NCBI GenBank assembly: GCA_001825665.1
Contig: MHXZ01000066.1
Location: 1-64,000 of the forward strand
Length of the DNA stretch: 64,000 bases
Direction of reading: 5' to 3'
Source of the DNA: Planctomycetes bacterium GWF2_41_51
GTDB taxonomy: Bacteria > Planctomycetota > Phycisphaerae > Sedimentisphaerales > UBA12454
Part shown: positions 1 to 64,000 of the stretch, piece after piece
How positions within the stretch are numbered: position 1 is the first letter of the stretch
Layout: every line of letters starts with the position of its first letter
Notes under the pieces: generated by a model
Database searches by the model: none
The model's input: the letters and a program-made list of their open reading frames with translations, nothing else
What the model was told of the DNA's origin: nothing
Translations under genes and position numbers: made by a program

Positions 1-1509
1 AACAATAGCAGATGATTTTTTATCTTCTGTATTGGGGGATGGTGGGTGGGTATTATTTTCAATATTGATTGATTTAGGGTTTTCTTCACTGTTTTTATCC
101 GGGGATGGAATAGGTGGAACTGCCTGTAAAGAAGTCTGAATAGAACTATTTGAGCCGGTATCAGTGTAATTAGTTCCCCATTTGGCTTTGATTGCCTTAT
201 CCGACACAGAGCCTTCTGTAATCGGGCAACGGCGGATTTTAACGATGAATGGTTCAGGATATTCATCTGCCAATCTAACGACAGCAGTTCCTATAGGCAA
301 TGTATTCAATGCCTGCTTCTGCTCATCTGACAGATTCATCGCACCTGATATTTCCTGGACATCAGAACGAAGTTTCTGGCTCATGGCAATAGTGGCATAC
401 GAATTGGCAAAGGCAACTTTACTTAACAGCGATGCCGATTGATCCACAAATACATATCCAAGACCGTATTGTCTTACCATTCTGATAGATGTCTCCAGAA
501 TTGATTCCTTTGATTCTGCTGATTTCTTCAATAGCAAGTTATGTGCCTCTTCAATAATAATCATATTGGTGAGCTTATCCTGCGGGCCCTGTGCGAGACG
601 ATACCTGTACAGATACAATGTAAGTGACTCCGAAAACATTACTCTGTCTGAAGAACTCGATAAGCCATCCATTTCAAGAACCGCATTTACATTCAGAAGA
701 TCCGCAACATGGCTGTTATCTTTAGTATTTAGTACCGCACCGAATTCACCATAAGTCATGGCCAGTAAAATTCTTTCTGCGGAAGCCTGCCACATAGCCG
801 CCCTGCCCTTTAGCTTTACAGTCTTTAACCAGATAAGCAGATCATGAATTGTCGGCCAATGTGTTATCTGTTTATCAAACACTCCGGCCTGGCGGTACAA
901 ATGGTCAAGTCCTGCGACAAGTAGACTGATGACTCCCTCACCGCCTAAATACGCATTTGCAATTACATCAACAATGAGTTTTATCCAAATGTGCGGCTCA
1001 CAGCCTGCAGGTGGTATCAAAGGATTGAACCGCAGTGGTGAAATATCTCTGCCTACAGTATAGACACGAAGTTCCGGATACAAACTCATCAGGTCTCTGT
1101 ATCCTCTCTTCCAATCAAGGGCAAGTACCTTAATGCCGCGGGACATTATTCCCTGCATGAGCATAAATGTAAGATTGGTTTTGCCAGAGCCGCTTCTTCC
1201 TGCTACGAGGATATGTTCCTTGAGACGGTTACTCTTGAAACAAAATGGATACAGCCTCTTATCAGCGTAGCTGATAGCGCCAAGTTCAATATCGCCGGCT
1301 ACAGCAAATTCCCTTGGCGGCGGTGGGAAAGGCGATCTGTCAAATTCAAAATCTGTCCCCAGATATTTTGCAGCCAATAGTTCCAGAGTCTGTTCAACAT
1401 CTGCCTTGCCACCCGGATCAGATTCGGCCAGATAGGCCATCCACAGACGATCTATCTTTTTACCTAAGACAGGCTTCAATTTCCGGCACAGTTCCTGGAC
1501 ACGGGTCAT
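1..1509 (-). CDS. HerA/VirB4-type ATP-binding protein (DUF87-like), C-terminus cut by window edge
   Basis: Open minus-strand frame from ATG at 1509 through base 1 (503 residues seen, no stop). Walker A GRSGSGKT lies at residues 104-111 and a Walker B-like stretch ending IIIEEAH at about 316-323. This is the arrangement of HerA/FtsK-superfamily DNA-pumping ATPases found on plasmids and integrative elements. The last 50 visible residues are rich in Pro, Ser and Asn and look like a linker. The start codon overlaps the stop of the upstream 204-residue gene in a TGATG junction, so the two are probably translationally coupled. Known for the family: ATP-driven DNA translocation in conjugation or processing. 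Inferred: it serves transfer or replication of the surrounding element. The exact subfamily cannot be settled by eye. Confidence 0.8.
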   Translation of the reverse strand, partial: MTRVQELCRKLKPVLGKKIDRLWMAYLAESDPGGKADVEQTLELLAAKYLGTDFEFDRSPFPPPPREFAVAGDIELGAISYADKRLYPFCFKSNRLKEHILVAGRSGSGKTNLTFMLMQGIMSRGIKVLALDWKRGYRDLMSLYPELRVYTVGRDISPLRFNPLIPPAGCEPHIWIKLIVDVIANAYLGGEGVISLLVAGLDHLYRQAGVFDKQITHWPTIHDLLIWLKTVKLKGRAAMWQASAERILLAMTYGEFGAVLNTKDNSHVADLLNVNAVLEMDGLSSSSDRVMFSESLTLYLYRYRLAQGPQDKLTNMIIIEEAHNLLLKKSAESKESILETSIRMVRQYGLGYVFVDQSASLLSKVAFANSYATIAMSQKLRSDVQEISGAMNLSDEQKQALNTLPIGTAVVRLADEYPEPFIVKIRRCPITEGSVSDKAIKAKWGTNYTDTGSNSSIQTSLQAVPPIPSPDKNSEENPKSINIENNTHPPSPNTEDKKSSAIV

Positions 1510-2123
1510 CAAGGCTGCTCACCTTCCAGATTCTCAAGTATCGAAACCTTCCTGTATGAGGAAAGATAGTTCTGTGCCTGTTCAGGCAGCAGCAATTTCA
1601 ACTTTGATACATCTGCCCATAGACTTCTGCGTTCATCTCGCTGCTGCTCGTATAATTCACGAAGGTTTTTGGTAAGGCCGTAAGCCTCTTTGCTGTTAAG
1701 ACAAACACCGCCTCTGTCGGCTACAACTGAATGCGAAGAATTCATTGCATGGCATTTGCCAAGCTCAATTTCATACATATTGTTTTTATAGATATGGTAT
1801 CTGCTTCTTATCTGACTTATAACATCATCAAGACCGAGTTTGGAAGTATGCTTTTTATCCAAGATGATTGCTGTCTCTGGTTCGGACTCTGGGATGGCGA
1901 AATAGCCTCTGCTGACAATATCTTCCACAGTCGGCGATCTTGGCCAGTTCCTTTTGGACACCAAATCGGAAGTAAAATCATAACGGCTGATTTCTGAAAA
2001 ATTTGGAGATTTAGAGCCTGTTTGAGGTAAATCATATAATAGAAATTTTCCTGCCTGGTAAAAATACGGCATATAACCTGCCCCGAATACCGGCCCTTGT
2101 GAGATTGAAAAGTTTTGGTCCAT
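1509..2123 (-). CDS. hypothetical protein coupled to the HerA-like ATPase
   Basis: 204 residues, not recognised. No signal peptide or membrane segment is visible. The C-terminal third is charged and helical (NLRELYEQQRDERRSLW) and may form a coiled coil. The stop codon overlaps the ATPase start by one base, which points to a shared transcript and possibly a stoichiometric partner of the ATPase. HerA-type ATPases are often encoded beside a partner gene, but the usual NurA nuclease motifs are not apparent here. Confidence 0.65.
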   Translation of the reverse strand: MDQNFSISQGPVFGAGYMPYFYQAGKFLLYDLPQTGSKSPNFSEISRYDFTSDLVSKRNWPRSPTVEDIVSRGYFAIPESEPETAIILDKKHTSKLGLDDVISQIRSRYHIYKNNMYEIELGKCHAMNSSHSVVADRGGVCLNSKEAYGLTKNLRELYEQQRDERRSLWADVSKLKLLLPEQAQNYLSSYRKVSILENLEGEQP

Positions 2124-2286
2124 TTTGCACCTGTGGATTTGCTCCTAAAGGGTGGTAATGGACTACTTATATTTAAACCTTTTGTTTTATGATGCTACTG
2201 GCTGGTAGATAAAGCCTAATTGAATTGGATAAATTCAATTAAATTTATAAACTAAGGCCGATTTTAGTCTACAGGTGATAATAAAA

Positions 2287-2460
2287 ATGAATACTTTTAA
2301 AGAAAGCATGCTCAGACTTCTGCAGCAAAGATCAGACAATAGGGCTGCAATGCTGTCCCGGCAGTATCTAACAGCAGCTCCTCATGAACGAGAGGCTATT
2401 ATGGCCGGCATCGAGTTTGAAAAATGGCTAAGCGAGGTCTGCGATGACTGCCGGGATTAA
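2287..2460 (+). CDS. small hypothetical protein, divergent from the ATPase operon
   Basis: 57 residues from ATG 2287, preceded by AGGTGAT at 2273-2279 at good spacing. A GTG 12 bases upstream would overlap that ribosome-binding site and is less likely. Acidic and helical (KESMLRLLQQRSDNRAAML), with two cysteines near the end. Its last 60 bases overlap the convergent gene at 2399-2770, so one of the two could be spurious. No function can be assigned. Confidence 0.4.
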   Translation: MNTFKESMLRLLQQRSDNRAAMLSRQYLTAAPHEREAIMAGIEFEKWLSEVCDDCRD

Positions 2461-2770
2461 AATACGCTGATAAGCTGCTGCATATTTCCTGCATAAACTT
2501 GTTATCCCAGTTTTTAATGCAGAATTTTATCAGTTCTTCTGCCAACCTGATATTCTCCTCTGCTATTTTCTTTTGCTGCGGTGTGCTGTTCTTAAAAATA
2601 TACACATCAAACTCTTCAGTTCCATCAGCGGTCTCTTCCCATATCTCCCAGTTATCTCTGTTGAGCAGCGCAAGAGTCTGGCTGTCGCTGTCGGTAAAAT
2701 TCACATGGAATTTTCTGCTTCTATGCAGGATAGCCCAGTCCCGCGATATCTGGTTGGCTTGAATTTGCAT
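2399..2770 (-). CDS. hypothetical protein
   Basis: 123 residues from ATG 2770, chosen because AGGGGTGA sits 8 bases upstream. A longer frame starting at 2800 would read through that site. Contains an aromatic-rich central part (NRDNWEIWEE) and a helical segment (KKIAEENIRLAEELIKF). Not recognised. Same strand and direction as the neighbouring small genes of the element. Confidence 0.5.
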   Translation of the reverse strand: MQIQANQISRDWAILHRSRKFHVNFTDSDSQTLALLNRDNWEIWEETADGTEEFDVYIFKNSTPQQKKIAEENIRLAEELIKFCIKNWDNKFMQEICSSLSAYFNPGSHRRPRLAIFQTRCRP

Positions 2771-2805
2771 TTTTTCACCCCTGCTATAAATGCTTTTCAT
2801 TCGTA

Positions 2806-3084
2806 CTAAGATATAAGCTCACTGCTGAAACATCGCATACAGCGAAGTGGTTTTTGCAGATTATACGATGAAATAATTGCACTCATACGGCAGCTTTGAC
2901 AGATAACTACACCGGTTTGTCTGCACATAATCTGCCCCTCTTCGCTGTCAAACGCTATCGATTCAAAACATCTTACGGGCCTGAATTCATTAAGCCGCAG
3001 GTCCGCAAAATACTGCTCACCTTCATATATAACTATCGGCAAGACTCGCGGGCCGGCTTCTTTAACAGTTTTCGTTTCTCCCAT
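2806..3084 (-). CDS. small zinc-ribbon-like hypothetical protein
   Basis: 92 residues. The C-terminal half has paired cysteines in CxxC spacing (CQSC and CMRC) plus a further upstream cysteine (MCRQ), which suggests a small zinc ribbon. SD AAGGTG precedes the start at 3084. An 11-bp-stem hairpin (3113-3143) lies in its leader. Role unknown. A zinc-ribbon DNA- or protein-binding function is only inferred from the cysteines. Confidence 0.5.
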   Translation of the reverse strand: MGETKTVKEAGPRVLPIVIYEGEQYFADLRLNEFRPVRCFESIAFDSEEGQIMCRQTGVVICQSCRMSAIISSYNLQKPLRCMRCFSSELIS

Positions 3085-3112
3085 TGTTTCACCTTCGGCT
3101 GAACTGCTCTTT

Positions 3113-3143
3113 ATGGCGGTTCGCTGCCTTTACGAACCGCCAT
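3113..3143. other. leader/intergenic hairpin
   Basis: Perfect inverted repeat ATGGCGGTTCG / CGAACCGCCAT (11-bp stem, 9-nt loop) immediately after the stop of the DUF932-like gene and 28 bases before the next minus-strand start. There is no T-run on the minus strand, so it is not a classical terminator. Confidence 0.7.
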
Positions 3144-3145
3144 TA

Positions 3146-4010
3146 TCATTCAGTTTTCTTGTCATCGAGCTTTACCATCTCTTCGGTCAGCTGTGTGATG
3201 GGAGTCTTTAGTATCTTCTGTGCCTTGTTCTGAAGCCAGGCGTCAATCTGCGGCCTTAGCCTGCTGCCGGCTGTGCTGACATAATTGGTTACCGCATTGT
3301 AAAGGTCCCATCTGGTAACCCTGCCCTGCTCATTGCATTTGAGTCTTGAGAGGATTTCCTTAACGTATTTTTTCTTCTTGAACATTGCCTTTGTCAAAAG
3401 CGTCAAGGTCTGTCATTCTGTGCTGTCCTTCATGGAAATACTGACCACGTTTGCCAGTTTGTCATCGCTTGCGATGATATCCTTGATTATCTTATCGATT
3501 AGGGCTTCAACCGTTACCTTCAATTCCTCGGTATACTTGACCCTTCTGGGTTTTACGATGTCATTTACAATCATGCCATTGGAACAGGCCAATCTTGTTA
3601 CACGTGCGCCTATTACCAGGCCCGCAATCTGACTGTAATCTGAAAACAACCCTTATCCCAGTGGTAAAACTCTCTCCTACCTCGGATAATTCCATCTTCG
3701 AGTCCGGGAAGTCAAAATCAATCTGTATGCCGTGCCTGGATTTTTTCAGATGTGCCGTTGCCCTGATATTCAGGCTTGTTATCGCTTCTATGATTTTCTC
3801 TGTTGCATACCTATGCTGGATTACCATATAGCTTTTAGGAGCAATACATGCCAGTTCATTTCTGTCAACGTTCCATACTCCCATATATTTCTTGCTCAGA
3901 TAATCCTCCCGGCCATCTTTTATGATGTGGACATCCCACATCTCCGCCCTGTCAAAGCCTATTGCCGTGTTCTTTAACTCGGCTAAACTGATATTTTCTT
4001 CTTCAGCCAT
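3146..4010 (-). pseudogene. broken DUF932-like phage/plasmid gene (frameshift plus in-frame TGA)
   Basis: Three successive pieces read as one protein of about 285 residues with the layout of DUF932 proteins. An N-terminal part (MAEEENISLAELKNTA, start at 4010 with SD AAGGTGAA) runs to GESFTTGIRV near 3640. The reading frame then shifts to continue FSDYSQIAGLVIGARVTRLACSNG. An in-frame TGA at 3415-3413 interrupts, and the family-typical RWDLYNAVTNYVS stretch follows in the same frame to 3146. The domain order is intact, so the lesions look recent. DUF932 proteins are common on phages and plasmids and their biochemical role is unclear. Alternatives are programmed recoding or sequencing errors. 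No standard slippery heptamer in the right phase is seen. Confidence 0.7.
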
Positions 4011-4041
4011 TTTTTTCACCTTCAGACCTTCCATCAAAAGC

Positions 4042-4081
4042 AAAAGGCCTTCTTCTCATATCAAGAGAAGAAGCCTTTTTT
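4042..4081 (-). terminator. hairpin, possible attenuator/terminator
   Basis: Long inverted repeat around GGCTTCTTCTC / GAGAAGAAGGCC with one bulge, between the 83-residue gene and the DUF932-like gene. The stop codon of the former lies inside the stem. The minus-strand downstream T-run is short and interrupted (TTTTGCTTTTG) and the plus-strand side has TTTTTT, so strength and direction are uncertain. Confidence 0.5.
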
Positions 4082-4312
4082 AAAATCATTCAATAAACCG
4101 TAACCTCGTACGCTGTCGAAATTTCTCTGCCAGATATCCTTATTTTCATTACGCCAGCCGCTCATAAGATTTTCGCCAACAAAAGTATAACTGCGGCAGG
4201 TATCACAGGTGACATAGTGGCCGCGGCTCAAATTAAACAGTCTTATCGGATGGCCGTGGATGCACTTGATATCACAGAAACATTCACCCAAATCAAAATT
4301 GCTCTCATTCAT
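4061..4312 (-). CDS. small cysteine-rich hypothetical protein
   Basis: 83 residues with CFCDIKC near the N-terminus, GHPIRLFNLSRGHYVTCDTC in the middle and a basic, aromatic C-terminus. The Cys/His spacing suggests a metal-binding fold. The start ATG at 4312 overlaps the TGA of a broken 49-codon gene upstream (ATGA), so it was probably translated by coupling. Not recognised. Confidence 0.5.
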   Translation of the reverse strand: MNESNFDLGECFCDIKCIHGHPIRLFNLSRGHYVTCDTCRSYTFVGENLMSGWRNENKDIWQRNFDSVRGYGLLNDFKKGFFS

Positions 4313-4458
4313 TTTTGCTCACTTTTATTTTTTATAACAGACCCAAGCCGTAATATCTCCGATTCCAGTTCTGCTGCCTCATCGCGTTCACATACGCGCT
4401 CGTATTTATGATGTACCTCTCTAAGCTGTTTTTCCGGATTTTATCCCGCGGTTTTCAT
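4309..4458 (-). pseudogene. 49-codon small gene interrupted by TAA at codon 6
   Basis: ATG at 4458 has a strong SD (GGTGGAG), but the frame meets TAA after five codons (MKTAG). Continuing in the same frame gives a charged helical peptide (NPEKQLREVHHKYERV...) of 43 residues that ends in an ATGA overlap with the next gene. SD, coupling and composition all suggest a former real gene. No downstream start codon rescues it. Confidence 0.45.
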
Positions 4459-4469
4459 TTGCTCCACCC

Positions 4470-4505
4470 TTAGAAAAAATAAAAGACCGTTTAATAAAAA
4501 CGGTC
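4470..4505 (-). terminator. rho-independent terminator
   Basis: On the minus strand GACCGTTT / AAACGGTC forms a hairpin that overlaps the stop of the 95-residue gene, followed by TTTTATTTTTT. Confidence 0.8.
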
Positions 4506-4791
4506 ATTCCATCATTGAAATATCTTCCACATTGTCTCCATTAGAGCTGTCTTTCTGCTTTTCTATAATCTTTTCAAAAGCCTTCTGAAGACAATATATG
4601 GCCAGTGGTATTTCGTTTCTGCCGAACGAGCCCGATGACTGCCAGTTGCCATCCTTTGCCTTGTATCTTCTCTGAACTGTTGCCTTCAGCAAGGTTACTG
4701 TCCTGCCCTTTATTTCCACCTGATTTTCCCAAAGAGCCGCCGAGACCTGACCGGCCTGGAACTTGGCTATTGGCGTTTGTTGTCCATTCAT
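4504..4791 (-). CDS. small conserved mobile-element protein, possible ssDNA-binding fold
   Basis: 95 residues. The pattern KFQAGQVSAALWENQV, then TVQRRYKAKDGNWQSSGSFG and IPLAIYCLQKAFEKI resembles a widespread ~80-residue family found near plasmid and phage genes. That resemblance is from memory and not verified. SD GAGGT precedes the start, and a leader hairpin lies at 4830-4857. The gene is followed directly by its own terminator. A nucleic-acid-binding role is an inference. Confidence 0.6.
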   Translation of the reverse strand: MNGQQTPIAKFQAGQVSAALWENQVEIKGRTVTLLKATVQRRYKAKDGNWQSSGSFGRNEIPLAIYCLQKAFEKIIEKQKDSSNGDNVEDISMME

Positions 4792-4829
4792 TTTATTTAC
4801 CTCGGGGTTATTTCATCTGATGTGAAAGC

Positions 4830-4857
4830 CCCTCTTACCACTACTGTGTTAAGAGGG
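4830..4857. other. leader hairpin
   Basis: CCCTCTTA / TAAGAGGG (8-bp stem, 12-nt loop) in the leader of the gene starting at 4791. Confidence 0.6.
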
Positions 4858-4881
4858 TCTTATCTAACTTATAAATTTTTC

Positions 4882-4946
4882 AGTAATTAAAAAAAAACAC
4901 ACTTTCATATGTGGGGATTTTCAGGGGGCCGCAAGGCCCCCTGAAA
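4882..4946 (-). terminator. strong hairpin plus poly-T, likely terminator of the 80-residue gene
   Basis: A perfect 12-bp stem TTTCAGGGGGCC / GGCCCCCTGAAA with a 4-nt loop (4919-4946) lies downstream of the gene ending at 4986. On the minus strand it is followed after about 20 bases by a weaker CACA...TGTG hairpin and nine Ts (near 4888-4900). Confidence 0.6.
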
Positions 4947-4985
4947 GTCAAGTCCCCCAACGTCGAAAGCGGAGCATGAAAAAAA

Positions 4986-5228
4986 CTATGATGACAAATT
5001 CGTGCGAGACCTCTCTATAATTCTGAGTTTTTCCAAAGCATCCTGTGCCTCCGCCATTGCAGCCAGCTCTTTTTTAATAATTTCCTGCTCAAGCCGTGTA
5101 AGGCATTTATCCAGTTCAAACCATAATAGCAGGTCACCTGCGGGCAATATCTGGCCAAACTGGTCTGTGGGAAGCCTGCCCTGCCTTCGTATAAATGAAA
5201 CAATATCCTGTTTTTTATAGATGTTCAT
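4986..5228 (-). CDS. small hypothetical protein, paralogue of the 6322-6549 gene
   Basis: 80 residues. SD GGAGGGG stands 7 bases before the ATG. It aligns along its whole length with the protein at 6322-6549 (shared IVxxIRxxGxLPTDxxGQ, then LxxWFxL and a helical ExxxIEK/ALEKL end). The N-terminal part could be a small helical DNA-binding fold, but that is a guess. An inverted repeat with GGTTCAC/GTGAACC arms is found before both paralogues. Confidence 0.6.
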   Translation of the reverse strand: MNIYKKQDIVSFIRRQGRLPTDQFGQILPAGDLLLWFELDKCLTRLEQEIIKKELAAMAEAQDALEKLRIIERSRTNLSS

Positions 5229-5256
5229 CTCAATACCCCTCCAGCTAAACCATTCA

Positions 5257-5290
5257 GCGTCGGTTCACCTGCTCGACTGTGAACCGACGC
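5257..5290. other. leader hairpin with GGTTCAC/GTGAACC arms
   Basis: Perfect 12-bp stem GCGTCGGTTCAC / GTGAACCGACGC with a 10-nt loop. It lies between the terminator of the 191-residue gene and the SD of the 80-residue gene. Confidence 0.75.
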
Positions 5291-5293
5291 AAT

Positions 5294-5322
5294 AAAAAAA
5301 AAGAAGTCGCTAATCAAGCGAC
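5294..5322 (-). terminator. rho-independent terminator
   Basis: AGTCGCT / AGCGACT hairpin overlapping the stop of the 191-residue gene, followed on the minus strand by a long T-run (5294-5304). Confidence 0.85.
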
Positions 5323-5885
5323 TCGAAAAACTTCTCTGCCATTGCCTGCCGTCTCTTATTGCTTCGCTCGACAATCTCTGCAATCTCACTTTGCAACCGT
5401 CTCATTCGCAAGTACCGCTTTGCCAGGCAATACATAGTTACATCACTTATGTCTTCGACATCCAGAATGCCCGTTGAAACATACTTAATGATTTTGTACT
5501 TCGCCATTGTCTTTATCTGACCACTTATGAGCTCCATCATAAGCCGTTCGTGAAAAAGCTCTTCTTTGAGTTTTTCCGCCTTGTACCTGGCCTTGTCGAA
5601 ATTTACATATCTGTCAAAATCCACTGTTCCAAAAGCACCTAATTCGATAGTTCCATCCTCATCTACATTCGGCCTAATCCAGCCCTTGCGTGTCTTTACA
5701 GGCAATGCCAGTATCGGTGCAAATTCACTTTTCAGATATATCCTCTCTATCTCTGCCGGCTCTATCAATTCGCTGCTATCGAGGTCGGCTATGCTGCCGT
5801 ACCTGCTTCTGCGTTGTCTTTTCAGTCTTGCTGATGCCGGTATCTCTACACCGTCAAACTCTTCTGTTTCTGTTGCTTGTTTCAT
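5310..5885 (-). CDS. hypothetical protein
   Basis: 191 residues, highly charged, without membrane segments. The N-terminal 60 residues are basic then acidic (RLKRQRRSRYG). The C-terminal half is strongly helical (MRRLQSEIAEIVERSNKRRQAM) and may be a coiled coil. The SD GGAGG (5895-5899) lies mostly inside the 3' arm of a 12-bp hairpin at 5896-5929, so translation could be limited by RNA structure. The gene has its own terminator at the stop codon. Not recognised. Confidence 0.6.
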   Translation of the reverse strand: MKQATETEEFDGVEIPASARLKRQRRSRYGSIADLDSSELIEPAEIERIYLKSEFAPILALPVKTRKGWIRPNVDEDGTIELGAFGTVDFDRYVNFDKARYKAEKLKEELFHERLMMELISGQIKTMAKYKIIKYVSTGILDVEDISDVTMYCLAKRYLRMRRLQSEIAEIVERSNKRRQAMAEKFFESLD

Positions 5886-5895
5886 TTAAAACAAC

Positions 5896-5929
5896 CTCCG
5901 TCTTTCGACAATCCTTGCGAAAGACGGAG
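5896..5929 (-). promoter_or_regulatory. SD-sequestering leader hairpin
   Basis: CTCCGTCTTTCG / CGAAAGACGGAG (12-bp stem, 10-nt loop). On the minus-strand transcript four of the five bases of the GGAGG ribosome-binding site of the 191-residue gene are paired. Confidence 0.6.
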
Positions 5930-5943
5930 AGTAAAATATGATA

Positions 5944-6124
5944 TTGATTTTTTCAAAGTTTCTGGCTGGAGGGGGCGAAGGTTTGAATCCCGTAAATGAT
6001 TTACGGTTTTCCGCAGAAAAATAAATCGGCTCGAAGGCTTTCGAGCAGTATTATTGAAAACCGGAAATCATAATTTAGGGATTCAAACAGCAGCCCGCTC
6101 CCCGAAACTTTGCAAAAAATCAAG
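5944..6124. repeat. ~180 bp nested imperfect palindrome (arms ~69 bp)
   Basis: The segment 5944-6012 and the reverse complement of 6056-6124 match over almost their whole length. Shared blocks are TTGATTTTTT, CAAAGTTTC, GTTTGAATCCC, TAAA, TGATTT and CGGTTTTC, with a few small gaps. The 43-bp centre carries its own hairpin GCTCGAA-GGCT-TTCGAGC (6029-6046). It has no convincing gene. It could be an origin or transfer site, a MITE, or a structured RNA. Confidence 0.8.
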
Positions 6125-6321
6125 CTATCTGCGGGATTGTTAAACCGAAGAGGTTTAAATTGGCTCATATGCGCGTAGTGGAAGATGTGCGGTAAAGTGT
6201 CGGGAACGCGAAGCGGCTTGTATTAAATTTTAGGCCGTAAGGCCTTTACCCGCCCGCAGGCGGGGAAAGATTTACGATAAAGGGTCTGCATAGGCCAGAG
6301 CGGCGGCCTCCCAAAAGGAGG
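6125..6321. other. gene-free structured stretch
   Basis: No convincing gene. Contains TTAAACC-GAAGA-GGTTTAA (6140-6158), a CCCGCC-CGCA-GGCGGG hairpin near 6249-6264, and GCCTCC/GGAGGC (6306-6322), which overlaps the stop of the 75-residue gene. Confidence 0.6.
6230..6305 (+). repeat. direct repeat, copy A
   Basis: Shares TTAGGCCGTAAGGCC, then GGGGAAAG-TTTACGATAAA, GGGTCTGC and GCC-GAGCGG with copy B at 6658-6723. The two copies bracket the 75-residue paralogue gene. Confidence 0.65.
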
Positions 6322-6549
6322 CTACGAAAAACCATTCACCCGCTTAACCTTCTCAATGTACAACTCCGCTTCTATCATCAAAGCCAGCTCGATTTCAACC
6401 TTTTGCAACTCAGAAACTGTAAGACTCTCAGCCAGACCGAACCACTCCATCATCCGCTCAACCGACAACATCTGACCATATGCATCTGTTGGCAATTTAC
6501 CAAAGCTGCGAATGTAATCCACTACGTTCTTCAATTTGTATGTATCCAT
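6322..6549 (-). CDS. small hypothetical protein, paralogue of the 4986-5228 gene
   Basis: 75 residues from ATG 6549, which has GGAGAT about 8 bases upstream. A frame starting at 6615 would run through the leader hairpin and is less likely. Whole-length similarity to the 80-residue protein at 4986-5228 (YKxxxxVxxIRxxGxLPTDxxGQ, WFxL). Direct repeats flank it, and the hairpin at 6581-6610 precedes it. Function unknown. Confidence 0.6.
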   Translation of the reverse strand: MDTYKLKNVVDYIRSFGKLPTDAYGQMLSVERMMEWFGLAESLTVSELQKVEIELALMIEAELYIEKVKRVNGFS

Positions 6550-6580
6550 TTTCAACATCTCCGGGCCGAACTGCTCAAGG

Positions 6581-6610
6581 GGCGGTTCACCCATTTTATA
6601 GTGAACCGCC
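6581..6610. other. leader hairpin with GGTTCAC/GTGAACC arms
   Basis: GGCGGTTCAC / GTGAACCGCC, 10-bp stem and 10-nt loop, with the same core arms and loop length as the hairpin before the paralogous gene (5257-5290). Confidence 0.75.
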
Positions 6611-6627
6611 GTCAACGTCGGAGCGGA

Positions 6628-6715
6628 GGCTCAATGAGCAGACCCTTCGATAAACCTTTAGGCCGTAAGGCCGACCCGAAGGGGAAAGGTTTACGATAAA
6701 GGGTCTGCGTGAGCC
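6628..6715. repeat. nested stem-loop containing direct repeat copy B
   Basis: Outer GGCTCA / TGAGCC, then GCAGACCCTT / AAGGGTCTGC and TAAACCTTT / AAAGGTTTA with small bulges, enclose GGCCGTAAGGCC. The right half is the second copy of the repeat at 6230-6305. Confidence 0.65.
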
Positions 6716-6900
6716 GGAGCGGAACAGGAAAAAAGAAAACAAAGAGAGCCAAACAACAGTCAGGCGGGAGCTTGCGTCGCCTTTAGGTTTGGCTCAGTAT
6801 CATTGTTGCTGGTGGTAATGATTAATATTTTATATATAGTCTATTTATGATACCGCTATAACTTTTTGCCAAAAATAGAGTTACATGATAATACCATTTT
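6716..6900. other. gene-free stretch with one long hairpin
   Basis: GAGCCAAAC / GTTTGGCTC (6746-6795) encloses GGCG / CGCC. The rest is AT-rich with no evident gene. Confidence 0.5.
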
Positions 6901-7024
6901 ATTTAAGGTACTTTTTTATTGTGCTGCACGCCGAATTACGATACTTTTTTCATTGTTTATGCCGATTTAGGAGACTTTTTTGCGGCGAATTACGGTACTT
7001 TTTTATGAATTAAGAGACTTTTTT
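6901..7024 (+). repeat. five iteron-like direct repeats, candidate replication origin
   Basis: A 17-bp motif with consensus A(A/T)TTA-G-(G/T)-ACTTTTTT begins at 6901, 6934, 6965, 6988 and 7008. Two units read AATTACG(A/G)TACTTTTTT and the others are ATTTAAGG, ATTTAGGA and AATTAAGA variants. They lie just beyond the end of the replication-relaxation gene. Iterons beside a replication protein gene are typical of plasmid origins. The role here is inferred. Confidence 0.65.
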
Positions 7025-7219
7025 TGGGGCGGATTTATATGACTAAAAATTGATCCTGCAGCGGTAGTAATACCATGCAAACAGATATATAATCCGTAGG
7101 TCTCCAAGATGGCCCCCCATATATTGAACATATCAAAACAATCATTGAAACTTACAAGGTGGCAGACAATAACTGATGATAATAATGTGCTCAAATTTAA
7201 GTGGCTTTCTGAAAAAACA

Positions 7220-8119
7220 TTAGATGTTTGATGTCTGACAAAGTGATCCCAGAATGGATTGCCGGGAAGATTCCATATTGCCACCACTAACCCATATTTT
7301 GCCTGATACACCTTCCTTGAAAACGGCCTGATTTTGAGTAAGCCAGATAAAATCAGAAGGCGGCATTTCACGAACAAGCCTGCATAGATTATTCAGTCTC
7401 GATAAGGCGTTAGTAATAAACAACAGCCGAAATCCATTGAATCTGCAATTCCATGATTCTTCATATCTCTTGTAGCCCAGCTTGTCAAAATATGCTCCGT
7501 AATTGATGATTTTCTGACGGACATCTTTGATGTGCCGTTCAGCACTCGCCAGGGACTCACTTCCACAGTCTGCCTCGAGAAAAAACAGCAAACTTTTATT
7601 TTCAATAGTGTCAGTTATTATAAATACACCATCCGGGATAAAAGATTTTCTGCTTGTCGCATCAATTGCAAAATCTTGTATGAAACAATGCCCGGATTCA
7701 GTTTCAGGTAGAAACGGCGAACTGCAGGATAGAAATTGAATCTTGAGCCTGCTAATAATCTTTTCAAGATAAACGAGATGAACCCTGAACCAGTTTATCA
7801 TCATTTGATGATCCACAGCAGATATGCTTTCGGCCAGAACTTTTTCATCTAGTATATTCTCGGCAATAACGCCTTCTGATTTGAGTATTCCTATCCCCTG
7901 CTTTGTGAGGCTGAATATCCTATCAGGCCGTCCTCGACCTCGGCCAAATTGATGCAACTGTGCCAGAATATAACCTTGTTTTTCAAGTGTGCTTAATTTT
8001 CGCCTCAGGGACTGAATGTTTCTATTTGACAAAACCATCAACTGGTTGGAAGCAAGAAGTATATGCTCAGCAATTGTTTTAAGAATTTCAAAGTCTTTTT
8101 CTTTAAAGCCTGATGCCAT
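7220..8119 (-). CDS. replication-relaxation family protein (Replic_Relax-like)
   Basis: 299 residues from ATG 8119, which has AGGAA just upstream. A start at 8161 lacks an SD. The N-terminal ~110 residues form a winged-helix-like domain (SNRNIQSLRRKLSTLEKQGY, then GRGRGRPDRIFSLTKQGI). The C-terminal half has the family pattern FIPDGVFII, FFLEADCGSESL, a Lys/Tyr-rich helix and FRLLFITN. This family is associated with plasmid and ICE replication or mobilisation. The iteron-like array follows its 3' end. Inferred: the initiator or mobilisation factor of the element. Its own 5' region (8120-8447) is gene-free. Confidence 0.7.
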   Translation of the reverse strand: MASGFKEKDFEILKTIAEHILLASNQLMVLSNRNIQSLRRKLSTLEKQGYILAQLHQFGRGRGRPDRIFSLTKQGIGILKSEGVIAENILDEKVLAESISAVDHQMMINWFRVHLVYLEKIISRLKIQFLSCSSPFLPETESGHCFIQDFAIDATSRKSFIPDGVFIITDTIENKSLLFFLEADCGSESLASAERHIKDVRQKIINYGAYFDKLGYKRYEESWNCRFNGFRLLFITNALSRLNNLCRLVREMPPSDFIWLTQNQAVFKEGVSGKIWVSGGNMESSRQSILGSLCQTSNI

Positions 8120-8446
8120 TTCTATTCCTAAGATGTTTCGAATTTTGTGTAATAGTTTCATAAATAGCGGAATATTAAATTATAATGTTCCAATCAAAAA
8201 TTTGCTCAATTTGATTTGCTATTTTTTAGTTTTGAGTCACCAGCTATGGAGGTGCCAGGGGAAATTTCTTGAAGGCTCATATTTTGAAGCAATTAAAAAA
8301 CGATTGAACTTCATAAAGTCCCAGTTTCAAGAAATGAGCATCTTATACAATTTAAAATAAATATAGTTTATAGGTCTTTAATGGTGAAGATTATTTAATT
8401 TTTCTTAAGAACGAGATAAAAACCAATTTTTCACTGAACTTTTTGG
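8120..8446. other. intergenic region between divergent genes
   Basis: No convincing gene. Contains an inverted repeat ATTTCTTGAA (8264-8273) / TTCAAGAAAT (8327-8336) that could be an operator or a structured leader. Confidence 0.4.
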
Positions 8447-8475
8447 TTGACAAAGTCGAATAAATAGTATATAGT
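8447..8475 (+). promoter_or_regulatory. sigma-70-type promoter for the XRE-ImmA/MazF pair
   Basis: TTGACA at 8447-8452, a 17-bp spacer and TATAGT at 8470-8475, about 70 bases upstream of the XRE-ImmA start. Confidence 0.7.
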
Positions 8476-8547
8476 TGTAAACCGTAATGGAAACTGGACT
8501 CGTTTAGCTTAAATCATTTCTTTTATAATTTGCGTTTCAATAATACA

Positions 8548-9720
8548 ATGCTTGGTGGCAGAATAAAACAATTTCGATGTGCTCGCGGCTTATCTCAAGA
8601 TATGCTTGTGGATAAAATTGGAGGTATAGTTTCGAAACAATCAATCTCTAAATATGAGAGAGAAGTTACTTTACCTTCTCCGCGAATTTTGAATAAAATT
8701 GCTAAAGCTTTAGATGTTAAAGCGGCGTCCTTATGGAAAGAGCCGTCTTTTAATGTAGAGTTTATTGCATACAGAAAAGGTTCAGGGCTCAACACTATAG
8801 AACAAGAAAAAATTGAAGCACAAGTTCAAGAAACTCTTGAAAAATGCATGAAAATTAGTGAGTTGAGAAATTGCAATGCCAAAGTTGATATACCTGTTAA
8901 TGCTTTTCCCATTACACAAATTGAAGATGCCGAAGAAGCAGCAGAATATTTGAGGGAATCTTGGTCTTTAGGGGTAGATCCGATAGCAAATGTAACGGCG
9001 ATGTTAGAAGGCAAGAATGTATTTGTTCTTGAAATTGATGCCCCTGATAGCTTTGATGGTATTTCAGCTTTTGCTAAAGATGTAAATGGAAAGAAAGTGG
9101 TTGCAGCGGCTGTTGTTAGTGCAAATGATAGATCAGGAGAAAGGCAACGACTTAATCTTGTTCATGAATTGGGTCATTTGGTTTTAAAAATGCCTGAAGA
9201 AGCAGATAGTAAATTTGAAGAAAATGCAGCTTTTAGGTTTGGTTCAGCATTATTAGCTCCTAAAGAAGCAATATATAATGAAGTAGGCCGTAAAAGAACC
9301 TCTTTGTCTATAGAGGAATTAATTTTGTTAAAAGAGAGATTTGGATTAAGTTTGCAAGCTTTGGTTATGAGATTAAATGTGCTTGATATTGTCTCTGATT
9401 CTTACAAGAAAGATTTTTTCTTCTTTATCAATAAACAAGGTTGGAAACGAACAGAGCCAAAAGAATTAGAGCCTGAAAAAGCAACTTGGATAAAAAAGAA
9501 TGTCTTAATGGCTTTATCTGAAAGTTTAATTTCACATCGACAAGCAGAGCAATTATTAGGCAAAAAAATTGATGTAGGAGAAGATGTGCCAGGGAAAAGA
9601 CGTGGTTTTATGATGTTATCGCTTTCTGAGAGGAATAAAATTCTCTCTACTCAAGCCAAAAAAGCTGATTATGAATTAGATCAAGACTGGCTTGATATGG
9701 GTGAGGATTATGAGTCTTGA
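8548..9720 (+). CDS. XRE-family HTH protein with ImmA/IrrE metallopeptidase domain
   Basis: 390 residues from ATG 8548 (a TTG at 8530 is possible, and neither has a clear SD). An N-terminal XRE helix-turn-helix spans roughly residues 3-60 (GGRIKQFRCARGLSQ, SKQSISKYEREV). An IrrE/ImmA zinc-peptidase domain at about 120-290 carries the HExxH motif in NLVHELGHLVLK and a following Glu in FEENAAFRFGSALLAP. The C-terminal ~100 residues are less conserved. Such proteins repress mobile elements and are relieved by, or perform, proteolysis. Some act as antitoxins. The MazF-like gene overlaps its end, so it probably regulates or neutralises that toxin. Confidence 0.85.
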   Translation: MLGGRIKQFRCARGLSQDMLVDKIGGIVSKQSISKYEREVTLPSPRILNKIAKALDVKAASLWKEPSFNVEFIAYRKGSGLNTIEQEKIEAQVQETLEKCMKISELRNCNAKVDIPVNAFPITQIEDAEEAAEYLRESWSLGVDPIANVTAMLEGKNVFVLEIDAPDSFDGISAFAKDVNGKKVVAAAVVSANDRSGERQRLNLVHELGHLVLKMPEEADSKFEENAAFRFGSALLAPKEAIYNEVGRKRTSLSIEELILLKERFGLSLQALVMRLNVLDIVSDSYKKDFFFFINKQGWKRTEPKELEPEKATWIKKNVLMALSESLISHRQAEQLLGKKIDVGEDVPGKRRGFMMLSLSERNKILSTQAKKADYELDQDWLDMGEDYES

Positions 9721-10090
9721 AAGTTCATGTCAAAAACCTCAAGAATCGATGAAAGGTGATATTTGGTGGATTGATTTAGATCCCACAGAAGGTTCAGAGA
9801 TAAAAAAAATACGTCCATGTGTTATCATTAGTTCTGACTCTATTAATTTTGTAAAAGAAGTCAGATTAGTGGTTCCCTTAACCGAATCAAATAGAACAAA
9901 AGAGGAATTAATTTGGTGTGTTACAGTTGAACCTACCGCTCAAAATGGTTTAACGAAAAAAACTGTAGCAGATGCTCTCCAAACTCGATGTGTTTCAATT
10001 AAAAGATTTCAAAATAAAATAGGAGTAATCTCTGCGGAGCTTATTGAAGAAATAGTAGCAGCGGTTGCTGCTGTTATTGAATATGAATAG
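9710..10090 (+). CDS. MazF/PemK-type endoribonuclease toxin
   Basis: 126 residues from ATG 9710 (SD GGTGAGG 6-7 bases upstream). It overlaps the XRE-ImmA gene by 11 bases, so the two are co-translated. The family signature is clear: GDIWWIDLDPTEGSEIKKIRP at the start, CVIISSD, VVPLTES, and DALQTRCVSIKRF near the end. MazF toxins cleave mRNA at short sequences. The usual small MazE antitoxin is absent, and the only partner gene is the XRE-ImmA protein. Confidence 0.85.
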   Translation: MSLESSCQKPQESMKGDIWWIDLDPTEGSEIKKIRPCVIISSDSINFVKEVRLVVPLTESNRTKEELIWCVTVEPTAQNGLTKKTVADALQTRCVSIKRFQNKIGVISAELIEEIVAAVAAVIEYE

Positions 10091-10190
10091 TTTGTTTATT
10101 AAGTATTTTTATCCAAATCCATTAAAAAGAATTGCAAATATGATGTAAAAAAGTTTCTTCTTTATAATCATTTTAACTTCGTAAAACAAA

Positions 10191-10922
10191 TTATAATTTC
10201 AACAAACAATCAAGATTTTGAGCTAATATTTCAGACAATTTTATCTCACCAATGTTTTTCAGCATAGCAAGTTTAGATATGGTTTTATTTAAATCTATAG
10301 GCCTGAAAGTCCTTTCCTCAATTCTTATGAGCGGCCCATCGCTTTCAAGTAGTAACCTATCAATTGGAATTTTTTCAATAATTTTTCTCCCATTTTTAGA
10401 AAATAACATAGGATAATTAATTGAAAAAAAACACCCTTTATTTATTGCTAAATCAATATTTTTTAATGAGCCTGAATACCAATGAAGTACTATTTTACCG
10501 TTGAAACTATTGGGCAAAATAGAAATTACTTCTTCTTCAGAGGCTCTTGAGTGAACGGTTAAAACCTTGTTTCCTATTTTATCACACAGTTCAATTAATT
10601 TTTTAAAAAAAGAAATTTGAATTTCGTAATCCTTAGATGTGGTATTTATAAAATCTAAACCTACTTCACCTATAAATCTTGATTCATTTATATATTTCCA
10701 CATTACATCAACATATTTATTATATTGAGTAATTAATTCTGGGTGGAAACCGAGAGCTATTTTGATGTTTTCTGAATTAATTTGTTTTTTTAATTTTTCA
10801 TATAGAATAGGTAAGTTAGTGACTGCAATTGTAAAAATATGATTATTGTCAATCTCTTTTACAATTTCTTGGATTTGTTTATTATACAAATCCAAATGAA
10901 GATGAGTATCATGAAGCAACAT
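10191..10922 (-). CDS. qatD: QatD, TatD-family metal-dependent nuclease
   Basis: 243 residues. TatD metal ligands are visible: HDTHLHLD at the N-terminus, GEVGLDF near residue 90, TVHSR, LHWYSG and LLESDGP. TatD enzymes are Mg-dependent DNases. Its ATG overlaps the stop of the upstream QueC-like gene in TAATG, and it is the last gene of the four-gene Qat operon. This position and gene order match the anti-phage QatABCD system. It is a little shorter than housekeeping TatD proteins. Confidence 0.85.
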   Translation of the reverse strand: MLLHDTHLHLDLYNKQIQEIVKEIDNNHIFTIAVTNLPILYEKLKKQINSENIKIALGFHPELITQYNKYVDVMWKYINESRFIGEVGLDFINTTSKDYEIQISFFKKLIELCDKIGNKVLTVHSRASEEEVISILPNSFNGKIVLHWYSGSLKNIDLAINKGCFFSINYPMLFSKNGRKIIEKIPIDRLLLESDGPLIRIEERTFRPIDLNKTISKLAMLKNIGEIKLSEILAQNLDCLLKL

Positions 10923-12235
10923 TATAATATATCCAAAAAAGAATTTAGCTCTTTCATTCCTCTCTCGTAAACCTTAATATATTTTTGATGATTGTCATCG
11001 ATAGGACCTGCAGCTTGTATTTGTAGAAAAGTATGTACATTTCTTTTTTTAAAGTTTACCATACCAATTTTATATACTTTAAGATTATTAACTGCTGTTT
11101 CATTTTTTGAGAAATTTGAATCCCTATAAAATGTGTCATCTTTTAAATTTGCTTCCAGGATTGCAGCTCTTCTAATGACACAAGGTAGACAGTTTCCACA
11201 GTGACTTGGTTTGGAATCCCCATCCCATCTACCGTTATCAGAATGAGAACAGGACATTGTATTTTTGATGTTATTCTTTAAGAAATTAAAATCTTTACAT
11301 TCAGCAATCATTTCTCCTTTAGTTTTAAATTGATATGGATTTTGAAAACGCACTTTTATATTAAGTGTATTCAATAAATTTTGTAACTGTTTCATGTAAT
11401 ATGGATGAGTAGTTCTCGTGCTACTACTTCCTAATCTGGAAGCTGTCAATGGAATATTAAGTGATATTAAGCCATTTTCTGGGATATATAGATTAATTTC
11501 TTTTTTTAATGCAGAGGAGATAATTATGGCCTGAGCAAAAAACATGAAAGACCTTGTCCTGGTTGTAAGTTCTTTTCCCCGTAATGGAGCAGCATTGAAA
11601 CTAAAAAATTGGTCATTTGTTAAATTATATCTACTTATGAGCAGTGTTTTCACTTTTTCTTGAAACTGATAAACTCCCTTACCTCCTCCACTATGCCCTA
11701 CAAATAATGTATCAGGTAGCGCTTGTAACATATCTATAGCACCGATGAAAGAATCCAATCCTCCAGAGAGCATACAAATACTATTAGGCATTTTTTCAAT
11801 GAACAATTTATCTGTTTTACCGTTTTCATGAATCTTATCCTTTTTAATTGTTTCAATGTGGTTTAGTACTCGTTTTCTAAAATAAACTGTCCATTTATCA
11901 CCACTTAAAAATGATAGCATTCTTTCAAGGGCATTTTTTTGATCCTTCCATTGATCAATTGAGAGGACAGGTAAATATAATTTAAAATTTCTTGTCCATG
12001 CATCTGGGAACCATTCTCTTGGAATCACTCTATCGGCATAATAAACAAAAAGAGAAATGTAAAATAAATCAATGGCTTCATCTGAAAAGAAATACGGTAA
12101 TTTAAGTATTTGTTTGTCTTCCCAGAATGTATAATGAAATTTATTCTTTTTGCTCAAGTTCACAGAAATAAATTTTTCCGCAATTGAATAATTGTCATCT
12201 TGGTTTAGTCTGCATATTATATTGATGGTATCCAT
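10922..12235 (-). CDS. qatC: QatC, QueC-like ATP-dependent enzyme
   Basis: 437 residues from ATG 12235 (GTG 12238 also possible). The start overlaps the QatB stop in a TGATG. A PP-loop nucleotide-binding motif SGGLDSF lies near residue 157. A QueC-like zinc site near residues 350-370 has CSHSD followed by HCGNCLPC. The N-terminal ~150 residues are extra compared with QueC. QueC makes preQ0 from CDG. In Qat systems the homologue is thought to perform a related modification needed for defence, with the substrate unresolved as far as known here. Confidence 0.88.
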   Translation of the reverse strand: MDTINIICRLNQDDNYSIAEKFISVNLSKKNKFHYTFWEDKQILKLPYFFSDEAIDLFYISLFVYYADRVIPREWFPDAWTRNFKLYLPVLSIDQWKDQKNALERMLSFLSGDKWTVYFRKRVLNHIETIKKDKIHENGKTDKLFIEKMPNSICMLSGGLDSFIGAIDMLQALPDTLFVGHSGGGKGVYQFQEKVKTLLISRYNLTNDQFFSFNAAPLRGKELTTRTRSFMFFAQAIIISSALKKEINLYIPENGLISLNIPLTASRLGSSSTRTTHPYYMKQLQNLLNTLNIKVRFQNPYQFKTKGEMIAECKDFNFLKNNIKNTMSCSHSDNGRWDGDSKPSHCGNCLPCVIRRAAILEANLKDDTFYRDSNFSKNETAVNNLKVYKIGMVNFKKRNVHTFLQIQAAGPIDDNHQKYIKVYERGMKELNSFLDIL

Positions 12236-13074
12236 CACAATGCTCCTTCTATAACATCATAGCAACTTTGATATATTAAGTCGATTTGCTTCATGATTGT
12301 CTTTGAGTTAAAATTAACATTTTCAATTCCAATTTTATTTATTGTATTGGCAACAACACCATCAATGTATTCCTTAATTATTTGTTCTTTTTCCAATACA
12401 TTTTCAGGTGACTTTGCATTTTTCTCAAAGCGAGTTTCTACATCTTTTGTAAATTTCTGAAAAATATATGAGCTTATATATACTTTAATAATATTACTAA
12501 ATGTCTGTGTATTCAAATTATTGAGGATTTCAATATTTCCCCCATTTTGCGATATCTCATTATAAAGGATTTCCATCGCATCAAGAAAAGCACTTCGAGC
12601 TACAGCATCTTCTTTTGTATCAGGAGTTGGAGCGAGAATATTTACCAAATCACCAAGAACTTCATCAACGCTTCTGTTTTGATAAGAAATGCCATAATTA
12701 TCTAAAGTGCTTTTAATGCCATTTGTTGACAAGCTTGATAAAAAGCTACCCAATTTTGCTGTCGTAGTCTTGCCAATTTTGGCAGAAGTTGATGCTTTTC
12801 CTGCACCTCCGTAAGCTTTGATGTGGGCAGATAATGGCTTTTTATAATCACTTGTATTCCCAGATGCATACTTGGATGTTAGTGTCTTTGTATCACTCCA
12901 ATATTTAGGAGTCAAATCATTAGGGGTAGCGGGGTCTTCTTGATCATCTGGAGTTACAGGAGAAGGGTCTTGATCGGCACCTGGATTATCAACAGGTTCA
13001 TTTTTATCATAAAAATCATCTGGCAATAACGGACTTTTACCTTTAGGGCCGCCGTAGCTACTTGATGTTCCCAT
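12235..13074 (-). CDS. qatB: QatB
   Basis: 279 residues from ATG 13074, chosen because QatB proteins begin MGTSSSYGGP and AAGGA lies upstream. The upstream Met at 13092 is less likely. The N-terminal ~100 residues are disordered (Gly, Pro, Asp-rich: SPVTPDDQEDPATPND), and the rest is helical. No enzymatic motif. The gene overlaps the end of qatA by 17 bases and the start of qatC. QatB is the least understood component, possibly the substrate or scaffold of the system. Confidence 0.85.
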   Translation of the reverse strand: MGTSSSYGGPKGKSPLLPDDFYDKNEPVDNPGADQDPSPVTPDDQEDPATPNDLTPKYWSDTKTLTSKYASGNTSDYKKPLSAHIKAYGGAGKASTSAKIGKTTTAKLGSFLSSLSTNGIKSTLDNYGISYQNRSVDEVLGDLVNILAPTPDTKEDAVARSAFLDAMEILYNEISQNGGNIEILNNLNTQTFSNIIKVYISSYIFQKFTKDVETRFEKNAKSPENVLEKEQIIKEYIDGVVANTINKIGIENVNFNSKTIMKQIDLIYQSCYDVIEGAL

Positions 13075-14887
13075 TTCCAAAATCCTTTTCAATGGCTTGT
13101 TTTAAACTCGGATTCTCTTTCTTCCAACGGTTTACGATTTCTGTAATTTCTGCTTTTTTATTAGTATGGTCCATAAAATCTTTCATTCGTGGAATCACAC
13201 CAATATTAAGTTTTTCTCCTGTGAGTTCATTTAGACAATTAATTGTTCCCACATAAAGAGAAACTCTGCTTGCTCCCCATGCAAGAAGAGATTTGAAAAT
13301 ATTCCCATCAATATTTGCTGATGAAGTTAATCTCTCTGCAATTTTTATTAAGATTGTATTGGCCTCTGATTCATTGGCTTCATTGATTTCATTCATAGCA
13401 GCATTTCTGGCAATCTCAGAACCATTAAGTAAATTGCTCAATATTTTTTCTGCGGTTAGACTTAATTTAAGTTGAGCCAAATTAAGCTGATTTGTTAAAC
13501 TTTCTCTTGTGAAATAGAAATATGGTCTTAAATCAGTTTGACCGATTTTGGGTTCTATTTTTACCCAGTCTTTAATCCAATTATCATCCTTCCATAAGTT
13601 TAATTCTTTTGTTTCTTCCCATTTGCCATTTTCGATATTTTGAAGTTCTTTAATTTCACCTTTTGAAGCTGGTTTTATTTCCGCAATTTTTCTGAAAAAG
13701 TCCATCTTAAAATATTCAAGAAGCATTACTTTTGCTAAAATCTTACGATCAAGTTTAATCTTTCTATACTTTGCCATTTTTTCTCTCATTGATAAAGAAT
13801 TTAAAAATCTTTTGCAATGTCGAGGATTACCATTAAGACCAGAAGCAAGGACAGATGATAACTGTTTTGCAATTGAGATAGCCTCTCTTAACTTTGGGAC
13901 AAAGGTGGGAAATTCTTTTGCAAGTTTATTATATGTTAACTCAAAATTTATAAAATCATTTTTTTTCTCATTCTTAATAAAACTCAACACTTGCTCAAAA
14001 TCTTTTTGTTCTAACTCCTTTTGAAAGAGAAGGCACATTATATAAAATTCAATTTCTTTTTGGCTCATCTGTGGAATTCTAATAGGATATTGTATTAATT
14101 TTTCAAGGTATTCCTTTCCGATATCCAACTGATTTCCTTCTATTTCCAAAAATTTTTGTTTAACTGCATATTTTACATGTCTTTCATCTGCACCTATAAC
14201 AAATGATGTGTTTTTACTAAATAAGAATAATCTAATTGCTTCAAGAGTATCTAAAATCGTATTGGGGTTGCATCTATCAAGTTCATCAATGAATACTATT
14301 AATTTTGTTATTTTTGACTCACTTAGAAGCTTGGAAAAATCATCATGGAAAGTTCTAACACTATTGCGAATTTCTTCGTTATTGAATTCCCCCGATAAAG
14401 CATTTTTTACGTCATCTTCTTTGATATTACAAACTTTATCTTTAACAGTAGATAAAACGCTATCAAGGGTAATATTCGCTATTGTTCCAATGCCACCAGT
14501 AGCTAAAAAATCAACCCCATATCTTATTGCTTTACTTGCTAATTTTAACTTATCTGTATTCTTGTATAGGCGTTTTATTGTTTCTACTGCTTTTTGCTCC
14601 AATTTTCTTTCTTTTTTTATGCTATCTAAAATTGTTCCTAAAAGAGCAGTCTTTGCATCTTCATAACCTTCGAATAACCAACCATTGAAAAATACACATA
14701 GAACATTTTCTTTTTGAGATAGTTCTTCCATGCACATTTTCATTAAACTCGATTTGCCACTCCCCCAATCTCCATATATTCCAATACTTGAGGGAGATAA
14801 AGTATCTTCAATGGCAATACTCTTAAATGTTTCTTTTAAGTACTCGAAATCTAAAAAATCCTCAATTGTTTCACTATCCTTCCACAT
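13058..14887 (-). CDS. qatA: QatA, KAP-family P-loop NTPase
   Basis: 609 residues. Walker A GDWGSGKS is at residues 39-46, and Walker B LIVFIDELDRC is near 197-207. The long helical middle and C-terminal parts are typical of KAP NTPases. SD AAGGATG precedes ATG 14887. It is the first gene of the qatA-B-C-D operon, all junctions of which overlap. In characterised systems the four proteins together restrict phage. The first three genes are AT-rich compared with the chromosome to the right. Confidence 0.88.
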   Translation of the reverse strand: MWKDSETIEDFLDFEYLKETFKSIAIEDTLSPSSIGIYGDWGSGKSSLMKMCMEELSQKENVLCVFFNGWLFEGYEDAKTALLGTILDSIKKERKLEQKAVETIKRLYKNTDKLKLASKAIRYGVDFLATGGIGTIANITLDSVLSTVKDKVCNIKEDDVKNALSGEFNNEEIRNSVRTFHDDFSKLLSESKITKLIVFIDELDRCNPNTILDTLEAIRLFLFSKNTSFVIGADERHVKYAVKQKFLEIEGNQLDIGKEYLEKLIQYPIRIPQMSQKEIEFYIMCLLFQKELEQKDFEQVLSFIKNEKKNDFINFELTYNKLAKEFPTFVPKLREAISIAKQLSSVLASGLNGNPRHCKRFLNSLSMREKMAKYRKIKLDRKILAKVMLLEYFKMDFFRKIAEIKPASKGEIKELQNIENGKWEETKELNLWKDDNWIKDWVKIEPKIGQTDLRPYFYFTRESLTNQLNLAQLKLSLTAEKILSNLLNGSEIARNAAMNEINEANESEANTILIKIAERLTSSANIDGNIFKSLLAWGASRVSLYVGTINCLNELTGEKLNIGVIPRMKDFMDHTNKKAEITEIVNRWKKENPSLKQAIEKDFGNGNIK

Positions 14888-14909
14888 GATCTTTCATCCT
14901 TAAAAAACT

Positions 14910-14937
14910 CTTATATTGCCCATACATCCGCTAACAA
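14910..14937 (-). promoter_or_regulatory. candidate promoter of the qat operon
   Basis: On the minus strand TTGTTA (14937-14932), a 16-bp spacer and TATAAG (14915-14910), just upstream of the qatA SD. Confidence 0.45.
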
Positions 14938-14987
14938 TTCTGCTTTGTTTCAAATGATATATAAATAATAATTATAAAACTCAGACT

Positions 14988-16172
14988 TTAAATAAGCTGC
15001 TCATTTATGGTATTTCTATTTATAATTTCTTGTCTTATTGGGTCATACATATAATCAATGATTTCTCCACTAATAATAAATTGGATCGCATCCTCAATTA
15101 CTGAAAGTGGAGCTATAAACCATTCTCTCGGAATATGACGACTCCCATTTTTGTCAAATACATCAATATTTAGACATGAATTGCCAAAAAAGTTATGAAG
15201 TAGTTGTTCTAATTTCTGGGGGTTCATATTATAGCATTGAAAAACAGCTACTACAGAGACAGGTGCCATAAGAAATGTAGGATCTGATTCAGCATCTCTA
15301 ATTCTTTCTTCTACTGATATCTTTGAATATCCTATTTTATATAAATGGCGTATTGTTAAAAGTTTGTCATCTTTGCTTTTTGACTTCAGAGCATAAATAA
15401 ATCCAACTTCCTTATCATCTTGAGATATTCCCTTAATATCATTGAGAAGTTTGTCTTCATGCTCAGTTACCCGTCTTCCATTTTTGTAGAGTTCGGCAGC
15501 TAAAGATCTAAGAAGCATGTCAGATTCAGTTCCATTTTCAAAAATACAACGTAAGCGAGCATTTACTTTTCCATTTTCATCAGGCTTTTTTTCTCCGACT
15601 TCTGCAACATAAAGCAACACACCTTTTAGTACAAAGAAGTAACCTTTCTCAATTTGTTGTTCATTTTTAAATGGATGAAGTCTTCGTTTGCCTTCGGTTA
15701 AATCTGTCTGGCATTGTTTTAAAAGATGCTCAAAACTTTGGAAATCTTTACAAGGTTTTCTACTTGCCACATAATCGGGCATTGTGGTTTCTTTAGGAAC
15801 ATGCTTTAGGTCAAAAATATCCTCTACGTTTGAATCAAGAATCCCTAAAGTATCGTCTTTTAAAATGTCATCCAAGGAATTGATTTCTTTCTTTTCAACT
15901 TTAAGCAAGCCGTATTTATCTTCTGCCTCAAGTGCAATCGATTTGCTTTCATCTTCACGAAGGCCTTTGAGGCGGCAATAAAGCATATATTCCAGTATTT
16001 CACCTCCTAGTTCAGGCTCACGATTATGCGTTTTGTAGAACTCATTTATTTCTTGAAATGAAGCAACAAGTCTCTCATCTTCATTCTTTGCAGGCGTTGA
16101 CGCAGGTTTGATATTCAGCAAACCCAAAGGATCATTTTCAAATATTTCTTTTAGCTTCTTTTGCTTATCCAT
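14988..16172 (-). CDS. GIY-YIG superfamily nuclease (T5orf172/MUG113-like)
   Basis: 394 residues. The C-terminal half carries the T5orf172-type GIY-YIG pattern: GFIYALKSKS, LYKIGYSKISVEERI, a long helix and QKLEQLLHNFFG, then HIPREWF near the end. The N-terminal ~200 residues are variable and include two similar acidic segments (DPLGLLNIKPAS, DTLGILDSNVED). The start overlaps the helicase stop by 8 bases. GIY-YIG enzymes cut DNA. Here it is the only intact nuclease-type domain of the methyltransferase-helicase-nuclease operon and is therefore the likely cutter. Confidence 0.8.
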   Translation of the reverse strand: MDKQKKLKEIFENDPLGLLNIKPASTPAKNEDERLVASFQEINEFYKTHNREPELGGEILEYMLYCRLKGLREDESKSIALEAEDKYGLLKVEKKEINSLDDILKDDTLGILDSNVEDIFDLKHVPKETTMPDYVASRKPCKDFQSFEHLLKQCQTDLTEGKRRLHPFKNEQQIEKGYFFVLKGVLLYVAEVGEKKPDENGKVNARLRCIFENGTESDMLLRSLAAELYKNGRRVTEHEDKLLNDIKGISQDDKEVGFIYALKSKSKDDKLLTIRHLYKIGYSKISVEERIRDAESDPTFLMAPVSVVAVFQCYNMNPQKLEQLLHNFFGNSCLNIDVFDKNGSRHIPREWFIAPLSVIEDAIQFIISGEIIDYMYDPIRQEIINRNTINEQLI

Positions 16173-18090
16173 TTGCTTGTACTTTTCTTTTCTGCTCTTT
16201 CAAAAAGATCGTAGCTTCTGCCAAGCGTTTTTCAAGTGGGTCATGAGAATAAAAGTTCGGTTCCTTCTTGAATCTTCGATAAAACTCATTGATTTTAGGC
16301 CAAAGAATATATGCTTCCTCTAAAGTCATCTGAATGCGTGTTGCCTCAATGGCTTCTTGGATAACTTTAAGAACTGGAACTGTGACGGACTTCGATATGA
16401 TCTCAAAAGCCTTCTGAAAAGGATTAATTCTATCAATCAAATCAATATGTAAGTCATCAATATTTATAAATTGACCTGCCATGCGAATGAATCGCTTGTC
16501 TCCTGTCTCTTTGATTTCGCCATTTTTTATCACAGAATCAACAACTACATACTGTCGTACTTCTTCCACTTCATCTTCAGAAAGTTCTGGATACTTAACT
16601 TTAATGATTTTTGGAATTAGTACTTTATTAATTACTTCGGGGTCAACATTACCAGGCATTGCCTTTAGCATATCATCGTTTTGAAGAATCGTTGCTTTCA
16701 GGTCATTTAAGTCAGACTCGATTATATCTTTTACCCGTTTGGAACTTGGTTCTTTTAAGCCTCTGATTTTTATCTCGCCCGGCTTAGCTTCATCATCATC
16801 CGACAACTTGGTTTTGAACTTAAAGCTCGGAGCTAAAACTTGCTCCATAAGCAAGGATGCGGTGATCGCTTTAAGCATATTATTAACAGCAAGCTTTACC
16901 TCATCATCAGCTGCATCTGGTTGTGCGATAAGATTTGTGAATTGTGCGTGAGTCTTGTTGCTACTATCACGTGTAGCACGACCAATGATTTGAATAATTT
17001 CTGTTAATGAACCTCTATAGCCCACAGTTAAAGCATGTTCACAATAAGGCCAGTCAAACCCTTCCTTTGCCATTCCTAAAGCAATAATTAAATCCATATC
17101 TTCTAACGATTTCATTGTTCGCAAATAATTAATTATGCGATCTCTATCTCTTGGTTCATCTTCTACCAGGTCTGCTATTTTCAACAGCTTTCCATCTGAA
17201 TAACGCCTGACATGAATAACTCCTGTTTCTGGATCTTGGTTTTCGACACTACCAATAGCATCAATAATAAAATCCACTTCATTGTGCTTATCTTTTGTCG
17301 ATTCACCTGAGTTAACATTAGGAATGTGTAGAATAGTTTTTTTATCAGTATCTAATATTTCAGAAATAGCAGAAGTATAACGACCTTGATAAAAATGATA
17401 ACCAATGCCTAATGATTTCAGATAAGTGTAACCATTCAGTTGTTCGTAATAGTTATAAGTTACCTTCGTAAACTTAATTTCATCTTCAGGCAGTAGGATT
17501 GAAACGTTATCACCTCTAAAATATGAGCCTGTCATCGCCACAATATGCACATTTGACTTTTTCATTAAAGAACGAAGCAAGTATCCTAATATGCTTTCTG
17601 TATCTGCCGAGACATGGTGAAATTCGTCAATAGCCAAAAGTATATTATCGAACTTTTCTTCTTCCAACTCTTCAAAGGCAAAACGCAAAGTAGCATGGGT
17701 GCAAATGAGAATTTTTTCATCATTATCCATGAAGTTTTTAAATGCTTGTACTTTGCCATTATCGCTGCCTGGAGTGCAAAGGCTATAAACTGGATTGGGG
17801 TCCCAGTCAGCAAAAAATCCTGAAGAAATTAATTTTGTTGGACTGAATGAGCGGCCAATGGATCTTTCAGGAACAGCAACAATCACTTTTTTTAAGCCCT
17901 GATTTATTAATTTGTCTAAGGCAATATACATTAAAGCACGGGACTTACCAGAAGCAGGTGGTGCTTTCAACAATAAATATTGAGCGTCTCTTAGTTCATA
18001 GGAACGCTCCTGCATTTCTCGCATGCCAAGCTCATTGACCTTTGTACTTTGACCGCTTTGGGCATAAGTAACTTTGACTATATCTGGCAT
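16165..18090 (-). CDS. superfamily 2 DEAD/DEAH-type helicase/translocase
   Basis: 641 residues from ATG 18090, one base after the methyltransferase stop (TAATATG). A frame starting at 18153 would overlap the upstream gene and lacks support. Motif I is APPASGKSRAL, motif II LLAIDEFHHVS, and motif VI QIIGRATRDS. There is no nuclease or methylase motif. The C-terminal ~230 residues are helical and unrecognised. In the operon it probably moves along DNA as the R-subunit motor does in type I/III enzymes and delivers the GIY-YIG nuclease. Confidence 0.82.
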   Translation of the reverse strand: MPDIVKVTYAQSGQSTKVNELGMREMQERSYELRDAQYLLLKAPPASGKSRALMYIALDKLINQGLKKVIVAVPERSIGRSFSPTKLISSGFFADWDPNPVYSLCTPGSDNGKVQAFKNFMDNDEKILICTHATLRFAFEELEEEKFDNILLAIDEFHHVSADTESILGYLLRSLMKKSNVHIVAMTGSYFRGDNVSILLPEDEIKFTKVTYNYYEQLNGYTYLKSLGIGYHFYQGRYTSAISEILDTDKKTILHIPNVNSGESTKDKHNEVDFIIDAIGSVENQDPETGVIHVRRYSDGKLLKIADLVEDEPRDRDRIINYLRTMKSLEDMDLIIALGMAKEGFDWPYCEHALTVGYRGSLTEIIQIIGRATRDSSNKTHAQFTNLIAQPDAADDEVKLAVNNMLKAITASLLMEQVLAPSFKFKTKLSDDDEAKPGEIKIRGLKEPSSKRVKDIIESDLNDLKATILQNDDMLKAMPGNVDPEVINKVLIPKIIKVKYPELSEDEVEEVRQYVVVDSVIKNGEIKETGDKRFIRMAGQFINIDDLHIDLIDRINPFQKAFEIISKSVTVPVLKVIQEAIEATRIQMTLEEAYILWPKINEFYRRFKKEPNFYSHDPLEKRLAEATIFLKEQKRKVQANG

Positions 18091-18091
18091 A

Positions 18092-20779
18092 TTATTTTCT
18101 CTTTCTTCGAGTTTTATTTTGCTCGGCAAACAAAGTATCTTTGGTTTTCTCATTTGTTATCATTTGCCCATAGAGCTTGAATAAATACTCCAAACGTTCT
18201 TCATCACTTTCAAAAGGTTTGCTACGATAACAGCGTTCAACTACTAAGTCCAGTTGACGATGTGCCTCCATCAAACCTTCTGGCATTTTGTTCTGGTCAT
18301 AGAGTTGAGCTAAGGTTTTTTCGGGGTGCTTTTCACGTTCTTGAAGTACCAAAAAAACATGCATTGAAATTGACTCTTTTTGGGTTTTTGAAAGTTGCAG
18401 CAATGGAAAAGTATTGTAACCTAACGCAGAGGAATATCTGATACGTGATTCTAAACTTCCACAGACAGCACGTATCCATGTCATGTGTATTTCGGAGGAG
18501 ATTATTCCAAATACCCAAGGTTCAGCATTGTATATGGCTTGGGCTGCATCAGATATTACGTAATCGCCATCAAGGAAACCAAATGGTATGTACTTTCTTC
18601 TTTCCGAAGAAACTCTTGGTACCATGATCGAATACGAGAGATTAAATCTGACTTCACCAAATCTATGAGGATATTGGGCTGCCAACTGAGTCGCCTTTTT
18701 TTTACTTTTTAATCGAAACTCTCGAATTTTATTTATTCTCAAAGCTATTTCGGGAACACCCAAAGCAATTTCTTTTTCAGAATCCTCTATCCACAAACAC
18801 CACCTTTTACGGCCCTTGATTAATTCAGACGCTCCTATTAACTTCTTTGTATATTTCTCTGCTTCAGGGAATGTTTGTATTAAATTCTTTCTTTCAGAAT
18901 CACTTAGTATCAAATGGCCGCCATCTACTAATCCACTTCCTCTAAGTATAACTGGGAGATCACTCAAAGGCCTATTTCTTTTAGTAATGATGAAAGTCTT
19001 ACCAGGTGTTAAATACGGATTAATATTTTCTACACATAATTCAAACCCCTTACTAAAAATCTTTATGGGGGCATTTCTGATATTTCTAATACCAACAATT
19101 ACGCAAGTCACCCCAGCGTTCTCTTTAGCATTATTTGTCCACTTAAAGGGTTGATGTGCAAAACTAATTTGCAAGTTTTTATTAATAATTAAAGGCCATA
19201 GTGAAGCTACTTGTTCACCCTGACATATGGAATTAGTTGTTACAAATGCAAATTGGGCATTTTGATTGATAATATAATTTGCACCCTTTATGAACCAGCA
19301 GGCTATATAATCTAAATTTTTATATTTATTATATCCTTTGAAAGCAATAGCCATGTCTTTTTTCTGCTCTTTAGATTGAAGACTATATCCCAAATAAGGC
19401 GGATTCCCTAAAATGTAAATTTCATCTCCTTCGTTTATGGGGCAAACTTCTTCCCATGACAATATGGCAGCATTTCCACGGGTAATGTGCCCAGCATCTT
19501 TTAATGGCAGTGTAGGATTGGTTTTTCCAAATTCTTTGAAGAACTCCACATTCATTTGATGTTCTGCCAACCAAAGTGAAAGAATAGTTATTTCATGGGC
19601 AAAATCGTCCAACTCTATTCCATAAAAACTACCCAAGCTAATATTGGAAAGGGCAAGACTGTTCATAGCCTTAAAGATTTTCATTTCCAGTCTGCGTAGT
19701 TCTTTATACGCAATGATCAAAAAGTTGCCAGAGCCACAGGCTGGATCGAATATTTTAATTTTTCTAAGCCTATCGAGAAGTTGGTCCAATTTTTTTGTAT
19801 TTCCCTTTGCTTTTTCGAACTCTTGATATAATTCATCAAGGAAAAGTGGCCCAATCACTTTCATAATGTTTGGTACAGAGGTATAGTGCATACCTAAACC
19901 ACCTCTATGTTCAGGGGTTATTACTGCCTGAATCATCGAGCCAAAGATATCTGGATTAATTGCAGACCAGTCTAATTCTCCGCTGTCAATAATCACTTTT
20001 CTGGATCGTTTGGTAAAAATTGGAGATTGATACTTATCTCTGAATAACCCACCATTTACATAAGGAAATGTATCTAAATAGGCAGGTATATTTTTACGTT
20101 TGTTTTTTTCTGTGTTTAATACTTCAAAAAGTTTATCTAAGTAGATATTAAGGTCGCTACCATCTTCTTGGGTATGTGAACTAATGGCGTTAATAAATTG
20201 ATTTTTCAGGAAGATATTTGTGTCATCTGAAAAGAAACAAAATAGTAGGCGAGATAGAAAGACATTTAAGCTATGGATGAACTCAGATGATTCATTAGGG
20301 TTGTCTTTTTTGATTTCATCGAACAGTTTAGCCATTCTTTCTGCTGCTTTAACATCAGCAGGGTTTTCAATTTGATGTTGTGCTTTCTCCATACCCGCCC
20401 ATGGCAGGAAAAAGTCGTAGTATTTTGACAGATCATTTATTTCAATGTCAATTGTATCTTGTGTTTTTATATCAACTGCTAATAATGTTTCATAGTTCGT
20501 TACAACAACAAACCTGGGGGAATGTCTCAGTAAATTTGAATCATTTCTTAAATTGTCAATCGTTTCATGCAAATCCGCATCTTGGACTACCCTAAAGAGC
20601 AGTTTCTTTTTCCAAATAATTTCGTCATTTTTCTTTGATAAGTTTAAATTCCCATTTTTCAGCCTTGCAATTGAAGCTTTGGGCAATCCATAAGAAAGCA
20701 ATAAATCATAGATAAACGTTTCCTTAGAAAAGGATTGTTTTAGTTTTTGCAGGTTACTCTCTATTTGAGCTATATTCAT
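18092..20779 (-). CDS. MmeI-like N6-adenine DNA methyltransferase with degenerate nuclease domain
   Basis: 895 residues with the full MmeI architecture. An N-terminal ~145-residue domain leads into a helical spacer (VKAAERMAKLFDEI, FLSRLLFCFFSDDTNIF). The methyltransferase has FDPACGSGNF near residue 340 and the catalytic NPPYLGY near 457, and a target-recognition part has TNSICQGEQV, KNINPYL-type and SRIRYSSALGYNTFP stretches. In MmeI the N-terminal domain is a PD-(D/E)xK nuclease with LLIEMK. Here the aligned stretch reads LLFRVV (residues 60-65), so the catalytic Glu and Lys are missing. It is the first gene of a tightly coupled operon with helicase and GIY-YIG genes. It probably provides self-protection and sequence recognition. 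SD TAGGAA precedes ATG 20779. Confidence 0.85.
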   Translation of the reverse strand: MNIAQIESNLQKLKQSFSKETFIYDLLLSYGLPKASIARLKNGNLNLSKKNDEIIWKKKLLFRVVQDADLHETIDNLRNDSNLLRHSPRFVVVTNYETLLAVDIKTQDTIDIEINDLSKYYDFFLPWAGMEKAQHQIENPADVKAAERMAKLFDEIKKDNPNESSEFIHSLNVFLSRLLFCFFSDDTNIFLKNQFINAISSHTQEDGSDLNIYLDKLFEVLNTEKNKRKNIPAYLDTFPYVNGGLFRDKYQSPIFTKRSRKVIIDSGELDWSAINPDIFGSMIQAVITPEHRGGLGMHYTSVPNIMKVIGPLFLDELYQEFEKAKGNTKKLDQLLDRLRKIKIFDPACGSGNFLIIAYKELRRLEMKIFKAMNSLALSNISLGSFYGIELDDFAHEITILSLWLAEHQMNVEFFKEFGKTNPTLPLKDAGHITRGNAAILSWEEVCPINEGDEIYILGNPPYLGYSLQSKEQKKDMAIAFKGYNKYKNLDYIACWFIKGANYIINQNAQFAFVTTNSICQGEQVASLWPLIINKNLQISFAHQPFKWTNNAKENAGVTCVIVGIRNIRNAPIKIFSKGFELCVENINPYLTPGKTFIITKRNRPLSDLPVILRGSGLVDGGHLILSDSERKNLIQTFPEAEKYTKKLIGASELIKGRKRWCLWIEDSEKEIALGVPEIALRINKIREFRLKSKKKATQLAAQYPHRFGEVRFNLSYSIMVPRVSSERRKYIPFGFLDGDYVISDAAQAIYNAEPWVFGIISSEIHMTWIRAVCGSLESRIRYSSALGYNTFPLLQLSKTQKESISMHVFLVLQEREKHPEKTLAQLYDQNKMPEGLMEAHRQLDLVVERCYRSKPFESDEERLEYLFKLYGQMITNEKTKDTLFAEQNKTRRKRK

Positions 20780-20955
20780 AAATTCCTATTTTTAATTTTA
20801 GAATCATAAGGCGGTGTAAAACATACTTATTTGAAAAATTTAACCATTATTCTTGCATTTAAATTAAATCCTATAATCTCTCAGAAAGGTATTAAATTAT
20901 AATTTTAATGTTTGTACTCCATTTTTACAAGAATTTTACATAAAAAAGCCATAAG

Positions 20956-21258
20956 TTATTCTTTTATAAGAGTTTGGATACTCATTCCCTCACATCCCAC
21001 ACTAACCAGCGGAAAATCCTCAAATTCGCCCTGTCTAAATGTAAAAATCCTTTTAAACCTGCTCAAAATACCATCAGGATTCCCAAAGATTTTCCTGCTC
21101 ATCTTTGCAAACTCTTTAGGCCTCATTTTCCCTATATACCTGCACAAATGAGCCCAGTCAGCCGGGGCAATTCCTTCATCTAATTCAACCCATACAGCAG
21201 TTTCTGAGCATGAGGGTTCAGAGAATAAAACACCTTGAGATTTAGTTTGAGTAATCAT
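20956..21258 (-). CDS. hypothetical protein upstream of the methyltransferase operon
   Basis: 100 residues with SD AAGGAG 8 bases before ATG 21258. The N-terminus is Ser/Cys-containing and the middle basic (RPKEFAKMSRKIF, SRFKRIFTFRQGEF). Not recognised, and no enzyme motif is seen. It lies 177 bases upstream of the methyltransferase start on the same strand, so it could belong to the defence operon or be unrelated cargo. Confidence 0.5.
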   Translation of the reverse strand: MITQTKSQGVLFSEPSCSETAVWVELDEGIAPADWAHLCRYIGKMRPKEFAKMSRKIFGNPDGILSRFKRIFTFRQGEFEDFPLVSVGCEGMSIQTLIKE

Positions 21259-21340
21259 TTTTGCCGCTCCTTAATAAAAAATATAGTTCTTATTTAAGAG
21301 GGCTTAGGAGGCAGATAGTATAAAACCAGAGCTGGGTTCC

Positions 21341-21640
21341 ATCTATAAAGAGCTCAAAGTCAAATAAAAAAACCTCCTTTTGCACTAAATATTTGTCTTG
21401 AGAGCAATTCTTATCGGTCGCCCGATTCATCTTTTGGCAGATTCATCTTACTAAAGTCAATTTTACTTTTTTGCCCTCATAAATAAAGGGGCGAAAAAGT
21501 AAAATTGCGGTTTTTTCTTTGTCGCATTATGGGTCAATAATTTTGTCAGCAATATTGTTGCCACACATCTATCGGGAACTAACCTTCATAGGCTGTTCAT
21601 ACAGACCATTGAGACATATCTAAATACCAATCGGTCATAC
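21341..21640 (+). repeat. 300 bp perfect tandem duplication, copy 1
   Basis: Begins ATCTATAAAGAGC and ends TCGGTCATAC. Bases 21341-21640 and 21641-21940 appear identical throughout. Each copy contains a long hairpin CAATTTTACTTTTT / AAAAAGTAAAATTG with flanking T-runs. No gene is visible. Confidence 0.95.
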
Positions 21641-21940
21641 ATCTATAAAGAGCTCAAAGTCAAATAAAAAAACCTCCTTTTGCACTAAATATTTGTCTTG
21701 AGAGCAATTCTTATCGGTCGCCCGATTCATCTTTTGGCAGATTCATCTTACTAAAGTCAATTTTACTTTTTTGCCCTCATAAATAAAGGGGCGAAAAAGT
21801 AAAATTGCGGTTTTTTCTTTGTCGCATTATGGGTCAATAATTTTGTCAGCAATATTGTTGCCACACATCTATCGGGAACTAACCTTCATAGGCTGTTCAT
21901 ACAGACCATTGAGACATATCTAAATACCAATCGGTCATAC
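21641..21940 (+). repeat. 300 bp perfect tandem duplication, copy 2
   Basis: Directly abuts copy 1 without a spacer. It lies downstream (minus sense) of the IS110 transposase. Confidence 0.95.
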
Positions 21941-22029
21941 ACCCTATAGGAACTCCAATTAATATGGGTTCAGGGGAACCCGCGGACCTGATTGGTAGTC
22001 TATATTTTAATGCTTACCGCAATTTAAAA

Positions 22030-23067
22030 TTAACATAATTTTGAATCAAATCTGCTATTTGATTTCCACATGCCCCACATTATCGTAAGCATTTTTCTTG
22101 CTACTGCATGTCGGGCATTACTTTTTGTCATTCCATTTTTAATGAAGCTTTCATAATCTTTCCTGAAAATATTATCACCACTTGACATTATAGCACTGGT
22201 TGCAGCTCCGATTACCACATTTTTAAGCCGCTTATTTGCATACCAAGTTAGCTGTAATCTGGCGGGCTTATCTCTGCCTTTATTATCCTTTCCACTTGTT
22301 TCTCTGATAAGTCCGACTCCACAATATTTCCATAACTTACTTTTGCTTTTGAATCTCCAAGGTATATCCAAATAAGCAAACAATGTAATAGAGCGTACAG
22401 TTCCAACTCCCGGCAGTTCACTCCAATATTTTAGTATGTCATATTTTCTCGCAAGTATCTGCATTCTGCGTTTAGCTTCATCTTTCTGTTGGGTTGCCAC
22501 ATCAAGTCCCATCCAAAAAACAGAAAGCCTTCCTGAAAGTTCTTTATTTTCCAAAGAGCTAAGCCAAATTTGTCTCGGTTCAAGATTACGTATTACTTTT
22601 GAAGGTATTTTAATACCATATAATCTGGCCTGTGCACGAATTCTATTTATATATCTTGTTGCTTCTACAACTCTGTCATGATAAAGACCGACCCATCGTT
22701 TTAATTCAACTTTTTCTTCATCGTCACTATGATAAACATTTCGTAAAAACTTACCACGCAGCAAAGCTGCCAATTTTGACGAATCAATCCTGTCGTCCTT
22801 ATCACCATCAAACGCTATAAGCTTATTGCGTCTTGGGTCACAAACAATTATTTCATGTACTTTGTCTTTTAGGTTTCGATAAAGCCATCCAGCCATCGGC
22901 CCTTCTTCAAATGTTAATAATTTCTTTCCAGAAATATTATTTAGTACCTCACTGATGGCTTTAATGGTTGTTGGCACAGAAAACCTTTGGACTATATTGC
23001 CATTGTTTTCTACTGCCAGTTCAGTATTGGTACAGTGAACATCTGCTCCGATAAAATATGTTTTCAT
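22030..23067 (-). mobile_element. IS110-family transposase
   Basis: 345 residues with SD AAGGAA 8 bases before ATG 23067. The N-terminal RuvC-like DEDD domain is visible: FIGADVH, LLTFEEGPMAGW, and KDDRIDSSKLAALLRG. The C-terminal Transposase_20 domain has the helix-hairpin-helix LPGVGTVRSITL and the KYCGVGLIRETSGKD stretch that contains the catalytic serine. Length is normal and no lesion is seen. IS110 elements use a non-coding bridge RNA from one end. The 5' leader here is only ~110 bases, and the 3' side holds the duplicated 300 bp, so the element ends are not resolved by eye. Confidence 0.9.
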
Positions 23068-23185
23068 GACGCATTCCTTTCAACAAATAATGTCTATCAA
23101 CATGTTTATCTGCTAAAAGGTACATCAGCTTTATTGCTTCTTTAGAATTGCGTCTCTTTATATCTTCACCCTTTGACTTAAAATT

Positions 23186-23213
23186 AATATAAGTGTTGTC
23201 TAATTTATGTCAA
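23186..23213 (-). promoter_or_regulatory. promoter of the IS110 transposase
   Basis: On the minus strand TTGACA (23213-23208), a 16-bp spacer and TATATT (23191-23186), about 110 bases upstream of the start codon. Confidence 0.65.
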
Positions 23214-23479
23214 GGGATTTTATGTTTTTTAAGCTTTTGGTGAAATATTAAAAGCTTGAGTTTGAACGTTTATATTGAATTCAAGAAACTTGTCTACAGA
23301 GAGAAAAAGGGATGTTAGGGTTTTAAGGTTACAAATTGTTTTTACAGAGCCAGGAAAAATTAAAAAGCTTGATTTTTAGAGTAAAATTTGATATTTTTTA
23401 ATAATCGATTTATGGGGGTAATCTGCAAAACAATTAAGAAAACTTTTCCATAAAAGTTAGGCACCTTGGATTTACTTCA
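23214..23479. other. gene-free stretch upstream of the IS110 gene
   Basis: AT-rich, no open frame of interest and no clear hairpin. It may include the 5' end of the insertion element. Confidence 0.4.
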
Positions 23480-23524
23480 GGGCGAAGCGATTGACCTCCT
23501 CCGTTGCTTCGCCCAATGTTTTTT
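23480..23524 (+). terminator. hairpin with T-run
   Basis: GGGCGAAGC / GCTTCGCCC (23480-23514) followed by a T-rich tail on the plus strand. No plus-strand gene directly precedes it, so it may belong to a lost gene. Confidence 0.55.
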
Positions 23525-23628
23525 ATGAGCCCAATTCTTCTGCCCTAATGAAAATTCTTCACACAGAGCCACGTGTGCTGTCTGGGGCCAATCTGAAAGA
23601 GTCCTCCCACCACCTCTGCATTTCATTT

Positions 23629-23823
23629 TTATTTTGAGAGATACATCTTTTTAAGATACTTAGCTGTTTTCTTTAATCCTAATTTTGATGCTCTGGCTTG
23701 AACTGATTTTAGTTTCCTATTCAATTTTTTAGCAAGCTCTTCTGTGCTTGTATTAGGAAACATTTTCTTTAAAACTTTAATTTCTTCTGTTGAGAATAAC
23801 CCAGTTACAAGTTTTTTTGCCAT
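23629..23823 (-). CDS. small SANT/Myb-like helix-turn-helix protein
   Basis: 64 residues, very basic. A three-helix DNA-binding pattern is visible: FSTEEIKVLKKMFPNTSTEE, LAKKLNRKLKSVQARASKLGL. It resembles small homeodomain-like proteins. Lies 32 bases downstream of the HU gene on the same strand, so likely co-transcribed. A chromatin or regulatory role is inferred from fold and neighbour only. Confidence 0.6.
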   Translation of the reverse strand: MAKKLVTGLFSTEEIKVLKKMFPNTSTEELAKKLNRKLKSVQARASKLGLKKTAKYLKKMYLSK

Positions 23824-23855
23824 AATTGCTCCCTTTTAAAAATAGCATTATCAGT

Positions 23856-24173
23856 TTATTTAGCCATATCCTTGAGGGCTTTGAAAGCTCGAATCTTGAT
23901 GACTCTGCGAGCGGGCTTGGCTGCAAAGACCTGTTCCTGCTTGGTGAACGGATTGATGCCCTTACGTTTTGGGGTGGCTGGCTTATTAATGACTACGATC
24001 TTTATCAGACCCGATAAAGCAAAGACACCGGGACCTTTCTTACCTACGGCATTCTTGATCTGATCTGCAAGTGCATCGAACACCGATGATACCTGCTTAC
24101 GGGAAAGCTGCGTAGACTCAGCGATGTTTGATAAAATTTCACTCTTTGTTGCCGGTTTTGTACTCTTTGCCAT
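23856..24173 (-). CDS. HU-family DNA-binding protein
   Basis: 105 residues. The N-terminal helices (KSEILSNIAESTQLSRKQVSSVF) and the beta-arm region (FALSGLIKIVVINKPATPKR) are HU-like, and a short basic C-terminus follows (KPARRVIKIRAFKALKDM). The proline position of the arm is present, although the arm sequence departs from E. coli HU. HU proteins bend and package DNA and assist recombination. Its location in the element suggests an element-borne nucleoid protein. Confidence 0.8.
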   Translation of the reverse strand: MAKSTKPATKSEILSNIAESTQLSRKQVSSVFDALADQIKNAVGKKGPGVFALSGLIKIVVINKPATPKRKGINPFTKQEQVFAAKPARRVIKIRAFKALKDMAK

Positions 24174-24380
24174 AATACTACTCCTTAGTCTGGGATATTC
24201 CTATATAACTTACTATATTCTTGATCAGCTACACCACTGATCCTAATTTCAGATAGAATATCAAACTATCTTATGAGTTCAAGCTTTTATATTTGTTTGC
24301 ACCAGTTTTTTAGTTTTCCCCAACCCTAACTTGTTCGCTATTCGCAGAGTGCAGCATCAATTCGGAGTAAGGACACAAAC

Positions 24381-24553
24381 CTACCCCACGCTAACAACCG
24401 CCTCCATCGCCTTTGCTGATCCATCTCAGCATAAACTTCGGTAATAAGAGCCAACTTATGTCCCAGGATAATTCTCGCCGTTTCAAGCCCAAACTCTTTA
24501 CGCAGAAACGTGGCCGCGTTGTGGCGAAGCTGGTGCGGATGCTGTTTAGTCAA
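24381..24553 (-). pseudogene. tyrosine recombinase (integrase) C-terminal remnant, frameshifted
   Basis: About 57 residues match the catalytic C-terminus of phage-type integrases: HQLRHNAATFLRKEFG, ARIILGH and the nucleophile region EVYAEMDQQ. After DQQ a one-base deletion changes the frame. With one base restored it would end KAMEAVVSVG and stop at 24381. The N-terminal ~300 residues are missing, cut at the neighbouring pRiA4b gene. Homologous to the remnant at 25213-25482. Confidence 0.75.
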
Positions 24554-24559
24554 GGATGT

Positions 24560-25132
24560 TTATGATGCCTTCAGCATTTGATTGATCTCGTCAATATCAA
24601 ATTCTTCCGGATTAAATTCATATCCAAGCCAATCAATAAGTTCCTGCCGCTCTTTTTTATTTCGTCCTCGTAACGTTTGCAGAAACTCTGGATAGCTCCA
24701 AGGCCCACCGCAGTCTTCTGGCGGACAGGCACGCTCGCCAGCTAAACACACCGGATATTTCACGCCCCGCTGTGGCTCTTTGATTTCCACCAATTCCACG
24801 ATGTGCTCCCAGTTGTCGCCAAAATCATACACATAGACAAATCGGTCTTTGGAACGGCCGACTATATCGGTCAATTTGGCCTTCCTTTCATCCAGCATCC
24901 CCTCATTGTATGACTCATCGCCAGGATAAGGCATACTGTACTCATTTTCGCCTGCATTGAACGAATGCAAATGGGAATTCGTCCAGCCCATGACATCCTG
25001 GATAACACCGTTCAATTTATCCAGCCGAATATTGGAAGGAACTTCGAATTTCCGCCAAATACGGGGCTCAATTTCATTTAACCATACTTCGAGTTGGTAA
25101 ATTTGGGCTGACTTACCACTTGCTTTGACCAT
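24560..25132 (-). CDS. plasmid pRiA4b ORF-3-like protein
   Basis: 190 residues of the pRiA4b ORF-3 family (PF07929). The signature includes YQLEVWLNEIEPRIWRKFEV, DKLNGVIQDVMGW, SHLHSF, VYDFGDNWEH, and CPPEDCGGPWSYPEFL. Widespread on plasmids and in genomic islands with unknown biochemical function. It sits between two integrase remnants, as if inserted into a duplicated recombinase end. Confidence 0.85.
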   Translation of the reverse strand: MVKASGKSAQIYQLEVWLNEIEPRIWRKFEVPSNIRLDKLNGVIQDVMGWTNSHLHSFNAGENEYSMPYPGDESYNEGMLDERKAKLTDIVGRSKDRFVYVYDFGDNWEHIVELVEIKEPQRGVKYPVCLAGERACPPEDCGGPWSYPEFLQTLRGRNKKERQELIDWLGYEFNPEEFDIDEINQMLKAS

Positions 25133-25212
25133 ATAGACTCCGATAATTTATTGTTTTGAATATCGCATCCTGTAATTACTTTACACAAAATCAGATTTTT
25201 GTCTATACCATA

Positions 25213-25482
25213 CTATCTTACCCTCACCACCGCTTCCATCGCTTTCTGCTGATCCATTTCCGCATATACTTCCGTAATGACCGCTGACCTATGGCCTAGG
25301 ATTATCCGAGCAGTATCAATCACAAACTCTTTACGCAAAAACGTCGCTGCATTATGCCTCAATTGGTGCCGATGCCAACGATATTGCTTGTACCATACCT
25401 TCAACTCGTCTTTTCTTTTTTGATAAGGCGTTTTCGCCATTCTTTTTTTGTTTCGCTTATGAGAGGGGGAGAGCATATTCAT
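25213..25482 (-). pseudogene. tyrosine recombinase C-terminal remnant adjacent to the attachment site
   Basis: 89 residues. Only the end of the catalytic domain is present (HQLRHNAATFLRKEF, ARIILGHRSAVITEVYAEM) after ~35 basic unrelated residues. The Arg-His-Tyr elements HxLRH, LGH and VYAE are kept, but the first catalytic Arg and the whole core-binding domain are missing. It lies 160 bases from the tRNA-Lys fragment, where the integrase of a tRNA-targeting island is expected. Probably inactive. Confidence 0.75.
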
Positions 25483-25645
25483 ACTTATCGCCTTTATTTT
25501 GTGTCAAATTTGTGTCAGTTGCTACTGGCTGATTAATAGTTATTGATTTGATTGGTACATGTAAATCACTTGAATTTCGTATTTTGACACAAAAAATGCG
25601 GTATAACCCTTTGCCAAACAAGGCCTTAAAAGCAGAAGAAACGAT

Positions 25646-25686
25646 TCTTAATCAGCGGGTCAGAGGTTCGAGTCCTCTATCGCCCA
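25646..25686 (+). other. 3' half of tRNA-Lys(CTT): right attachment site of the island
   Basis: TCTTAATCAGCGGG, then a perfect T-arm (CAGAGGTTCGAGTCCTCTA) and the acceptor strand TCGCCCA match a bacterial tRNA-Lys with anticodon CTT from the anticodon loop to the 3' end. The 5' half is absent. This is the classical footprint of site-specific integration into a tRNA gene. The intact copy should be beyond the left edge of the window. Confidence 0.8.
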
Positions 25687-25761
25687 TTTTTGACCTTTTG
25701 CACCATTTCACAAAATACTGCATTTACTTTTGCTTCTAATATCTTAAGATTTCCTCTTTAA

Positions 25762-26556
25762 CTAATCCGAATCGAGGTATTGACTAAAATACTTTAATCT
25801 GCCGTTTTTAAATTCGTAAACCCTGAATGTCGCCTGTTTTCCGAACCATTTCGAGACCGGCGGGCAGACATAAAGCGGAACGTCTCCAAACCAGTCCATC
25901 TGGTCTCGGTGAAAATGGCCTGCGATAACGGCATCAACATTATACCTGTTTATAAGTTTACTCCACTTCTTTTCAATTTTCGCCGGCAACGGCTTATGAA
26001 AAACATTTGTGTAAAAATCATCACTGGCCGGTATATGCTGAAATACAACAACAGGTTTATCTGCCGCACTCTTTAGCGAATCCTCGAACCATTTGAAAAA
26101 ATCATCGCTGAAAACATCCGAATCGTTCTTTTTTATATTTGTATAAATGAAAACAAAAACAACACCGTGAATCTCTTCTATATAATTTAATTGCCCGAAA
26201 TTTTCTATGTAAGTCTTTTTAGTTTCTTTAGAAAAAATGTCATGATTCCCTGCAATGTAGTAAATCGGCGGGTTAAGTTTTGCAAAAAGTTTTTTCGCGG
26301 CTTTCAAGGCATTCGCATCGGAAATACTATCATCAAAAACATCTCCGGTATGAACAACAAATTCAATGTCAAATGGAAGTGCGTTGATTTTTTTGATGAT
26401 TTTTTCGGTTCTTTCGAAATTTTCGCTATCGTCTAAATGCGTATCAGTGATCTGAACAAAATAAAAAGATGAATCTGAAGAGTTGAATTCTTTGGCAAAC
26501 CCAATACTTACAATCGCAAACAAACACGCAAGAACGAATAAAGTTATTCTTTTCAT
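25762..26556 (-). CDS. secreted metallophosphatase (calcineurin-like)
   Basis: 264 residues. The signal peptide is at residues 1-21 (ITLFVLACLFAIVSIGFA). All metal-binding blocks of the calcineurin-like superfamily are present in order: ITDTHLDD, HTGDVFDD, AGNHD, VVFQHIP and AGHFHRDQMDW. The substrate is unknown. Likely periplasmic or cell-surface. First chromosomal gene to the right of the island. Two strong hairpins stand upstream of it (26576-26642). Confidence 0.88.
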   Translation of the reverse strand: MKRITLFVLACLFAIVSIGFAKEFNSSDSSFYFVQITDTHLDDSENFERTEKIIKKINALPFDIEFVVHTGDVFDDSISDANALKAAKKLFAKLNPPIYYIAGNHDIFSKETKKTYIENFGQLNYIEEIHGVVFVFIYTNIKKNDSDVFSDDFFKWFEDSLKSAADKPVVVFQHIPASDDFYTNVFHKPLPAKIEKKWSKLINRYNVDAVIAGHFHRDQMDWFGDVPLYVCPPVSKWFGKQATFRVYEFKNGRLKYFSQYLDSD

Positions 26557-26575
26557 AGAACGTGCGATTATAAAG

Positions 26576-26602
26576 AAAATAAGTTTATGGTAAACTTATT
26601 TT
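26576..26602. other. 12-bp palindrome in the metallophosphatase leader
   Basis: AAAATAAGTTTA-TGG-TAAACTTATTTT. A perfect hairpin about 20 bases upstream of the metallophosphatase start. It could be an operator or a stem-loop in the transcript. Confidence 0.6.
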
Positions 26603-26609
26603 TGCGCAT

Positions 26610-26642
26610 AAAAAAAGGAGCTGCCTCCTCCTGGCCAGCTCC
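26610..26642 (-). terminator. rho-independent terminator
   Basis: Minus strand GGAGCTG / CAGCTCC (26642-26617) followed by seven Ts (26616-26610). Confidence 0.85.
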
Positions 26643-26765
26643 AGAACCAACGCATATATTTAAACAGGGCTCAAGTTTTATAGGTTTAGCCCTGGCTGCG
26701 CTTAAAGGCGGGCCTGTTTTATACTTCTCCTCCTCCAGGAATCGAAGCTCAGCCCACCCTGCAAT
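26610..26765 (-). ncRNA. candidate structured small RNA ending in a terminator
   Basis: On the minus strand, upstream of the terminator, two more stems can be drawn. One is GGTGGGC ... GCCCGCC with an inner CTTC/TCCT - AGGA/GAAG hairpin. The other is GCGCA-GC-CAGGGCT ... AGCCCTG ... TGCGT. Neither strand gives a convincing protein. No match to SRP, 6S, tmRNA or a common riboswitch is recognised. A terminated leader or independent sRNA is inferred. The 5' end is a guess. Confidence 0.4.
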
Positions 26766-26769
26766 ATAA

Positions 26770-27112
26770 AGTATCTAATTTAGCAAACTATGTGCCAGAA
26801 AATACGTTTCAACTCGGCCGACTGACCTATTCTCACAACCTTATATAAGCATTATACTTAACGTCTTATAAGTGTTTTTCCTTAAACCGTCCTCAGTGAT
26901 AAACTTTAGCACTGTGTTGCTTTTTCACCACACTCAACTTGTTTACTATACTGGTATTGCCCTTTTTATAGGTGCTAACGTCTGTAGGAGCTAAACTTAA
27001 TAATAATGTTTCAAAAAAACAACATCGAATACTCATAAAAACATCATTGGAAACATTTTTCAGGAATGGATTTGATTGCAAAATCTCAGTACTCGATTAC
27101 AATCAATACCGC
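26770..27112. other. intergenic region upstream of the symporter gene
   Basis: AT-rich. The frame upstream of ATG 27113 is open back to 26972, but the extra 47 residues do not look like a transporter N-terminus, so they are treated as non-coding. Confidence 0.5.
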
Positions 27113-28315
27113 ATGGACGCAAAAGTATTTTTAAAAAGATGGCGTTTTACCTTAATTCTGCTCAGTGCAGTCGCAATCGGAGCATTACTTGGCTATTTTC
27201 TCAAAGAAAAGGCTGTAAAACTAAAGCCCCTCGGCGATATTTTTCTTAATTTGCTCTTCACCGCAGTCGTGCCGCTGGTTTTCTTTTCACTTTCCTCCGC
27301 TATCGCCGCCGCATCCAACCCTAAAAGGCTCGGCAAAATCGCAGCATCTATGCTCCTCGTTTTCGTCATTACAGGAATTATCTCTTCCTGCCTGATGCTT
27401 TTTGCAGTCAAAACCTTCAACCCGGCAAAAGGAATAACCCTGCAATCAAGTCCGCATTCATCTCAAACAGCTAACCTTTCCGAAAAAATCGTCAATACCG
27501 TTTCCGTCAACGATTTCTCCGGATTATTAAACCGCAAAAACATTCTTGCGCTAATCGTCTTTTCCGTCTTAACAGGCCTTGCATCCCAGGCCGCAGGCGA
27601 TAAAGGCGAAAAATTCCGCCAATTCCTCATCAGCGGCGCCGAAGTTATGGCACACCTCATAAAAATCATAATGCTTTATGCTCCAATCGGACTGTCCGCC
27701 TATTTTGCGTACATCGTCGGAACCTTCGGCTCGCAAATCTTAGGCTCTTATGCACGAGTAGCCGGATTATACTTCCCTGTCGCACTTCTATATTTCGTAA
27801 TCGGTTTTTCAATTTACGCTTTTTTGGGTGCTGGCAGAAAAGGCATGAAGGATTTCTGGGCAAATATCTGGCCCCCCGCTTTGACAGCTTTCGGAACTGG
27901 CAGCAGCCTTGCGGCACTTCCTGCGAATCTCGTAGCCGCCGAAAAAATCGGCATTCCGCAGGATGTACGTGAAATAGTTCTCCCGCTCGGCGCTTCAATC
28001 CACATGGACGGCACATGCCTTGCCGCAATTATGAAAATCGCCGTGCTGTTTACGCTTTACGGCAGAGAGTTCTCAGGTTTTGAAACGCTGGCCGGAGCAG
28101 TTGGAGTTGCAATTCTCTGCGGCGTTGTTATGAGCGGAATCCCCGGCGGCGGCTTTCTTGGCGAAGCTTTGATTGTTTCGCTTTATGGTTTCGGCCCAGA
28201 GGCTCTGCCGATAATTTCAATGATAGGAACCGTTGTCGATGCACCCGCGACAATGATAAATTCTGCCGGCGACACCGCCGCCGCGATGATTGTCAGCAGA
28301 TTCACAGCAAAATAA
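27113..28315 (+). CDS. dicarboxylate/amino acid:cation symporter (DAACS/GltP-like)
   Basis: 400 residues, multiple hydrophobic helices. Family hallmarks are the re-entrant loop serines GTGSSLAALP, the TM7 motif IHMDGT (NMDGT equivalent), the HP2 loop SGIPGGGF, and VVDAPATMINSAGDT in TM8 with the Asp/Asn that bind substrate and sodium. Imports glutamate/aspartate or C4-dicarboxylates with Na+ or H+. The exact substrate cannot be told. Located in the inner membrane. It ends 10 bases from the convergent YihY gene. Confidence 0.9.
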   Translation: MDAKVFLKRWRFTLILLSAVAIGALLGYFLKEKAVKLKPLGDIFLNLLFTAVVPLVFFSLSSAIAAASNPKRLGKIAASMLLVFVITGIISSCLMLFAVKTFNPAKGITLQSSPHSSQTANLSEKIVNTVSVNDFSGLLNRKNILALIVFSVLTGLASQAAGDKGEKFRQFLISGAEVMAHLIKIIMLYAPIGLSAYFAYIVGTFGSQILGSYARVAGLYFPVALLYFVIGFSIYAFLGAGRKGMKDFWANIWPPALTAFGTGSSLAALPANLVAAEKIGIPQDVREIVLPLGASIHMDGTCLAAIMKIAVLFTLYGREFSGFETLAGAVGVAILCGVVMSGIPGGGFLGEALIVSLYGFGPEALPIISMIGTVVDAPATMINSAGDTAAAMIVSRFTAK

Positions 28316-28325
28316 TATAATTCGT

Positions 28326-29639
28326 TTACATCAGATTCTTAACTGTATATTGTTCCAATGTCCGATGGTAATCGTCTGCGATTTGCCTGATAACCGGAGA
28401 ATCCGCATGCTCTTCTGTTTCAGGTGTAAACGACGCTTTTCTGACAGCATCTAAAATTTCGGAAAGTTTTATATTCTCTGAGTTTGTCGCAGGTGCAAAG
28501 CCCGGCGATGGTTCGCTCGTCTTGACCAGAAGTCCTTCCTTGACAAGATGATTCAAAATCTTATCCGTGAAATCCCCCGGCAGCGCAAGATGACTGCTGA
28601 CAATTTCCCGCGGCACAGGCACGTTCTTATGTTCGAACTTCACGCTTATAAATTTCATTATGTTTATAATCTGAATATCTGTCGCAAGGAAATGATCGTG
28701 CCGTCGCGACTTCGCTATTTTCTCAGCCTGTTCGATTGTCGTTAAATTCTGAGTCGTATAAGTAAGCTGCAAACCAAACAGAACTATCAGCCACGTTAGA
28801 TAAATCCACAAAACGCCAAGCGGAATCAATGCCAGCGTACCATAAATCAAACTGTACGCGCTTTTGGGAATGATTTCCGTTATATAATAACCGAATCCTA
28901 TTTTCGCCGCCGTCCACACAATTGCCGCAACAAGCGCGCCCCAAAATGCAGCCTTTGCGTTTACCTTCGCGTTGGGCATTAGCATATAAAGCGCAAACAA
29001 GCCAATCAGCGCCACCAAAAACGGAACTACCGGCCCGATGTATGTAAAAAAACTTTCGGTGATTGAGAAACTGTATTTGGCATTGACATAAACCGCTACG
29101 CCGAATAAAAGCGGGCCAAGAGTCATAAACGCCCAATAATTTGTAACTCGCTGAAGAAAATTCCTGCCGTGGCTTGCGCCCCAGATAATATTAAACGCAC
29201 CCTCAATATTGATTAAAAGAGCTAAAGCCGCCCATATAATAAATGCGGAACTTATTACTGTAAGGGAACCTTTGTCGAGGTTTTTATAAAAGCTGTCGGT
29301 AAACTCTTCGATTTTGTTCGCGATTGTAATTTTTTCTTCTGGACTGTTGGCATCGGCGGGGAATTGAATGTTTTTTATAAAAGCCTGCTCGTAAACAAAA
29401 TTCCGCAGTTTCCCTCCCATATCCTCGAAAGAGCCAAGAGCGTGAAAAATAAGAAGCATCACAATCGCGAGAGGAACAATCCCCAGAATCGTATTATACG
29501 CAAGCACCGCCGCTTCTCGGTCGGCCCTGTTCTTCAATAAAAGCTTAATACACCTCGGCCAAAGTCTTATCTGAAAAATCAGAAAACGCGCAAACCTGCC
29601 GAGATTTCCCTCTGAATGAGAAAACAATTTTTCAAACAT
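28326..29639 (-). CDS. YihY/BrkB family inner-membrane protein
   Basis: 437 residues. Typical YihY core of about six membrane helices (residues ~40-300) with the conserved AAVLAYNTILGIVPLAI start, FNIIWG and a GVLWIYLTWLIVLFG end. A cytosolic C-terminal ~130 residues contains a winged-helix-like domain (PREIVSSHLALPGDFTDKIL). Once annotated as RNase BN, but the family has no proven ribonuclease activity. It lies 20 bases downstream of the AsmA-like gene, probably one operon. Confidence 0.85.
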   Translation of the reverse strand: MFEKLFSHSEGNLGRFARFLIFQIRLWPRCIKLLLKNRADREAAVLAYNTILGIVPLAIVMLLIFHALGSFEDMGGKLRNFVYEQAFIKNIQFPADANSPEEKITIANKIEEFTDSFYKNLDKGSLTVISSAFIIWAALALLINIEGAFNIIWGASHGRNFLQRVTNYWAFMTLGPLLFGVAVYVNAKYSFSITESFFTYIGPVVPFLVALIGLFALYMLMPNAKVNAKAAFWGALVAAIVWTAAKIGFGYYITEIIPKSAYSLIYGTLALIPLGVLWIYLTWLIVLFGLQLTYTTQNLTTIEQAEKIAKSRRHDHFLATDIQIINIMKFISVKFEHKNVPVPREIVSSHLALPGDFTDKILNHLVKEGLLVKTSEPSPGFAPATNSENIKLSEILDAVRKASFTPETEEHADSPVIRQIADDYHRTLEQYTVKNLM

Positions 29640-29659
29640 ATCGACCTACCTACTAATTA

Positions 29660-32600
29660 CTATTTGAATATATCTTTGAGCCCCTTCTCAAGCTGTTTCT
29701 GGATTTCCTGCTGAAACTGATCCTGCAGCAGCGCACCCATATCTATTTCAGGTTTGTCAACAGTACCTTTCAGCGGAAGCTTTACTCGCTGATTATTTCG
29801 TTCCCACGGAAGAGTAACTGTCATCTTCATCGTTTTATCAAGTCCGATTCGCCCGCTGAAGTTTATCGCCTTATCATCGAGATTCATCTGCATATCGTCA
29901 TAACTCAGTATTCCGTTCTCCAGCACAAAACGTGTCGGCTGAACGGTTATAAGCGGATTAGACGAAGAACCGGTAAGTTGTATAAGTTGTCCTAAAAGCG
30001 ACGAGCCGCCAAGACGCATATCGTTTATTGCAAGTGTACCGATCATGCCGATGTCATTTTGATATCCTGACTCCAGCGGAAATGCCATTTTTTCACAATC
30101 GAAATTTAGTGTCCCGCTTACGTTAAGAGCGTTTGCAAAAAGTGGATTTACATGTTTAAGGAGAGTATCGGTTGTTTCACGGTCTATCTGGATCGAGTCC
30201 AGTATTTTCATTGGCTTAGGCATCCGCATCATCGATGGTGTGCCTCTGAAATTTGCGTCAGCCGCGTAATTCAGTTTGCCTTGGTTAACCGTCGTTGTAA
30301 ACGGAGCAATGCTCATCAGCCCCTTATTGATATTTACGTTGAAATCTGTTTTGCCGAGATTCAGGCCCATATATTCCGCGCTGTCAAATCCGAAAGTTGC
30401 CTTTGCGTTGAGATTCGATTTAAGTAATGCAGGCTGCTGTTTCGGATATGTCGATGAAAACCAGAATGTGTCGCTTCTCGTACCCTGAGCAGAAAGCCCT
30501 GCCGGCAGGAACGGAGATATCATCGAGCTTACCGCCGCAAGATTATAATCTGCTTTTATATTTCCTTCTGTTTTTATATTTTGTCCCGTCTGCGCGTTTG
30601 TCAGATTGCCCGTGAGTTTTATCTGCGGACTTGTCAGCGAAAGTTTTTCAATATTATATATGCTGTTTGCAGTATCAAACCTCCCATTGAACGCCAGATT
30701 CATAAACTCCTGCGTAAATGGTTTTTGACCGGGATAAGTAAGAGCAAAATTTTTCACTGCAATCTGCCTGGTCGCCGCGTCTATTACTTTATCTTTAATA
30801 GCCAGCGAGATATCGCCCTGTGCCGTTCCTGACATTTGTGCCTGCGGGTCAAACGTGGTGAACGTCCGCAGATAATTCAGCGACTTCGCAAGGTCAATCG
30901 CCATGTCGGCATTAATCTTAGTTTGGCCATTCGGCTGCTCTGAAAGAGGAATCATAGAATCACGAAGATTTATCTTGCCCGGTGCCGCCGTAATATCTGC
31001 CGATCGTATTGTAAGCTGCTTTATATTAAAATCTGATGTAAAATCATATTTGACGCTCGATGAAGGCTCTGAAATCTCCTTGCCGTCAGGAAATACGACA
31101 ACAACATTAGTCATATTACCTGTTCCGGTACTGCTCAGAATGCCTTTACTGAATGCCGCTTTGCCCGCAAGATTCGCGTCGCCCGAAAGCTGCGGCTTAA
31201 TGTCGATAAATTGCCCCACATCGCTTTGCATCTTCGCAAGGTCAAGCTGTGCCTGATAATTCATATTGTCAGTTGAGCCGGAAATATTTGCTTTTGCGAA
31301 AGCTGAATCGAGCGCAAGTTTTTCAACCATAATTTTGTTCTGCAGCGAAGTGATTCTCGCGTCAAGTTCAACTGGTTTCGAAAGTACAATTTTTTTGATG
31401 GGAAATTTACCTTCGAGCGCCCAAAGTTTGACTTTGCCCGTCAACGTTCTTTGCCCTTCTTTGGCTTGAGTATCGATATTTCCGCTCAGCCTGCCGTAAT
31501 TAATATCGAAATCTTCTTTGAACCCAGCTATGGATTTTATCTGCTTGAAAGTTTTCGCGACATCGCAATCGAATTCAGCCTGCAAAGAGTCCGCCGAATC
31601 AGCCGCTAAAAAATCTTCCCAGCTTCGCATCGTCTTTGGGACCGTTCCTTTTGCGTTCGCCGTTAAACCGTCCGTCTCGATATTAAAGCTGTCGATGTTC
31701 ACCGATTTCACGGTTGTATTCAGCTTGACATCCGATTGCAGCTTGGATGTCTGTATCCGGTCGCCTTTAAGAAAATCTCCCGAAACATTAATATCGTTCG
31801 CGTTGACTTTCCCCTGAAGATTTTCAAACTGCCCTTTCTGAACCGTTGCGTCAATCGCGGCATTGACTCTGCCCGAAGCCGCCATATTTACATCCATAAT
31901 TTTAAACAGCGGTCCCAGTGTCGAAAGGTCAAGATCTGTAACATCCAGTTTTATCTGCCCGCTCGTTTCCGCGAAAGACCATTCATCCGATGTTTTCACA
32001 ATCCCCATCGAATTGATTTGCGATATTTCATTCTCCGATGCCACCGCCAGAGAAACATCGAAACTGCTCTCCTTACCCAGCGGCCGAATCGCAAGCGTGC
32101 TGTTGATATTCTTCAACTCCACAGTCCTTACAATATTTGCCGCGTCCGGAGCGGTAATTTTGACATCACCGTCTTTGACTTTCAAATCTATATTCGAAAT
32201 TGCCATCAATGCATCAGATGGCTGTTTATCCTCTTTCTTTTCCTTTTCTTTTTCCTCCTGCTCTTTTATTTCCGCGCACTGCCCGCTGATATCAACCGAA
32301 ACTCTCGGCTGGTCGATAACCGCTTCGTCAATCGCGACCCTGCCCGCAAGAAGCGAAAGATACCTCGGCCTCGCCGAAACTTCTTTTGCGGTTACTTTCG
32401 TGCATCCTGCGTTATCTGAATAATCAAGCAGCCCGACCTTTATCCCGGCAAACCATCCCATCGATAGCGTGTCGATTTTCAGATTTCCATCCACCGCCTT
32501 GTTTACTTTCGAAAGAATCATATTCTTGCCGCTGTCAGATGAAAGATAAATGGGAATTGCGAAAAAAGGTATGAGTAAAAACAAAAGGATGAAGATAATC

Positions 32601-32668
32601 ATCCATACAATAACTTTTTTCAGTGAAATCCTGGAACGATGTTCCTGTTCGTTACTTTCGGTTTGCAT
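29660..32668 (-). CDS. AsmA-like envelope protein
   Basis: 1002 residues. One N-terminal membrane helix (KVIVWMIIFILLFLLIPFFA), then the AsmA-type start (LSKVNKAVDGNLKIDTLSMGWFAG). A long beta-rich repeat region follows and a C-terminal block resembles the AsmA_2/DUF748 domains (FVLENGILSYDDMQMNLDDK, LPLKGTVDKPEIDMG). AsmA proteins are inner-membrane-anchored periplasmic bridges, proposed to move phospholipid to the outer membrane. The charged Glu/Lys run (EEKEKEKKEDK) near residue 140 is a linker. Upstream of the YihY gene. Confidence 0.82.
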   Translation of the reverse strand: MQTESNEQEHRSRISLKKVIVWMIIFILLFLLIPFFAIPIYLSSDSGKNMILSKVNKAVDGNLKIDTLSMGWFAGIKVGLLDYSDNAGCTKVTAKEVSARPRYLSLLAGRVAIDEAVIDQPRVSVDISGQCAEIKEQEEKEKEKKEDKQPSDALMAISNIDLKVKDGDVKITAPDAANIVRTVELKNINSTLAIRPLGKESSFDVSLAVASENEISQINSMGIVKTSDEWSFAETSGQIKLDVTDLDLSTLGPLFKIMDVNMAASGRVNAAIDATVQKGQFENLQGKVNANDINVSGDFLKGDRIQTSKLQSDVKLNTTVKSVNIDSFNIETDGLTANAKGTVPKTMRSWEDFLAADSADSLQAEFDCDVAKTFKQIKSIAGFKEDFDINYGRLSGNIDTQAKEGQRTLTGKVKLWALEGKFPIKKIVLSKPVELDARITSLQNKIMVEKLALDSAFAKANISGSTDNMNYQAQLDLAKMQSDVGQFIDIKPQLSGDANLAGKAAFSKGILSSTGTGNMTNVVVVFPDGKEISEPSSSVKYDFTSDFNIKQLTIRSADITAAPGKINLRDSMIPLSEQPNGQTKINADMAIDLAKSLNYLRTFTTFDPQAQMSGTAQGDISLAIKDKVIDAATRQIAVKNFALTYPGQKPFTQEFMNLAFNGRFDTANSIYNIEKLSLTSPQIKLTGNLTNAQTGQNIKTEGNIKADYNLAAVSSMISPFLPAGLSAQGTRSDTFWFSSTYPKQQPALLKSNLNAKATFGFDSAEYMGLNLGKTDFNVNINKGLMSIAPFTTTVNQGKLNYAADANFRGTPSMMRMPKPMKILDSIQIDRETTDTLLKHVNPLFANALNVSGTLNFDCEKMAFPLESGYQNDIGMIGTLAINDMRLGGSSLLGQLIQLTGSSSNPLITVQPTRFVLENGILSYDDMQMNLDDKAINFSGRIGLDKTMKMTVTLPWERNNQRVKLPLKGTVDKPEIDMGALLQDQFQQEIQKQLEKGLKDIFK

Positions 32669-32737
32669 AAAAAAACCTCACATAAAAAAACAAATATCAA
32701 GCATCCAGTTGCGCTTAACACATCCGAACTTAGATGA

Positions 32738-33298
32738 TTAGTCTTTTAGTATTTCGTCCGATTTGGCTTTAACCAATTTTTCGATTTTATCGGTATAAAG
32801 TTTTGTCAAATCGTCCATTTCTTTTTTGCCGCGGTCGCGGTCATCTTCTGTGACGGTTTTTGCCTTTTCCTCATCGTCTAATTTTTTATTCGCGTCTCTT
32901 CTGATATTTCGAATACTTATTTTTGCCTGTTCGCCGAACTGTTTTACCTGTGCAACAATATGCTTCCTGCGTTCGCCCGAAAGCGGCGGAACACTTAGCC
33001 TGATTACTTTGCCGTCGCTTATCGGAGCAATCGAAAGGTCGCTGTTCTTAATCGCTTTTTCAATTTCCTTAATCGAACCGATATCGAAAGGCTTAATCAT
33101 AATCAAATCCGCCTGCGGCGTCGAAAGTGTCGCAAGCTGACGCATAGGTGTCGGCGTCCCGTAGTAGTCAACCCTCAGATTCTCGACAAGACCCGTTGAC
33201 GCCCTGCCCGTCCGGACGGATTTAAACTCGCTCCCGAGATGCTCCATCACCTTTTCCATCATATTTTTATGTTCGTTTACAATGTTTTGCGTCGTCAT
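32738..33298 (-). CDS. frr: ribosome recycling factor
   Basis: 186 residues, normal length. Conserved blocks are EFKSVRTGRASTGLVENLRVDYYG, TPMRQLATLSTPQADLIMIKPFD, RLSVPPLSGERR and a C-terminal KLVKAKSDEILKD. With EF-G it splits post-termination ribosomes. It lies 17 bases downstream of pyrH, the usual order. Confidence 0.97.
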   Translation of the reverse strand: MTTQNIVNEHKNMMEKVMEHLGSEFKSVRTGRASTGLVENLRVDYYGTPTPMRQLATLSTPQADLIMIKPFDIGSIKEIEKAIKNSDLSIAPISDGKVIRLSVPPLSGERRKHIVAQVKQFGEQAKISIRNIRRDANKKLDDEEKAKTVTEDDRDRGKKEMDDLTKLYTDKIEKLVKAKSDEILKD

Positions 33299-33315
33299 AA
33301 TCCGCTCCTGTCAAT

Positions 33316-34032
33316 TTAAGAAATAATCGTCCCTATCTTTTCTCCGTGAAGAGCTTTTGTTACATTACCTTTCTGGAAAATATTTAGAACAATAATCGGT
33401 ATCTTACTCTCACTGCACAAACTTATCGCAGAATGATCCATCACTTTGAGATTTTCTTTAAAAACATCCTGGTAGGACAATTTATCAAGCAAAACAGCGT
33501 CTGGATTTTTTTTCGGGTCATCATTATAAACCCCGTCAACCTTCGTGCCCTTGATAAGCAGATTCACATCAAGTTCAGATGCCCTAAGAGCCGCGCACGT
33601 ATCAGTTGAAAAGAATGGATTGCCCGTCCCGCCCGCAAGAATCGCGATAGTATCATGCTCAAGATATTTAATCGCTTTTCTTCTGATAAATGGTTCGCAT
33701 ATCGCCGAAATCTCAATCGCGCTCAATACGCGTGTCGGCTGATTCATCTTTTCAAGTGTTTCCTGCAGCGCGCATGCGTTTATTACCGTCGCCAGCATCC
33801 CCATATAATCCGCCGTATGACGCGGGATATGACTTGCCTTGCTGAACGTTTCGCCTCGAAGAAAATTACCTCCGCCAACAACAATCGCGATTTGCGTTCC
33901 AAGTTTTTTGATTTGTATTATGCGCTCGGCTATAGATTCAAGCTGCTCTCCGTCAATTCCAAAACCTCCGGTTTTACAGAAGCTCTCGCCGCTTAATTTC
34001 AGTAACACACGTTTATATTTAAGTTCACTCAT
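33316..34032 (-). CDS. pyrH: UMP kinase
   Basis: 238 residues. Amino-acid-kinase fold: KRVLLKLSGESF, VVGGGNFLRG, TADYMGMLATVINA, GGTGNPFFSTDT, TKVDGVYNDDPKKNPDA. Phosphorylates UMP to UDP and acts as a hexamer. Between tsf and frr. A terminator after tsf separates it, so it may rely on read-through or its own promoter. Confidence 0.97.
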   Translation of the reverse strand: MSELKYKRVLLKLSGESFCKTGGFGIDGEQLESIAERIIQIKKLGTQIAIVVGGGNFLRGETFSKASHIPRHTADYMGMLATVINACALQETLEKMNQPTRVLSAIEISAICEPFIRRKAIKYLEHDTIAILAGGTGNPFFSTDTCAALRASELDVNLLIKGTKVDGVYNDDPKKNPDAVLLDKLSYQDVFKENLKVMDHSAISLCSESKIPIIVLNIFQKGNVTKALHGEKIGTIIS

Positions 34033-34086
34033 TTGCTGTTATCCATCAATCCAAAGATACTTAAAACCCTACGTTTTCAGGACCCA

Positions 34087-34114
34087 TAAAAAAAGCACCG
34101 TTTCAGACGGTGCT
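34087..34114 (-). terminator. rho-independent terminator between tsf and pyrH
   Basis: AGCACCGT / ACGGTGCT hairpin followed on the minus strand by seven Ts (34093-34087), 9 bases after the tsf stop. Confidence 0.85.
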
Positions 34115-34122
34115 TTATTATA

Positions 34123-34989
34123 TTACCCGATTGCGAATCGGACAAATGTTTTTATTTTTGCCGTGCCCCCGGCCGTTTTCGCCGTATCGGCCAGAATCTT
34201 CTCTACCGAAACTTTCTCATCCTTAACAAAGCCTTGCGACAGCAGACAATTTTCAGCAAAAAACTTATTCATTTTGCCGTCAACGATTTTATCGATGATA
34301 TTCGCCGGTTTATCCTTTACCTGGTCAGCGGCAATCGCCCTTTCACGTTCGACAACATCAGCCGCGATACCCGATTTATCGAGTGAAAGCGGATTAACAG
34401 CCGCTACGTGCATTGCGATATCTTTGCCTATCGTCTGGAATTGAGCATTATCGGCAACTGCCTGTGTGCTTGTTTCAAACTGAACCATTACGCCGATTTT
34501 GCCGTTGAAATGTACGTATGTCGCGATATGTCCCGGCCCCTGAAGTTTTAATTTGGCGTAATTGCCGACTTCAGTCTTTTCACCGGTCTTGCTGACACTT
34601 TCAGTTATGATATCTACAAGTTTTTTACCGCCTTTTTCAGTGTTAAGCAGGCTTTCAGCTCCGCTTTCCGCTTTGCATTCTGCCAAATATCCGACAATAA
34701 TATCAGCCGTCGCCAGAAACGTATCGCTCTTGGATACGAAATCTGTCTCACAGCAAAGTGTCGCCATCGCAGCTTCTTTTCCATCCGGGGAAGAAAAGCT
34801 GATAATTTTACCTTCTGTCGTTTCCCTGTCAGCTCTTTTAGCGAGAGTTGCAAGGCCTTTTTTCCTTAATGATGTCATCGCCTCTTCGAGGTTGCCGTTG
34901 CATTCCTCAAGAGCCTTCTTGCAATCCATCATACCCTGCCCGCTCATCTTGCGAAGCTTTACTACTGTTGCAGCATCAATCTCTGCCAT
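34123..34989 (-). CDS. tsf: elongation factor Ts
   Basis: 288 residues. The N-terminal UBA-like domain (VVKLRKMSGQGMMDCKKALEE) and the core TDFVSKSDTF region (CCETDFV) that contacts EF-Tu are present. It exchanges GDP for GTP on EF-Tu. SD GGAG is before ATG 34989. Downstream of rpsB. Confidence 0.97.
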   Translation of the reverse strand: MAEIDAATVVKLRKMSGQGMMDCKKALEECNGNLEEAMTSLRKKGLATLAKRADRETTEGKIISFSSPDGKEAAMATLCCETDFVSKSDTFLATADIIVGYLAECKAESGAESLLNTEKGGKKLVDIITESVSKTGEKTEVGNYAKLKLQGPGHIATYVHFNGKIGVMVQFETSTQAVADNAQFQTIGKDIAMHVAAVNPLSLDKSGIAADVVERERAIAADQVKDKPANIIDKIVDGKMNKFFAENCLLSQGFVKDEKVSVEKILADTAKTAGGTAKIKTFVRFAIG

Positions 34990-35081
34990 CTATATAACTC
35001 CAAATAATCAATTTTTAAGTTAACCATTCTCCAATAACCAAATTTTGAAATTTGTACCTTGGTTATTGGTTATTATTTTGC

Positions 35082-35882
35082 TTAAGCTTCCGACGTCTCT
35101 GCTTTTTCCTCAGCGCCCTCAGCTCCGCCTTCATCGGCTCTTGTCAATGAACGTCTGCGAACTTTCGGCTTACGATCGTCATCTCTGCTGAACGCTCTCT
35201 GCATTGTCTTGGCTTCTGCAACTGCCGGAATAAGCTCATTGATAATCAGGCCGATTCCTTTAACTGAATCGTCATTTGCCGGAATTGGAATGTCAACCAA
35301 ATCAGGGTCTGAATCCGTATCGATAATGCCAATCGTAGGAACGCCCATCTTTTTCGCTTCACGAAGCGCCAGAACTTCTCTTCTGACGTCAACTACGAAG
35401 ATAACGCCCGGTATCTGGTTCATTTTGCGAATACCCTCAAGATTTGATTTCATCTTGCGAAGTTCGCGTTTAAGAGTCGAAGCGCGTTTCTTGCTTTCCG
35501 ATTCGATTGAACCGTCATTTGCCATCGCTTCAAGCTCGTCGAGTCTGCGAATTCTCGAATTTATCGTTCTGAAATTTGTCAGTGTGCCGCCCAGCCAGCG
35601 GTTAATAACATAATGCATTCCGGTTGCCTCGGCTGCGGCCTTAACAGCTTTTTGAGCCTGTCTCTTGGTTCCGACAAAAACTACGTCTTTACCGGATGAG
35701 ACTATATCCTTGAGCAGCTTCTGGGCAAGAATTACACCCTTAAGCGTCTCACGAACGTTAATAATATGAACCATACCTCTGCGTGAATAAACATAAGGTT
35801 TGGTTTTGGGATTCCATCTGCTGACGGTATGTCCAAAATGCACACCGGCACTAATCAAATTACGAGCCAGATCATTTGCCAC
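35082..35882 (-). CDS. rpsB: 30S ribosomal protein S2
   Basis: 266 residues from GTG 35882, chosen because GGAGG lies 8 bases upstream and S2 proteins begin MANDLARNLI. The frame is open five codons further to TTG 35897, which would overlap that SD. S2 blocks include AGVHFGHTVSRWNPKTKPYVY, FVGTKRQAQKAVKAAA, RWLGGTLTNFRTI and DTDSDPDLVDIPIPAND. An acidic C-terminal tail of about 20 residues (EGGAEGAEEKAETSEA) extends beyond the core. Confidence 0.96.
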   Translation of the reverse strand: MANDLARNLISAGVHFGHTVSRWNPKTKPYVYSRRGMVHIINVRETLKGVILAQKLLKDIVSSGKDVVFVGTKRQAQKAVKAAAEATGMHYVINRWLGGTLTNFRTINSRIRRLDELEAMANDGSIESESKKRASTLKRELRKMKSNLEGIRKMNQIPGVIFVVDVRREVLALREAKKMGVPTIGIIDTDSDPDLVDIPIPANDDSVKGIGLIINELIPAVAEAKTMQRAFSRDDDRKPKVRRRSLTRADEGGAEGAEEKAETSEA

Positions 35883-35969
35883 TAAATAGGCCTCCAAAAA
35901 ATCATTAAATCTTTATTTTTTTATGCAAAATCCCTATTCTCTTCTTTGCGCAGGAATAGAGAACAGAAC

Positions 35970-35998
35970 AATTTACTGTAAGCCTTTACCGCTGTCAA
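35970..35998 (-). promoter_or_regulatory. sigma-70-type promoter of rpsB-tsf
   Basis: On the minus strand TTGACA (35998-35993), a 17-bp spacer and TAAATT (35975-35970), about 90 bases before the rpsB start. Confidence 0.65.
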
Positions 35999-36254
35999 GC
36001 TATTTTGTTCACTATTCCCCTTTTAAAAAGGAGCTTAAAGTTATTTCCTCTTTAGCAGTCAGAGCCTGTCTTTGAGTAATTGGGGACACCCGGCGACTTG
36101 TTAATTTGCTTAGCATCTCCTGACAAAGATCCCCGAATTAATTAGAAAATTTTGGAGGGGGTGCGGCGAACCTAATTAACGATTTTTATATTGACCTCTT
36201 CTCAGATCTCAAATATAATCCAACTGCTGTTAAATAAACAGGTTAGGATAGTTG
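35999..36254. other. intergenic region between divergent rpsB and sigma-like gene
   Basis: No convincing gene. Includes ATTGGGGACACCC (near 36079), a phrase similar to the edge of small dispersed repeats, and a purine-rich TTTTGGAGGGGG stretch near 36150. Confidence 0.4.
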
Positions 36255-37901
36255 ATGGAAAATGGATTACCCGAAAACGATCGCCGCCGCGATGGGGACG
36301 ATGCTCTTGTATTACGGGCAGCCGCTGACAGCAACGCATTTCTGCTCCTCTATGATATCTACTATGAAAAAATATTCCGATATGTCCTTGTCAGGCTTAG
36401 ACTTAAGCAAATTTCCGAAGATGTAACAAGCCGCGTTTTCATTCAGGCCTCAGCCAATATCCGCCGTTTCAAAGGCACTACAAGACGCCAGTTTGTCCAG
36501 TGGCTTTGCAATATCGCAGAAGCTCAAATCAAAAATTACCTGAAAACAAATCCTCTGCAAACCATTGAACCGCAGGAAGTTACGGACATCGACCCCGGCC
36601 ATAAAGAAAAATTGAAATCCAAAATTCTATCCGCCTATAACACTGGAAAATCGCAAAAAGCGGTATATTATTTCACTGCGGCCGCAATTGTAATTGCTTT
36701 TATAATAATGATTTACAGCTTATCCGGCAAAAAAATAGATATCCCGAAAATTACAAAAAAAACAGTTCCAAAAATCGAGACTGATAAACCCGCAAGGATA
36801 ATTCGCTTAATCCCTACCCAGCAAGAACTTACGGAAAGCGAAGAGGAAGAAACCGAGCAAATCGAATTAATCACAATCGGCGGAATTGTAAAAGATCAGA
36901 ATTCGCAACCCATACAAAATGCTGCCGTTAAAATAGTTACTGCTTTTGAAACCAAAACATTCAAAACTGACGCCAATGGCTTATGGATTTGGCACGATTT
37001 TGACCTGCAAGATATTAACAGCATTGAACTTATGGCAACTCATCATGGTTACGTTACACCCGAAAGATTCCAAAAAGCAAATTTAAATCAGCTCAAGACT
37101 TTGAAGTTTGAATCTGTTTTGGAAAAAGGTATTTCAATTTTAGGCCATGTCGTCGATTGGCAGCAACATTCTTTGCCTGCTACAGTTACGAAAGGCCCCT
37201 TCCCGACAAGCGGCGCAGATATTGCCAAATGCGATGCCAATGGAATGTTCAAATTCGCCAAAGCAGAGGAAGGAATCGTGATTCTAACCGCTCAATGCGA
37301 ACACGCCGCACCAGCCATAGTCCCTATCGAAGTTAACCCCTTTATGGAACCAGTACTTATAACCCTTCAACCGCCAAATACAATCATAGGCCATATTGTC
37401 GATATCAATGGAATGCCCGTTGAAGGCGCTTCCATCAGCGTTTCTTCCTGGCAAGGGGTTGAAAGTTTGAAATTTTCGACTAAAACCGATGCCGATGGTT
37501 ATTTTCAATGGAACAGCGCTCCTGCCGACAGCGTCATGTTTAACATTGCCCACAAAGGACTTATGAGCATTCGCAGCTACGCAATGCAAACCGGAATCGA
37601 CTACAAAATACCAATGATGAACCCATTCAAAATCAAAGGCAAAATCATTAGCGGCTCGCCGGATGTTCCAATAGTAAACTTCATAGCTACAGTGGGTTAC
37701 GTCTTTGAAAAGGAAAACATCACCTGGCAGGACGCCAATTCCGTAATTTTCACTGGCGATAAATACGAACTGAGCATAACAGAACCGGTTGAGTTCAAAA
37801 TAAAACTGCAATCTGAAGGCTTCCAAACCCTTGAATCGCCAATATTTAGCCCATTATCGGGTTCTATGGATTACGACTTCGTTATGCACCCTGAGTACTA
37901 A
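36255..37901 (+). CDS. membrane-anchored fusion: sigma-70 region 2-like domain plus carboxypeptidase-regulatory-like repeats
   Basis: 548 residues from ATG 36255 (TAGGAT upstream). Residues ~25-100 match sigma-70 region 2 of ECF factors (FLLLYDIYYEKIFRYVLVRL, ISEDVTSRVFIQA, RRQFVQWLCNIA). Region 4 is missing. A single membrane helix at ~135-155 (YYFTAAAIVIAFIIMIYSL) is followed by an extracytoplasmic part. This has at least three CarboxypepD_reg-like repeats beginning GIVKDQNSQPIQNAAV, GHVVDWQQ and GHIVDINGMPVEGASI. Planctomycete genomes hold many ECF-like proteins with C-terminal extensions. Without region 4 it may hold core polymerase or an anti-sigma factor, or act only as a sensor. Its end overlaps bioF by 20 bases (convergent). 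Confidence 0.75.
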   Translation: MENGLPENDRRRDGDDALVLRAAADSNAFLLLYDIYYEKIFRYVLVRLRLKQISEDVTSRVFIQASANIRRFKGTTRRQFVQWLCNIAEAQIKNYLKTNPLQTIEPQEVTDIDPGHKEKLKSKILSAYNTGKSQKAVYYFTAAAIVIAFIIMIYSLSGKKIDIPKITKKTVPKIETDKPARIIRLIPTQQELTESEEEETEQIELITIGGIVKDQNSQPIQNAAVKIVTAFETKTFKTDANGLWIWHDFDLQDINSIELMATHHGYVTPERFQKANLNQLKTLKFESVLEKGISILGHVVDWQQHSLPATVTKGPFPTSGADIAKCDANGMFKFAKAEEGIVILTAQCEHAAPAIVPIEVNPFMEPVLITLQPPNTIIGHIVDINGMPVEGASISVSSWQGVESLKFSTKTDADGYFQWNSAPADSVMFNIAHKGLMSIRSYAMQTGIDYKIPMMNPFKIKGKIISGSPDVPIVNFIATVGYVFEKENITWQDANSVIFTGDKYELSITEPVEFKIKLQSEGFQTLESPIFSPLSGSMDYDFVMHPEY

Positions 37902-39045
37902 ACGATTTCAAACAATCACACAATGAATCGATCTGCTCTTTTGTATGCTCGCTTTGAAGTGAAATTCTCAGTCTCGATGTCCCCGGCGCAACTGTCGGCG
38001 GCCTAATCGCAACCACAAAAAACCCCTTATCAAATAACGACTTAGAAATCTCAAGCGTTCTTTTATTATCGCCAATAATCACTGGAACAATCTGGCTGGC
38101 ACTCTCGGCAGTATCGAAATTGAGAGCTTTAAGTTTAGCTCTTAAATAATCGCTGTTTTCCTTCAATCGTTTTCTTTTGTCATTGGCATTTTTGATTATT
38201 TCAAGCGCACAAACAGCCGCCGCGGAATTTGCCGGCAGAGGCGCCGTTGTGTAAATAAAGGGTCTGGCTTTATTTACAAGAAAATCAATCACGCACTTGT
38301 CGGATACTACAAACCCGCCCGAACATCCCGCCGATTTGCTCAATGTCGCGACAACAATGTCTATTTCATTCAAAATTCCAAGCTCTTCTGCCAGCCCTGC
38401 GCCGGTTTCGCCGAAACATCCAAACGCATGTGCTTCATCCACAATAAGATACGCGTTATATTTCTTTTTCAATTCGACAAGTTTTTTCAAATCCGCAAAA
38501 TCCCCATCCATCGAAAATACGCTTTCGGTAACTATGAATTTTCGATTAAAATCGCTTGAGGCGAGGAATTTTTCAATTTTGTCGAATTGCGTTCGATGAT
38601 AAGTCCTGAACTGGGCGTCACTTCCTTTCGCCGCATCGATAATCGAGGCATGGTCGATTTTATCGAGAAGGATCAAGTCGCCTTTTTGCGGAATCGACTG
38701 CAATACAGCAAGATTAGCCATATAACCGCTTGGAAAAACAAGAGCCGATTCCTTTTGAAATAAGTCAGCTAATCGCTTTTCTAATTCTATATGCGGTTCA
38801 AGCGACCCGCTGATCAATCTTGAAGCTGCCGACCCAAAACCAAAATTTTCCATCGCGGTTTTTGCCGCTTCAATGAGCCGTTTATCTTGCGCTAAATTTA
38901 AATAATTATTGCTGCAAAATAAAATTTTCACTTTTTTTTCAATACGAATTGACGTATCAGATACTGAATCAATTGTAAAAGGCTTGCGCAATAAATCGTT
39001 TTGTTCAAGTTGGTTAAGCAGATTTTTTATAAAATCAAAGTTCAT
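37882..39045 (-). CDS. bioF: 8-amino-7-oxononanoate synthase (alpha-oxoamine synthase family)
   Basis: 387 residues. PLP-dependent alpha-oxoamine synthase fold: CSNNYLNLAQD, GFGSAASRLISGS, VFPSGYMANLAVL, IVDEAHAFGCFG and the PLP-lysine motif TLSKSAGCSGGFV. Condenses an amino acid with an acyl thioester, in BioF alanine with pimeloyl-ACP. Glycine C-acetyltransferase (Kbl) is the main alternative, and no other biotin gene is beside it to decide. Confidence 0.8.
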   Translation of the reverse strand: MNFDFIKNLLNQLEQNDLLRKPFTIDSVSDTSIRIEKKVKILFCSNNYLNLAQDKRLIEAAKTAMENFGFGSAASRLISGSLEPHIELEKRLADLFQKESALVFPSGYMANLAVLQSIPQKGDLILLDKIDHASIIDAAKGSDAQFRTYHRTQFDKIEKFLASSDFNRKFIVTESVFSMDGDFADLKKLVELKKKYNAYLIVDEAHAFGCFGETGAGLAEELGILNEIDIVVATLSKSAGCSGGFVVSDKCVIDFLVNKARPFIYTTAPLPANSAAAVCALEIIKNANDKRKRLKENSDYLRAKLKALNFDTAESASQIVPVIIGDNKRTLEISKSLFDKGFFVVAIRPPTVAPGTSRLRISLQSEHTKEQIDSLCDCLKSFSTQGA

Positions 39046-39130
39046 TTAAATTTTTTCTGATTGGAAAAACATCGATTTCCCCGATATTATATGATATGCA
39101 ACTATAAGACAATGAATTTTGGGTATTATT

Positions 39131-39985
39131 ATGGGAATTTACGACAGAGAATATTACAAGCCGGACGACGAAGCATCAGGTGGAATGCCGCGTATGCACA
39201 TGCGATTTCCGCAAATAACGCCTGTGGTCAAAAAACTGCTGATTATCAACATCGGCATATATATAATGTGCATCCTCGTAAAACCTTTCGCTAATTTTGT
39301 TTACGAATGGTTCAGCGTAGATACCTTTTCTATATTCAAATCCTTGCAGGTCTGGAGATTAATAGGTTATCAATTTCTGCACGACCTTTCTTCGCCATGG
39401 CATTTAATTATGAACATGATAGGTTTGTATTTCCTTGGGCCGACGCTGGAAAAGGCCTGGCAAAGTAAAAAATTCCTGACATTCTATCTCTTATGCGGAG
39501 CGGCAGGCGGAATTTTTTATATCCTCCTTTCGCATCTTGGAGTTACGGATAAAGGTTTTTTAATCGGCGCATCCGGCGCAATACTTGGTATGCTGGCAGC
39601 ATGTGCAATTCTTTTCCCGCACTTTGTTGTATTCATATTCTTCTTCCCTGTTCCAATCCGAATCGCTTCAATAATCTTAATTTTTCTCTATGTCGTAAAT
39701 ATTTTCACAAGAGGCGCTAACGCCGGCGGAGACGTCGCACATTTAGCCGGAATGGCCGCAGGCGCGGCTTACGTCTTTCTTTGGCCCAGATTAAGAATTA
39801 AATATAAAAATCGATTCCAAACGATGAACTGGGAAAAAAAATTTAAGACGTACAACGAGCTGCAAAAAGAAGTCGATAGAATCTTAATAAAAGTCAATCA
39901 GCAAGGCATCGCAAGCCTGACAAAAAAAGAGAAAAAAACTCTCGAAGAAGCCACAAAACTTGAACAAATGAAAAGCAAGTTTTAA
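39131..39985 (+). CDS. rhomboid-family intramembrane serine protease
   Basis: 284 residues from ATG 39131. Six membrane helices. The catalytic Ser is in GASGAILGMLA (about residue 155), the catalytic His in GDVAHLAGMAAGAAY, and the loop WHLIMNMIGLYFLG has the conserved His/Asn. The basic C-terminal 70 residues are helical. Cleaves membrane-spanning substrates. Partners are unknown. Typical of planctomycete rhomboids in length. Confidence 0.9.
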   Translation: MGIYDREYYKPDDEASGGMPRMHMRFPQITPVVKKLLIINIGIYIMCILVKPFANFVYEWFSVDTFSIFKSLQVWRLIGYQFLHDLSSPWHLIMNMIGLYFLGPTLEKAWQSKKFLTFYLLCGAAGGIFYILLSHLGVTDKGFLIGASGAILGMLAACAILFPHFVVFIFFFPVPIRIASIILIFLYVVNIFTRGANAGGDVAHLAGMAAGAAYVFLWPRLRIKYKNRFQTMNWEKKFKTYNELQKEVDRILIKVNQQGIASLTKKEKKTLEEATKLEQMKSKF

Positions 39986-40017
39986 CTGGTTTTATTATAG
40001 GTGGGATAATCCATAAG

Positions 40018-40036
40018 CCCCCACTTTTAGTGGGGG
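40018..40036 (+). terminator. hairpin downstream of the rhomboid gene
   Basis: CCCCCAC-TTTTA-GTGGGGG, then a short direct repeat of TGGGGGTTCGTAAAAA. The T-run is poor, so termination is uncertain. Confidence 0.45.
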
Positions 40037-40216
40037 TTCGTAAAAATTATTTGGGGGTTCGTAAAAAACTTTCGTGAATGGTCTGACATGTCCGATTGCT
40101 TTCTCGAGCCGCAGCGAGATCCCTTTGGGATGTGTCCTGCGTTTTTTCCTCCTTGTTTTTCCCATAAATCATAGTATAATGTATCCAATTCAATTCTTTA
40201 AACAAGGAGTGTTACA

Positions 40217-40303
40217 ATGAAAGCTGATTTTTCAAAACCGTACCAAACTGTCATTGCTAAGCGCAGGAGTTTACCCGTGCGAAGGCAGGGATGGCAATCT
40301 TAA
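40217..40303 (+). CDS. very small ORF or 5' gene remnant
   Basis: 28 codons with an excellent SD (AAGGAG, 8 bases) and a TATAAT box at about 40173. The peptide MKADFSKPYQTVIAKRR is basic and ends abruptly. It may be the head of a gene whose rest was deleted, or a real small protein. Confidence 0.25.
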   Translation: MKADFSKPYQTVIAKRRSLPVRRQGWQS

Positions 40304-40429
40304 TCCTCATGCTATGACGACCGCAATACTATCAAGCTAAATCAGGGAATAATAAAAAAATTGAGAAAAATAAATTAGTTTAAAATGCATTTGAATGAAA
40401 ATTGAAATATAAATTTAAAGGTTCATCAT

Positions 40430-41158
40430 ATGAATACTATTGAAAATTTAAAACTTCATTTTAAATGGACTATTGGTCTTGGATGTATAATTTTAATTTC
40501 GATTGTTACATTTTGGTTAGGTGGAAAAGGAAATGAAATTGTAAGCTATGTAAGCTTTGCAAGTGCATTAATTTCTATTGTTTTGGCTTTAGTTGCTATA
40601 TTTTACTCCTTCATCCAAACTATAAATTCGCAAAAAAATTTGGGAGAAATGCAGAGTCTAATTACTCAGGCATCTAAGATCATGTCCGAAAAAGCAGATA
40701 CAATGGTTCTTTACACCGCACATATTGCAAATCTTACACAAAATATGGCACGCAATTCTACTCAACCACCTCTCCCTACAAAACACCAATTTAAATTTTA
40801 TGCAGCAACTTGTTCACACATAGGAATATTAGCTCTATATTGTTTGGCTAAAACTGCTTCAAAGAAGAAGCCAATGTCATTATTAAAGATAATAGAGCTT
40901 TTGGCAAATGGCAATACAAATGCTCGAGATTATTATTATTACAGTATGGGTGTATTAATAGGTTTCAGTTGTTTTATGGAACAAGGTGTCACAAATATTA
41001 ATATCGATTCGCAATTATTAACAACTGATCTCGAATTTGAAAATTATATAAGAGCTGACATAAATAGAAGAATATCTGACCCTTTAATTGAAGTGCAAAT
41101 CAAGGATACGCTTAATAATTGCTTAAAGCAAATTGATGCTTATTTTGGAAGTTTATAA
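40430..41158 (+). CDS. membrane protein of unknown function
   Basis: 242 residues with two N-terminal membrane helices (WTIGLGCIILISIVTFWLG, VSFASALISIVLALVAIFYSF), a short helical linker and a soluble C-terminal domain of ~140 residues. Clearly more AT-rich than the flanking chromosome. The stop overlaps the next start in TAATG, so it forms a pair with the 136-residue protein. Not recognised. Confidence 0.65.
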   Translation: MNTIENLKLHFKWTIGLGCIILISIVTFWLGGKGNEIVSYVSFASALISIVLALVAIFYSFIQTINSQKNLGEMQSLITQASKIMSEKADTMVLYTAHIANLTQNMARNSTQPPLPTKHQFKFYAATCSHIGILALYCLAKTASKKKPMSLLKIIELLANGNTNARDYYYYSMGVLIGFSCFMEQGVTNINIDSQLLTTDLEFENYIRADINRRISDPLIEVQIKDTLNNCLKQIDAYFGSL

Positions 41159-41568
41159 TGGAAAACAGCAAAACCGTTATTCGACCAACTGAAAACATCG
41201 GTTTCATTTTAATTTTAATCGCAATATTATTTTACTTTTTCATAATGCCTGATATTGTACCGCAAGAAGTAACTAGCTATCCCGCTCAAAAACTTGAAAA
41301 TGGAAAGTTATTACCACTGAATAAAACGGTGTATAAAGTGAATCCTTTTATGCAAACCATTATTTATTGGATGCCGGGTATTGCAGAAACACCTTCAAAG
41401 CTTGTAAACTGTATAATTAAGGATAGAAAGAATTGGATAGGATATTACTCAGATGGTTCTGGTCTTGTAGAAATGAGAAAAGGTAAATTAGTACCTAATA
41501 ACGTACCTAATGATTATATTTACATAAACCGTTTTCATTGGTGGATGTTAAGCTTAAAAAATCAATAA
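41158..41568 (+). CDS. membrane-anchored protein of unknown function, coupled to the previous gene
   Basis: 136 residues with one N-terminal membrane helix (IGFILILIAILFYFFIMPD). The outside domain is rich in Tyr, Trp and Asn (KNWIGYYSDGSGLVEMRKG, FHWWMLSL). Likely partner of the 242-residue membrane protein. No family is recognised. A surface-exposed accessory function is possible. Confidence 0.6.
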   Translation: MENSKTVIRPTENIGFILILIAILFYFFIMPDIVPQEVTSYPAQKLENGKLLPLNKTVYKVNPFMQTIIYWMPGIAETPSKLVNCIIKDRKNWIGYYSDGSGLVEMRKGKLVPNNVPNDYIYINRFHWWMLSLKNQ

Positions 41569-42518
41569 ATTGGGGTCATCTATTTTTTAAAAAATCAATC
41601 GGTCGTTTAGCCCCCGCACCCGTGGCGGGGGACATATTGAATTAATTAGGGACCCACCTATTTTTTAAAAACGAAAAATTAGTTTAAATAAAATATTGCC
41701 AATCAATAAAACTTTCCGCGCAGCGGTTCCCCGTTCATTTTGAACATTATATTTTTGTAAATTAGATTTTATTTAGAGATTCGAGCTTAGTGCTTAGGAT
41801 TTAACCTTCTGCCTTCTACATTCAGAGTTCTATGTTCTGCACTTTCTCGAAAGGCATCCTGTGGACAGCCCACGCGGTTTGTCATTATTGCTTTAAGACA
41901 AACCCTGTAAGGGCAATAATTTCAAAAAACTAAATCTCGACAAAGCCTTGCCCTGAGCGCAGCCGAATGGGTTGCTCAAGTAGAGTTTATTTTTGAAATT
42001 TTTTGGCTTGATTCATCAAGCCTGTCTTAAAGCAATCTCTGTGGTCTCTGCTGTAGCGAAGCGAAAGTCCTCGAATCTTTAGGATTTTTGCTCCTTGAAA
42101 TCAAAAATCAGAGAGGATATGCTCTGGCTAAATAATCTTCGTGTAGTATTCGTGTTCATTCGTGGTTAAAAATACTATTAAAGACCCTGAACCTCTATAG
42201 AAATGCTTCATTTTCGTTCACTTTTTTCCGCTTTTTGCACACTTTTTTTGTAAAATTCCGCGCCAATCCGCGCAATCCGTGGTTAAATTGTTCATTTTTA
42301 TCAAATTCGTTATAATTACTTGTTTTTCAGGCAGTTATGTTTTGTGATTCGCTCATAAGTCCTTTATTTACGTAGAAAATGGAAGCAGAAAGAAGTGATA
42401 TTTTTCTGAGACAAAAACCCCGTTTTTAGCTCAAAAACAAAGGTGAAAACTTGCGCAGTCTTGTGCCCTTGTGCGGCGCAGAATTTACAATTCTGCGCAA
42501 GTTAATTGTTTGAACTTA
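41569..42518. other. 950 bp gene-free region with repeats
   Basis: Holds a GC-rich hairpin CCCCCGC / GCGGGGG (41611-41631) between two similar phrases ending CTATTTTTTAAAAA, and the inverted repeat listed separately. Phrases such as TTCATTCGTGGTTA and CGCAATCCGTGGTTAAAT resemble dispersed intergenic repeats of many bacteria. No gene is supported. Confidence 0.6.
41888..42035. repeat. ~150 bp MITE-like inverted repeat
   Basis: Ends TTGCTTTAAGACA / TGTCTTAAAGCAA, with matching inner blocks AATTTCAAAAA / TTTTTGAAATT. Each arm has its own different small hairpin (CCCT-GTA-AGGG and GGCTTGAT-TC-ATCAAGCC), and the middle has CCTGAGCGCAGCCGAATGGG. Confidence 0.6.
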
Positions 42519-43247
42519 TTAGTTCCAATCGATTTTTTCCGGGCTGTCTAATAATTCCTCAAGATGTTTCTCTACCTGCTCTGCTTTTTCATCCTTTATG
42601 GTTTCAAGTTCGGTCTGGCTCGCATTTACGATCTTTTGAAGTTCCTCAAGTCTTTTCTTAAGGTCTTCATATCTGAGCTGCTTTTTCTGGACAATCAAAT
42701 CGAATCTTTGTTCGAGCACATCTTTTAATTGCTCCGTTAATTCTTGTTTTTGAGCTTCATCTTTTGCATTTTTAATCTGTTCGAGCAGTTGATTTCTCTG
42801 CTGTTTAAGAACCATATCTTTTTTCAATACCTCGGCGAGAGCGGGATTCGATTCCTGTGCATCCATAATCGCCTTGTAATTCCGCATTTCGAACATCATT
42901 CTTCTGGTATATGCACGAAGATCCGTTTCTTTGAGAGCTTTTAATTCTTTTGCCTTATTAGGGTCGTTTTGTTCGAGCCAGGTCATTAGTTCGTTTTCCT
43001 TTTCCCGAATTTGCTGACGAAAACCTTCTTTTGGCATATCCTTTTGCCTTCTATGTTCTCTCATACCGCGATTGCGTTCAACATCAGGGCCGTCTGTTTC
43101 GCCATCAGGCATAGGTTCTGTTATCTCCTGTCCCGGAGGCGGCACAGGCTGGCGCGGCTGCCGAGGCTCGGATGGAGCATCCTGAGCAATTACCAAAACA
43201 GCGGTTAGAAGAATCAACGGCAAAACGAATTTTATTAATGATTTCAT
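42519..43247 (-). CDS. secreted coiled-coil protein of the ECF operon
   Basis: 242 residues. Signal peptide (IKFVLPLILLTAVLVIAQ), then a Pro/Glu-rich linker of ~50 residues. A long helical region rich in Glu, Lys and Gln follows (AQKQELTEQLKDVLEQRF), resembling Spy/CnrX-like helical periplasmic proteins. It follows the anti-sigma gene with a gap of 3 bases. Likely a periplasmic sensor or binding partner of the anti-sigma factor, inferred from position and shape. Confidence 0.7.
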   Translation of the reverse strand: MKSLIKFVLPLILLTAVLVIAQDAPSEPRQPRQPVPPPGQEITEPMPDGETDGPDVERNRGMREHRRQKDMPKEGFRQQIREKENELMTWLEQNDPNKAKELKALKETDLRAYTRRMMFEMRNYKAIMDAQESNPALAEVLKKDMVLKQQRNQLLEQIKNAKDEAQKQELTEQLKDVLEQRFDLIVQKKQLRYEDLKKRLEELQKIVNASQTELETIKDEKAEQVEKHLEELLDSPEKIDWN

Positions 43248-43250
43248 TTT

Positions 43251-43682
43251 TTACCCTTTCCAAAAAGAACTATCGATTTCATAAAAATCTGCTTCAGCAT
43301 TAGTAATAGTGTCAGACAAAAAACTGCTTGAAGTATTATCTTCATTAAGGCGAAGAGCGTACAATTCGCTGCTTAGAAGTTCAATTTCCTTTTCAAGTGC
43401 AGCAATATTGTCGTCCACCTGCGTCAAAGAAATTTGAGCGGTTGGCTGTGATGGTTTTGTTTCTTTGGATTCATACATGAAAAATACAGAAATAAGTATT
43501 ACAGCGGCAGTTGTTATCACAGTTTTGAAAATTAATACAGGAATACTCGCACGTTTTTTTCTGAGACTGATTTTTCTTTTTATTTCATCAACCAATGCAG
43601 GCGAAGGCTCGGGCGCGGGAAATTTTTCAAATATCCTGTCGATTTCAGTCATATCAAAATTTTCATTTTTATTTTCAATCAT
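43251..43682 (-). CDS. putative anti-sigma factor (single membrane helix)
   Basis: 143 residues. A short cytosolic N-terminus (EIDRIFEKFPAPEPSPALVDEIKR) is followed by one membrane helix (IPVLIFKTVITTAAVILISVFFMY) and a periplasmic part with a leucine/glutamate coiled coil (ALEKEIELLSSELYAL). Overlaps the sigma gene by 8 bases, the classic sigma/anti-sigma layout. No zinc-binding HxxxCxxC is seen. Confidence 0.7.
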   Translation of the reverse strand: MIENKNENFDMTEIDRIFEKFPAPEPSPALVDEIKRKISLRKKRASIPVLIFKTVITTAAVILISVFFMYESKETKPSQPTAQISLTQVDDNIAALEKEIELLSSELYALRLNEDNTSSSFLSDTITNAEADFYEIDSSFWKG

Positions 43683-44214
43683 TTGATTGTTCCATTAATT
43701 CTTTGAGCTTTTTTAAGCCTCGATGCACTTTTGAAAGCACTGTGCCTACAGGCTCATTTCTCATTTTCGCAAGCTGCTCAAAACTCAACTGTGAATAATA
43801 CCGCAAAGTAAGGATTTCAGCCGTTTGCTCGTCAAGTTTGCGCAAGTTTTTTGTCAGCTTATCCGTCATATAATCGCCTGTTTTTTCAGGCTCGGTTTCA
43901 TCCTTAAAATCCCGCTGAAAAGAATCTAACATCTTTGCACGGCGTTTTTTAGCTCGTAGCGAGTCCACAAATAAATTCGATGCCATTTTGAAAACCCAGG
44001 CATTGAAAGTTTCAGGACGACATGCGCCAATTTTCTCATACATTTTTAAAAACAGCTCGCCAACCAAATCGTTGGCATCTTCTCTATTGCAGGTCAATCT
44101 GTAAAAATAGCCGTACAAACGCCCGGAATAGAGGTCAACAAGTTTTGAAAAAGCATCTTTGTCGCCCTTTCGGGCTGCACGAACTATTTCTATGATCTGC
44201 TCAAGCGGCGCCAT
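43675..44214 (-). CDS. ECF-family RNA polymerase sigma factor
   Basis: 179 residues. Region 2 spans ~20-95 (DAFSKLVDLYSGRLYGYFYRL, NDLVGELFLKMYEKI, FNAWVFKMASNLFVDSLR). Region 4 spans ~115-175 (EQTAEILTLRYYSQLSFEQLA, VGTVLSKVHRGLKKL). It directs polymerase to stress or envelope promoters, probably including its own operon with the downstream anti-sigma and coiled-coil genes. Confidence 0.92.
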   Translation of the reverse strand: MAPLEQIIEIVRAARKGDKDAFSKLVDLYSGRLYGYFYRLTCNREDANDLVGELFLKMYEKIGACRPETFNAWVFKMASNLFVDSLRAKKRRAKMLDSFQRDFKDETEPEKTGDYMTDKLTKNLRKLDEQTAEILTLRYYSQLSFEQLAKMRNEPVGTVLSKVHRGLKKLKELMEQSND

Positions 44215-44303
44215 TTTCCAACTTTTTCAATAATATAGACGGTTTATGATTAGTATATATTGCATACTTCGTCAAAAAAAGTAGAGATTAATCAATGATT
44301 AAA

Positions 44304-45287
44304 TTAAGGCTTTTTGAAGGTGAAGTTATCGGGCTTCATTTTAGCGAAAAGTATAATAAGGCCTAAATTTACAATGATAAGCATAATGCTTAAATTTTGT
44401 GAGATAGTCAAACCATCGGCCTGGATGGGGTTATCGTCTCTTAAAAATTCAATGAAGAAACGCATTGTGCCGTAAATAACGAACATCAACGAAAATGTTA
44501 TGCCCGGTCGGAAAAGAAACGGGAGTTTTTTGCCCTGCTGTTGAATTTTGATTCCTCTTTGACGATGGAAGAATAGAATTACGCAGCCTGTAAACGCGAG
44601 CAGTGATTCGTAAATTTGTGTTGGGACTACAGGCAGACAGCGGTAAGGTCCGTCTTTTGCGACTTCAAATTTTTGCTGAGGAGTTAATGATTCATAAGAT
44701 TTCAAATAGTAGCCACCGTCTATTACATCAAAATAATCTGCCGGCAATTCAATATATGGTTCGTGACGATGACGGTCAATATCAGGTCTAATCTGGCTTT
44801 CATAGGAAAGTGAAGCATAAGGAAAACGAACAGAAACAGGACTTTCTGTTGGACGTCCGAAGCAGCAACCGTTCATAAAACAACCAAGTCTTCCGAATGC
44901 AAGCGCAAGCATCAAACCAATTCCAAGAATGTCGAGATATCTGCGGACAGGGAGTTTTTTTACTAACAGATAGCCGACAATGATAAAAATCGCGAGCAGA
45001 ACGCCGCCGAGCAGTTCAAGGCCGCCTTTCCAGACTGCGAAAATTTCCGTGAATGGTTTTCCGCTAAACTGAGGCCAATAATGAATGACATAAAAAATCC
45101 TGGCGCCAACAACGCCTGCGATAAGTGAATAAAGTGCTGCCGATGTGATATGTTCGGAATGGTCGCCGAGGTCGCGGGAAAGTCTGCGAATGACATATAT
45201 CGCTGAAATAAAACCACAGACCATCAGAAAACCGTAACTCTTGACGGTCAGGTCAGTGAACGGAATTCGAAAAAGTTCCGGGTGCAA
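44304..45287 (-). CDS. lgt: prolipoprotein diacylglyceryl transferase
   Basis: 327 residues. Conserved Lgt blocks are YGFLMVCGFISAI, GVVGARIFYVI, GGLELLGGVLLAI and the signature GRLGCFMNGCCFG, followed by VPTQIYESL and MRFFIEFLRDD. Adds diacylglycerol to the lipobox cysteine of lipoproteins. About 50 residues longer than E. coli Lgt because of an insert after the signature (residues ~160-200). It lies 8 bases after panD. Confidence 0.95.
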   Translation of the reverse strand: MHPELFRIPFTDLTVKSYGFLMVCGFISAIYVIRRLSRDLGDHSEHITSAALYSLIAGVVGARIFYVIHYWPQFSGKPFTEIFAVWKGGLELLGGVLLAIFIIVGYLLVKKLPVRRYLDILGIGLMLALAFGRLGCFMNGCCFGRPTESPVSVRFPYASLSYESQIRPDIDRHRHEPYIELPADYFDVIDGGYYLKSYESLTPQQKFEVAKDGPYRCLPVVPTQIYESLLAFTGCVILFFHRQRGIKIQQQGKKLPFLFRPGITFSLMFVIYGTMRFFIEFLRDDNPIQADGLTISQNLSIMLIIVNLGLIILFAKMKPDNFTFKKP

Positions 45288-45295
45288 ACGAATCC

Positions 45296-45652
45296 TTATA
45301 TGATTTCTTTAATGCCGTTTCTCTCTGTGGCAACGATTACTTTGGGCTTGAAGCTTTTGGCCTCATCGGGAGTCATCAAGGCGAACCCCATAATAATTAC
45401 AATGTCGCCTTTTTTCATAAGATGCGCAGCGGCGCCAAGAATCGAAATTTTTCCGGAGCCTGCTTCTTCGGGCACGACATAAGTTTCGAGCCGATTGCCG
45501 TTTGTTACATCGGCGACAAGAACGGTTTCATAAGGCAATATTCCGACAGCTTCCATCAACTTCGAATCGATGCCAATACTGCCGGGATAATCAATGAGCG
45601 AATCAGTTACTGTCGCTCTGTGAATTTTGCTTTTTAAAAGTTTTAACATCAT
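45296..45652 (-). CDS. panD: aspartate 1-decarboxylase precursor
   Basis: 118 residues, near normal length. The self-cleavage site is in DYPGSIGID (Gly-Ser), and GAAAHLMKKGDIVIIM is conserved. Makes beta-alanine for pantothenate. Two adjacent ATGs at 45652 and 45649 are both possible starts. Next to panC, the pathway partner. Confidence 0.96.
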   Translation of the reverse strand: MMLKLLKSKIHRATVTDSLIDYPGSIGIDSKLMEAVGILPYETVLVADVTNGNRLETYVVPEEAGSGKISILGAAAHLMKKGDIVIIMGFALMTPDEAKSFKPKVIVATERNGIKEII

Positions 45653-45700
45653 TATTTATACCTATCTAAAATATGTGAAAGGCGATATTTTAATCATAGA

Positions 45701-46549
45701 TTACTTAACATCAAGCAGAATATTATCAATTAATCGAGCCGGGCCTAATTTTACGGCCAAAGCAATCAGGACTTTTCCTTTTACTTCATCAATTTCATCG
45801 AGAGTATCTGCATTGACGATACTTATGTAATCTATAGCAATTTGACTGCTTATGTTCAGAATTTTTTTTATCTGCTCCTTCAGAAAATCGCTTTTACGTT
45901 CGCCAGCTTTGATAAATATCTCGGCTTCCTGCAATGCGGCATATAATAATGGAGCGTCTTTTCTTTGTTCTGCATTGAGATATTTGTTTCGGCTGCTCAT
46001 CGCAAGGCCGTCTGATTCGCGGACAGTCGGGCAAACTACAATCCTCAAAGGCAGATTCAAATCTGCAATCATCCGCTTAATAACTATAACCTGCTGGGCA
46101 TCTTTTTGGCCGAAATAGGCGACATCAGGCTGAACGATATTGAAAAGCTTTGCGCAAACTGTAGCGACGCCTCTGAAATGATTTGGGCGGGTTTTGCCGC
46201 ATAAAGACTCGCTGAGTTTTTCGACATTTATCCACGTGAGATTTTTTTGAGGATACATTTCCTGAGCAGAAGGGGCGAAAACCGCATCAGCGCCGTTGTG
46301 CTTACAAATCTCCAAATCGGCTTCGAAAGGACGGGGATATTTATCAATATCTTCATTGGGGCCGAATTGAGTCGGATTTACGAAAATACTTACAACAACA
46401 AATTCGGTCTGCTGTTTGGCTTTTTTAATAAGTGAAATATGGCCTGCGTGCAAAGCACCCATTGTAGGTACAAAGCCAATCTTTTTTCCGAACGAACCTG
46501 CTTCGGAAATAATCATTTTTATATCTTCTATAGTTTTTGCAATCTGCAT
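45701..46549 (-). CDS. panC: pantothenate synthetase
   Basis: 282 residues. Signature blocks are VPTMGALHAGHISLIKKA, VVVSIFVNPTQFGPNED, YFGQKDAQQVIVIKRM and RESDGLAMSSRNKYL. Ligates pantoate and beta-alanine using ATP. Its start overlaps the end of the folK-dNK gene by 22 bases. Confidence 0.97.
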   Translation of the reverse strand: MQIAKTIEDIKMIISEAGSFGKKIGFVPTMGALHAGHISLIKKAKQQTEFVVVSIFVNPTQFGPNEDIDKYPRPFEADLEICKHNGADAVFAPSAQEMYPQKNLTWINVEKLSESLCGKTRPNHFRGVATVCAKLFNIVQPDVAYFGQKDAQQVIVIKRMIADLNLPLRIVVCPTVRESDGLAMSSRNKYLNAEQRKDAPLLYAALQEAEIFIKAGERKSDFLKEQIKKILNISSQIAIDYISIVNADTLDEIDEVKGKVLIALAVKLGPARLIDNILLDVK

Positions 46550-47643
46550 TTTTTATTATAACCAATGTAATAATTAATTTTTTTTGCCAGCACTTCGACC
46601 TGCTCTTTTTGTCGAAAATCAACCGTTTCGGCATCAATCGTTATAACCGGACAGCGTGAAAAAGAATCAAAAAGTTTTTCATAACCGTTATGAATATTCT
46701 CGAGGAAGTTTAAATCAATATCCTTTTCATAAGGTCTGCTGCGTTGTTTTATACGCTTTAAACAGCCATTTGGTTGAGATTTTAAATAAATAACGACTGA
46801 AGGTGAAACAGTCATTTTGGTCATCACTTCATTTATTTTGCTGTATAATTCAAATTGCATCGCATCAAGCCAGACACGAGCATATATCATTTCCTTATCC
46901 ATTATATAGTCGCTTACTGCAACAGCGTCTTTCAAATTTTCAGGTTTCAACTGCTCGCAGCGGCTTAGGAGAAAATACAATTGGCTGTCGAGAGCAAAAG
47001 ATTTTTGGCCGGCGTAAACTTTAGGCAAAAATGGATTTGTATCGTACGCTTCTTTTATCAGATGAAAATTACACACGTCCCTGAGGCCGGCGGCGAGAGT
47101 AGTTTTTCCTGCGCCAATAACACCAGCAACAGAAATCAGCTTTGGAAGATTTTCATCAATATAAAAATCTTTGCCTTTTAGTCTGCTGTATAAGAGCGAA
47201 ACATTTTCCTTCAGGACAGGATGTACAATTTGCGAATCTATTTCACGAAGGCCTTTTAAGACGAACGACCTTAAATGCATCTGCGGGTGGGGTATAACGA
47301 GGTCTTTTTTGCGAACAATTTTTTTGCCGTACAATAGGATATCAAGGTCGATTGTTCTGCTCGACCATTTTTTCGCCGTTTTTTTTCTGCCGAGTTTTAC
47401 TTCTATTTTCTTTAGAACTTTCAGAAGTTTGTCCGGAGGGAGGTTTGTCTTTATCTGAGCAACGCAGTCCAGATAATCATTTTGCTTTTTATCTGCAAGC
47501 GGTTTTGATTCTGCCACGCTGCTTGTGCGCAAAATATTTATGTTCTTCACCGATGCAATCTCATCGAGAGCTTTATTGATATTCTTCTGTCTGCTGCCAA
47601 GATTGCTGCCGAGGGCAACATAAGCTATAACTTCACCGGACAT
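46528..47643 (-). CDS. folK: fusion: HPPK (FolK) plus deoxynucleoside kinase
   Basis: 371 residues. The N-terminal ~160 residues are 6-hydroxymethyl-7,8-dihydropterin pyrophosphokinase (YVALGSNLGSRQKNI, SSRTIDLDILLYG, IPHPQMHLRSFVL). From ~170 a deoxynucleoside kinase follows with P-loop AGVIGAGKTTLAAGL, the DRY-like SDYIMDKEMIYAR and the lid RIKQRSRPYEKD. The first half makes the folate pterin pyrophosphate, the second phosphorylates deoxynucleosides. Domains are joined in one frame without a stop. Similar fusions are known in other bacterial phyla. Confidence 0.9.
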   Translation of the reverse strand: MSGEVIAYVALGSNLGSRQKNINKALDEIASVKNINILRTSSVAESKPLADKKQNDYLDCVAQIKTNLPPDKLLKVLKKIEVKLGRKKTAKKWSSRTIDLDILLYGKKIVRKKDLVIPHPQMHLRSFVLKGLREIDSQIVHPVLKENVSLLYSRLKGKDFYIDENLPKLISVAGVIGAGKTTLAAGLRDVCNFHLIKEAYDTNPFLPKVYAGQKSFALDSQLYFLLSRCEQLKPENLKDAVAVSDYIMDKEMIYARVWLDAMQFELYSKINEVMTKMTVSPSVVIYLKSQPNGCLKRIKQRSRPYEKDIDLNFLENIHNGYEKLFDSFSRCPVITIDAETVDFRQKEQVEVLAKKINYYIGYNKKCRLQKL

Positions 47644-47653
47644 CGGTATTCCT

Positions 47654-48880
47654 TTACAGTTTTTTTATTCTTTCCATAGCCTCTGCTACATTGGCGGGAT
47701 CGCCGAATGCGCTGAATCTGACAAAGCCTTCACCTGCCGAGCCGAAACCGCTGCCTGGGGTGCAAACAACGTTTGCTTTGCTCAATAAATAATCGAAAAA
47801 TTCCCATGAAGTCATATTGTTTTTGGTTTTTACCCATACATAAGGAGCGTTAATCCCGCCGAAAACTTCATAACCGATTTTTTCGAGTATGATTCTAATA
47901 AGTGCCGCATTTGACATATAGATTTTAATTATATCTCGCACCTGTTTTTTGCCCTGCTCAGTGTAAATCGCAGCTGCGGCGGCCTGAGAAACGTAACTTG
48001 CGCCGTTGAATTTCGTACAATGGCGTCTGTTCCAAATTGGATTTACATCGACACTTTGCCCGTCTTTTGTCCAGGCTTTTAAAGCTTTTGGCACAACTGT
48101 AAACGCGCATCGAAGGCCGGTGAAGCCGGCGGTTTTACTGAATGAGCGAAATTCAATTGCTACTTCTTTTGCTCCTTCTATCTCGTAAATCGAATGCGGG
48201 ATAGAGTTATCGGAAACAAACGCCTCGTAAGCGGCATCGAATAAAATTATCGATTTATTTTCTTTTGCATAATCAACCCATTCTTTTAGCTGCTCTTTTT
48301 TGGCAACAGCTCCGGTAGGGTTGTTCGGGTAGCAGAGGTAAATTATGTCCACTTTGTCATTTGGAAGTTTCGGGACAAAATTGTTATCGGGCGTACAAGG
48401 CATATAGACAATTCCTTCATACCGCCCTGCTTTGTCGGCTTTTCCGGTTCTGCCTGCCATTACATTGGTATCAACATACACAGGATACACAGGGTCTGTT
48501 ACAGCTATTGTGTTATTCAAGCCGAAGATTTCCTGGATATTGCCGGTATCACATTTTGCACCATCGCTGACGAAAACTTCTGTATTTGCGAGACTTACAC
48601 CTCTTGACTGATAGTCATTAGCTATTATGGCTTCAATAAGGAAATCATAACCTTGTTCGGGGCCGTAGCCTTTGAACTCTTTTCTGCTTGCCATCTGGTC
48701 AACAGCCTTGTGCATTGCCTCAATAATTGTCGATGGCAGAGGTTCTGTTACATCGCCTATCCCAAGTCTAATAATATTAGCATTTGGATGGTTTTGTGAA
48801 AAAGTTTTTACCCTTCTGCCTATTTCAGGAAATAAGTACCCAGATTGTAATTTTAAGAAATTTTCATTAATCCTAATCAT
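47654..48880 (-). CDS. dapL: LL-diaminopimelate aminotransferase
   Basis: 408 residues. DapL features are [63 protein letters not shown] and the PLP lysine in [15 protein letters not shown]. Converts tetrahydrodipicolinate directly to LL-diaminopimelate. First gene of the run dapL-folK/dNK-panC-panD-lgt. Confidence 0.96.
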
Positions 48881-49146
48881 TGCTGCTCCGATAAATTCAT
48901 TCTAAAGAACAAGTTATATCGCGACCAAAATAGGCCGATATAAATCGCAAATCTATATTGTTTTAGCTAAGTTACATTGTGAATGAAAAACTGTCAACTA
49001 ATAACGGAAGTTCTTTTACACCCTTAAAGGGTGGTAAGATTTCGCGAGCAGAAAAGGCGGATTTATGGCCTCTAAACCGCGAATCAAACCGTTAAAATTA
49101 ACCTGGAAATGGGTATGACCGAAAGGCTTGCTATTAAAGAATTGTC
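48881..49146. other. intergenic region between dapL and the giant gene
   Basis: Divergent promoter region. CCCTTAAAGGG (49021-49031) is a small palindrome. A frame at 49109-49360 is open but has no coding character. Confidence 0.5.
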
Positions 49147-49175
49147 TTGCAATAACGGAGAATTTTTGCTAAAAT
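49147..49175 (+). promoter_or_regulatory. candidate promoter of the giant gene
   Basis: TTGCAA at 49147-49152, a 17-bp spacer and TAAAAT at 49170-49175. That leaves a leader of about 200 bases. Confidence 0.4.
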
Positions 49176-49397
49176 CCCCTTGCTCATTTGGGGTAAGGTG
49201 GAGGAAACACCCCCTGCCGTTTGTTGGTGAAGGAATCACCGAAGTGTACGGCTACGGAGTACTTACAACGGATTGTCTCATTCGACTAAAGCCTGAATAC
49301 AGAAAGAATCTGCGCTTAAACTTTAACTATTTTATAGAGAAAAATGGACATGAAAATTAACGAAACCTTCGTAAATTTGTCAGGATGGAACAAAGTT

Positions 49398-52300
49398 ATG
49401 AATAATAAAATTATTCTCAGTCTCGCATTAACCCTTCTATTAACCACAATCGGCTCAGCAGCAACGTGGAATGTTCCGGAAAACGGAAACATTCAAACGG
49501 TAATCGACAACGCCTCCAGTGGCGACACGATTCTGCTTGCCGACGGGACATATACAGGTGCCGGCAAAAAAGACCTCGACTTCGGCGGCGGCAAGAACCT
49601 GCAAATCGAAAGCGCAAGCGGCAACCCGAGAAACTGCATTATCGATCTTCAGGGAAGCGGACGCGCATTTTATCTCCGCAACGGCCAGGAAGCATCCACA
49701 ATTCGCGGCATTACCATCAAAAATGGTGATATAAGTGATGAAGCTTCCGATGGAACATCACTTAAAGGCGGACCCTACGGCGGAGCAATCGAATGCTTGG
49801 GAACATCGCCCACAATTGAAAATTGTATATTTGAGGATTGTGAGGCAGAATACGGCGGTGCTATAGATATATTTTATGGTTCACCCATTATTAAAAATTG
49901 CATTTTTACAGGTAACAAATCGGCTTACGAGGGTTCGGCAATTGAAATCGCAGGCGAATCAGAAACTAAAATTCAAAATTGTCTTTTCTACAATAATACC
50001 GCAGCAAGCGGCTATGGCACAGTTGACTGTTATGAAGGTGCTTCTCCTGAAATTACAAACTGTACAATTGCGGATAACAGCGGAGCGGAAAATTATGGAG
50101 GCGTTTATTCCAGCGGTTCAAATGTAATCATAACAAATACAATTTTATGGAATAACGGCGTCAGTCTGGGCGGAATGCTTATTGAAGCATCTTACAGTTG
50201 TGTGGAGAATGGATACAGCGGAGCAGGCAATATCAGCACAGACCCGCTGTTCAGAACAGGTCCATACGGCCCATACGGAAATTATTATTTGAGCCAGATA
50301 TCGGCAGGTCAATTAGTCACCAGCGATTGCATTAACAGCGGCGGATCTGATGAAATCGGATTAAGTACACTCACTACCAACACATATAATAATCTTTTAG
50401 ATGAGAGCACAGTTGATATCGGATACCATTATCCTGCATCTGCTACAACAGGACAATTCGATCTTACAACGGTTGTTGAAGGCGGAGGTATTGTAACTAA
50501 TTATCCGACAGGACAGACTCACAAACAATATGGTGAAGTAAGACTAAGCGCGATCGCTTATGAAGGTTTCAGGTTCATGGAATGGGTTATCGGAAGTACA
50601 ACTATTCCCGGGCCGAATAATATTTATGTTGTTACAATGGACGCGAACACAACTGTAACTGCAAGATTCAGTACAGTGCAAACATATAAGTTAATCACAC
50701 TCGTTAAGGGCGGAAACGGAAACATAACAGGTGTAACTCCGAATTATTACCCGGATCCCAGTGATCCATTCGCATATTACATACCAATGAATACGAATGC
50801 GATTATTACGGCTGCTCCGAATATCGGATATGAAATCAAACAGTGGCTCAGCGGCCCAACAGAAACATTCAATATCAATGATCCCGCTACATACGATGTC
50901 AATGCGCCAACGGGCAATACATTTACAAAAACTATCGATGCAAATACAACCGTCGCTGTTGAATTCAAATATCAGCAGTATATGCTGACCACCAGCGTTG
51001 TTAATGGCAACGGAACAGTAACACCAAAACGCGGATATTATCCGGCAGGTGCGACTGTTAACCTTGTGGCAACACCTGCTGACGGATATAGAGTTAAAGA
51101 CTGGACAGTTGACGGCATTTTAATGAACAAATGGAATACTCCGACACATAGTGTTGTAATGACTGCCAACAAAAACGTCCAGGTTGAATTCGAGCTAAGT
51201 ACAAACAGAGTTATTCATGTGCCTGGTACATATCCATACGTAACCATTCAGGACGCAATAAATAATTCCCAAAACGGCGATACAATTAAAATTGCGCCGG
51301 GAACATATCCGGGTACTGGTTTTTCTGTAAATAAAAGCATCACAATCGTAGGTGAACCCCAAAATCCGGAGACCGTAGTTATAGACGGTAACAATTTCGA
51401 TAATCGAATTTTCAATCTTGGTAATGCTGGTGTAGTAACTCTTAACGGCCTTACCATCGCAAATGCGAAATATTATGGCCGAACACCACTTCAAACTGAA
51501 AGCCCCTGGGATCCGAATACTAATTTCCGTAATGATGGTGCAAACGGCAACAGGAGACAGGGTGCGGGTATATTTGTGGATGGAAACCACAAAATCATTA
51601 ATTGTATCATTCGAAATTGTATTGTAACAGGCGGCGATGCAAGAGATGGTTTTGACGGCAATCCATTCGATATATCCAAGCACGATCTTCCAATACATAA
51701 AGGAGGATTTGGCGGCCGCGGCGGTAACGCAGAAGGTGCCGGCATTTACATCTTCTCAGGTAACCCAACAATCAAAAATACGATAGTTGACGGCTGTCGT
51801 GCACTTGGCGGTAACGGCGGCGATGGCGGTAATGGTCTTGACGCAAGCACGAACGATCCATTTGATCCCAATTTCCCGGGCGGCCCAGGCGGAAATGGCG
51901 GGAACGGCGGAGATGCTCTTGGAGCAGGTATATATTGCAGACAAGGCTCAAATCCAACATTTATTTCTTGTACCGTGGAAAACTGCGAAGTTTTTTCAGG
52001 TTACGGCGGTGATGGCGGACTCGGCGGCGTTGGTGCAAGAAGCGATCAGAACGCATTTGATCCCTGCAATCCAGCAATTTTTATTCAAACAGGATATGGC
52101 CAGGGCGGCCACGCCGGTATGCCTGGATTGGCTTATGGCGGTGGTATATATATTGACGATCTGTGTACAGCAAAGTTCGAAAGCTGTAAAATTATTGAAA
52201 ACAGCGCATTGGGCAACGTAGGCGGCAGCGGTGGTAATTCATCCGGTGATCTCATTCATTCATTCTATCAGGGACAAGGCGGCGTCGGTGCCTTAGTCGA

Positions 52301-55300
52301 TATTGATACATTAGACAGAATCATACAGAGCTCTATATGGGATGCTAATAATGTAAGCAATGGAGCAATAGACCCCAATAATTTAATTTTACCCAATCAG
52401 GTGCACATTGACGGCAGTTTTCCAATGGGTATGACTTTAATGCAAATATATTTACAAATAATACCAATCAGTCCTGAGGTTTACACAGCAAAGGGCGGCG
52501 GTATATATATAGGCGGTTTCGATGCGTATCTTGCAAATGTTAGTGCAGGGCGAACAACAGCCGATTTTAATAATTGTGAAATTATAGACAACCAGACAAA
52601 AGGAAGCACTTCCGGCCTCGGCGGCTACAATATTGGCAATCTTTTTAGTCATCATAATTCAAATTTTGAATATCCATCAAGACATTACAGAATACCGAGC
52701 TATGGCAATGGTGTGTATCTTGCTGATAATTCTACTGCAACATTTTTAAATTCTAATGTTGAAGGTAATTACTACACTATCGAAGAAACACAGGATATTT
52801 TCCCTCTCGCGCACGACGAATTTATTGTTAACAATCAGCCTGTTGCAGGGCATCCCGGAACTGATTTAAGCATATACAATCTTATCTACGGCGATGAATA
52901 CGTCAACTACGGCGGCGGTTTAAGTTCGGATAGCTTCAATTGGAATACACAGGTAACGATCAAAGATTCGAATATTGCAGACAATAATTCCGCATTCGGC
53001 GGCGGTATTTTCGCTGATACAATGGAACTTCATGTCTTAAACAGCGAAATATCTAATAACCGTTCATTTTCAGGCGGCGGTATTGCGGTAAACGACAGCT
53101 TTGGTGATGTCATAAATTCTATAGTAAAAGGCAATAGTGCAGGCACTGTCGTGATGGATATAAATCAGCAATCTGATTATGCTTTATCCGGCACAGGCGG
53201 CGGTATATATGCGTTATCAAGTTTACTGAATATTCAGGACAGCTATGTTACAGAAAACAGCGCTGTATTAACCGGCGGCGGTATATGCATTGACGGCGAC
53301 TGGTGGATGCAGCCAACTCTAAAACCTGTAATTAAAAATTGTCTTGTAACCAAAAACTCTGCTATGCAGGAAGGCGGCGGTATTGCGGCAATTTATTTCG
53401 CAAAGCCAACAATACAAAATTGTTCAATTGTTCAAAATCAAACAATAGACATCAACAGCACAGGAAGCGGTATATTCGCTACTTACTCGGCTGATGTAAA
53501 AGTGTCTGACAGCATACTGTGGGATAATGGCTTGGGTGCAAGCGGTGTATTAGGCTCTCAAATCGCTTTGAGTGATGGCGCTTCTGATATGCCTTCATCT
53601 TTAAAGATTTCATACAGCGATATTCAGACTTCTACAACGGCTGTCGATTTAGCAATGGATGTGGTCATATTGATTGATACTACCGGAAGTATGGGCGGTG
53701 TGCTCGATTCAGTCAAAGAAGCGGCAGGCGATGTAGTTGATAAAATCTCGCAGAAGACATCTGACTACAGAATAGCAGTAGTGAATTTCCGCGATAACCC
53801 GGATGATGTTCATGGACAGTCCGGGCTTGATTATTTGTACTATGACGACCTTGTATTTACTCGCAGCAAATCTGCGGTACAAAATGCGATAAACGGCATA
53901 ACGATTGGTTTTGGCATTGATCCGCCTGAATCAGTTTATTCCGCTCTAATGCACTGCATAGATGGTAATTCCCTGGGCAACTGGAGAACCGAGCCGGATG
54001 TCAAGAAATTAATTATTCTTATGGGTGACGCTCCGGGACATGATCCATGCGAGCCATGGGGCGATAATTATTCGCTGGACAATGTAGTTGATGCTGCAAA
54101 CGGCAAGAACATAAATATTTATTCTATATTGACAGGTTTTGGTGTCGGCAATCAGCAAGCAACCCAGTGCTATAGTAATCTTGCTCAAGGCACAAATGGT
54201 GTTCTTATTGAATCTTCCGATGACAGCCAGGCCGCAGCGGCTGTTATAAGGGCAATCGAACTTGCGATGCTGCCGTCAACCTTCGTTCATCTTGATGACC
54301 CGCGATGCTCGATAATTGGTGTTTCGCAGGACATAAACGGAACATGGTCAGTTGAAGGCAGCAGCAATATATCGAGCGATCCATTGTTTGTTTCGGGTTA
54401 TTACCTGAGCAACTTCGCTACTGAAAATCTGTTCCATAGTCCTTGTATCGATGCCGGCAGCACTTTGGCATCAAATTTAGGGATGGATACATACACTACA
54501 AGATTAGACGGCCTATTTGATAGCGGATTAGTTGATATGGGCTATCATTACAAACAAGGTGTATCTCAATATAATGTTAATGTAACTATAGTCCCGGACA
54601 GCAATGTTCCCGGAATACACGGCTATGTAACAGCGGAACCAAATCTGCTGGCTTCTTATAACCCCGCCACTTTAACTTATACATACCAGGTATATGAAGG
54701 AACAAGCCTTGAATTAACTGCTGTCGCTGATGCAAATTATTACATTCGCGGATGGTACGATCAGAGCAATAATTTAATCTCACAAAGTGAAAAATTAGTA
54801 GTAGACGCCAATTCGGATCGCACAATTTATGTTCGATTCAAACCTGTACGCACAATTTCTGTTTCAGGCGGCGGAACAGCCCTGCAAACGGCTGTTGAAA
54901 ATGCTGAAAACGGCGATATGCTCATCGTATCTGCTGGAACATACAGCGGTGATATCGAAATTGGTGGAAAAGCTATTAAATTGTACGGCACCAAGCCCGA
55001 TAATCAGGGGGTTGTCGGCAAAACTGTAATTGACTGCAGCGCAGGTCTGCGCGGATTTATCTTCTCCGGCGGCGAAACAAACAGCACAGTGCTTAACGGA
55101 TTTACGATTATAAACGGCGGCGGCGACGTAAACGATATTGTTCAAGGCGGTGCAATATTGATCAATAGCAACAGTTCGCCTACGATTGTGAATGTAGATA
55201 TAATAGATTGCACAGTACGAAACGCAAACGGCGGCGCAATTTACATCAATACCAATAGCCATCCGCAATTCAGAAAAGTCAATATCACTAATTCCGTATC

Positions 55301-58300
55301 CCAAAACGGAAACGGCGGCGGTGTTTACATAAGCAATAACAGCAATCCAATATTTACGGATTGTAAATTCACAGATTGCTTTGCTGGTCTGCGAGGCGGT
55401 GCAGTTTATAACAGCACAGAAAATGCCACAACATTTACCGACTGTACATTTACAGCCAACAGAGCAGGAACTTCAGCAGGAGCTATATATTGGGGCGAGC
55501 TTTGTAACCCAAATATTACAGGATGCAAATTCAGCAGCAATTCTGCTCAGCAAGATGCCGGAGCTATTATGTTCGCAGCCGATTGCGGTTTCGATATTTC
55601 AGGATGCACCTTTACAAGCAATACCGCCAACGGTATCGGCGGTGCTGTATATTTATCAGAAAACTGCGATGGCAGAATTATTAATTGCAATATGACAAAC
55701 AATATCGCCCAGGAAGACGGCGGCGCAATTTATGTCATAGATTCAGGCGATGTTGAAATTTCCGAATGCCAGATTACTTCCAATACGGCACTTCGCGGCG
55801 GCGGTATCTTCGCGATTTCAGCTCCCGATTTAAGAATTGATAATTGCGAAATTACCGGAAATAAGGCCTACGGTTCGACTACATACAGGACCGATCCGAA
55901 TGACCCGAATTCTGTCATCACGGAAGAATTAGTCGCACAAGGCGGCGGTATCTTCGCATTCGCAAGCATTGAAAAAATAGAGCATTGTACAATTACGAGC
56001 AATACAGCTATTACAAGCGGCGGCGGTATATATATTGCCGGCGAACACCCTGATGTAAACAGTCCTCAGATATTCAACTGTCTTATTGATAAGAACAAGG
56101 CAAGCGCTGATGGAGGCGGTGTATCCGTTAATTGGTTCGCAACTGCCAAAATCCAGAACTGCACAATTTCTAAAAATATCGTTACAAATATTGACGGAAA
56201 CGGCGGCGGTCTGTACTGCTCTTATGAAGGACAGGCATTCGTAAAAGATTCTATCATTTGGGGAAATACAGGTATTGAAGGTTCTCAGATCGCTGTCGGA
56301 AGCGGAGACACCGCTTATCCATTACGGGGCTATGTGCACCTGAGCCACAGTGATGTCAGCCTGAAAACCGAAGCAAGTTTCACTTCGATCTCTTCTGGCT
56401 CAGGAACAAGCGTAAACATCGCTGGTCCGGTTCTTGTTGACCAGGATACTATATTCAATGAAATCAACGCAACAGGTTCGGCTAAAGTTATCGTAAGCCT
56501 GACAGAACCTTCAAATAAATATAAGATTAAAGATTGGTCTTCACCGACATTGGTAAATCCGCTACGAGCTGAAATCTCTACCCGTCAAACACAGGTGCTT
56601 TCAACTCTTAACACAAGTGAATTTATATTAAGACACAAACTTGTAAACACTGCTTCATTCAGTGGTACAGTTACGCAGTCCGGTCTTACCAAGTTGCTAA
56701 CCAATCCTTTGGTTGAACATATAGAACCTGTAAGAATTGCTTATCCAATGCTGGCACAGGCAATTCCAATGGGCAATGCCTTTGTAACACGCAGTTTATA
56801 TAACGGTTCAGGAATTTCTATCGCTATCGTCGATACCGGAGTTGATTATACTCATCCAAGATTGGGCGGGCCGAGCTTCCCGAACAGTAAAATTATCGGC
56901 GGCTATGATACCTGCGACAACGATGCTAACCCGATGCCGGTTGAAGGAATTTTATATTCCGATGGTTATGGTGTCGGTGCACATGGAACAAATTGTTCCG
57001 GTATTGCCGCAGGACTTCTTGGTACAGTCGGCGATTATATCGGAGGTGTCGCTTACAATGCCAAACTTTATGCTCTTAAAGCTACAAGCAACTCTGACCC
57101 GGGACAAGGTTTCCCAGATGACGCGACACTCGCTGCATGGGATTGGTGCGTTACACATCAAAATGATAATACTGCGTATCCCATTCTTGTTATCAGCAAT
57201 AGCTGGGGAATCAAAAATTATCCGATAAACAGCGCAGCAGAGGCCGATGCTTTATTCCCATCGCATGCTCGAGCGGCTCAGACTGCCGTAAATGCAGGCA
57301 TAACAATTCTTGCCGCTTCCGGTAATGACGGCTTCGCAGGTCAGGGTATTTCATGGCCTTCAGCGATGTCTAATATTATCAGCGTTGGCGCGGTATACGA
57401 TACAACCGCAAAAGTTACTGATTATTCAAATACATCTGCTATACTGGATATTTTTGCTCCTGCAGACCCGGTCTATACAACCGATATTATGGGAGATGTT
57501 GGTTATGACGGCGACTACTATCCGTACTTCAATGGTACAAGTTCTGCTTGTCCGTTTGCAGCAGGAGTTGTTGCGGCTCTGCAGAGCGCGGCAATTGCAA
57601 ATACAGGCTCTGCGCTTTCACCACAGGATATTGAAAGCATTCTTAAGGACACAGGAACACCGGTAACTGATTCAAAAGTGTCTATCACAAAGCCAATGGT
57701 AAACCTGGCTGCTGCAATTGCCCTGCTTAGTGAATCGACACCGATTTATGTCGAACCAGGCTGCACTCTTGAAGGCTTTGTAAATACATTGGACGGATGG
57801 GTTACCGATGCCAACTACAACAACTATGATGAAGACCCGAATTTTGTTTTCGGATATTATTTAAGTCATGTAGACGCTGGGCAGGATTATAACAGTCCAT
57901 TGTTCGATAAAGGTTCAATGTTAGCGGCGGCTCTTGGCCTTGATATTCTGACAACAAGAACCGATGACGTTAATGATACGAATACTGTTGATCTCGGTTA
58001 CCATTATTCGATGGGAGTAAAGAGATTCCACTTGCACATCGACGTTAATACAGTTGATGCTAATGCAGGCGGAACGACAATTCCTGCTCCGGGCGATTAT
58101 AACGAATATATTGGCACAATCAGAAAGATTGAAGCTGTGCCGGGACCAAATTCACGCGTATCAAAATGGATTATTGACGGAGTTTCAATTCCAACTCACG
58201 ATCGCTTCTATTCTATAACCATGGATAGAGACCACAATGTTACAGTCCAATTCGAGTTCTATACTCCAAGGAATATTATAGTTCCCGACCAGTATGAAAC

Positions 58301-61300
58301 GATTCAGGAAGCAATAGATGCGGCTGAAGACGGCGATACTGTTTACATTTACAAAAAGTCGGACGGCAAGCCGCATTACATAACAGATATTGACGGCCTA
58401 GACTTTAAAGGAAAGGCTATAAGGATACGTTCTGAAAATCCGGACGATCCTAATATCGTGGCTGAAACTATTATAGATTGTAACAATCGAGGTCGAGCAT
58501 TTATTTTCCAAAATGGAGAAGATAGCAATACCATCATCGAAGGTCTTACAATAATTAATGGTTTGGCAAGCGGACCGATTGCAACAGGCACAACACCGGT
58601 TTACGATTCAGCAGATGCAAACATTGTATACTACAATGGCAACAGCGCATCGGGCGACGGTTTCGGCGGCGGTATTTATATCGACGCAAATGCAAGTCCG
58701 GTAATCCGTAAATGCGTATTCACCAATTGCCAGGCGACTGGCGGATGGGGTGCTGACGGCGGCAGAGGCTATAATCTGTGGACAGGAAGTCAGTTAGAAC
58801 GCGGCGGAAGAGGCGGCGATGGCGGCGACGGTTCAGGTAACGGTTTCGGAGGAGCAATTTTCTGCCATACCAACACCGCTCCCAAAATTTTAGATTGCAC
58901 TTTCGTAAATAATATTGCCAGAGGCGGCTTAGGCGGCGATGGCGGCGACGGTGGAAACGCTATAAGCGGAAAAACTGCCGGCGACGGCGGTGACGGCGGT
59001 AACGGTTATGGAAACGGCTACGGCGGCTCCGTTTACTTCAGCGAAGGTTCTTTCGCTAAAATCATCGGATGCAGCTTCAGTGGAAGTTCAGCCAATATAG
59101 GTGCCGGCGGATTAGGCGGAGTTAAGGGTATGGGACAAGTTCCATCCCAAGGCCCATATCCGTATGACGGCATAACTGGAAATTCAAGCGGTACAGGTTT
59201 TGGCGGTGTTATCTATTATGAAGAGGCTACTATCGCTGATATTAATGACTGCGAGTTCATTGATAATACCGCAGTTGCGACCACAGGCAATACACTTGGA
59301 ACCGGCGGCGGCGCAATTTACTTCGAACCTAATTGCGTGAACATAAATATCATTAATTCGAATATGGCCGGAAACAGGACAACAGCAGGCAATGGCGGTG
59401 CCATTCTTCTTAATGCTAAGAATAAACTTACACTTGATAACTGCTATATCGGAGGCAACTATGCCAATGTTAACGGCGGTGGTATATATTCAGGTTCAAG
59501 AGTAGATGCGAATGAAAATATTCTTACGTTTAATAACTGTGCATTTACAGGCAACAGAGCAAACGAATCCGGCGGCGGTATTTTCGCCAAGAACACCGAT
59601 GCCTCTTTTGTTGATTGTTACATTAACAGAAACACCGCTCATTTTGGCGGCGGCATCAATTTTGTCGCTGATTCAAAACTTGTAGTTATCGGCGGCACAT
59701 TTATAGAAAACAAGGCCATAGGTAATGAGGCTGATGGCGGCGGCGCTTTGATGCTGCATGTACCGGCTGAATTCATTAACTGCCAATTTATCAGCAATAC
59801 TTCTGAATATGGCGGCGGCGGTCTTATGATGAAAGGACCGGAAACAGCAGGTTCGAGGATACACAACTGTCTGTTTGCCAAGAATATCGCTAACGTAAGA
59901 GGCGGTGCTGTGCTTCTGGTTTCTTATGCAAGTCCTGAAATTACAAGTTGTACTTTCAGCCAAAATCAAACCGAAGTCGGCGGCTTGGGCGGCGGTATAT
60001 TCTGCACTTACAGCAGTTCTCCAATGATAAGAGATTGTATTTTCGACCAGACAAAACGAATTGCCATCTACGAAAACAGTGTCGACAGCGATCCAACTAT
60101 TAATTACTGCTTCTTTAATGGTAATTTTGATGGCGATTTCTATGATTTTGATACAAGATTATATAATACTTGCAAAGCTGCAGATAAAAATGCCGAAATC
60201 GCAGCACTTAACGCTGTACCCGGCAATGGTCATAATCTGAAAAGTGATATTGATATAACCGATGTACTTGGGAAATCCATATTCAGAACCGGCGCTTTAG
60301 GCGATTACTATCTGAAACAACACGCAGCAGATTCAGCCGATCAAGATATCCCAGCGATAGATGCAGGCAGTGATTTGGCGAAAAAAGTACCGGTACCTTA
60401 TGATACGAATATGGGTGATTACACGACCAGAATCGATAGCGTTCTGCCGGATCTCCCTGATCGTTTGACTAATCCCGATCATTGTACTTATGACCAAGGG
60501 AAATTGGACATCGGTTTCCATTATAAAGATCCGGATTATGTAGCCAAATTCCACCTTATAACCAGTGTAATAGGCGGACACGGTAATATTGAACCGGATT
60601 CAAATGATTTCTATGCCGGCACAACTGTTCAGCTTACGGCCACTCCAGATACGGGCTGGCGCGTAAAACAATGGTCTGGTACAGACGATGACAGCACAAC
60701 CAATACAACAAATTATGTTGTAATGATGTCTGATAAAAATGTTACTGTAAAATATGAACAGCCAAAGGACATCTTCGTGCCGGCAGAATACACAACTTTG
60801 CAGGAAGCTATCAATGATGCAAAAAGCGGGGATAAAATCATCGTTGCAAGCGGAACATATCAATTCGCTGATACGAATTTCGACTATGGTTTTGTTACCA
60901 TTTGGGGTAAGAATATCACCATCACAAGCACTAACCCCGATGACCCGTGCGTCGTAGCGGCAACAGTATTTGTGTCAAGTCCGTTCTATATTGCAAATGT
61001 TGATGAAACTATGATTTTGGATGGTATCACACTCAGAGATGTTCGCTTCGGCGGTTCTAACGGCAGGTGTCCGCCAAGCCCCATAAGCCCGGATGGTGTT
61101 AATGGTGTAAGTCATTTGGGCGGCGCAATGATGATATACAATGCTTCGCCGACCATCAGAAATGTTAGATTTGTAAATTGTTCAACTTTTGGCGGTAACG
61201 GTACCAACAACTGCAGCACCGGCGGTGACGGCGGTTGGGGCGGTTTCGCACAGGGTGGCGCAGTTGGCATATCATCGGGCAATCCAACATTTAAAAATTG

Positions 61301-63887
61301 TCAGTTCATAAACTGCTACGCAGAAGGTGGAAACGGCGGTGATGGCGATACATCACAGCAAACTCCGGGACACGGCGGTTCGTGGGGCGATCCGAACGGC
61401 AGCGTTTGGCATACATGGGATAATGGCGATGGAAGGGGCCCTAACGGTGGTTATGCCCCATATTGGTTCTATAGTGGTTATGGCGGCGCTGTTTACTGTT
61501 CCACTGGCACAAAGCCGGTATTTGAAAAATGCCTCTTCTCAGGAAACAGGACTATTGGTGGTGTCTGCGGAATAGGCTATCCTTATATGGAATGGCCGCG
61601 GCATAAATACGTCATTGATTCATTCGGCGGCGCTGTTTATATGGCAACCGGAAGTGAAGCTAAATTCACGGATTGCAACTTTGTCGATAATTTTGCCGAT
61701 ACACGCAATCAAATTGGCGACGCTAACATGGCTTATGGCACCGATCAAGACGGCTGGACTTTGTCAGACCCTGTAGTTAGTTATGGCGGTGCGATATGTG
61801 CCGAAGGAACTGCAATTCCTGTCGTTAAGAATTGTAAATTTACAAACAACGTTGCATGTGCCGGCGGCGCTATGTATTGGGAAGATTCAATTGCACATAT
61901 AAGCAACTCTACATTTATCGGCGGCAGCGCTATGCTTGGCGGTGCTATGCTTCTTGTAGACAGCAATTCAGCTATAGCAGAATGCGAGTTTATTGGAAAT
62001 AGAGCCGTTAGTCCCGCAGGTCAGGGAGGCGCTATTTACAGTGCTTCAAGTCAGTCGATGTTCTATGACTGCCTCATTATGAACAACGGAGCATCTGTAT
62101 CAGGCGGCGGAGCATATTTCAGCGGTGAATTTGAACCAAATATGCACAACTGTTTGATTACCGGCAATACCGCAAATCGTGATGGCGGCGGTATATCTGC
62201 TAACTGGGATGCTCAGTTAACATTATCTAACTGTACGCTGGCTAACAACGAAGTTACTGGCGGCGGATTTGCAGCCGGCTTTGGCGGCGGATTGAGCTGT
62301 GCTTATGAAGCTAATACTAAAGTTATAAACAGCATACTTTGGAACAACAACGCTGAATACGGCCGTGAGATAGCTATTGGGAATAATTTCGACGCAGCCG
62401 ACAAACGAGCAGCGGAAGTTACCGTTCTCTACAGTGACGTACAAGGCGGCGGTGCAGGTGTGTTCTTTGACCAGACAAGCGAATGCAAACTTTATGGTTT
62501 TGATTTGCCCACAACAAACCTGGACGGAACAAGTATGACCAGCCCGTCATTCGTATCGAAACTGGCTTGGGGCGAGTATTTCCTGGGCGCTACGGATATT
62601 AATGAACTTCCAGATCAGCCGGTTCCGCAAAATCTTTGTATCGATTTTGGTGATGGCACAGCATTGGCAAACCAGATGTTTAAACATACTACCAGAACCG
62701 ACCTCAAATTAGATGTTGCAGATTCAAATGTTGATTTGGGTTACCATTATACCAGGGAAGCAGGTATTCTCGGAGACTTTGATTTTGACGGCGATGTTGA
62801 CTTACCTGATTTCCTGGCGTTTCTGGACTATTGGATGCATGGCAATTGCACCTTCCCATATTACTGCGGCGGACGTGATTTCACTGAAGACGGTGAAGTC
62901 GATTTCGAAGATTACGCGTTGTTTGCCATGAATTATATGGATACTGAAAAATTGGCGCCTACACCTAACCCGATGATGTGGGACATTGCTCCTCGCTCGT
63001 CAAGTCTGACATCGATAATGATGAAAGCAGTTGACGCAAAGGAAAATTCCGGTTCACCGGTTGAATATTACTTCGAATGCGTATCTGGCGGCGGAAATTC
63101 TCGCGGCTGGGATTCGAATTCGACGTATACCGATACTGGCTTGACGACCAATTTGCAATATGGTTATCGTGTCAAGGCACGCGATGGAAACGGAAATGAA
63201 ACCGGCTGGAGTAAAATCGGTTATGCCATTGCTGGAGCAGATACTACCCCACCGACACCAAACCCGATGACATGGTTAGTCGACCCGCATGCGACCTCGT
63301 CGAACAGTAGCGAGATGGCCTGCACTGTTGCAACCGATATCGCGGGTGTTGAATATTACTTCGAAGAAAGAAGCGGTAATCAGGGCGGCACCAGCAGCGG
63401 TTGGATAGAAACAAACGTTTACGTTGATACCGGCCTTCAACCTGAAACGACTTATACTTACAGGGTTAAGGCACGCGATAAATCGGACAACCATAACGAT
63501 ACCGACTGGTCTTCGGAAATTTCAGTTACCACTCCTGCCGAAGGCGAGGAACCGAACGATCCGAATGACCCGAACTCAGGTGATATTCTTCCGCCTGAGC
63601 CAAATCCGAGCCAGTGGTCCGTTACTCCAAGAGTTACAACCGATGGATTGTTCTTCTATCATACTATGACGGCTGTTGAAGCAACCGATTTAAGTCCGCC
63701 TGTTCAATACGAATTCGCATGCGTCGATGGCGGCGGTACAAGCAGCGGCTGGATTTACACAAACACTTATACTGCCGGCGGTTTCTGGGCTACAACCAAC
63801 TCTGCCTATAGAGTCCGCACCAAAGACGCCGCAGGTAATATCGGTCAATGGTCTGTCCGATGGCACACATACTATGGGCAACAGTAA
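49398..63887 (+). CDS. giant secreted multi-beta-helix protein with inserted VWA and subtilisin domains and a dockerin
   Basis: About 4,829 residues from ATG 49398 (AGGATGG upstream). The frame is open to 49344, but the later ATG gives a clean signal peptide (IILSLALTLLLTTIGSA). Five right-handed parallel beta-helix modules of pectate-lyase/Pmp-like repeats start near 49460, 51215, 54850, 58265 and 60770. Each of the five ends with a VD(L/M/I)GYHY-type motif. InlB-like repeats link them (50455-51200, 54560-54850, 58020-58260, 60540-60770). A VWA domain (53650-54270; MIDAS IDTTGSMGG) is inserted in module 2. A subtilisin with I9-like propeptide (56480-57730; AIVDTGVDYTHP, GAHGTNCSGIAAG, NGTSSACPFAAG) is inserted in module 3. 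The C-terminus has two EF-hand-like dockerin repeats (62768-62945) and three fibronectin-III-like repeats (62950-63884). Probably a surface or extracellular adhesin or polysaccharide-binding protein with self-processing potential. Confidence 0.9.
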   Translation: MNNKIILSLALTLLLTTIGSAATWNVPENGNIQTVIDNASSGDTILLADGTYTGAGKKDLDFGGGKNLQIESASGNPRNCIIDLQGSGRAFYLRNGQEASTIRGITIKNGDISDEASDGTSLKGGPYGGAIECLGTSPTIENCIFEDCEAEYGGAIDIFYGSPIIKNCIFTGNKSAYEGSAIEIAGESETKIQNCLFYNNTAASGYGTVDCYEGASPEITNCTIADNSGAENYGGVYSSGSNVIITNTILWNNGVSLGGMLIEASYSCVENGYSGAGNISTDPLFRTGPYGPYGNYYLSQISAGQLVTSDCINSGGSDEIGLSTLTTNTYNNLLDESTVDIGYHYPASATTGQFDLTTVVEGGGIVTNYPTGQTHKQYGEVRLSAIAYEGFRFMEWVIGSTTIPGPNNIYVVTMDANTTVTARFSTVQTYKLITLVKGGNGNITGVTPNYYPDPSDPFAYYIPMNTNAIITAAPNIGYEIKQWLSGPTETFNINDPATYDVNAPTGNTFTKTIDANTTVAVEFKYQQYMLTTSVVNGNGTVTPKRGYYPAGATVNLVATPADGYRVKDWTVDGILMNKWNTPTHSVVMTANKNVQVEFELSTNRVIHVPGTYPYVTIQDAINNSQNGDTIKIAPGTYPGTGFSVNKSITIVGEPQNPETVVIDGNNFDNRIFNLGNAGVVTLNGLTIANAKYYGRTPLQTESPWDPNTNFRNDGANGNRRQGAGIFVDGNHKIINCIIRNCIVTGGDARDGFDGNPFDISKHDLPIHKGGFGGRGGNAEGAGIYIFSGNPTIKNTIVDGCRALGGNGGDGGNGLDASTNDPFDPNFPGGPGGNGGNGGDALGAGIYCRQGSNPTFISCTVENCEVFSGYGGDGGLGGVGARSDQNAFDPCNPAIFIQTGYGQGGHAGMPGLAYGGGIYIDDLCTAKFESCKIIENSALGNVGGSGGNSSGDLIHSFYQGQGGVGALVDIDTLDRIIQSSIWDANNVSNGAIDPNNLILPNQVHIDGSFPMGMTLMQIYLQIIPISPEVYTAKGGGIYIGGFDAYLANVSAGRTTADFNNCEIIDNQTKGSTSGLGGYNIGNLFSHHNSNFEYPSRHYRIPSYGNGVYLADNSTATFLNSNVEGNYYTIEETQDIFPLAHDEFIVNNQPVAGHPGTDLSIYNLIYGDEYVNYGGGLSSDSFNWNTQVTIKDSNIADNNSAFGGGIFADTMELHVLNSEISNNRSFSGGGIAVNDSFGDVINSIVKGNSAGTVVMDINQQSDYALSGTGGGIYALSSLLNIQDSYVTENSAVLTGGGICIDGDWWMQPTLKPVIKNCLVTKNSAMQEGGGIAAIYFAKPTIQNCSIVQNQTIDINSTGSGIFATYSADVKVSDSILWDNGLGASGVLGSQIALSDGASDMPSSLKISYSDIQTSTTAVDLAMDVVILIDTTGSMGGVLDSVKEAAGDVVDKISQKTSDYRIAVVNFRDNPDDVHGQSGLDYLYYDDLVFTRSKSAVQNAINGITIGFGIDPPESVYSALMHCIDGNSLGNWRTEPDVKKLIILMGDAPGHDPCEPWGDNYSLDNVVDAANGKNINIYSILTGFGVGNQQATQCYSNLAQGTNGVLIESSDDSQAAAAVIRAIELAMLPSTFVHLDDPRCSIIGVSQDINGTWSVEGSSNISSDPLFVSGYYLSNFATENLFHSPCIDAGSTLASNLGMDTYTTRLDGLFDSGLVDMGYHYKQGVSQYNVNVTIVPDSNVPGIHGYVTAEPNLLASYNPATLTYTYQVYEGTSLELTAVADANYYIRGWYDQSNNLISQSEKLVVDANSDRTIYVRFKPVRTISVSGGGTALQTAVENAENGDMLIVSAGTYSGDIEIGGKAIKLYGTKPDNQGVVGKTVIDCSAGLRGFIFSGGETNSTVLNGFTIINGGGDVNDIVQGGAILINSNSSPTIVNVDIIDCTVRNANGGAIYINTNSHPQFRKVNITNSVSQNGNGGGVYISNNSNPIFTDCKFTDCFAGLRGGAVYNSTENATTFTDCTFTANRAGTSAGAIYWGELCNPNITGCKFSSNSAQQDAGAIMFAADCGFDISGCTFTSNTANGIGGAVYLSENCDGRIINCNMTNNIAQEDGGAIYVIDSGDVEISECQITSNTALRGGGIFAISAPDLRIDNCEITGNKAYGSTTYRTDPNDPNSVITEELVAQGGGIFAFASIEKIEHCTITSNTAITSGGGIYIAGEHPDVNSPQIFNCLIDKNKASADGGGVSVNWFATAKIQNCTISKNIVTNIDGNGGGLYCSYEGQAFVKDSIIWGNTGIEGSQIAVGSGDTAYPLRGYVHLSHSDVSLKTEASFTSISSGSGTSVNIAGPVLVDQDTIFNEINATGSAKVIVSLTEPSNKYKIKDWSSPTLVNPLRAEISTRQTQVLSTLNTSEFILRHKLVNTASFSGTVTQSGLTKLLTNPLVEHIEPVRIAYPMLAQAIPMGNAFVTRSLYNGSGISIAIVDTGVDYTHPRLGGPSFPNSKIIGGYDTCDNDANPMPVEGILYSDGYGVGAHGTNCSGIAAGLLGTVGDYIGGVAYNAKLYALKATSNSDPGQGFPDDATLAAWDWCVTHQNDNTAYPILVISNSWGIKNYPINSAAEADALFPSHARAAQTAVNAGITILAASGNDGFAGQGISWPSAMSNIISVGAVYDTTAKVTDYSNTSAILDIFAPADPVYTTDIMGDVGYDGDYYPYFNGTSSACPFAAGVVAALQSAAIANTGSALSPQDIESILKDTGTPVTDSKVSITKPMVNLAAAIALLSESTPIYVEPGCTLEGFVNTLDGWVTDANYNNYDEDPNFVFGYYLSHVDAGQDYNSPLFDKGSMLAAALGLDILTTRTDDVNDTNTVDLGYHYSMGVKRFHLHIDVNTVDANAGGTTIPAPGDYNEYIGTIRKIEAVPGPNSRVSKWIIDGVSIPTHDRFYSITMDRDHNVTVQFEFYTPRNIIVPDQYETIQEAIDAAEDGDTVYIYKKSDGKPHYITDIDGLDFKGKAIRIRSENPDDPNIVAETIIDCNNRGRAFIFQNGEDSNTIIEGLTIINGLASGPIATGTTPVYDSADANIVYYNGNSASGDGFGGGIYIDANASPVIRKCVFTNCQATGGWGADGGRGYNLWTGSQLERGGRGGDGGDGSGNGFGGAIFCHTNTAPKILDCTFVNNIARGGLGGDGGDGGNAISGKTAGDGGDGGNGYGNGYGGSVYFSEGSFAKIIGCSFSGSSANIGAGGLGGVKGMGQVPSQGPYPYDGITGNSSGTGFGGVIYYEEATIADINDCEFIDNTAVATTGNTLGTGGGAIYFEPNCVNINIINSNMAGNRTTAGNGGAILLNAKNKLTLDNCYIGGNYANVNGGGIYSGSRVDANENILTFNNCAFTGNRANESGGGIFAKNTDASFVDCYINRNTAHFGGGINFVADSKLVVIGGTFIENKAIGNEADGGGALMLHVPAEFINCQFISNTSEYGGGGLMMKGPETAGSRIHNCLFAKNIANVRGGAVLLVSYASPEITSCTFSQNQTEVGGLGGGIFCTYSSSPMIRDCIFDQTKRIAIYENSVDSDPTINYCFFNGNFDGDFYDFDTRLYNTCKAADKNAEIAALNAVPGNGHNLKSDIDITDVLGKSIFRTGALGDYYLKQHAADSADQDIPAIDAGSDLAKKVPVPYDTNMGDYTTRIDSVLPDLPDRLTNPDHCTYDQGKLDIGFHYKDPDYVAKFHLITSVIGGHGNIEPDSNDFYAGTTVQLTATPDTGWRVKQWSGTDDDSTTNTTNYVVMMSDKNVTVKYEQPKDIFVPAEYTTLQEAINDAKSGDKIIVASGTYQFADTNFDYGFVTIWGKNITITSTNPDDPCVVAATVFVSSPFYIANVDETMILDGITLRDVRFGGSNGRCPPSPISPDGVNGVSHLGGAMMIYNASPTIRNVRFVNCSTFGGNGTNNCSTGGDGGWGGFAQGGAVGISSGNPTFKNCQFINCYAEGGNGGDGDTSQQTPGHGGSWGDPNGSVWHTWDNGDGRGPNGGYAPYWFYSGYGGAVYCSTGTKPVFEKCLFSGNRTIGGVCGIGYPYMEWPRHKYVIDSFGGAVYMATGSEAKFTDCNFVDNFADTRNQIGDANMAYGTDQDGWTLSDPVVSYGGAICAEGTAIPVVKNCKFTNNVACAGGAMYWEDSIAHISNSTFIGGSAMLGGAMLLVDSNSAIAECEFIGNRAVSPAGQGGAIYSASSQSMFYDCLIMNNGASVSGGGAYFSGEFEPNMHNCLITGNTANRDGGGISANWDAQLTLSNCTLANNEVTGGGFAAGFGGGLSCAYEANTKVINSILWNNNAEYGREIAIGNNFDAADKRAAEVTVLYSDVQGGGAGVFFDQTSECKLYGFDLPTTNLDGTSMTSPSFVSKLAWGEYFLGATDINELPDQPVPQNLCIDFGDGTALANQMFKHTTRTDLKLDVADSNVDLGYHYTREAGILGDFDFDGDVDLPDFLAFLDYWMHGNCTFPYYCGGRDFTEDGEVDFEDYALFAMNYMDTEKLAPTPNPMMWDIAPRSSSLTSIMMKAVDAKENSGSPVEYYFECVSGGGNSRGWDSNSTYTDTGLTTNLQYGYRVKARDGNGNETGWSKIGYAIAGADTTPPTPNPMTWLVDPHATSSNSSEMACTVATDIAGVEYYFEERSGNQGGTSSGWIETNVYVDTGLQPETTYTYRVKARDKSDNHNDTDWSSEISVTTPAEGEEPNDPNDPNSGDILPPEPNPSQWSVTPRVTTDGLFFYHTMTAVEATDLSPPVQYEFACVDGGGTSSGWIYTNTYTAGGFWATTNSAYRVRTKDAAGNIGQWSVRWHTYYGQQ

Positions 63888-63912
63888 ATAGGTTGTAAAA
63901 AAATGATTTCAC

Positions 63913-63946
63913 AGCCCCTGTCGTAAAAAAACAGGGGCTTTTTTTT
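63913..63946 (+). terminator. rho-independent terminator of the giant gene
   Basis: AGCCCCTGT / ACAGGGGCT hairpin followed by eight Ts, 25 bases after the stop codon. Confidence 0.92.
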
Positions 63947-64000
63947 GGCACAAGAATTTTCGTTTGACGCATTGAAGCCCTTCCAAAAAAATAAAAAGCT

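What the first reader, a model, noticed from the sequence alone, without database searches (positions are those of the whole stretch)
14988..20779. Restriction-like operon: MmeI-type methyltransferase with a dead nuclease domain, helicase and GIY-YIG nuclease
MmeI-type enzymes normally carry methylation and cutting in one protein. Here the methyltransferase, spacer and target-recognition parts are intact, but the aligned nuclease core reads LLFRVV where MmeI has LLIEMK, so the catalytic Glu and Lys are gone. Two more genes follow with 1-base and overlapping junctions: an SF2 motor and a GIY-YIG protein. This suggests a type IIL-like enzyme whose cutting has been handed to a separate motor-plus-nuclease pair. 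That may be a distinct class of modification-dependent or long-range restriction system.
Basis: partly seen in the sequence, partly recalled or inferred. Interest (0 to 1): 0.8.

Follow-up and report, generated by a model that had tools for sequence, protein, structure and literature searches.

The report
Known three-gene MmeI-type restriction operon
This is an intact copy of an already described, widespread three-gene DNA-restriction-like system (DnmA-YeeB-YeeC, also called the OspHL35III type), in which an MmeI-type DNA methylase that has lost its own cutting site travels with a separate DNA motor and a separate nuclease; the arrangement is real but not new.

Summary
Window 14988-20779 (- strand) encodes an 895-aa MmeI-type methyltransferase, an SF2 helicase and a GIY-YIG protein, tightly packed. 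MmeI's catalytic D70/E80/K82 are E53/R63/V65 here. The loss marks a whole family: 67 of 69 helicase-linked homologues have Lys/Arg for Glu80 and none keeps Lys82, while 7 of 7 stand-alone MmeI relatives from the same phylum keep D-E-K. All 68 loci with enough flanking sequence carry the three genes.

The interpretation 'may be a distinct class' is largely right but published. Blow et al. 2016 describe exactly this trio (OspHL35III, 'several hundred members in REBASE'). Nye 2020 and Fernbach 2023 study it as B. subtilis DnmA-YeeB-YeeC and cite Morgan 2009 for the missing motif.

Most likely function: Type I/III-like restriction, with the methylase as recognition subunit, YeeB as motor and YeeC as cutter; cleavage is unproven. 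The B. subtilis copy is inactive against tested phages; a Vibrio copy reportedly protects. The window copy keeps its other active-site motifs and sits beside a complete Qat anti-phage operon.

Modest additions: a two-helix module shared by YeeB and YeeC, a cargo slot after the methylase, a predicted target CNGRAC.

The parts
18092..20779 (-). DnmA/YeeA-like methyltransferase (895 aa): MmeI_N domain with lost PD-ExK site (E53/R63/V65), helical spacer, m6A MTase (motif I FDPACGSGNFL, motif IV GNPPY), TRD, C domain
16165..18090 (-). YeeB-like SF2 helicase/translocase (641 aa from the ATG at 18090): Walker A APPASGKS, motif II DEFH, motif III MTGS, motif VI QIIGRATR; C-terminal two-helix module about aa 594-633
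14988..16172 (-). YeeC-like GIY-YIG protein (394 aa; T5orf172/MUG113) with GFIY, YKIG, R290, E322, H326, E350/W351 conserved; N-terminal two-helix module about aa 36-76
10191..14887 (-). neighbouring complete QatABCD anti-phage operon (QatA 13058-14887, QatB 12235-13092, QatC 10922-12238, QatD 10191-10922); separate system, same strand, gap of about 100 bp
20956..21258 (-). small ORF (100 aa) upstream of the operon, no family; not shown to belong

Best explanation
A complete member of the known DnmA-YeeB-YeeC (OspHL35III-type) system: a Type I/III-like restriction-modification system built on an MmeI-type methylase. The methylase recognises an asymmetric 6-bp site through its TRD (predicted CNGRAC, possibly CGGRAC) and methylates the A at position 5 on one strand. 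On unmethylated incoming DNA it recruits YeeB, which translocates using ATP, and YeeC, whose GIY-YIG domain cuts. The former nuclease domain is kept as a structural or docking domain. Shown here: gene content, motif states, linkage and family-wide loss of the PD-ExK site. Shown by others for relatives: m6A methylation by DnmA, and reported phage protection by a Vibrio copy. Inferred: translocation, cleavage by YeeC, assembly and the recognition motif.
For: 68/68 testable loci carry all three genes, and the helicase-to-GIY-YIG pairing is kept in 85/85, across Bacteroidota, Proteobacteria, Campylobacterota, Firmicutes, Actinobacteria, spirochaetes, Saccharibacteria and others. Helicase motifs and GIY-YIG catalytic positions are >=95% conserved. 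Distances co-vary across 61 loci: r 0.92 MT-HE, 0.90 HE-GI, 0.89 MT-GI. PD-ExK is lost where the partner genes are present, and 7/7 stand-alone relatives keep it in genomes without YeeB. Window YeeB and YeeC align to a Vibrio relative (L088) with gaps of only a few residues. Defence-island setting next to QatABCD with GC 0.32-0.37 against about 0.43. Literature: PMC4752239, PMC7261158, PMC9973331. TRD residues R722/D744, A745/R781, E777/R779 and K694 read with the MmeI code of PMC4833311.
Against: No cleavage has been shown for any member that I could find. B. subtilis DnmA-YeeB-YeeC affected neither transformation nor three phages, and phages do not avoid GACGAG (PMC7261158, PMC9973331). The Vibrio protection result is known to me only as cited in PMC9973331. 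The YeeB model is only moderate (pLDDT 75.8, pTM 0.54). YeeC has no significant PDB fold match (best E 6.8e-3). The distance correlations carry no phylogenetic control.
Confidence: 0.72

Rival explanations
1. Defence without DNA cutting (BREX-like): the methylase marks self, and the helicase and GIY-YIG protein block phage replication or act in another way, YeeC being a DNA-binding rather than a cutting protein.
For: No cleavage has been reported; PMC9973331 calls T5orf172 largely uncharacterised; BREX systems use a specific methylase without evident cutting (PMC4752239); phages do not avoid the DnmA site (PMC9973331).
Against: YeeC keeps G257/Y260, K279/G281, R290, E322 and H326 as invariant columns; no BREX core genes lie beside the operon.
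Confidence: 0.12
2. Relic: DnmA acts as an orphan regulatory methylase and YeeB/YeeC are passengers, as concluded for B. subtilis.
For: B. subtilis data (PMC7261158, PMC9973331).
Against: All three window genes are full length with intact motifs, and YeeB is the most conserved of the three across loci (mean distance 0.32 against 0.49 and 0.55), which is not expected of passengers. The strict linkage argues that the partners are selected.
Confidence: 0.11
3. Modification-dependent (Type IV-like) restriction.
For: Nothing specific; GIY-YIG and SF2 proteins occur in many defence settings (general knowledge).
Against: A methylase with an intact TRD and catalytic motifs in the same operon would mark the host for attack; no modified-base reader domain was found by Pfam in any of the three proteins.
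Confidence: 0.05

Closest known systems
OspHL35III-type system (Blow et al. 2016, PMC4752239, S4C)
   Same: Same three proteins: MmeI-like methylase/TRD lacking the endonuclease motif, separate translocase, separate GIY-YIG endonuclease
   Different: No difference found; the OspHL35III sequence itself was not compared because it is not held here
B. subtilis DnmA(YeeA)-YeeB-YeeC (PMC7261158, PMC9973331)
   Same: Same gene order, domains and missing REase motif; low-GC island
   Different: B. subtilis YeeB/YeeC are reported to lack short C-terminal stretches and show no restriction; the window copies are full length. Predicted target ends in C (E-R pair), DnmA's GACGAG ends in G
MmeI, Type IIL (5HR4)
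   Same: Homologous over nearly the whole length, five shared Pfam domains
   Different: MmeI cuts by itself with D70/E80/K82; here these are E/R/V, and motor and nuclease are separate genes
Type I R-M (HsdRMS)
   Same: Methylase, specificity, SF2 motor and nuclease working together; RhuM genes occur inside both kinds of operon
   Different: One TRD fused to the methylase instead of a separate HsdS; the nuclease is a separate GIY-YIG protein instead of a PD-(D/E)xK domain fused to the motor

Membership tests
DnmA-YeeB-YeeC / OspHL35III type | MmeI-like MTase + TRD in one polypeptide | tested here: met
DnmA-YeeB-YeeC / OspHL35III type | N-terminal endonuclease motif absent | tested here: met
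   E53/R63/V65 for D70/E80/K82
DnmA-YeeB-YeeC / OspHL35III type | separate SF2 translocase gene downstream, YeeB family | tested here: met
   (up to 82% identity to linked homologues)
DnmA-YeeB-YeeC / OspHL35III type | separate GIY-YIG/T5orf172 gene, YeeC family | tested here: met
DnmA-YeeB-YeeC / OspHL35III type | direct sequence match to the B. subtilis or OspHL35III proteins | not tested
   their sequences were not held; PF20473 rings in the B. subtilis control genome
DnmA-YeeB-YeeC / OspHL35III type | m6A methylation on one strand of an asymmetric site | not testable with these tools
   motif predicted only
Type IIL/IIG single-chain R-M (MmeI) | endonuclease site in the same polypeptide | tested here: not met
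   PADLOC nevertheless labels the gene REase_MTase_IIG (1016 bits)
Type I R-M | HsdR with fused PD-(D/E)xK nuclease and separate HsdS | tested here: not met
   no such domains in the three genes
BREX / DISARM | core genes (PglZ, BrxC/L; DrmA/B/C) | tested here: not met
   only weak shared-MTase hits to PglX/DrmMI, NCBIfam ones far below cut-off; no core genes among the neighbours searched
QatABCD (neighbour) | QatA, QatB, QatC, QatD in order | tested here: met
   PADLOC/NCBIfam/Pfam hits to all four; NCBIfam QatA is below its curated cut-off (482 of 600 bits)

The most novel reading that the evidence does not exclude
The dead nuclease domain is not decaying but has been converted: the catalytic Glu is replaced by Lys/Arg in 67 of 69 family members, and the domain is nearly as conserved as other parts of the protein. 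Together with a two-helix module shared by the C terminus of YeeB and the N terminus of YeeC, this would describe a specific assembly in which the former nuclease domain loads the motor and the paired modules hold motor and nuclease together.
Probability: 0.3. Interest if true: 0.4.

Novelty: new member of a known kind. Interest (0 to 1): 0.17.

Why it matters
How it restricts DNA is still unproven years after the gene set was first noted. A full-length copy with a predicted target gives a concrete candidate for testing, but so do hundreds of others.

Tried and rejected
Search for the system in close relatives: only the window genome among 59 relatives, and one further clear case (G280, 71%) among 294 genomes of the phylum; the operon was therefore studied through other phyla. 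YeeC fold search gave no significant match. YeeB matched SF2 helicases in general (Hel308/Hjm, DbpA, MrfA, HsdR) without a specific relative. Idea that the inserted AlbA_2 gene is typical Type I R-M cargo: 0 of 3 plasmid homologues inspected lay in Type I operons, so only the RhuM parallel is kept (2 of 3). Idea that Qat is a usual partner: no Qat gene in the other loci. Alternative nuclease site in the N domain: a conserved D103-x-K105 exists, but its Asp is also invariant in MmeI and in stand-alone enzymes whose working site lies elsewhere, and whose third position is Ile, Glu or Asp; judged non-catalytic, not excluded. Morgan 2009, Makarova 2011 and Piel 2021 are cited only through other papers because they are not held.

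Full report
OBSERVATION. The sequence shows one base between the first two genes and an 8-nt overlap between the second and third. The methyltransferase matches all five MmeI Pfam domains and solved MmeI over nearly its full length (5hr4, E 5.7e-191). In that alignment 53-EIIWKKKLLFRVV faces 70-DLFWPGILLIEMK, so the MmeI catalytic residues D70, E80 and K82 (each required for cleavage according to PMC4833311) are E53, R63 and V65. The methylase motifs FDPACGSGNFL and GNPPY are intact and essentially invariant in the family. The helicase keeps APPASGKS, DEFH, MTGS and QIIGRATR; the GIY-YIG protein keeps GFIY, YKIG, R290, E322, H326 and E350-W351.

FAMILY-WIDE TEST. Of 88 loci, 70 had at least 3 kb upstream and all 70 had the methylase; 85 had at least 1.3 kb downstream and all 85 had the GIY-YIG gene; 68 could be tested on both sides and all 68 had all three. 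Loci were recruited by the helicase and are the best-scoring ones, so this measures linkage within the family, not its limits. In one locus (L054) the methylase lies after the GIY-YIG gene.

Among 69 helicase-linked methylases with an alignable N terminus, window included, the position of E80 is Lys in 55, Arg in 12, Gln in 1 and Thr in 1; the position of K82 is never Lys; D70 is Glu in 59 and Asp in 4. Seven of seven stand-alone MmeI relatives from the window's phylum keep D-E-K, and none of their genomes has a YeeB match. The linked methylases separate from the stand-alone ones on the tree (split support 0.88, branch 1.02), consistent with one loss. The N domain is still conserved (mean majority identity 0.61; spacer 0.68, MTase 0.67, TRD 0.54), so it is not simply decaying.

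WHAT IT IS. The trio is a published system. PMC4752239 (Blow et al. [quoted passage not shown] PMC7261158 (Nye et al. 2020) and PMC9973331 (Fernbach et al. 2023) study the B. subtilis copy as DnmA-YeeB-YeeC; they report that Morgan et al. 2009 had noted the missing motif and the yeeB/yeeC-like neighbours, that a Type I-like system had been suggested, and that Makarova et al. 2011 placed YeeB and YeeC homologues in defence islands. The B. subtilis copy methylates GACGAG but did not affect transformation or three phages; deletions in a Vibrio crassostreae copy are reported to raise sensitivity to some phages.

MECHANISM. Most likely a Type I/III-like restriction system in which recognition, motor and cutting are on three proteins. 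For: the strict linkage, the conservation of all active sites except the redundant PD-ExK, YeeB being the slowest-evolving member (mean distance 0.32 against 0.49 and 0.55), correlated divergence (r 0.89-0.92 over 61 loci, no phylogenetic control), the low-GC setting and the adjacent QatABCD operon. Against: no cleavage demonstrated anywhere I could find, and negative B. subtilis data. PMC9973331 suggests that B. subtilis YeeB/YeeC lack short C-terminal stretches; the window copies align to a Vibrio relative (L088) with gaps of only a few residues, so that explanation for inactivity does not seem to apply here. Using the MmeI recognition code (PMC4833311), the window TRD has K694 at MmeI 723 (C at position 1), R613/G616 at 642/645 (G suggested at position 2, weak), R722/D744 at 751/773 (G at 3), A745/R781 at 774/810 (R at 4), and E777/R779 at 806/808 (C at 6): predicted CNGRAC, perhaps CGGRAC, methylated at the A. 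This is a prediction only.

TWO SMALL ADDITIONS. First, about 40 residues near the end of YeeB (594-633) and residues 36-76 of YeeC are homologous to each other (hhalign probability 94.7, E 5.6e-8). Among 100 window comparisons the only others with high scores were windows overlapping the same two regions (74-95); the best unrelated one scored 17. Both are predicted as two helices. A docking role is my inference. Second, 32 of 73 loci have extra sequence or genes between the methylase and the helicase, and almost none between the helicase and the GIY-YIG gene (five gaps over 200 nt, in four of which the GIY-YIG ORF itself is split). The cargo includes AlbA_2/HATPase genes (14 loci), RhuM (13 loci, some outside the slot), Fic genes, and single defence candidates such as PDC-S06 and an OLD-like ATPase. 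RhuM also sits inside Type I R-M operons in 2 of 3 plasmids inspected; AlbA_2 did not in any of 3.

ANNOTATION NOTE. PADLOC 2.0 scores the window methylase as a Type IIG restriction enzyme (1016 bits) although its own nuclease site is lost, and shows no specific model for YeeB or YeeC.

VERDICT. Observation confirmed; interpretation partly right but already known; a new member of a known kind; low interest.

Noticed in passing
window 10191-14887 (-): Complete QatABCD anti-phage operon directly downstream of the trio in the same direction, about 100 bp gap; no Qat genes near the other loci, so it is a neighbour in a defence island, not a usual partner.
   Followed up: yes
window 21340-21939: Perfect 300-bp tandem duplication (100% identical) with an internal 50-nt near-palindrome, between the operon and an IS110-type transposase (22030-23067, -); found nowhere else in this genome. 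Could be an end of the IS110 element (bridge-RNA region?) or an assembly artefact.
   Followed up: partly
L019-L098, between methylase and helicase: A cargo slot occupied in 32 of 73 loci, with AlbA_2/HATPase, RhuM, Fic, PDC-S06 or OLD-like genes among the contents.
   Followed up: partly
window 16165-18090 (C terminus of the protein) and 14988-16172 (N terminus of the protein): Homologous two-helix module of about 40 aa shared by the motor and the nuclease protein.
   Followed up: partly
window 8530-10090 (+): HTH plus IrrE/M78 peptidase protein followed by a short ORF at 9692-10090 that looks MazF-like by eye, divergent from the defence operons; the second was not searched.
   Followed up: no
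window 49344-63887 (+): Single ORF of 4847 aa with repeated beta-helix-like segments, a subtilase-like stretch and dockerin-like and fibronectin-like C-terminal repeats; judged by eye only.
   Followed up: no
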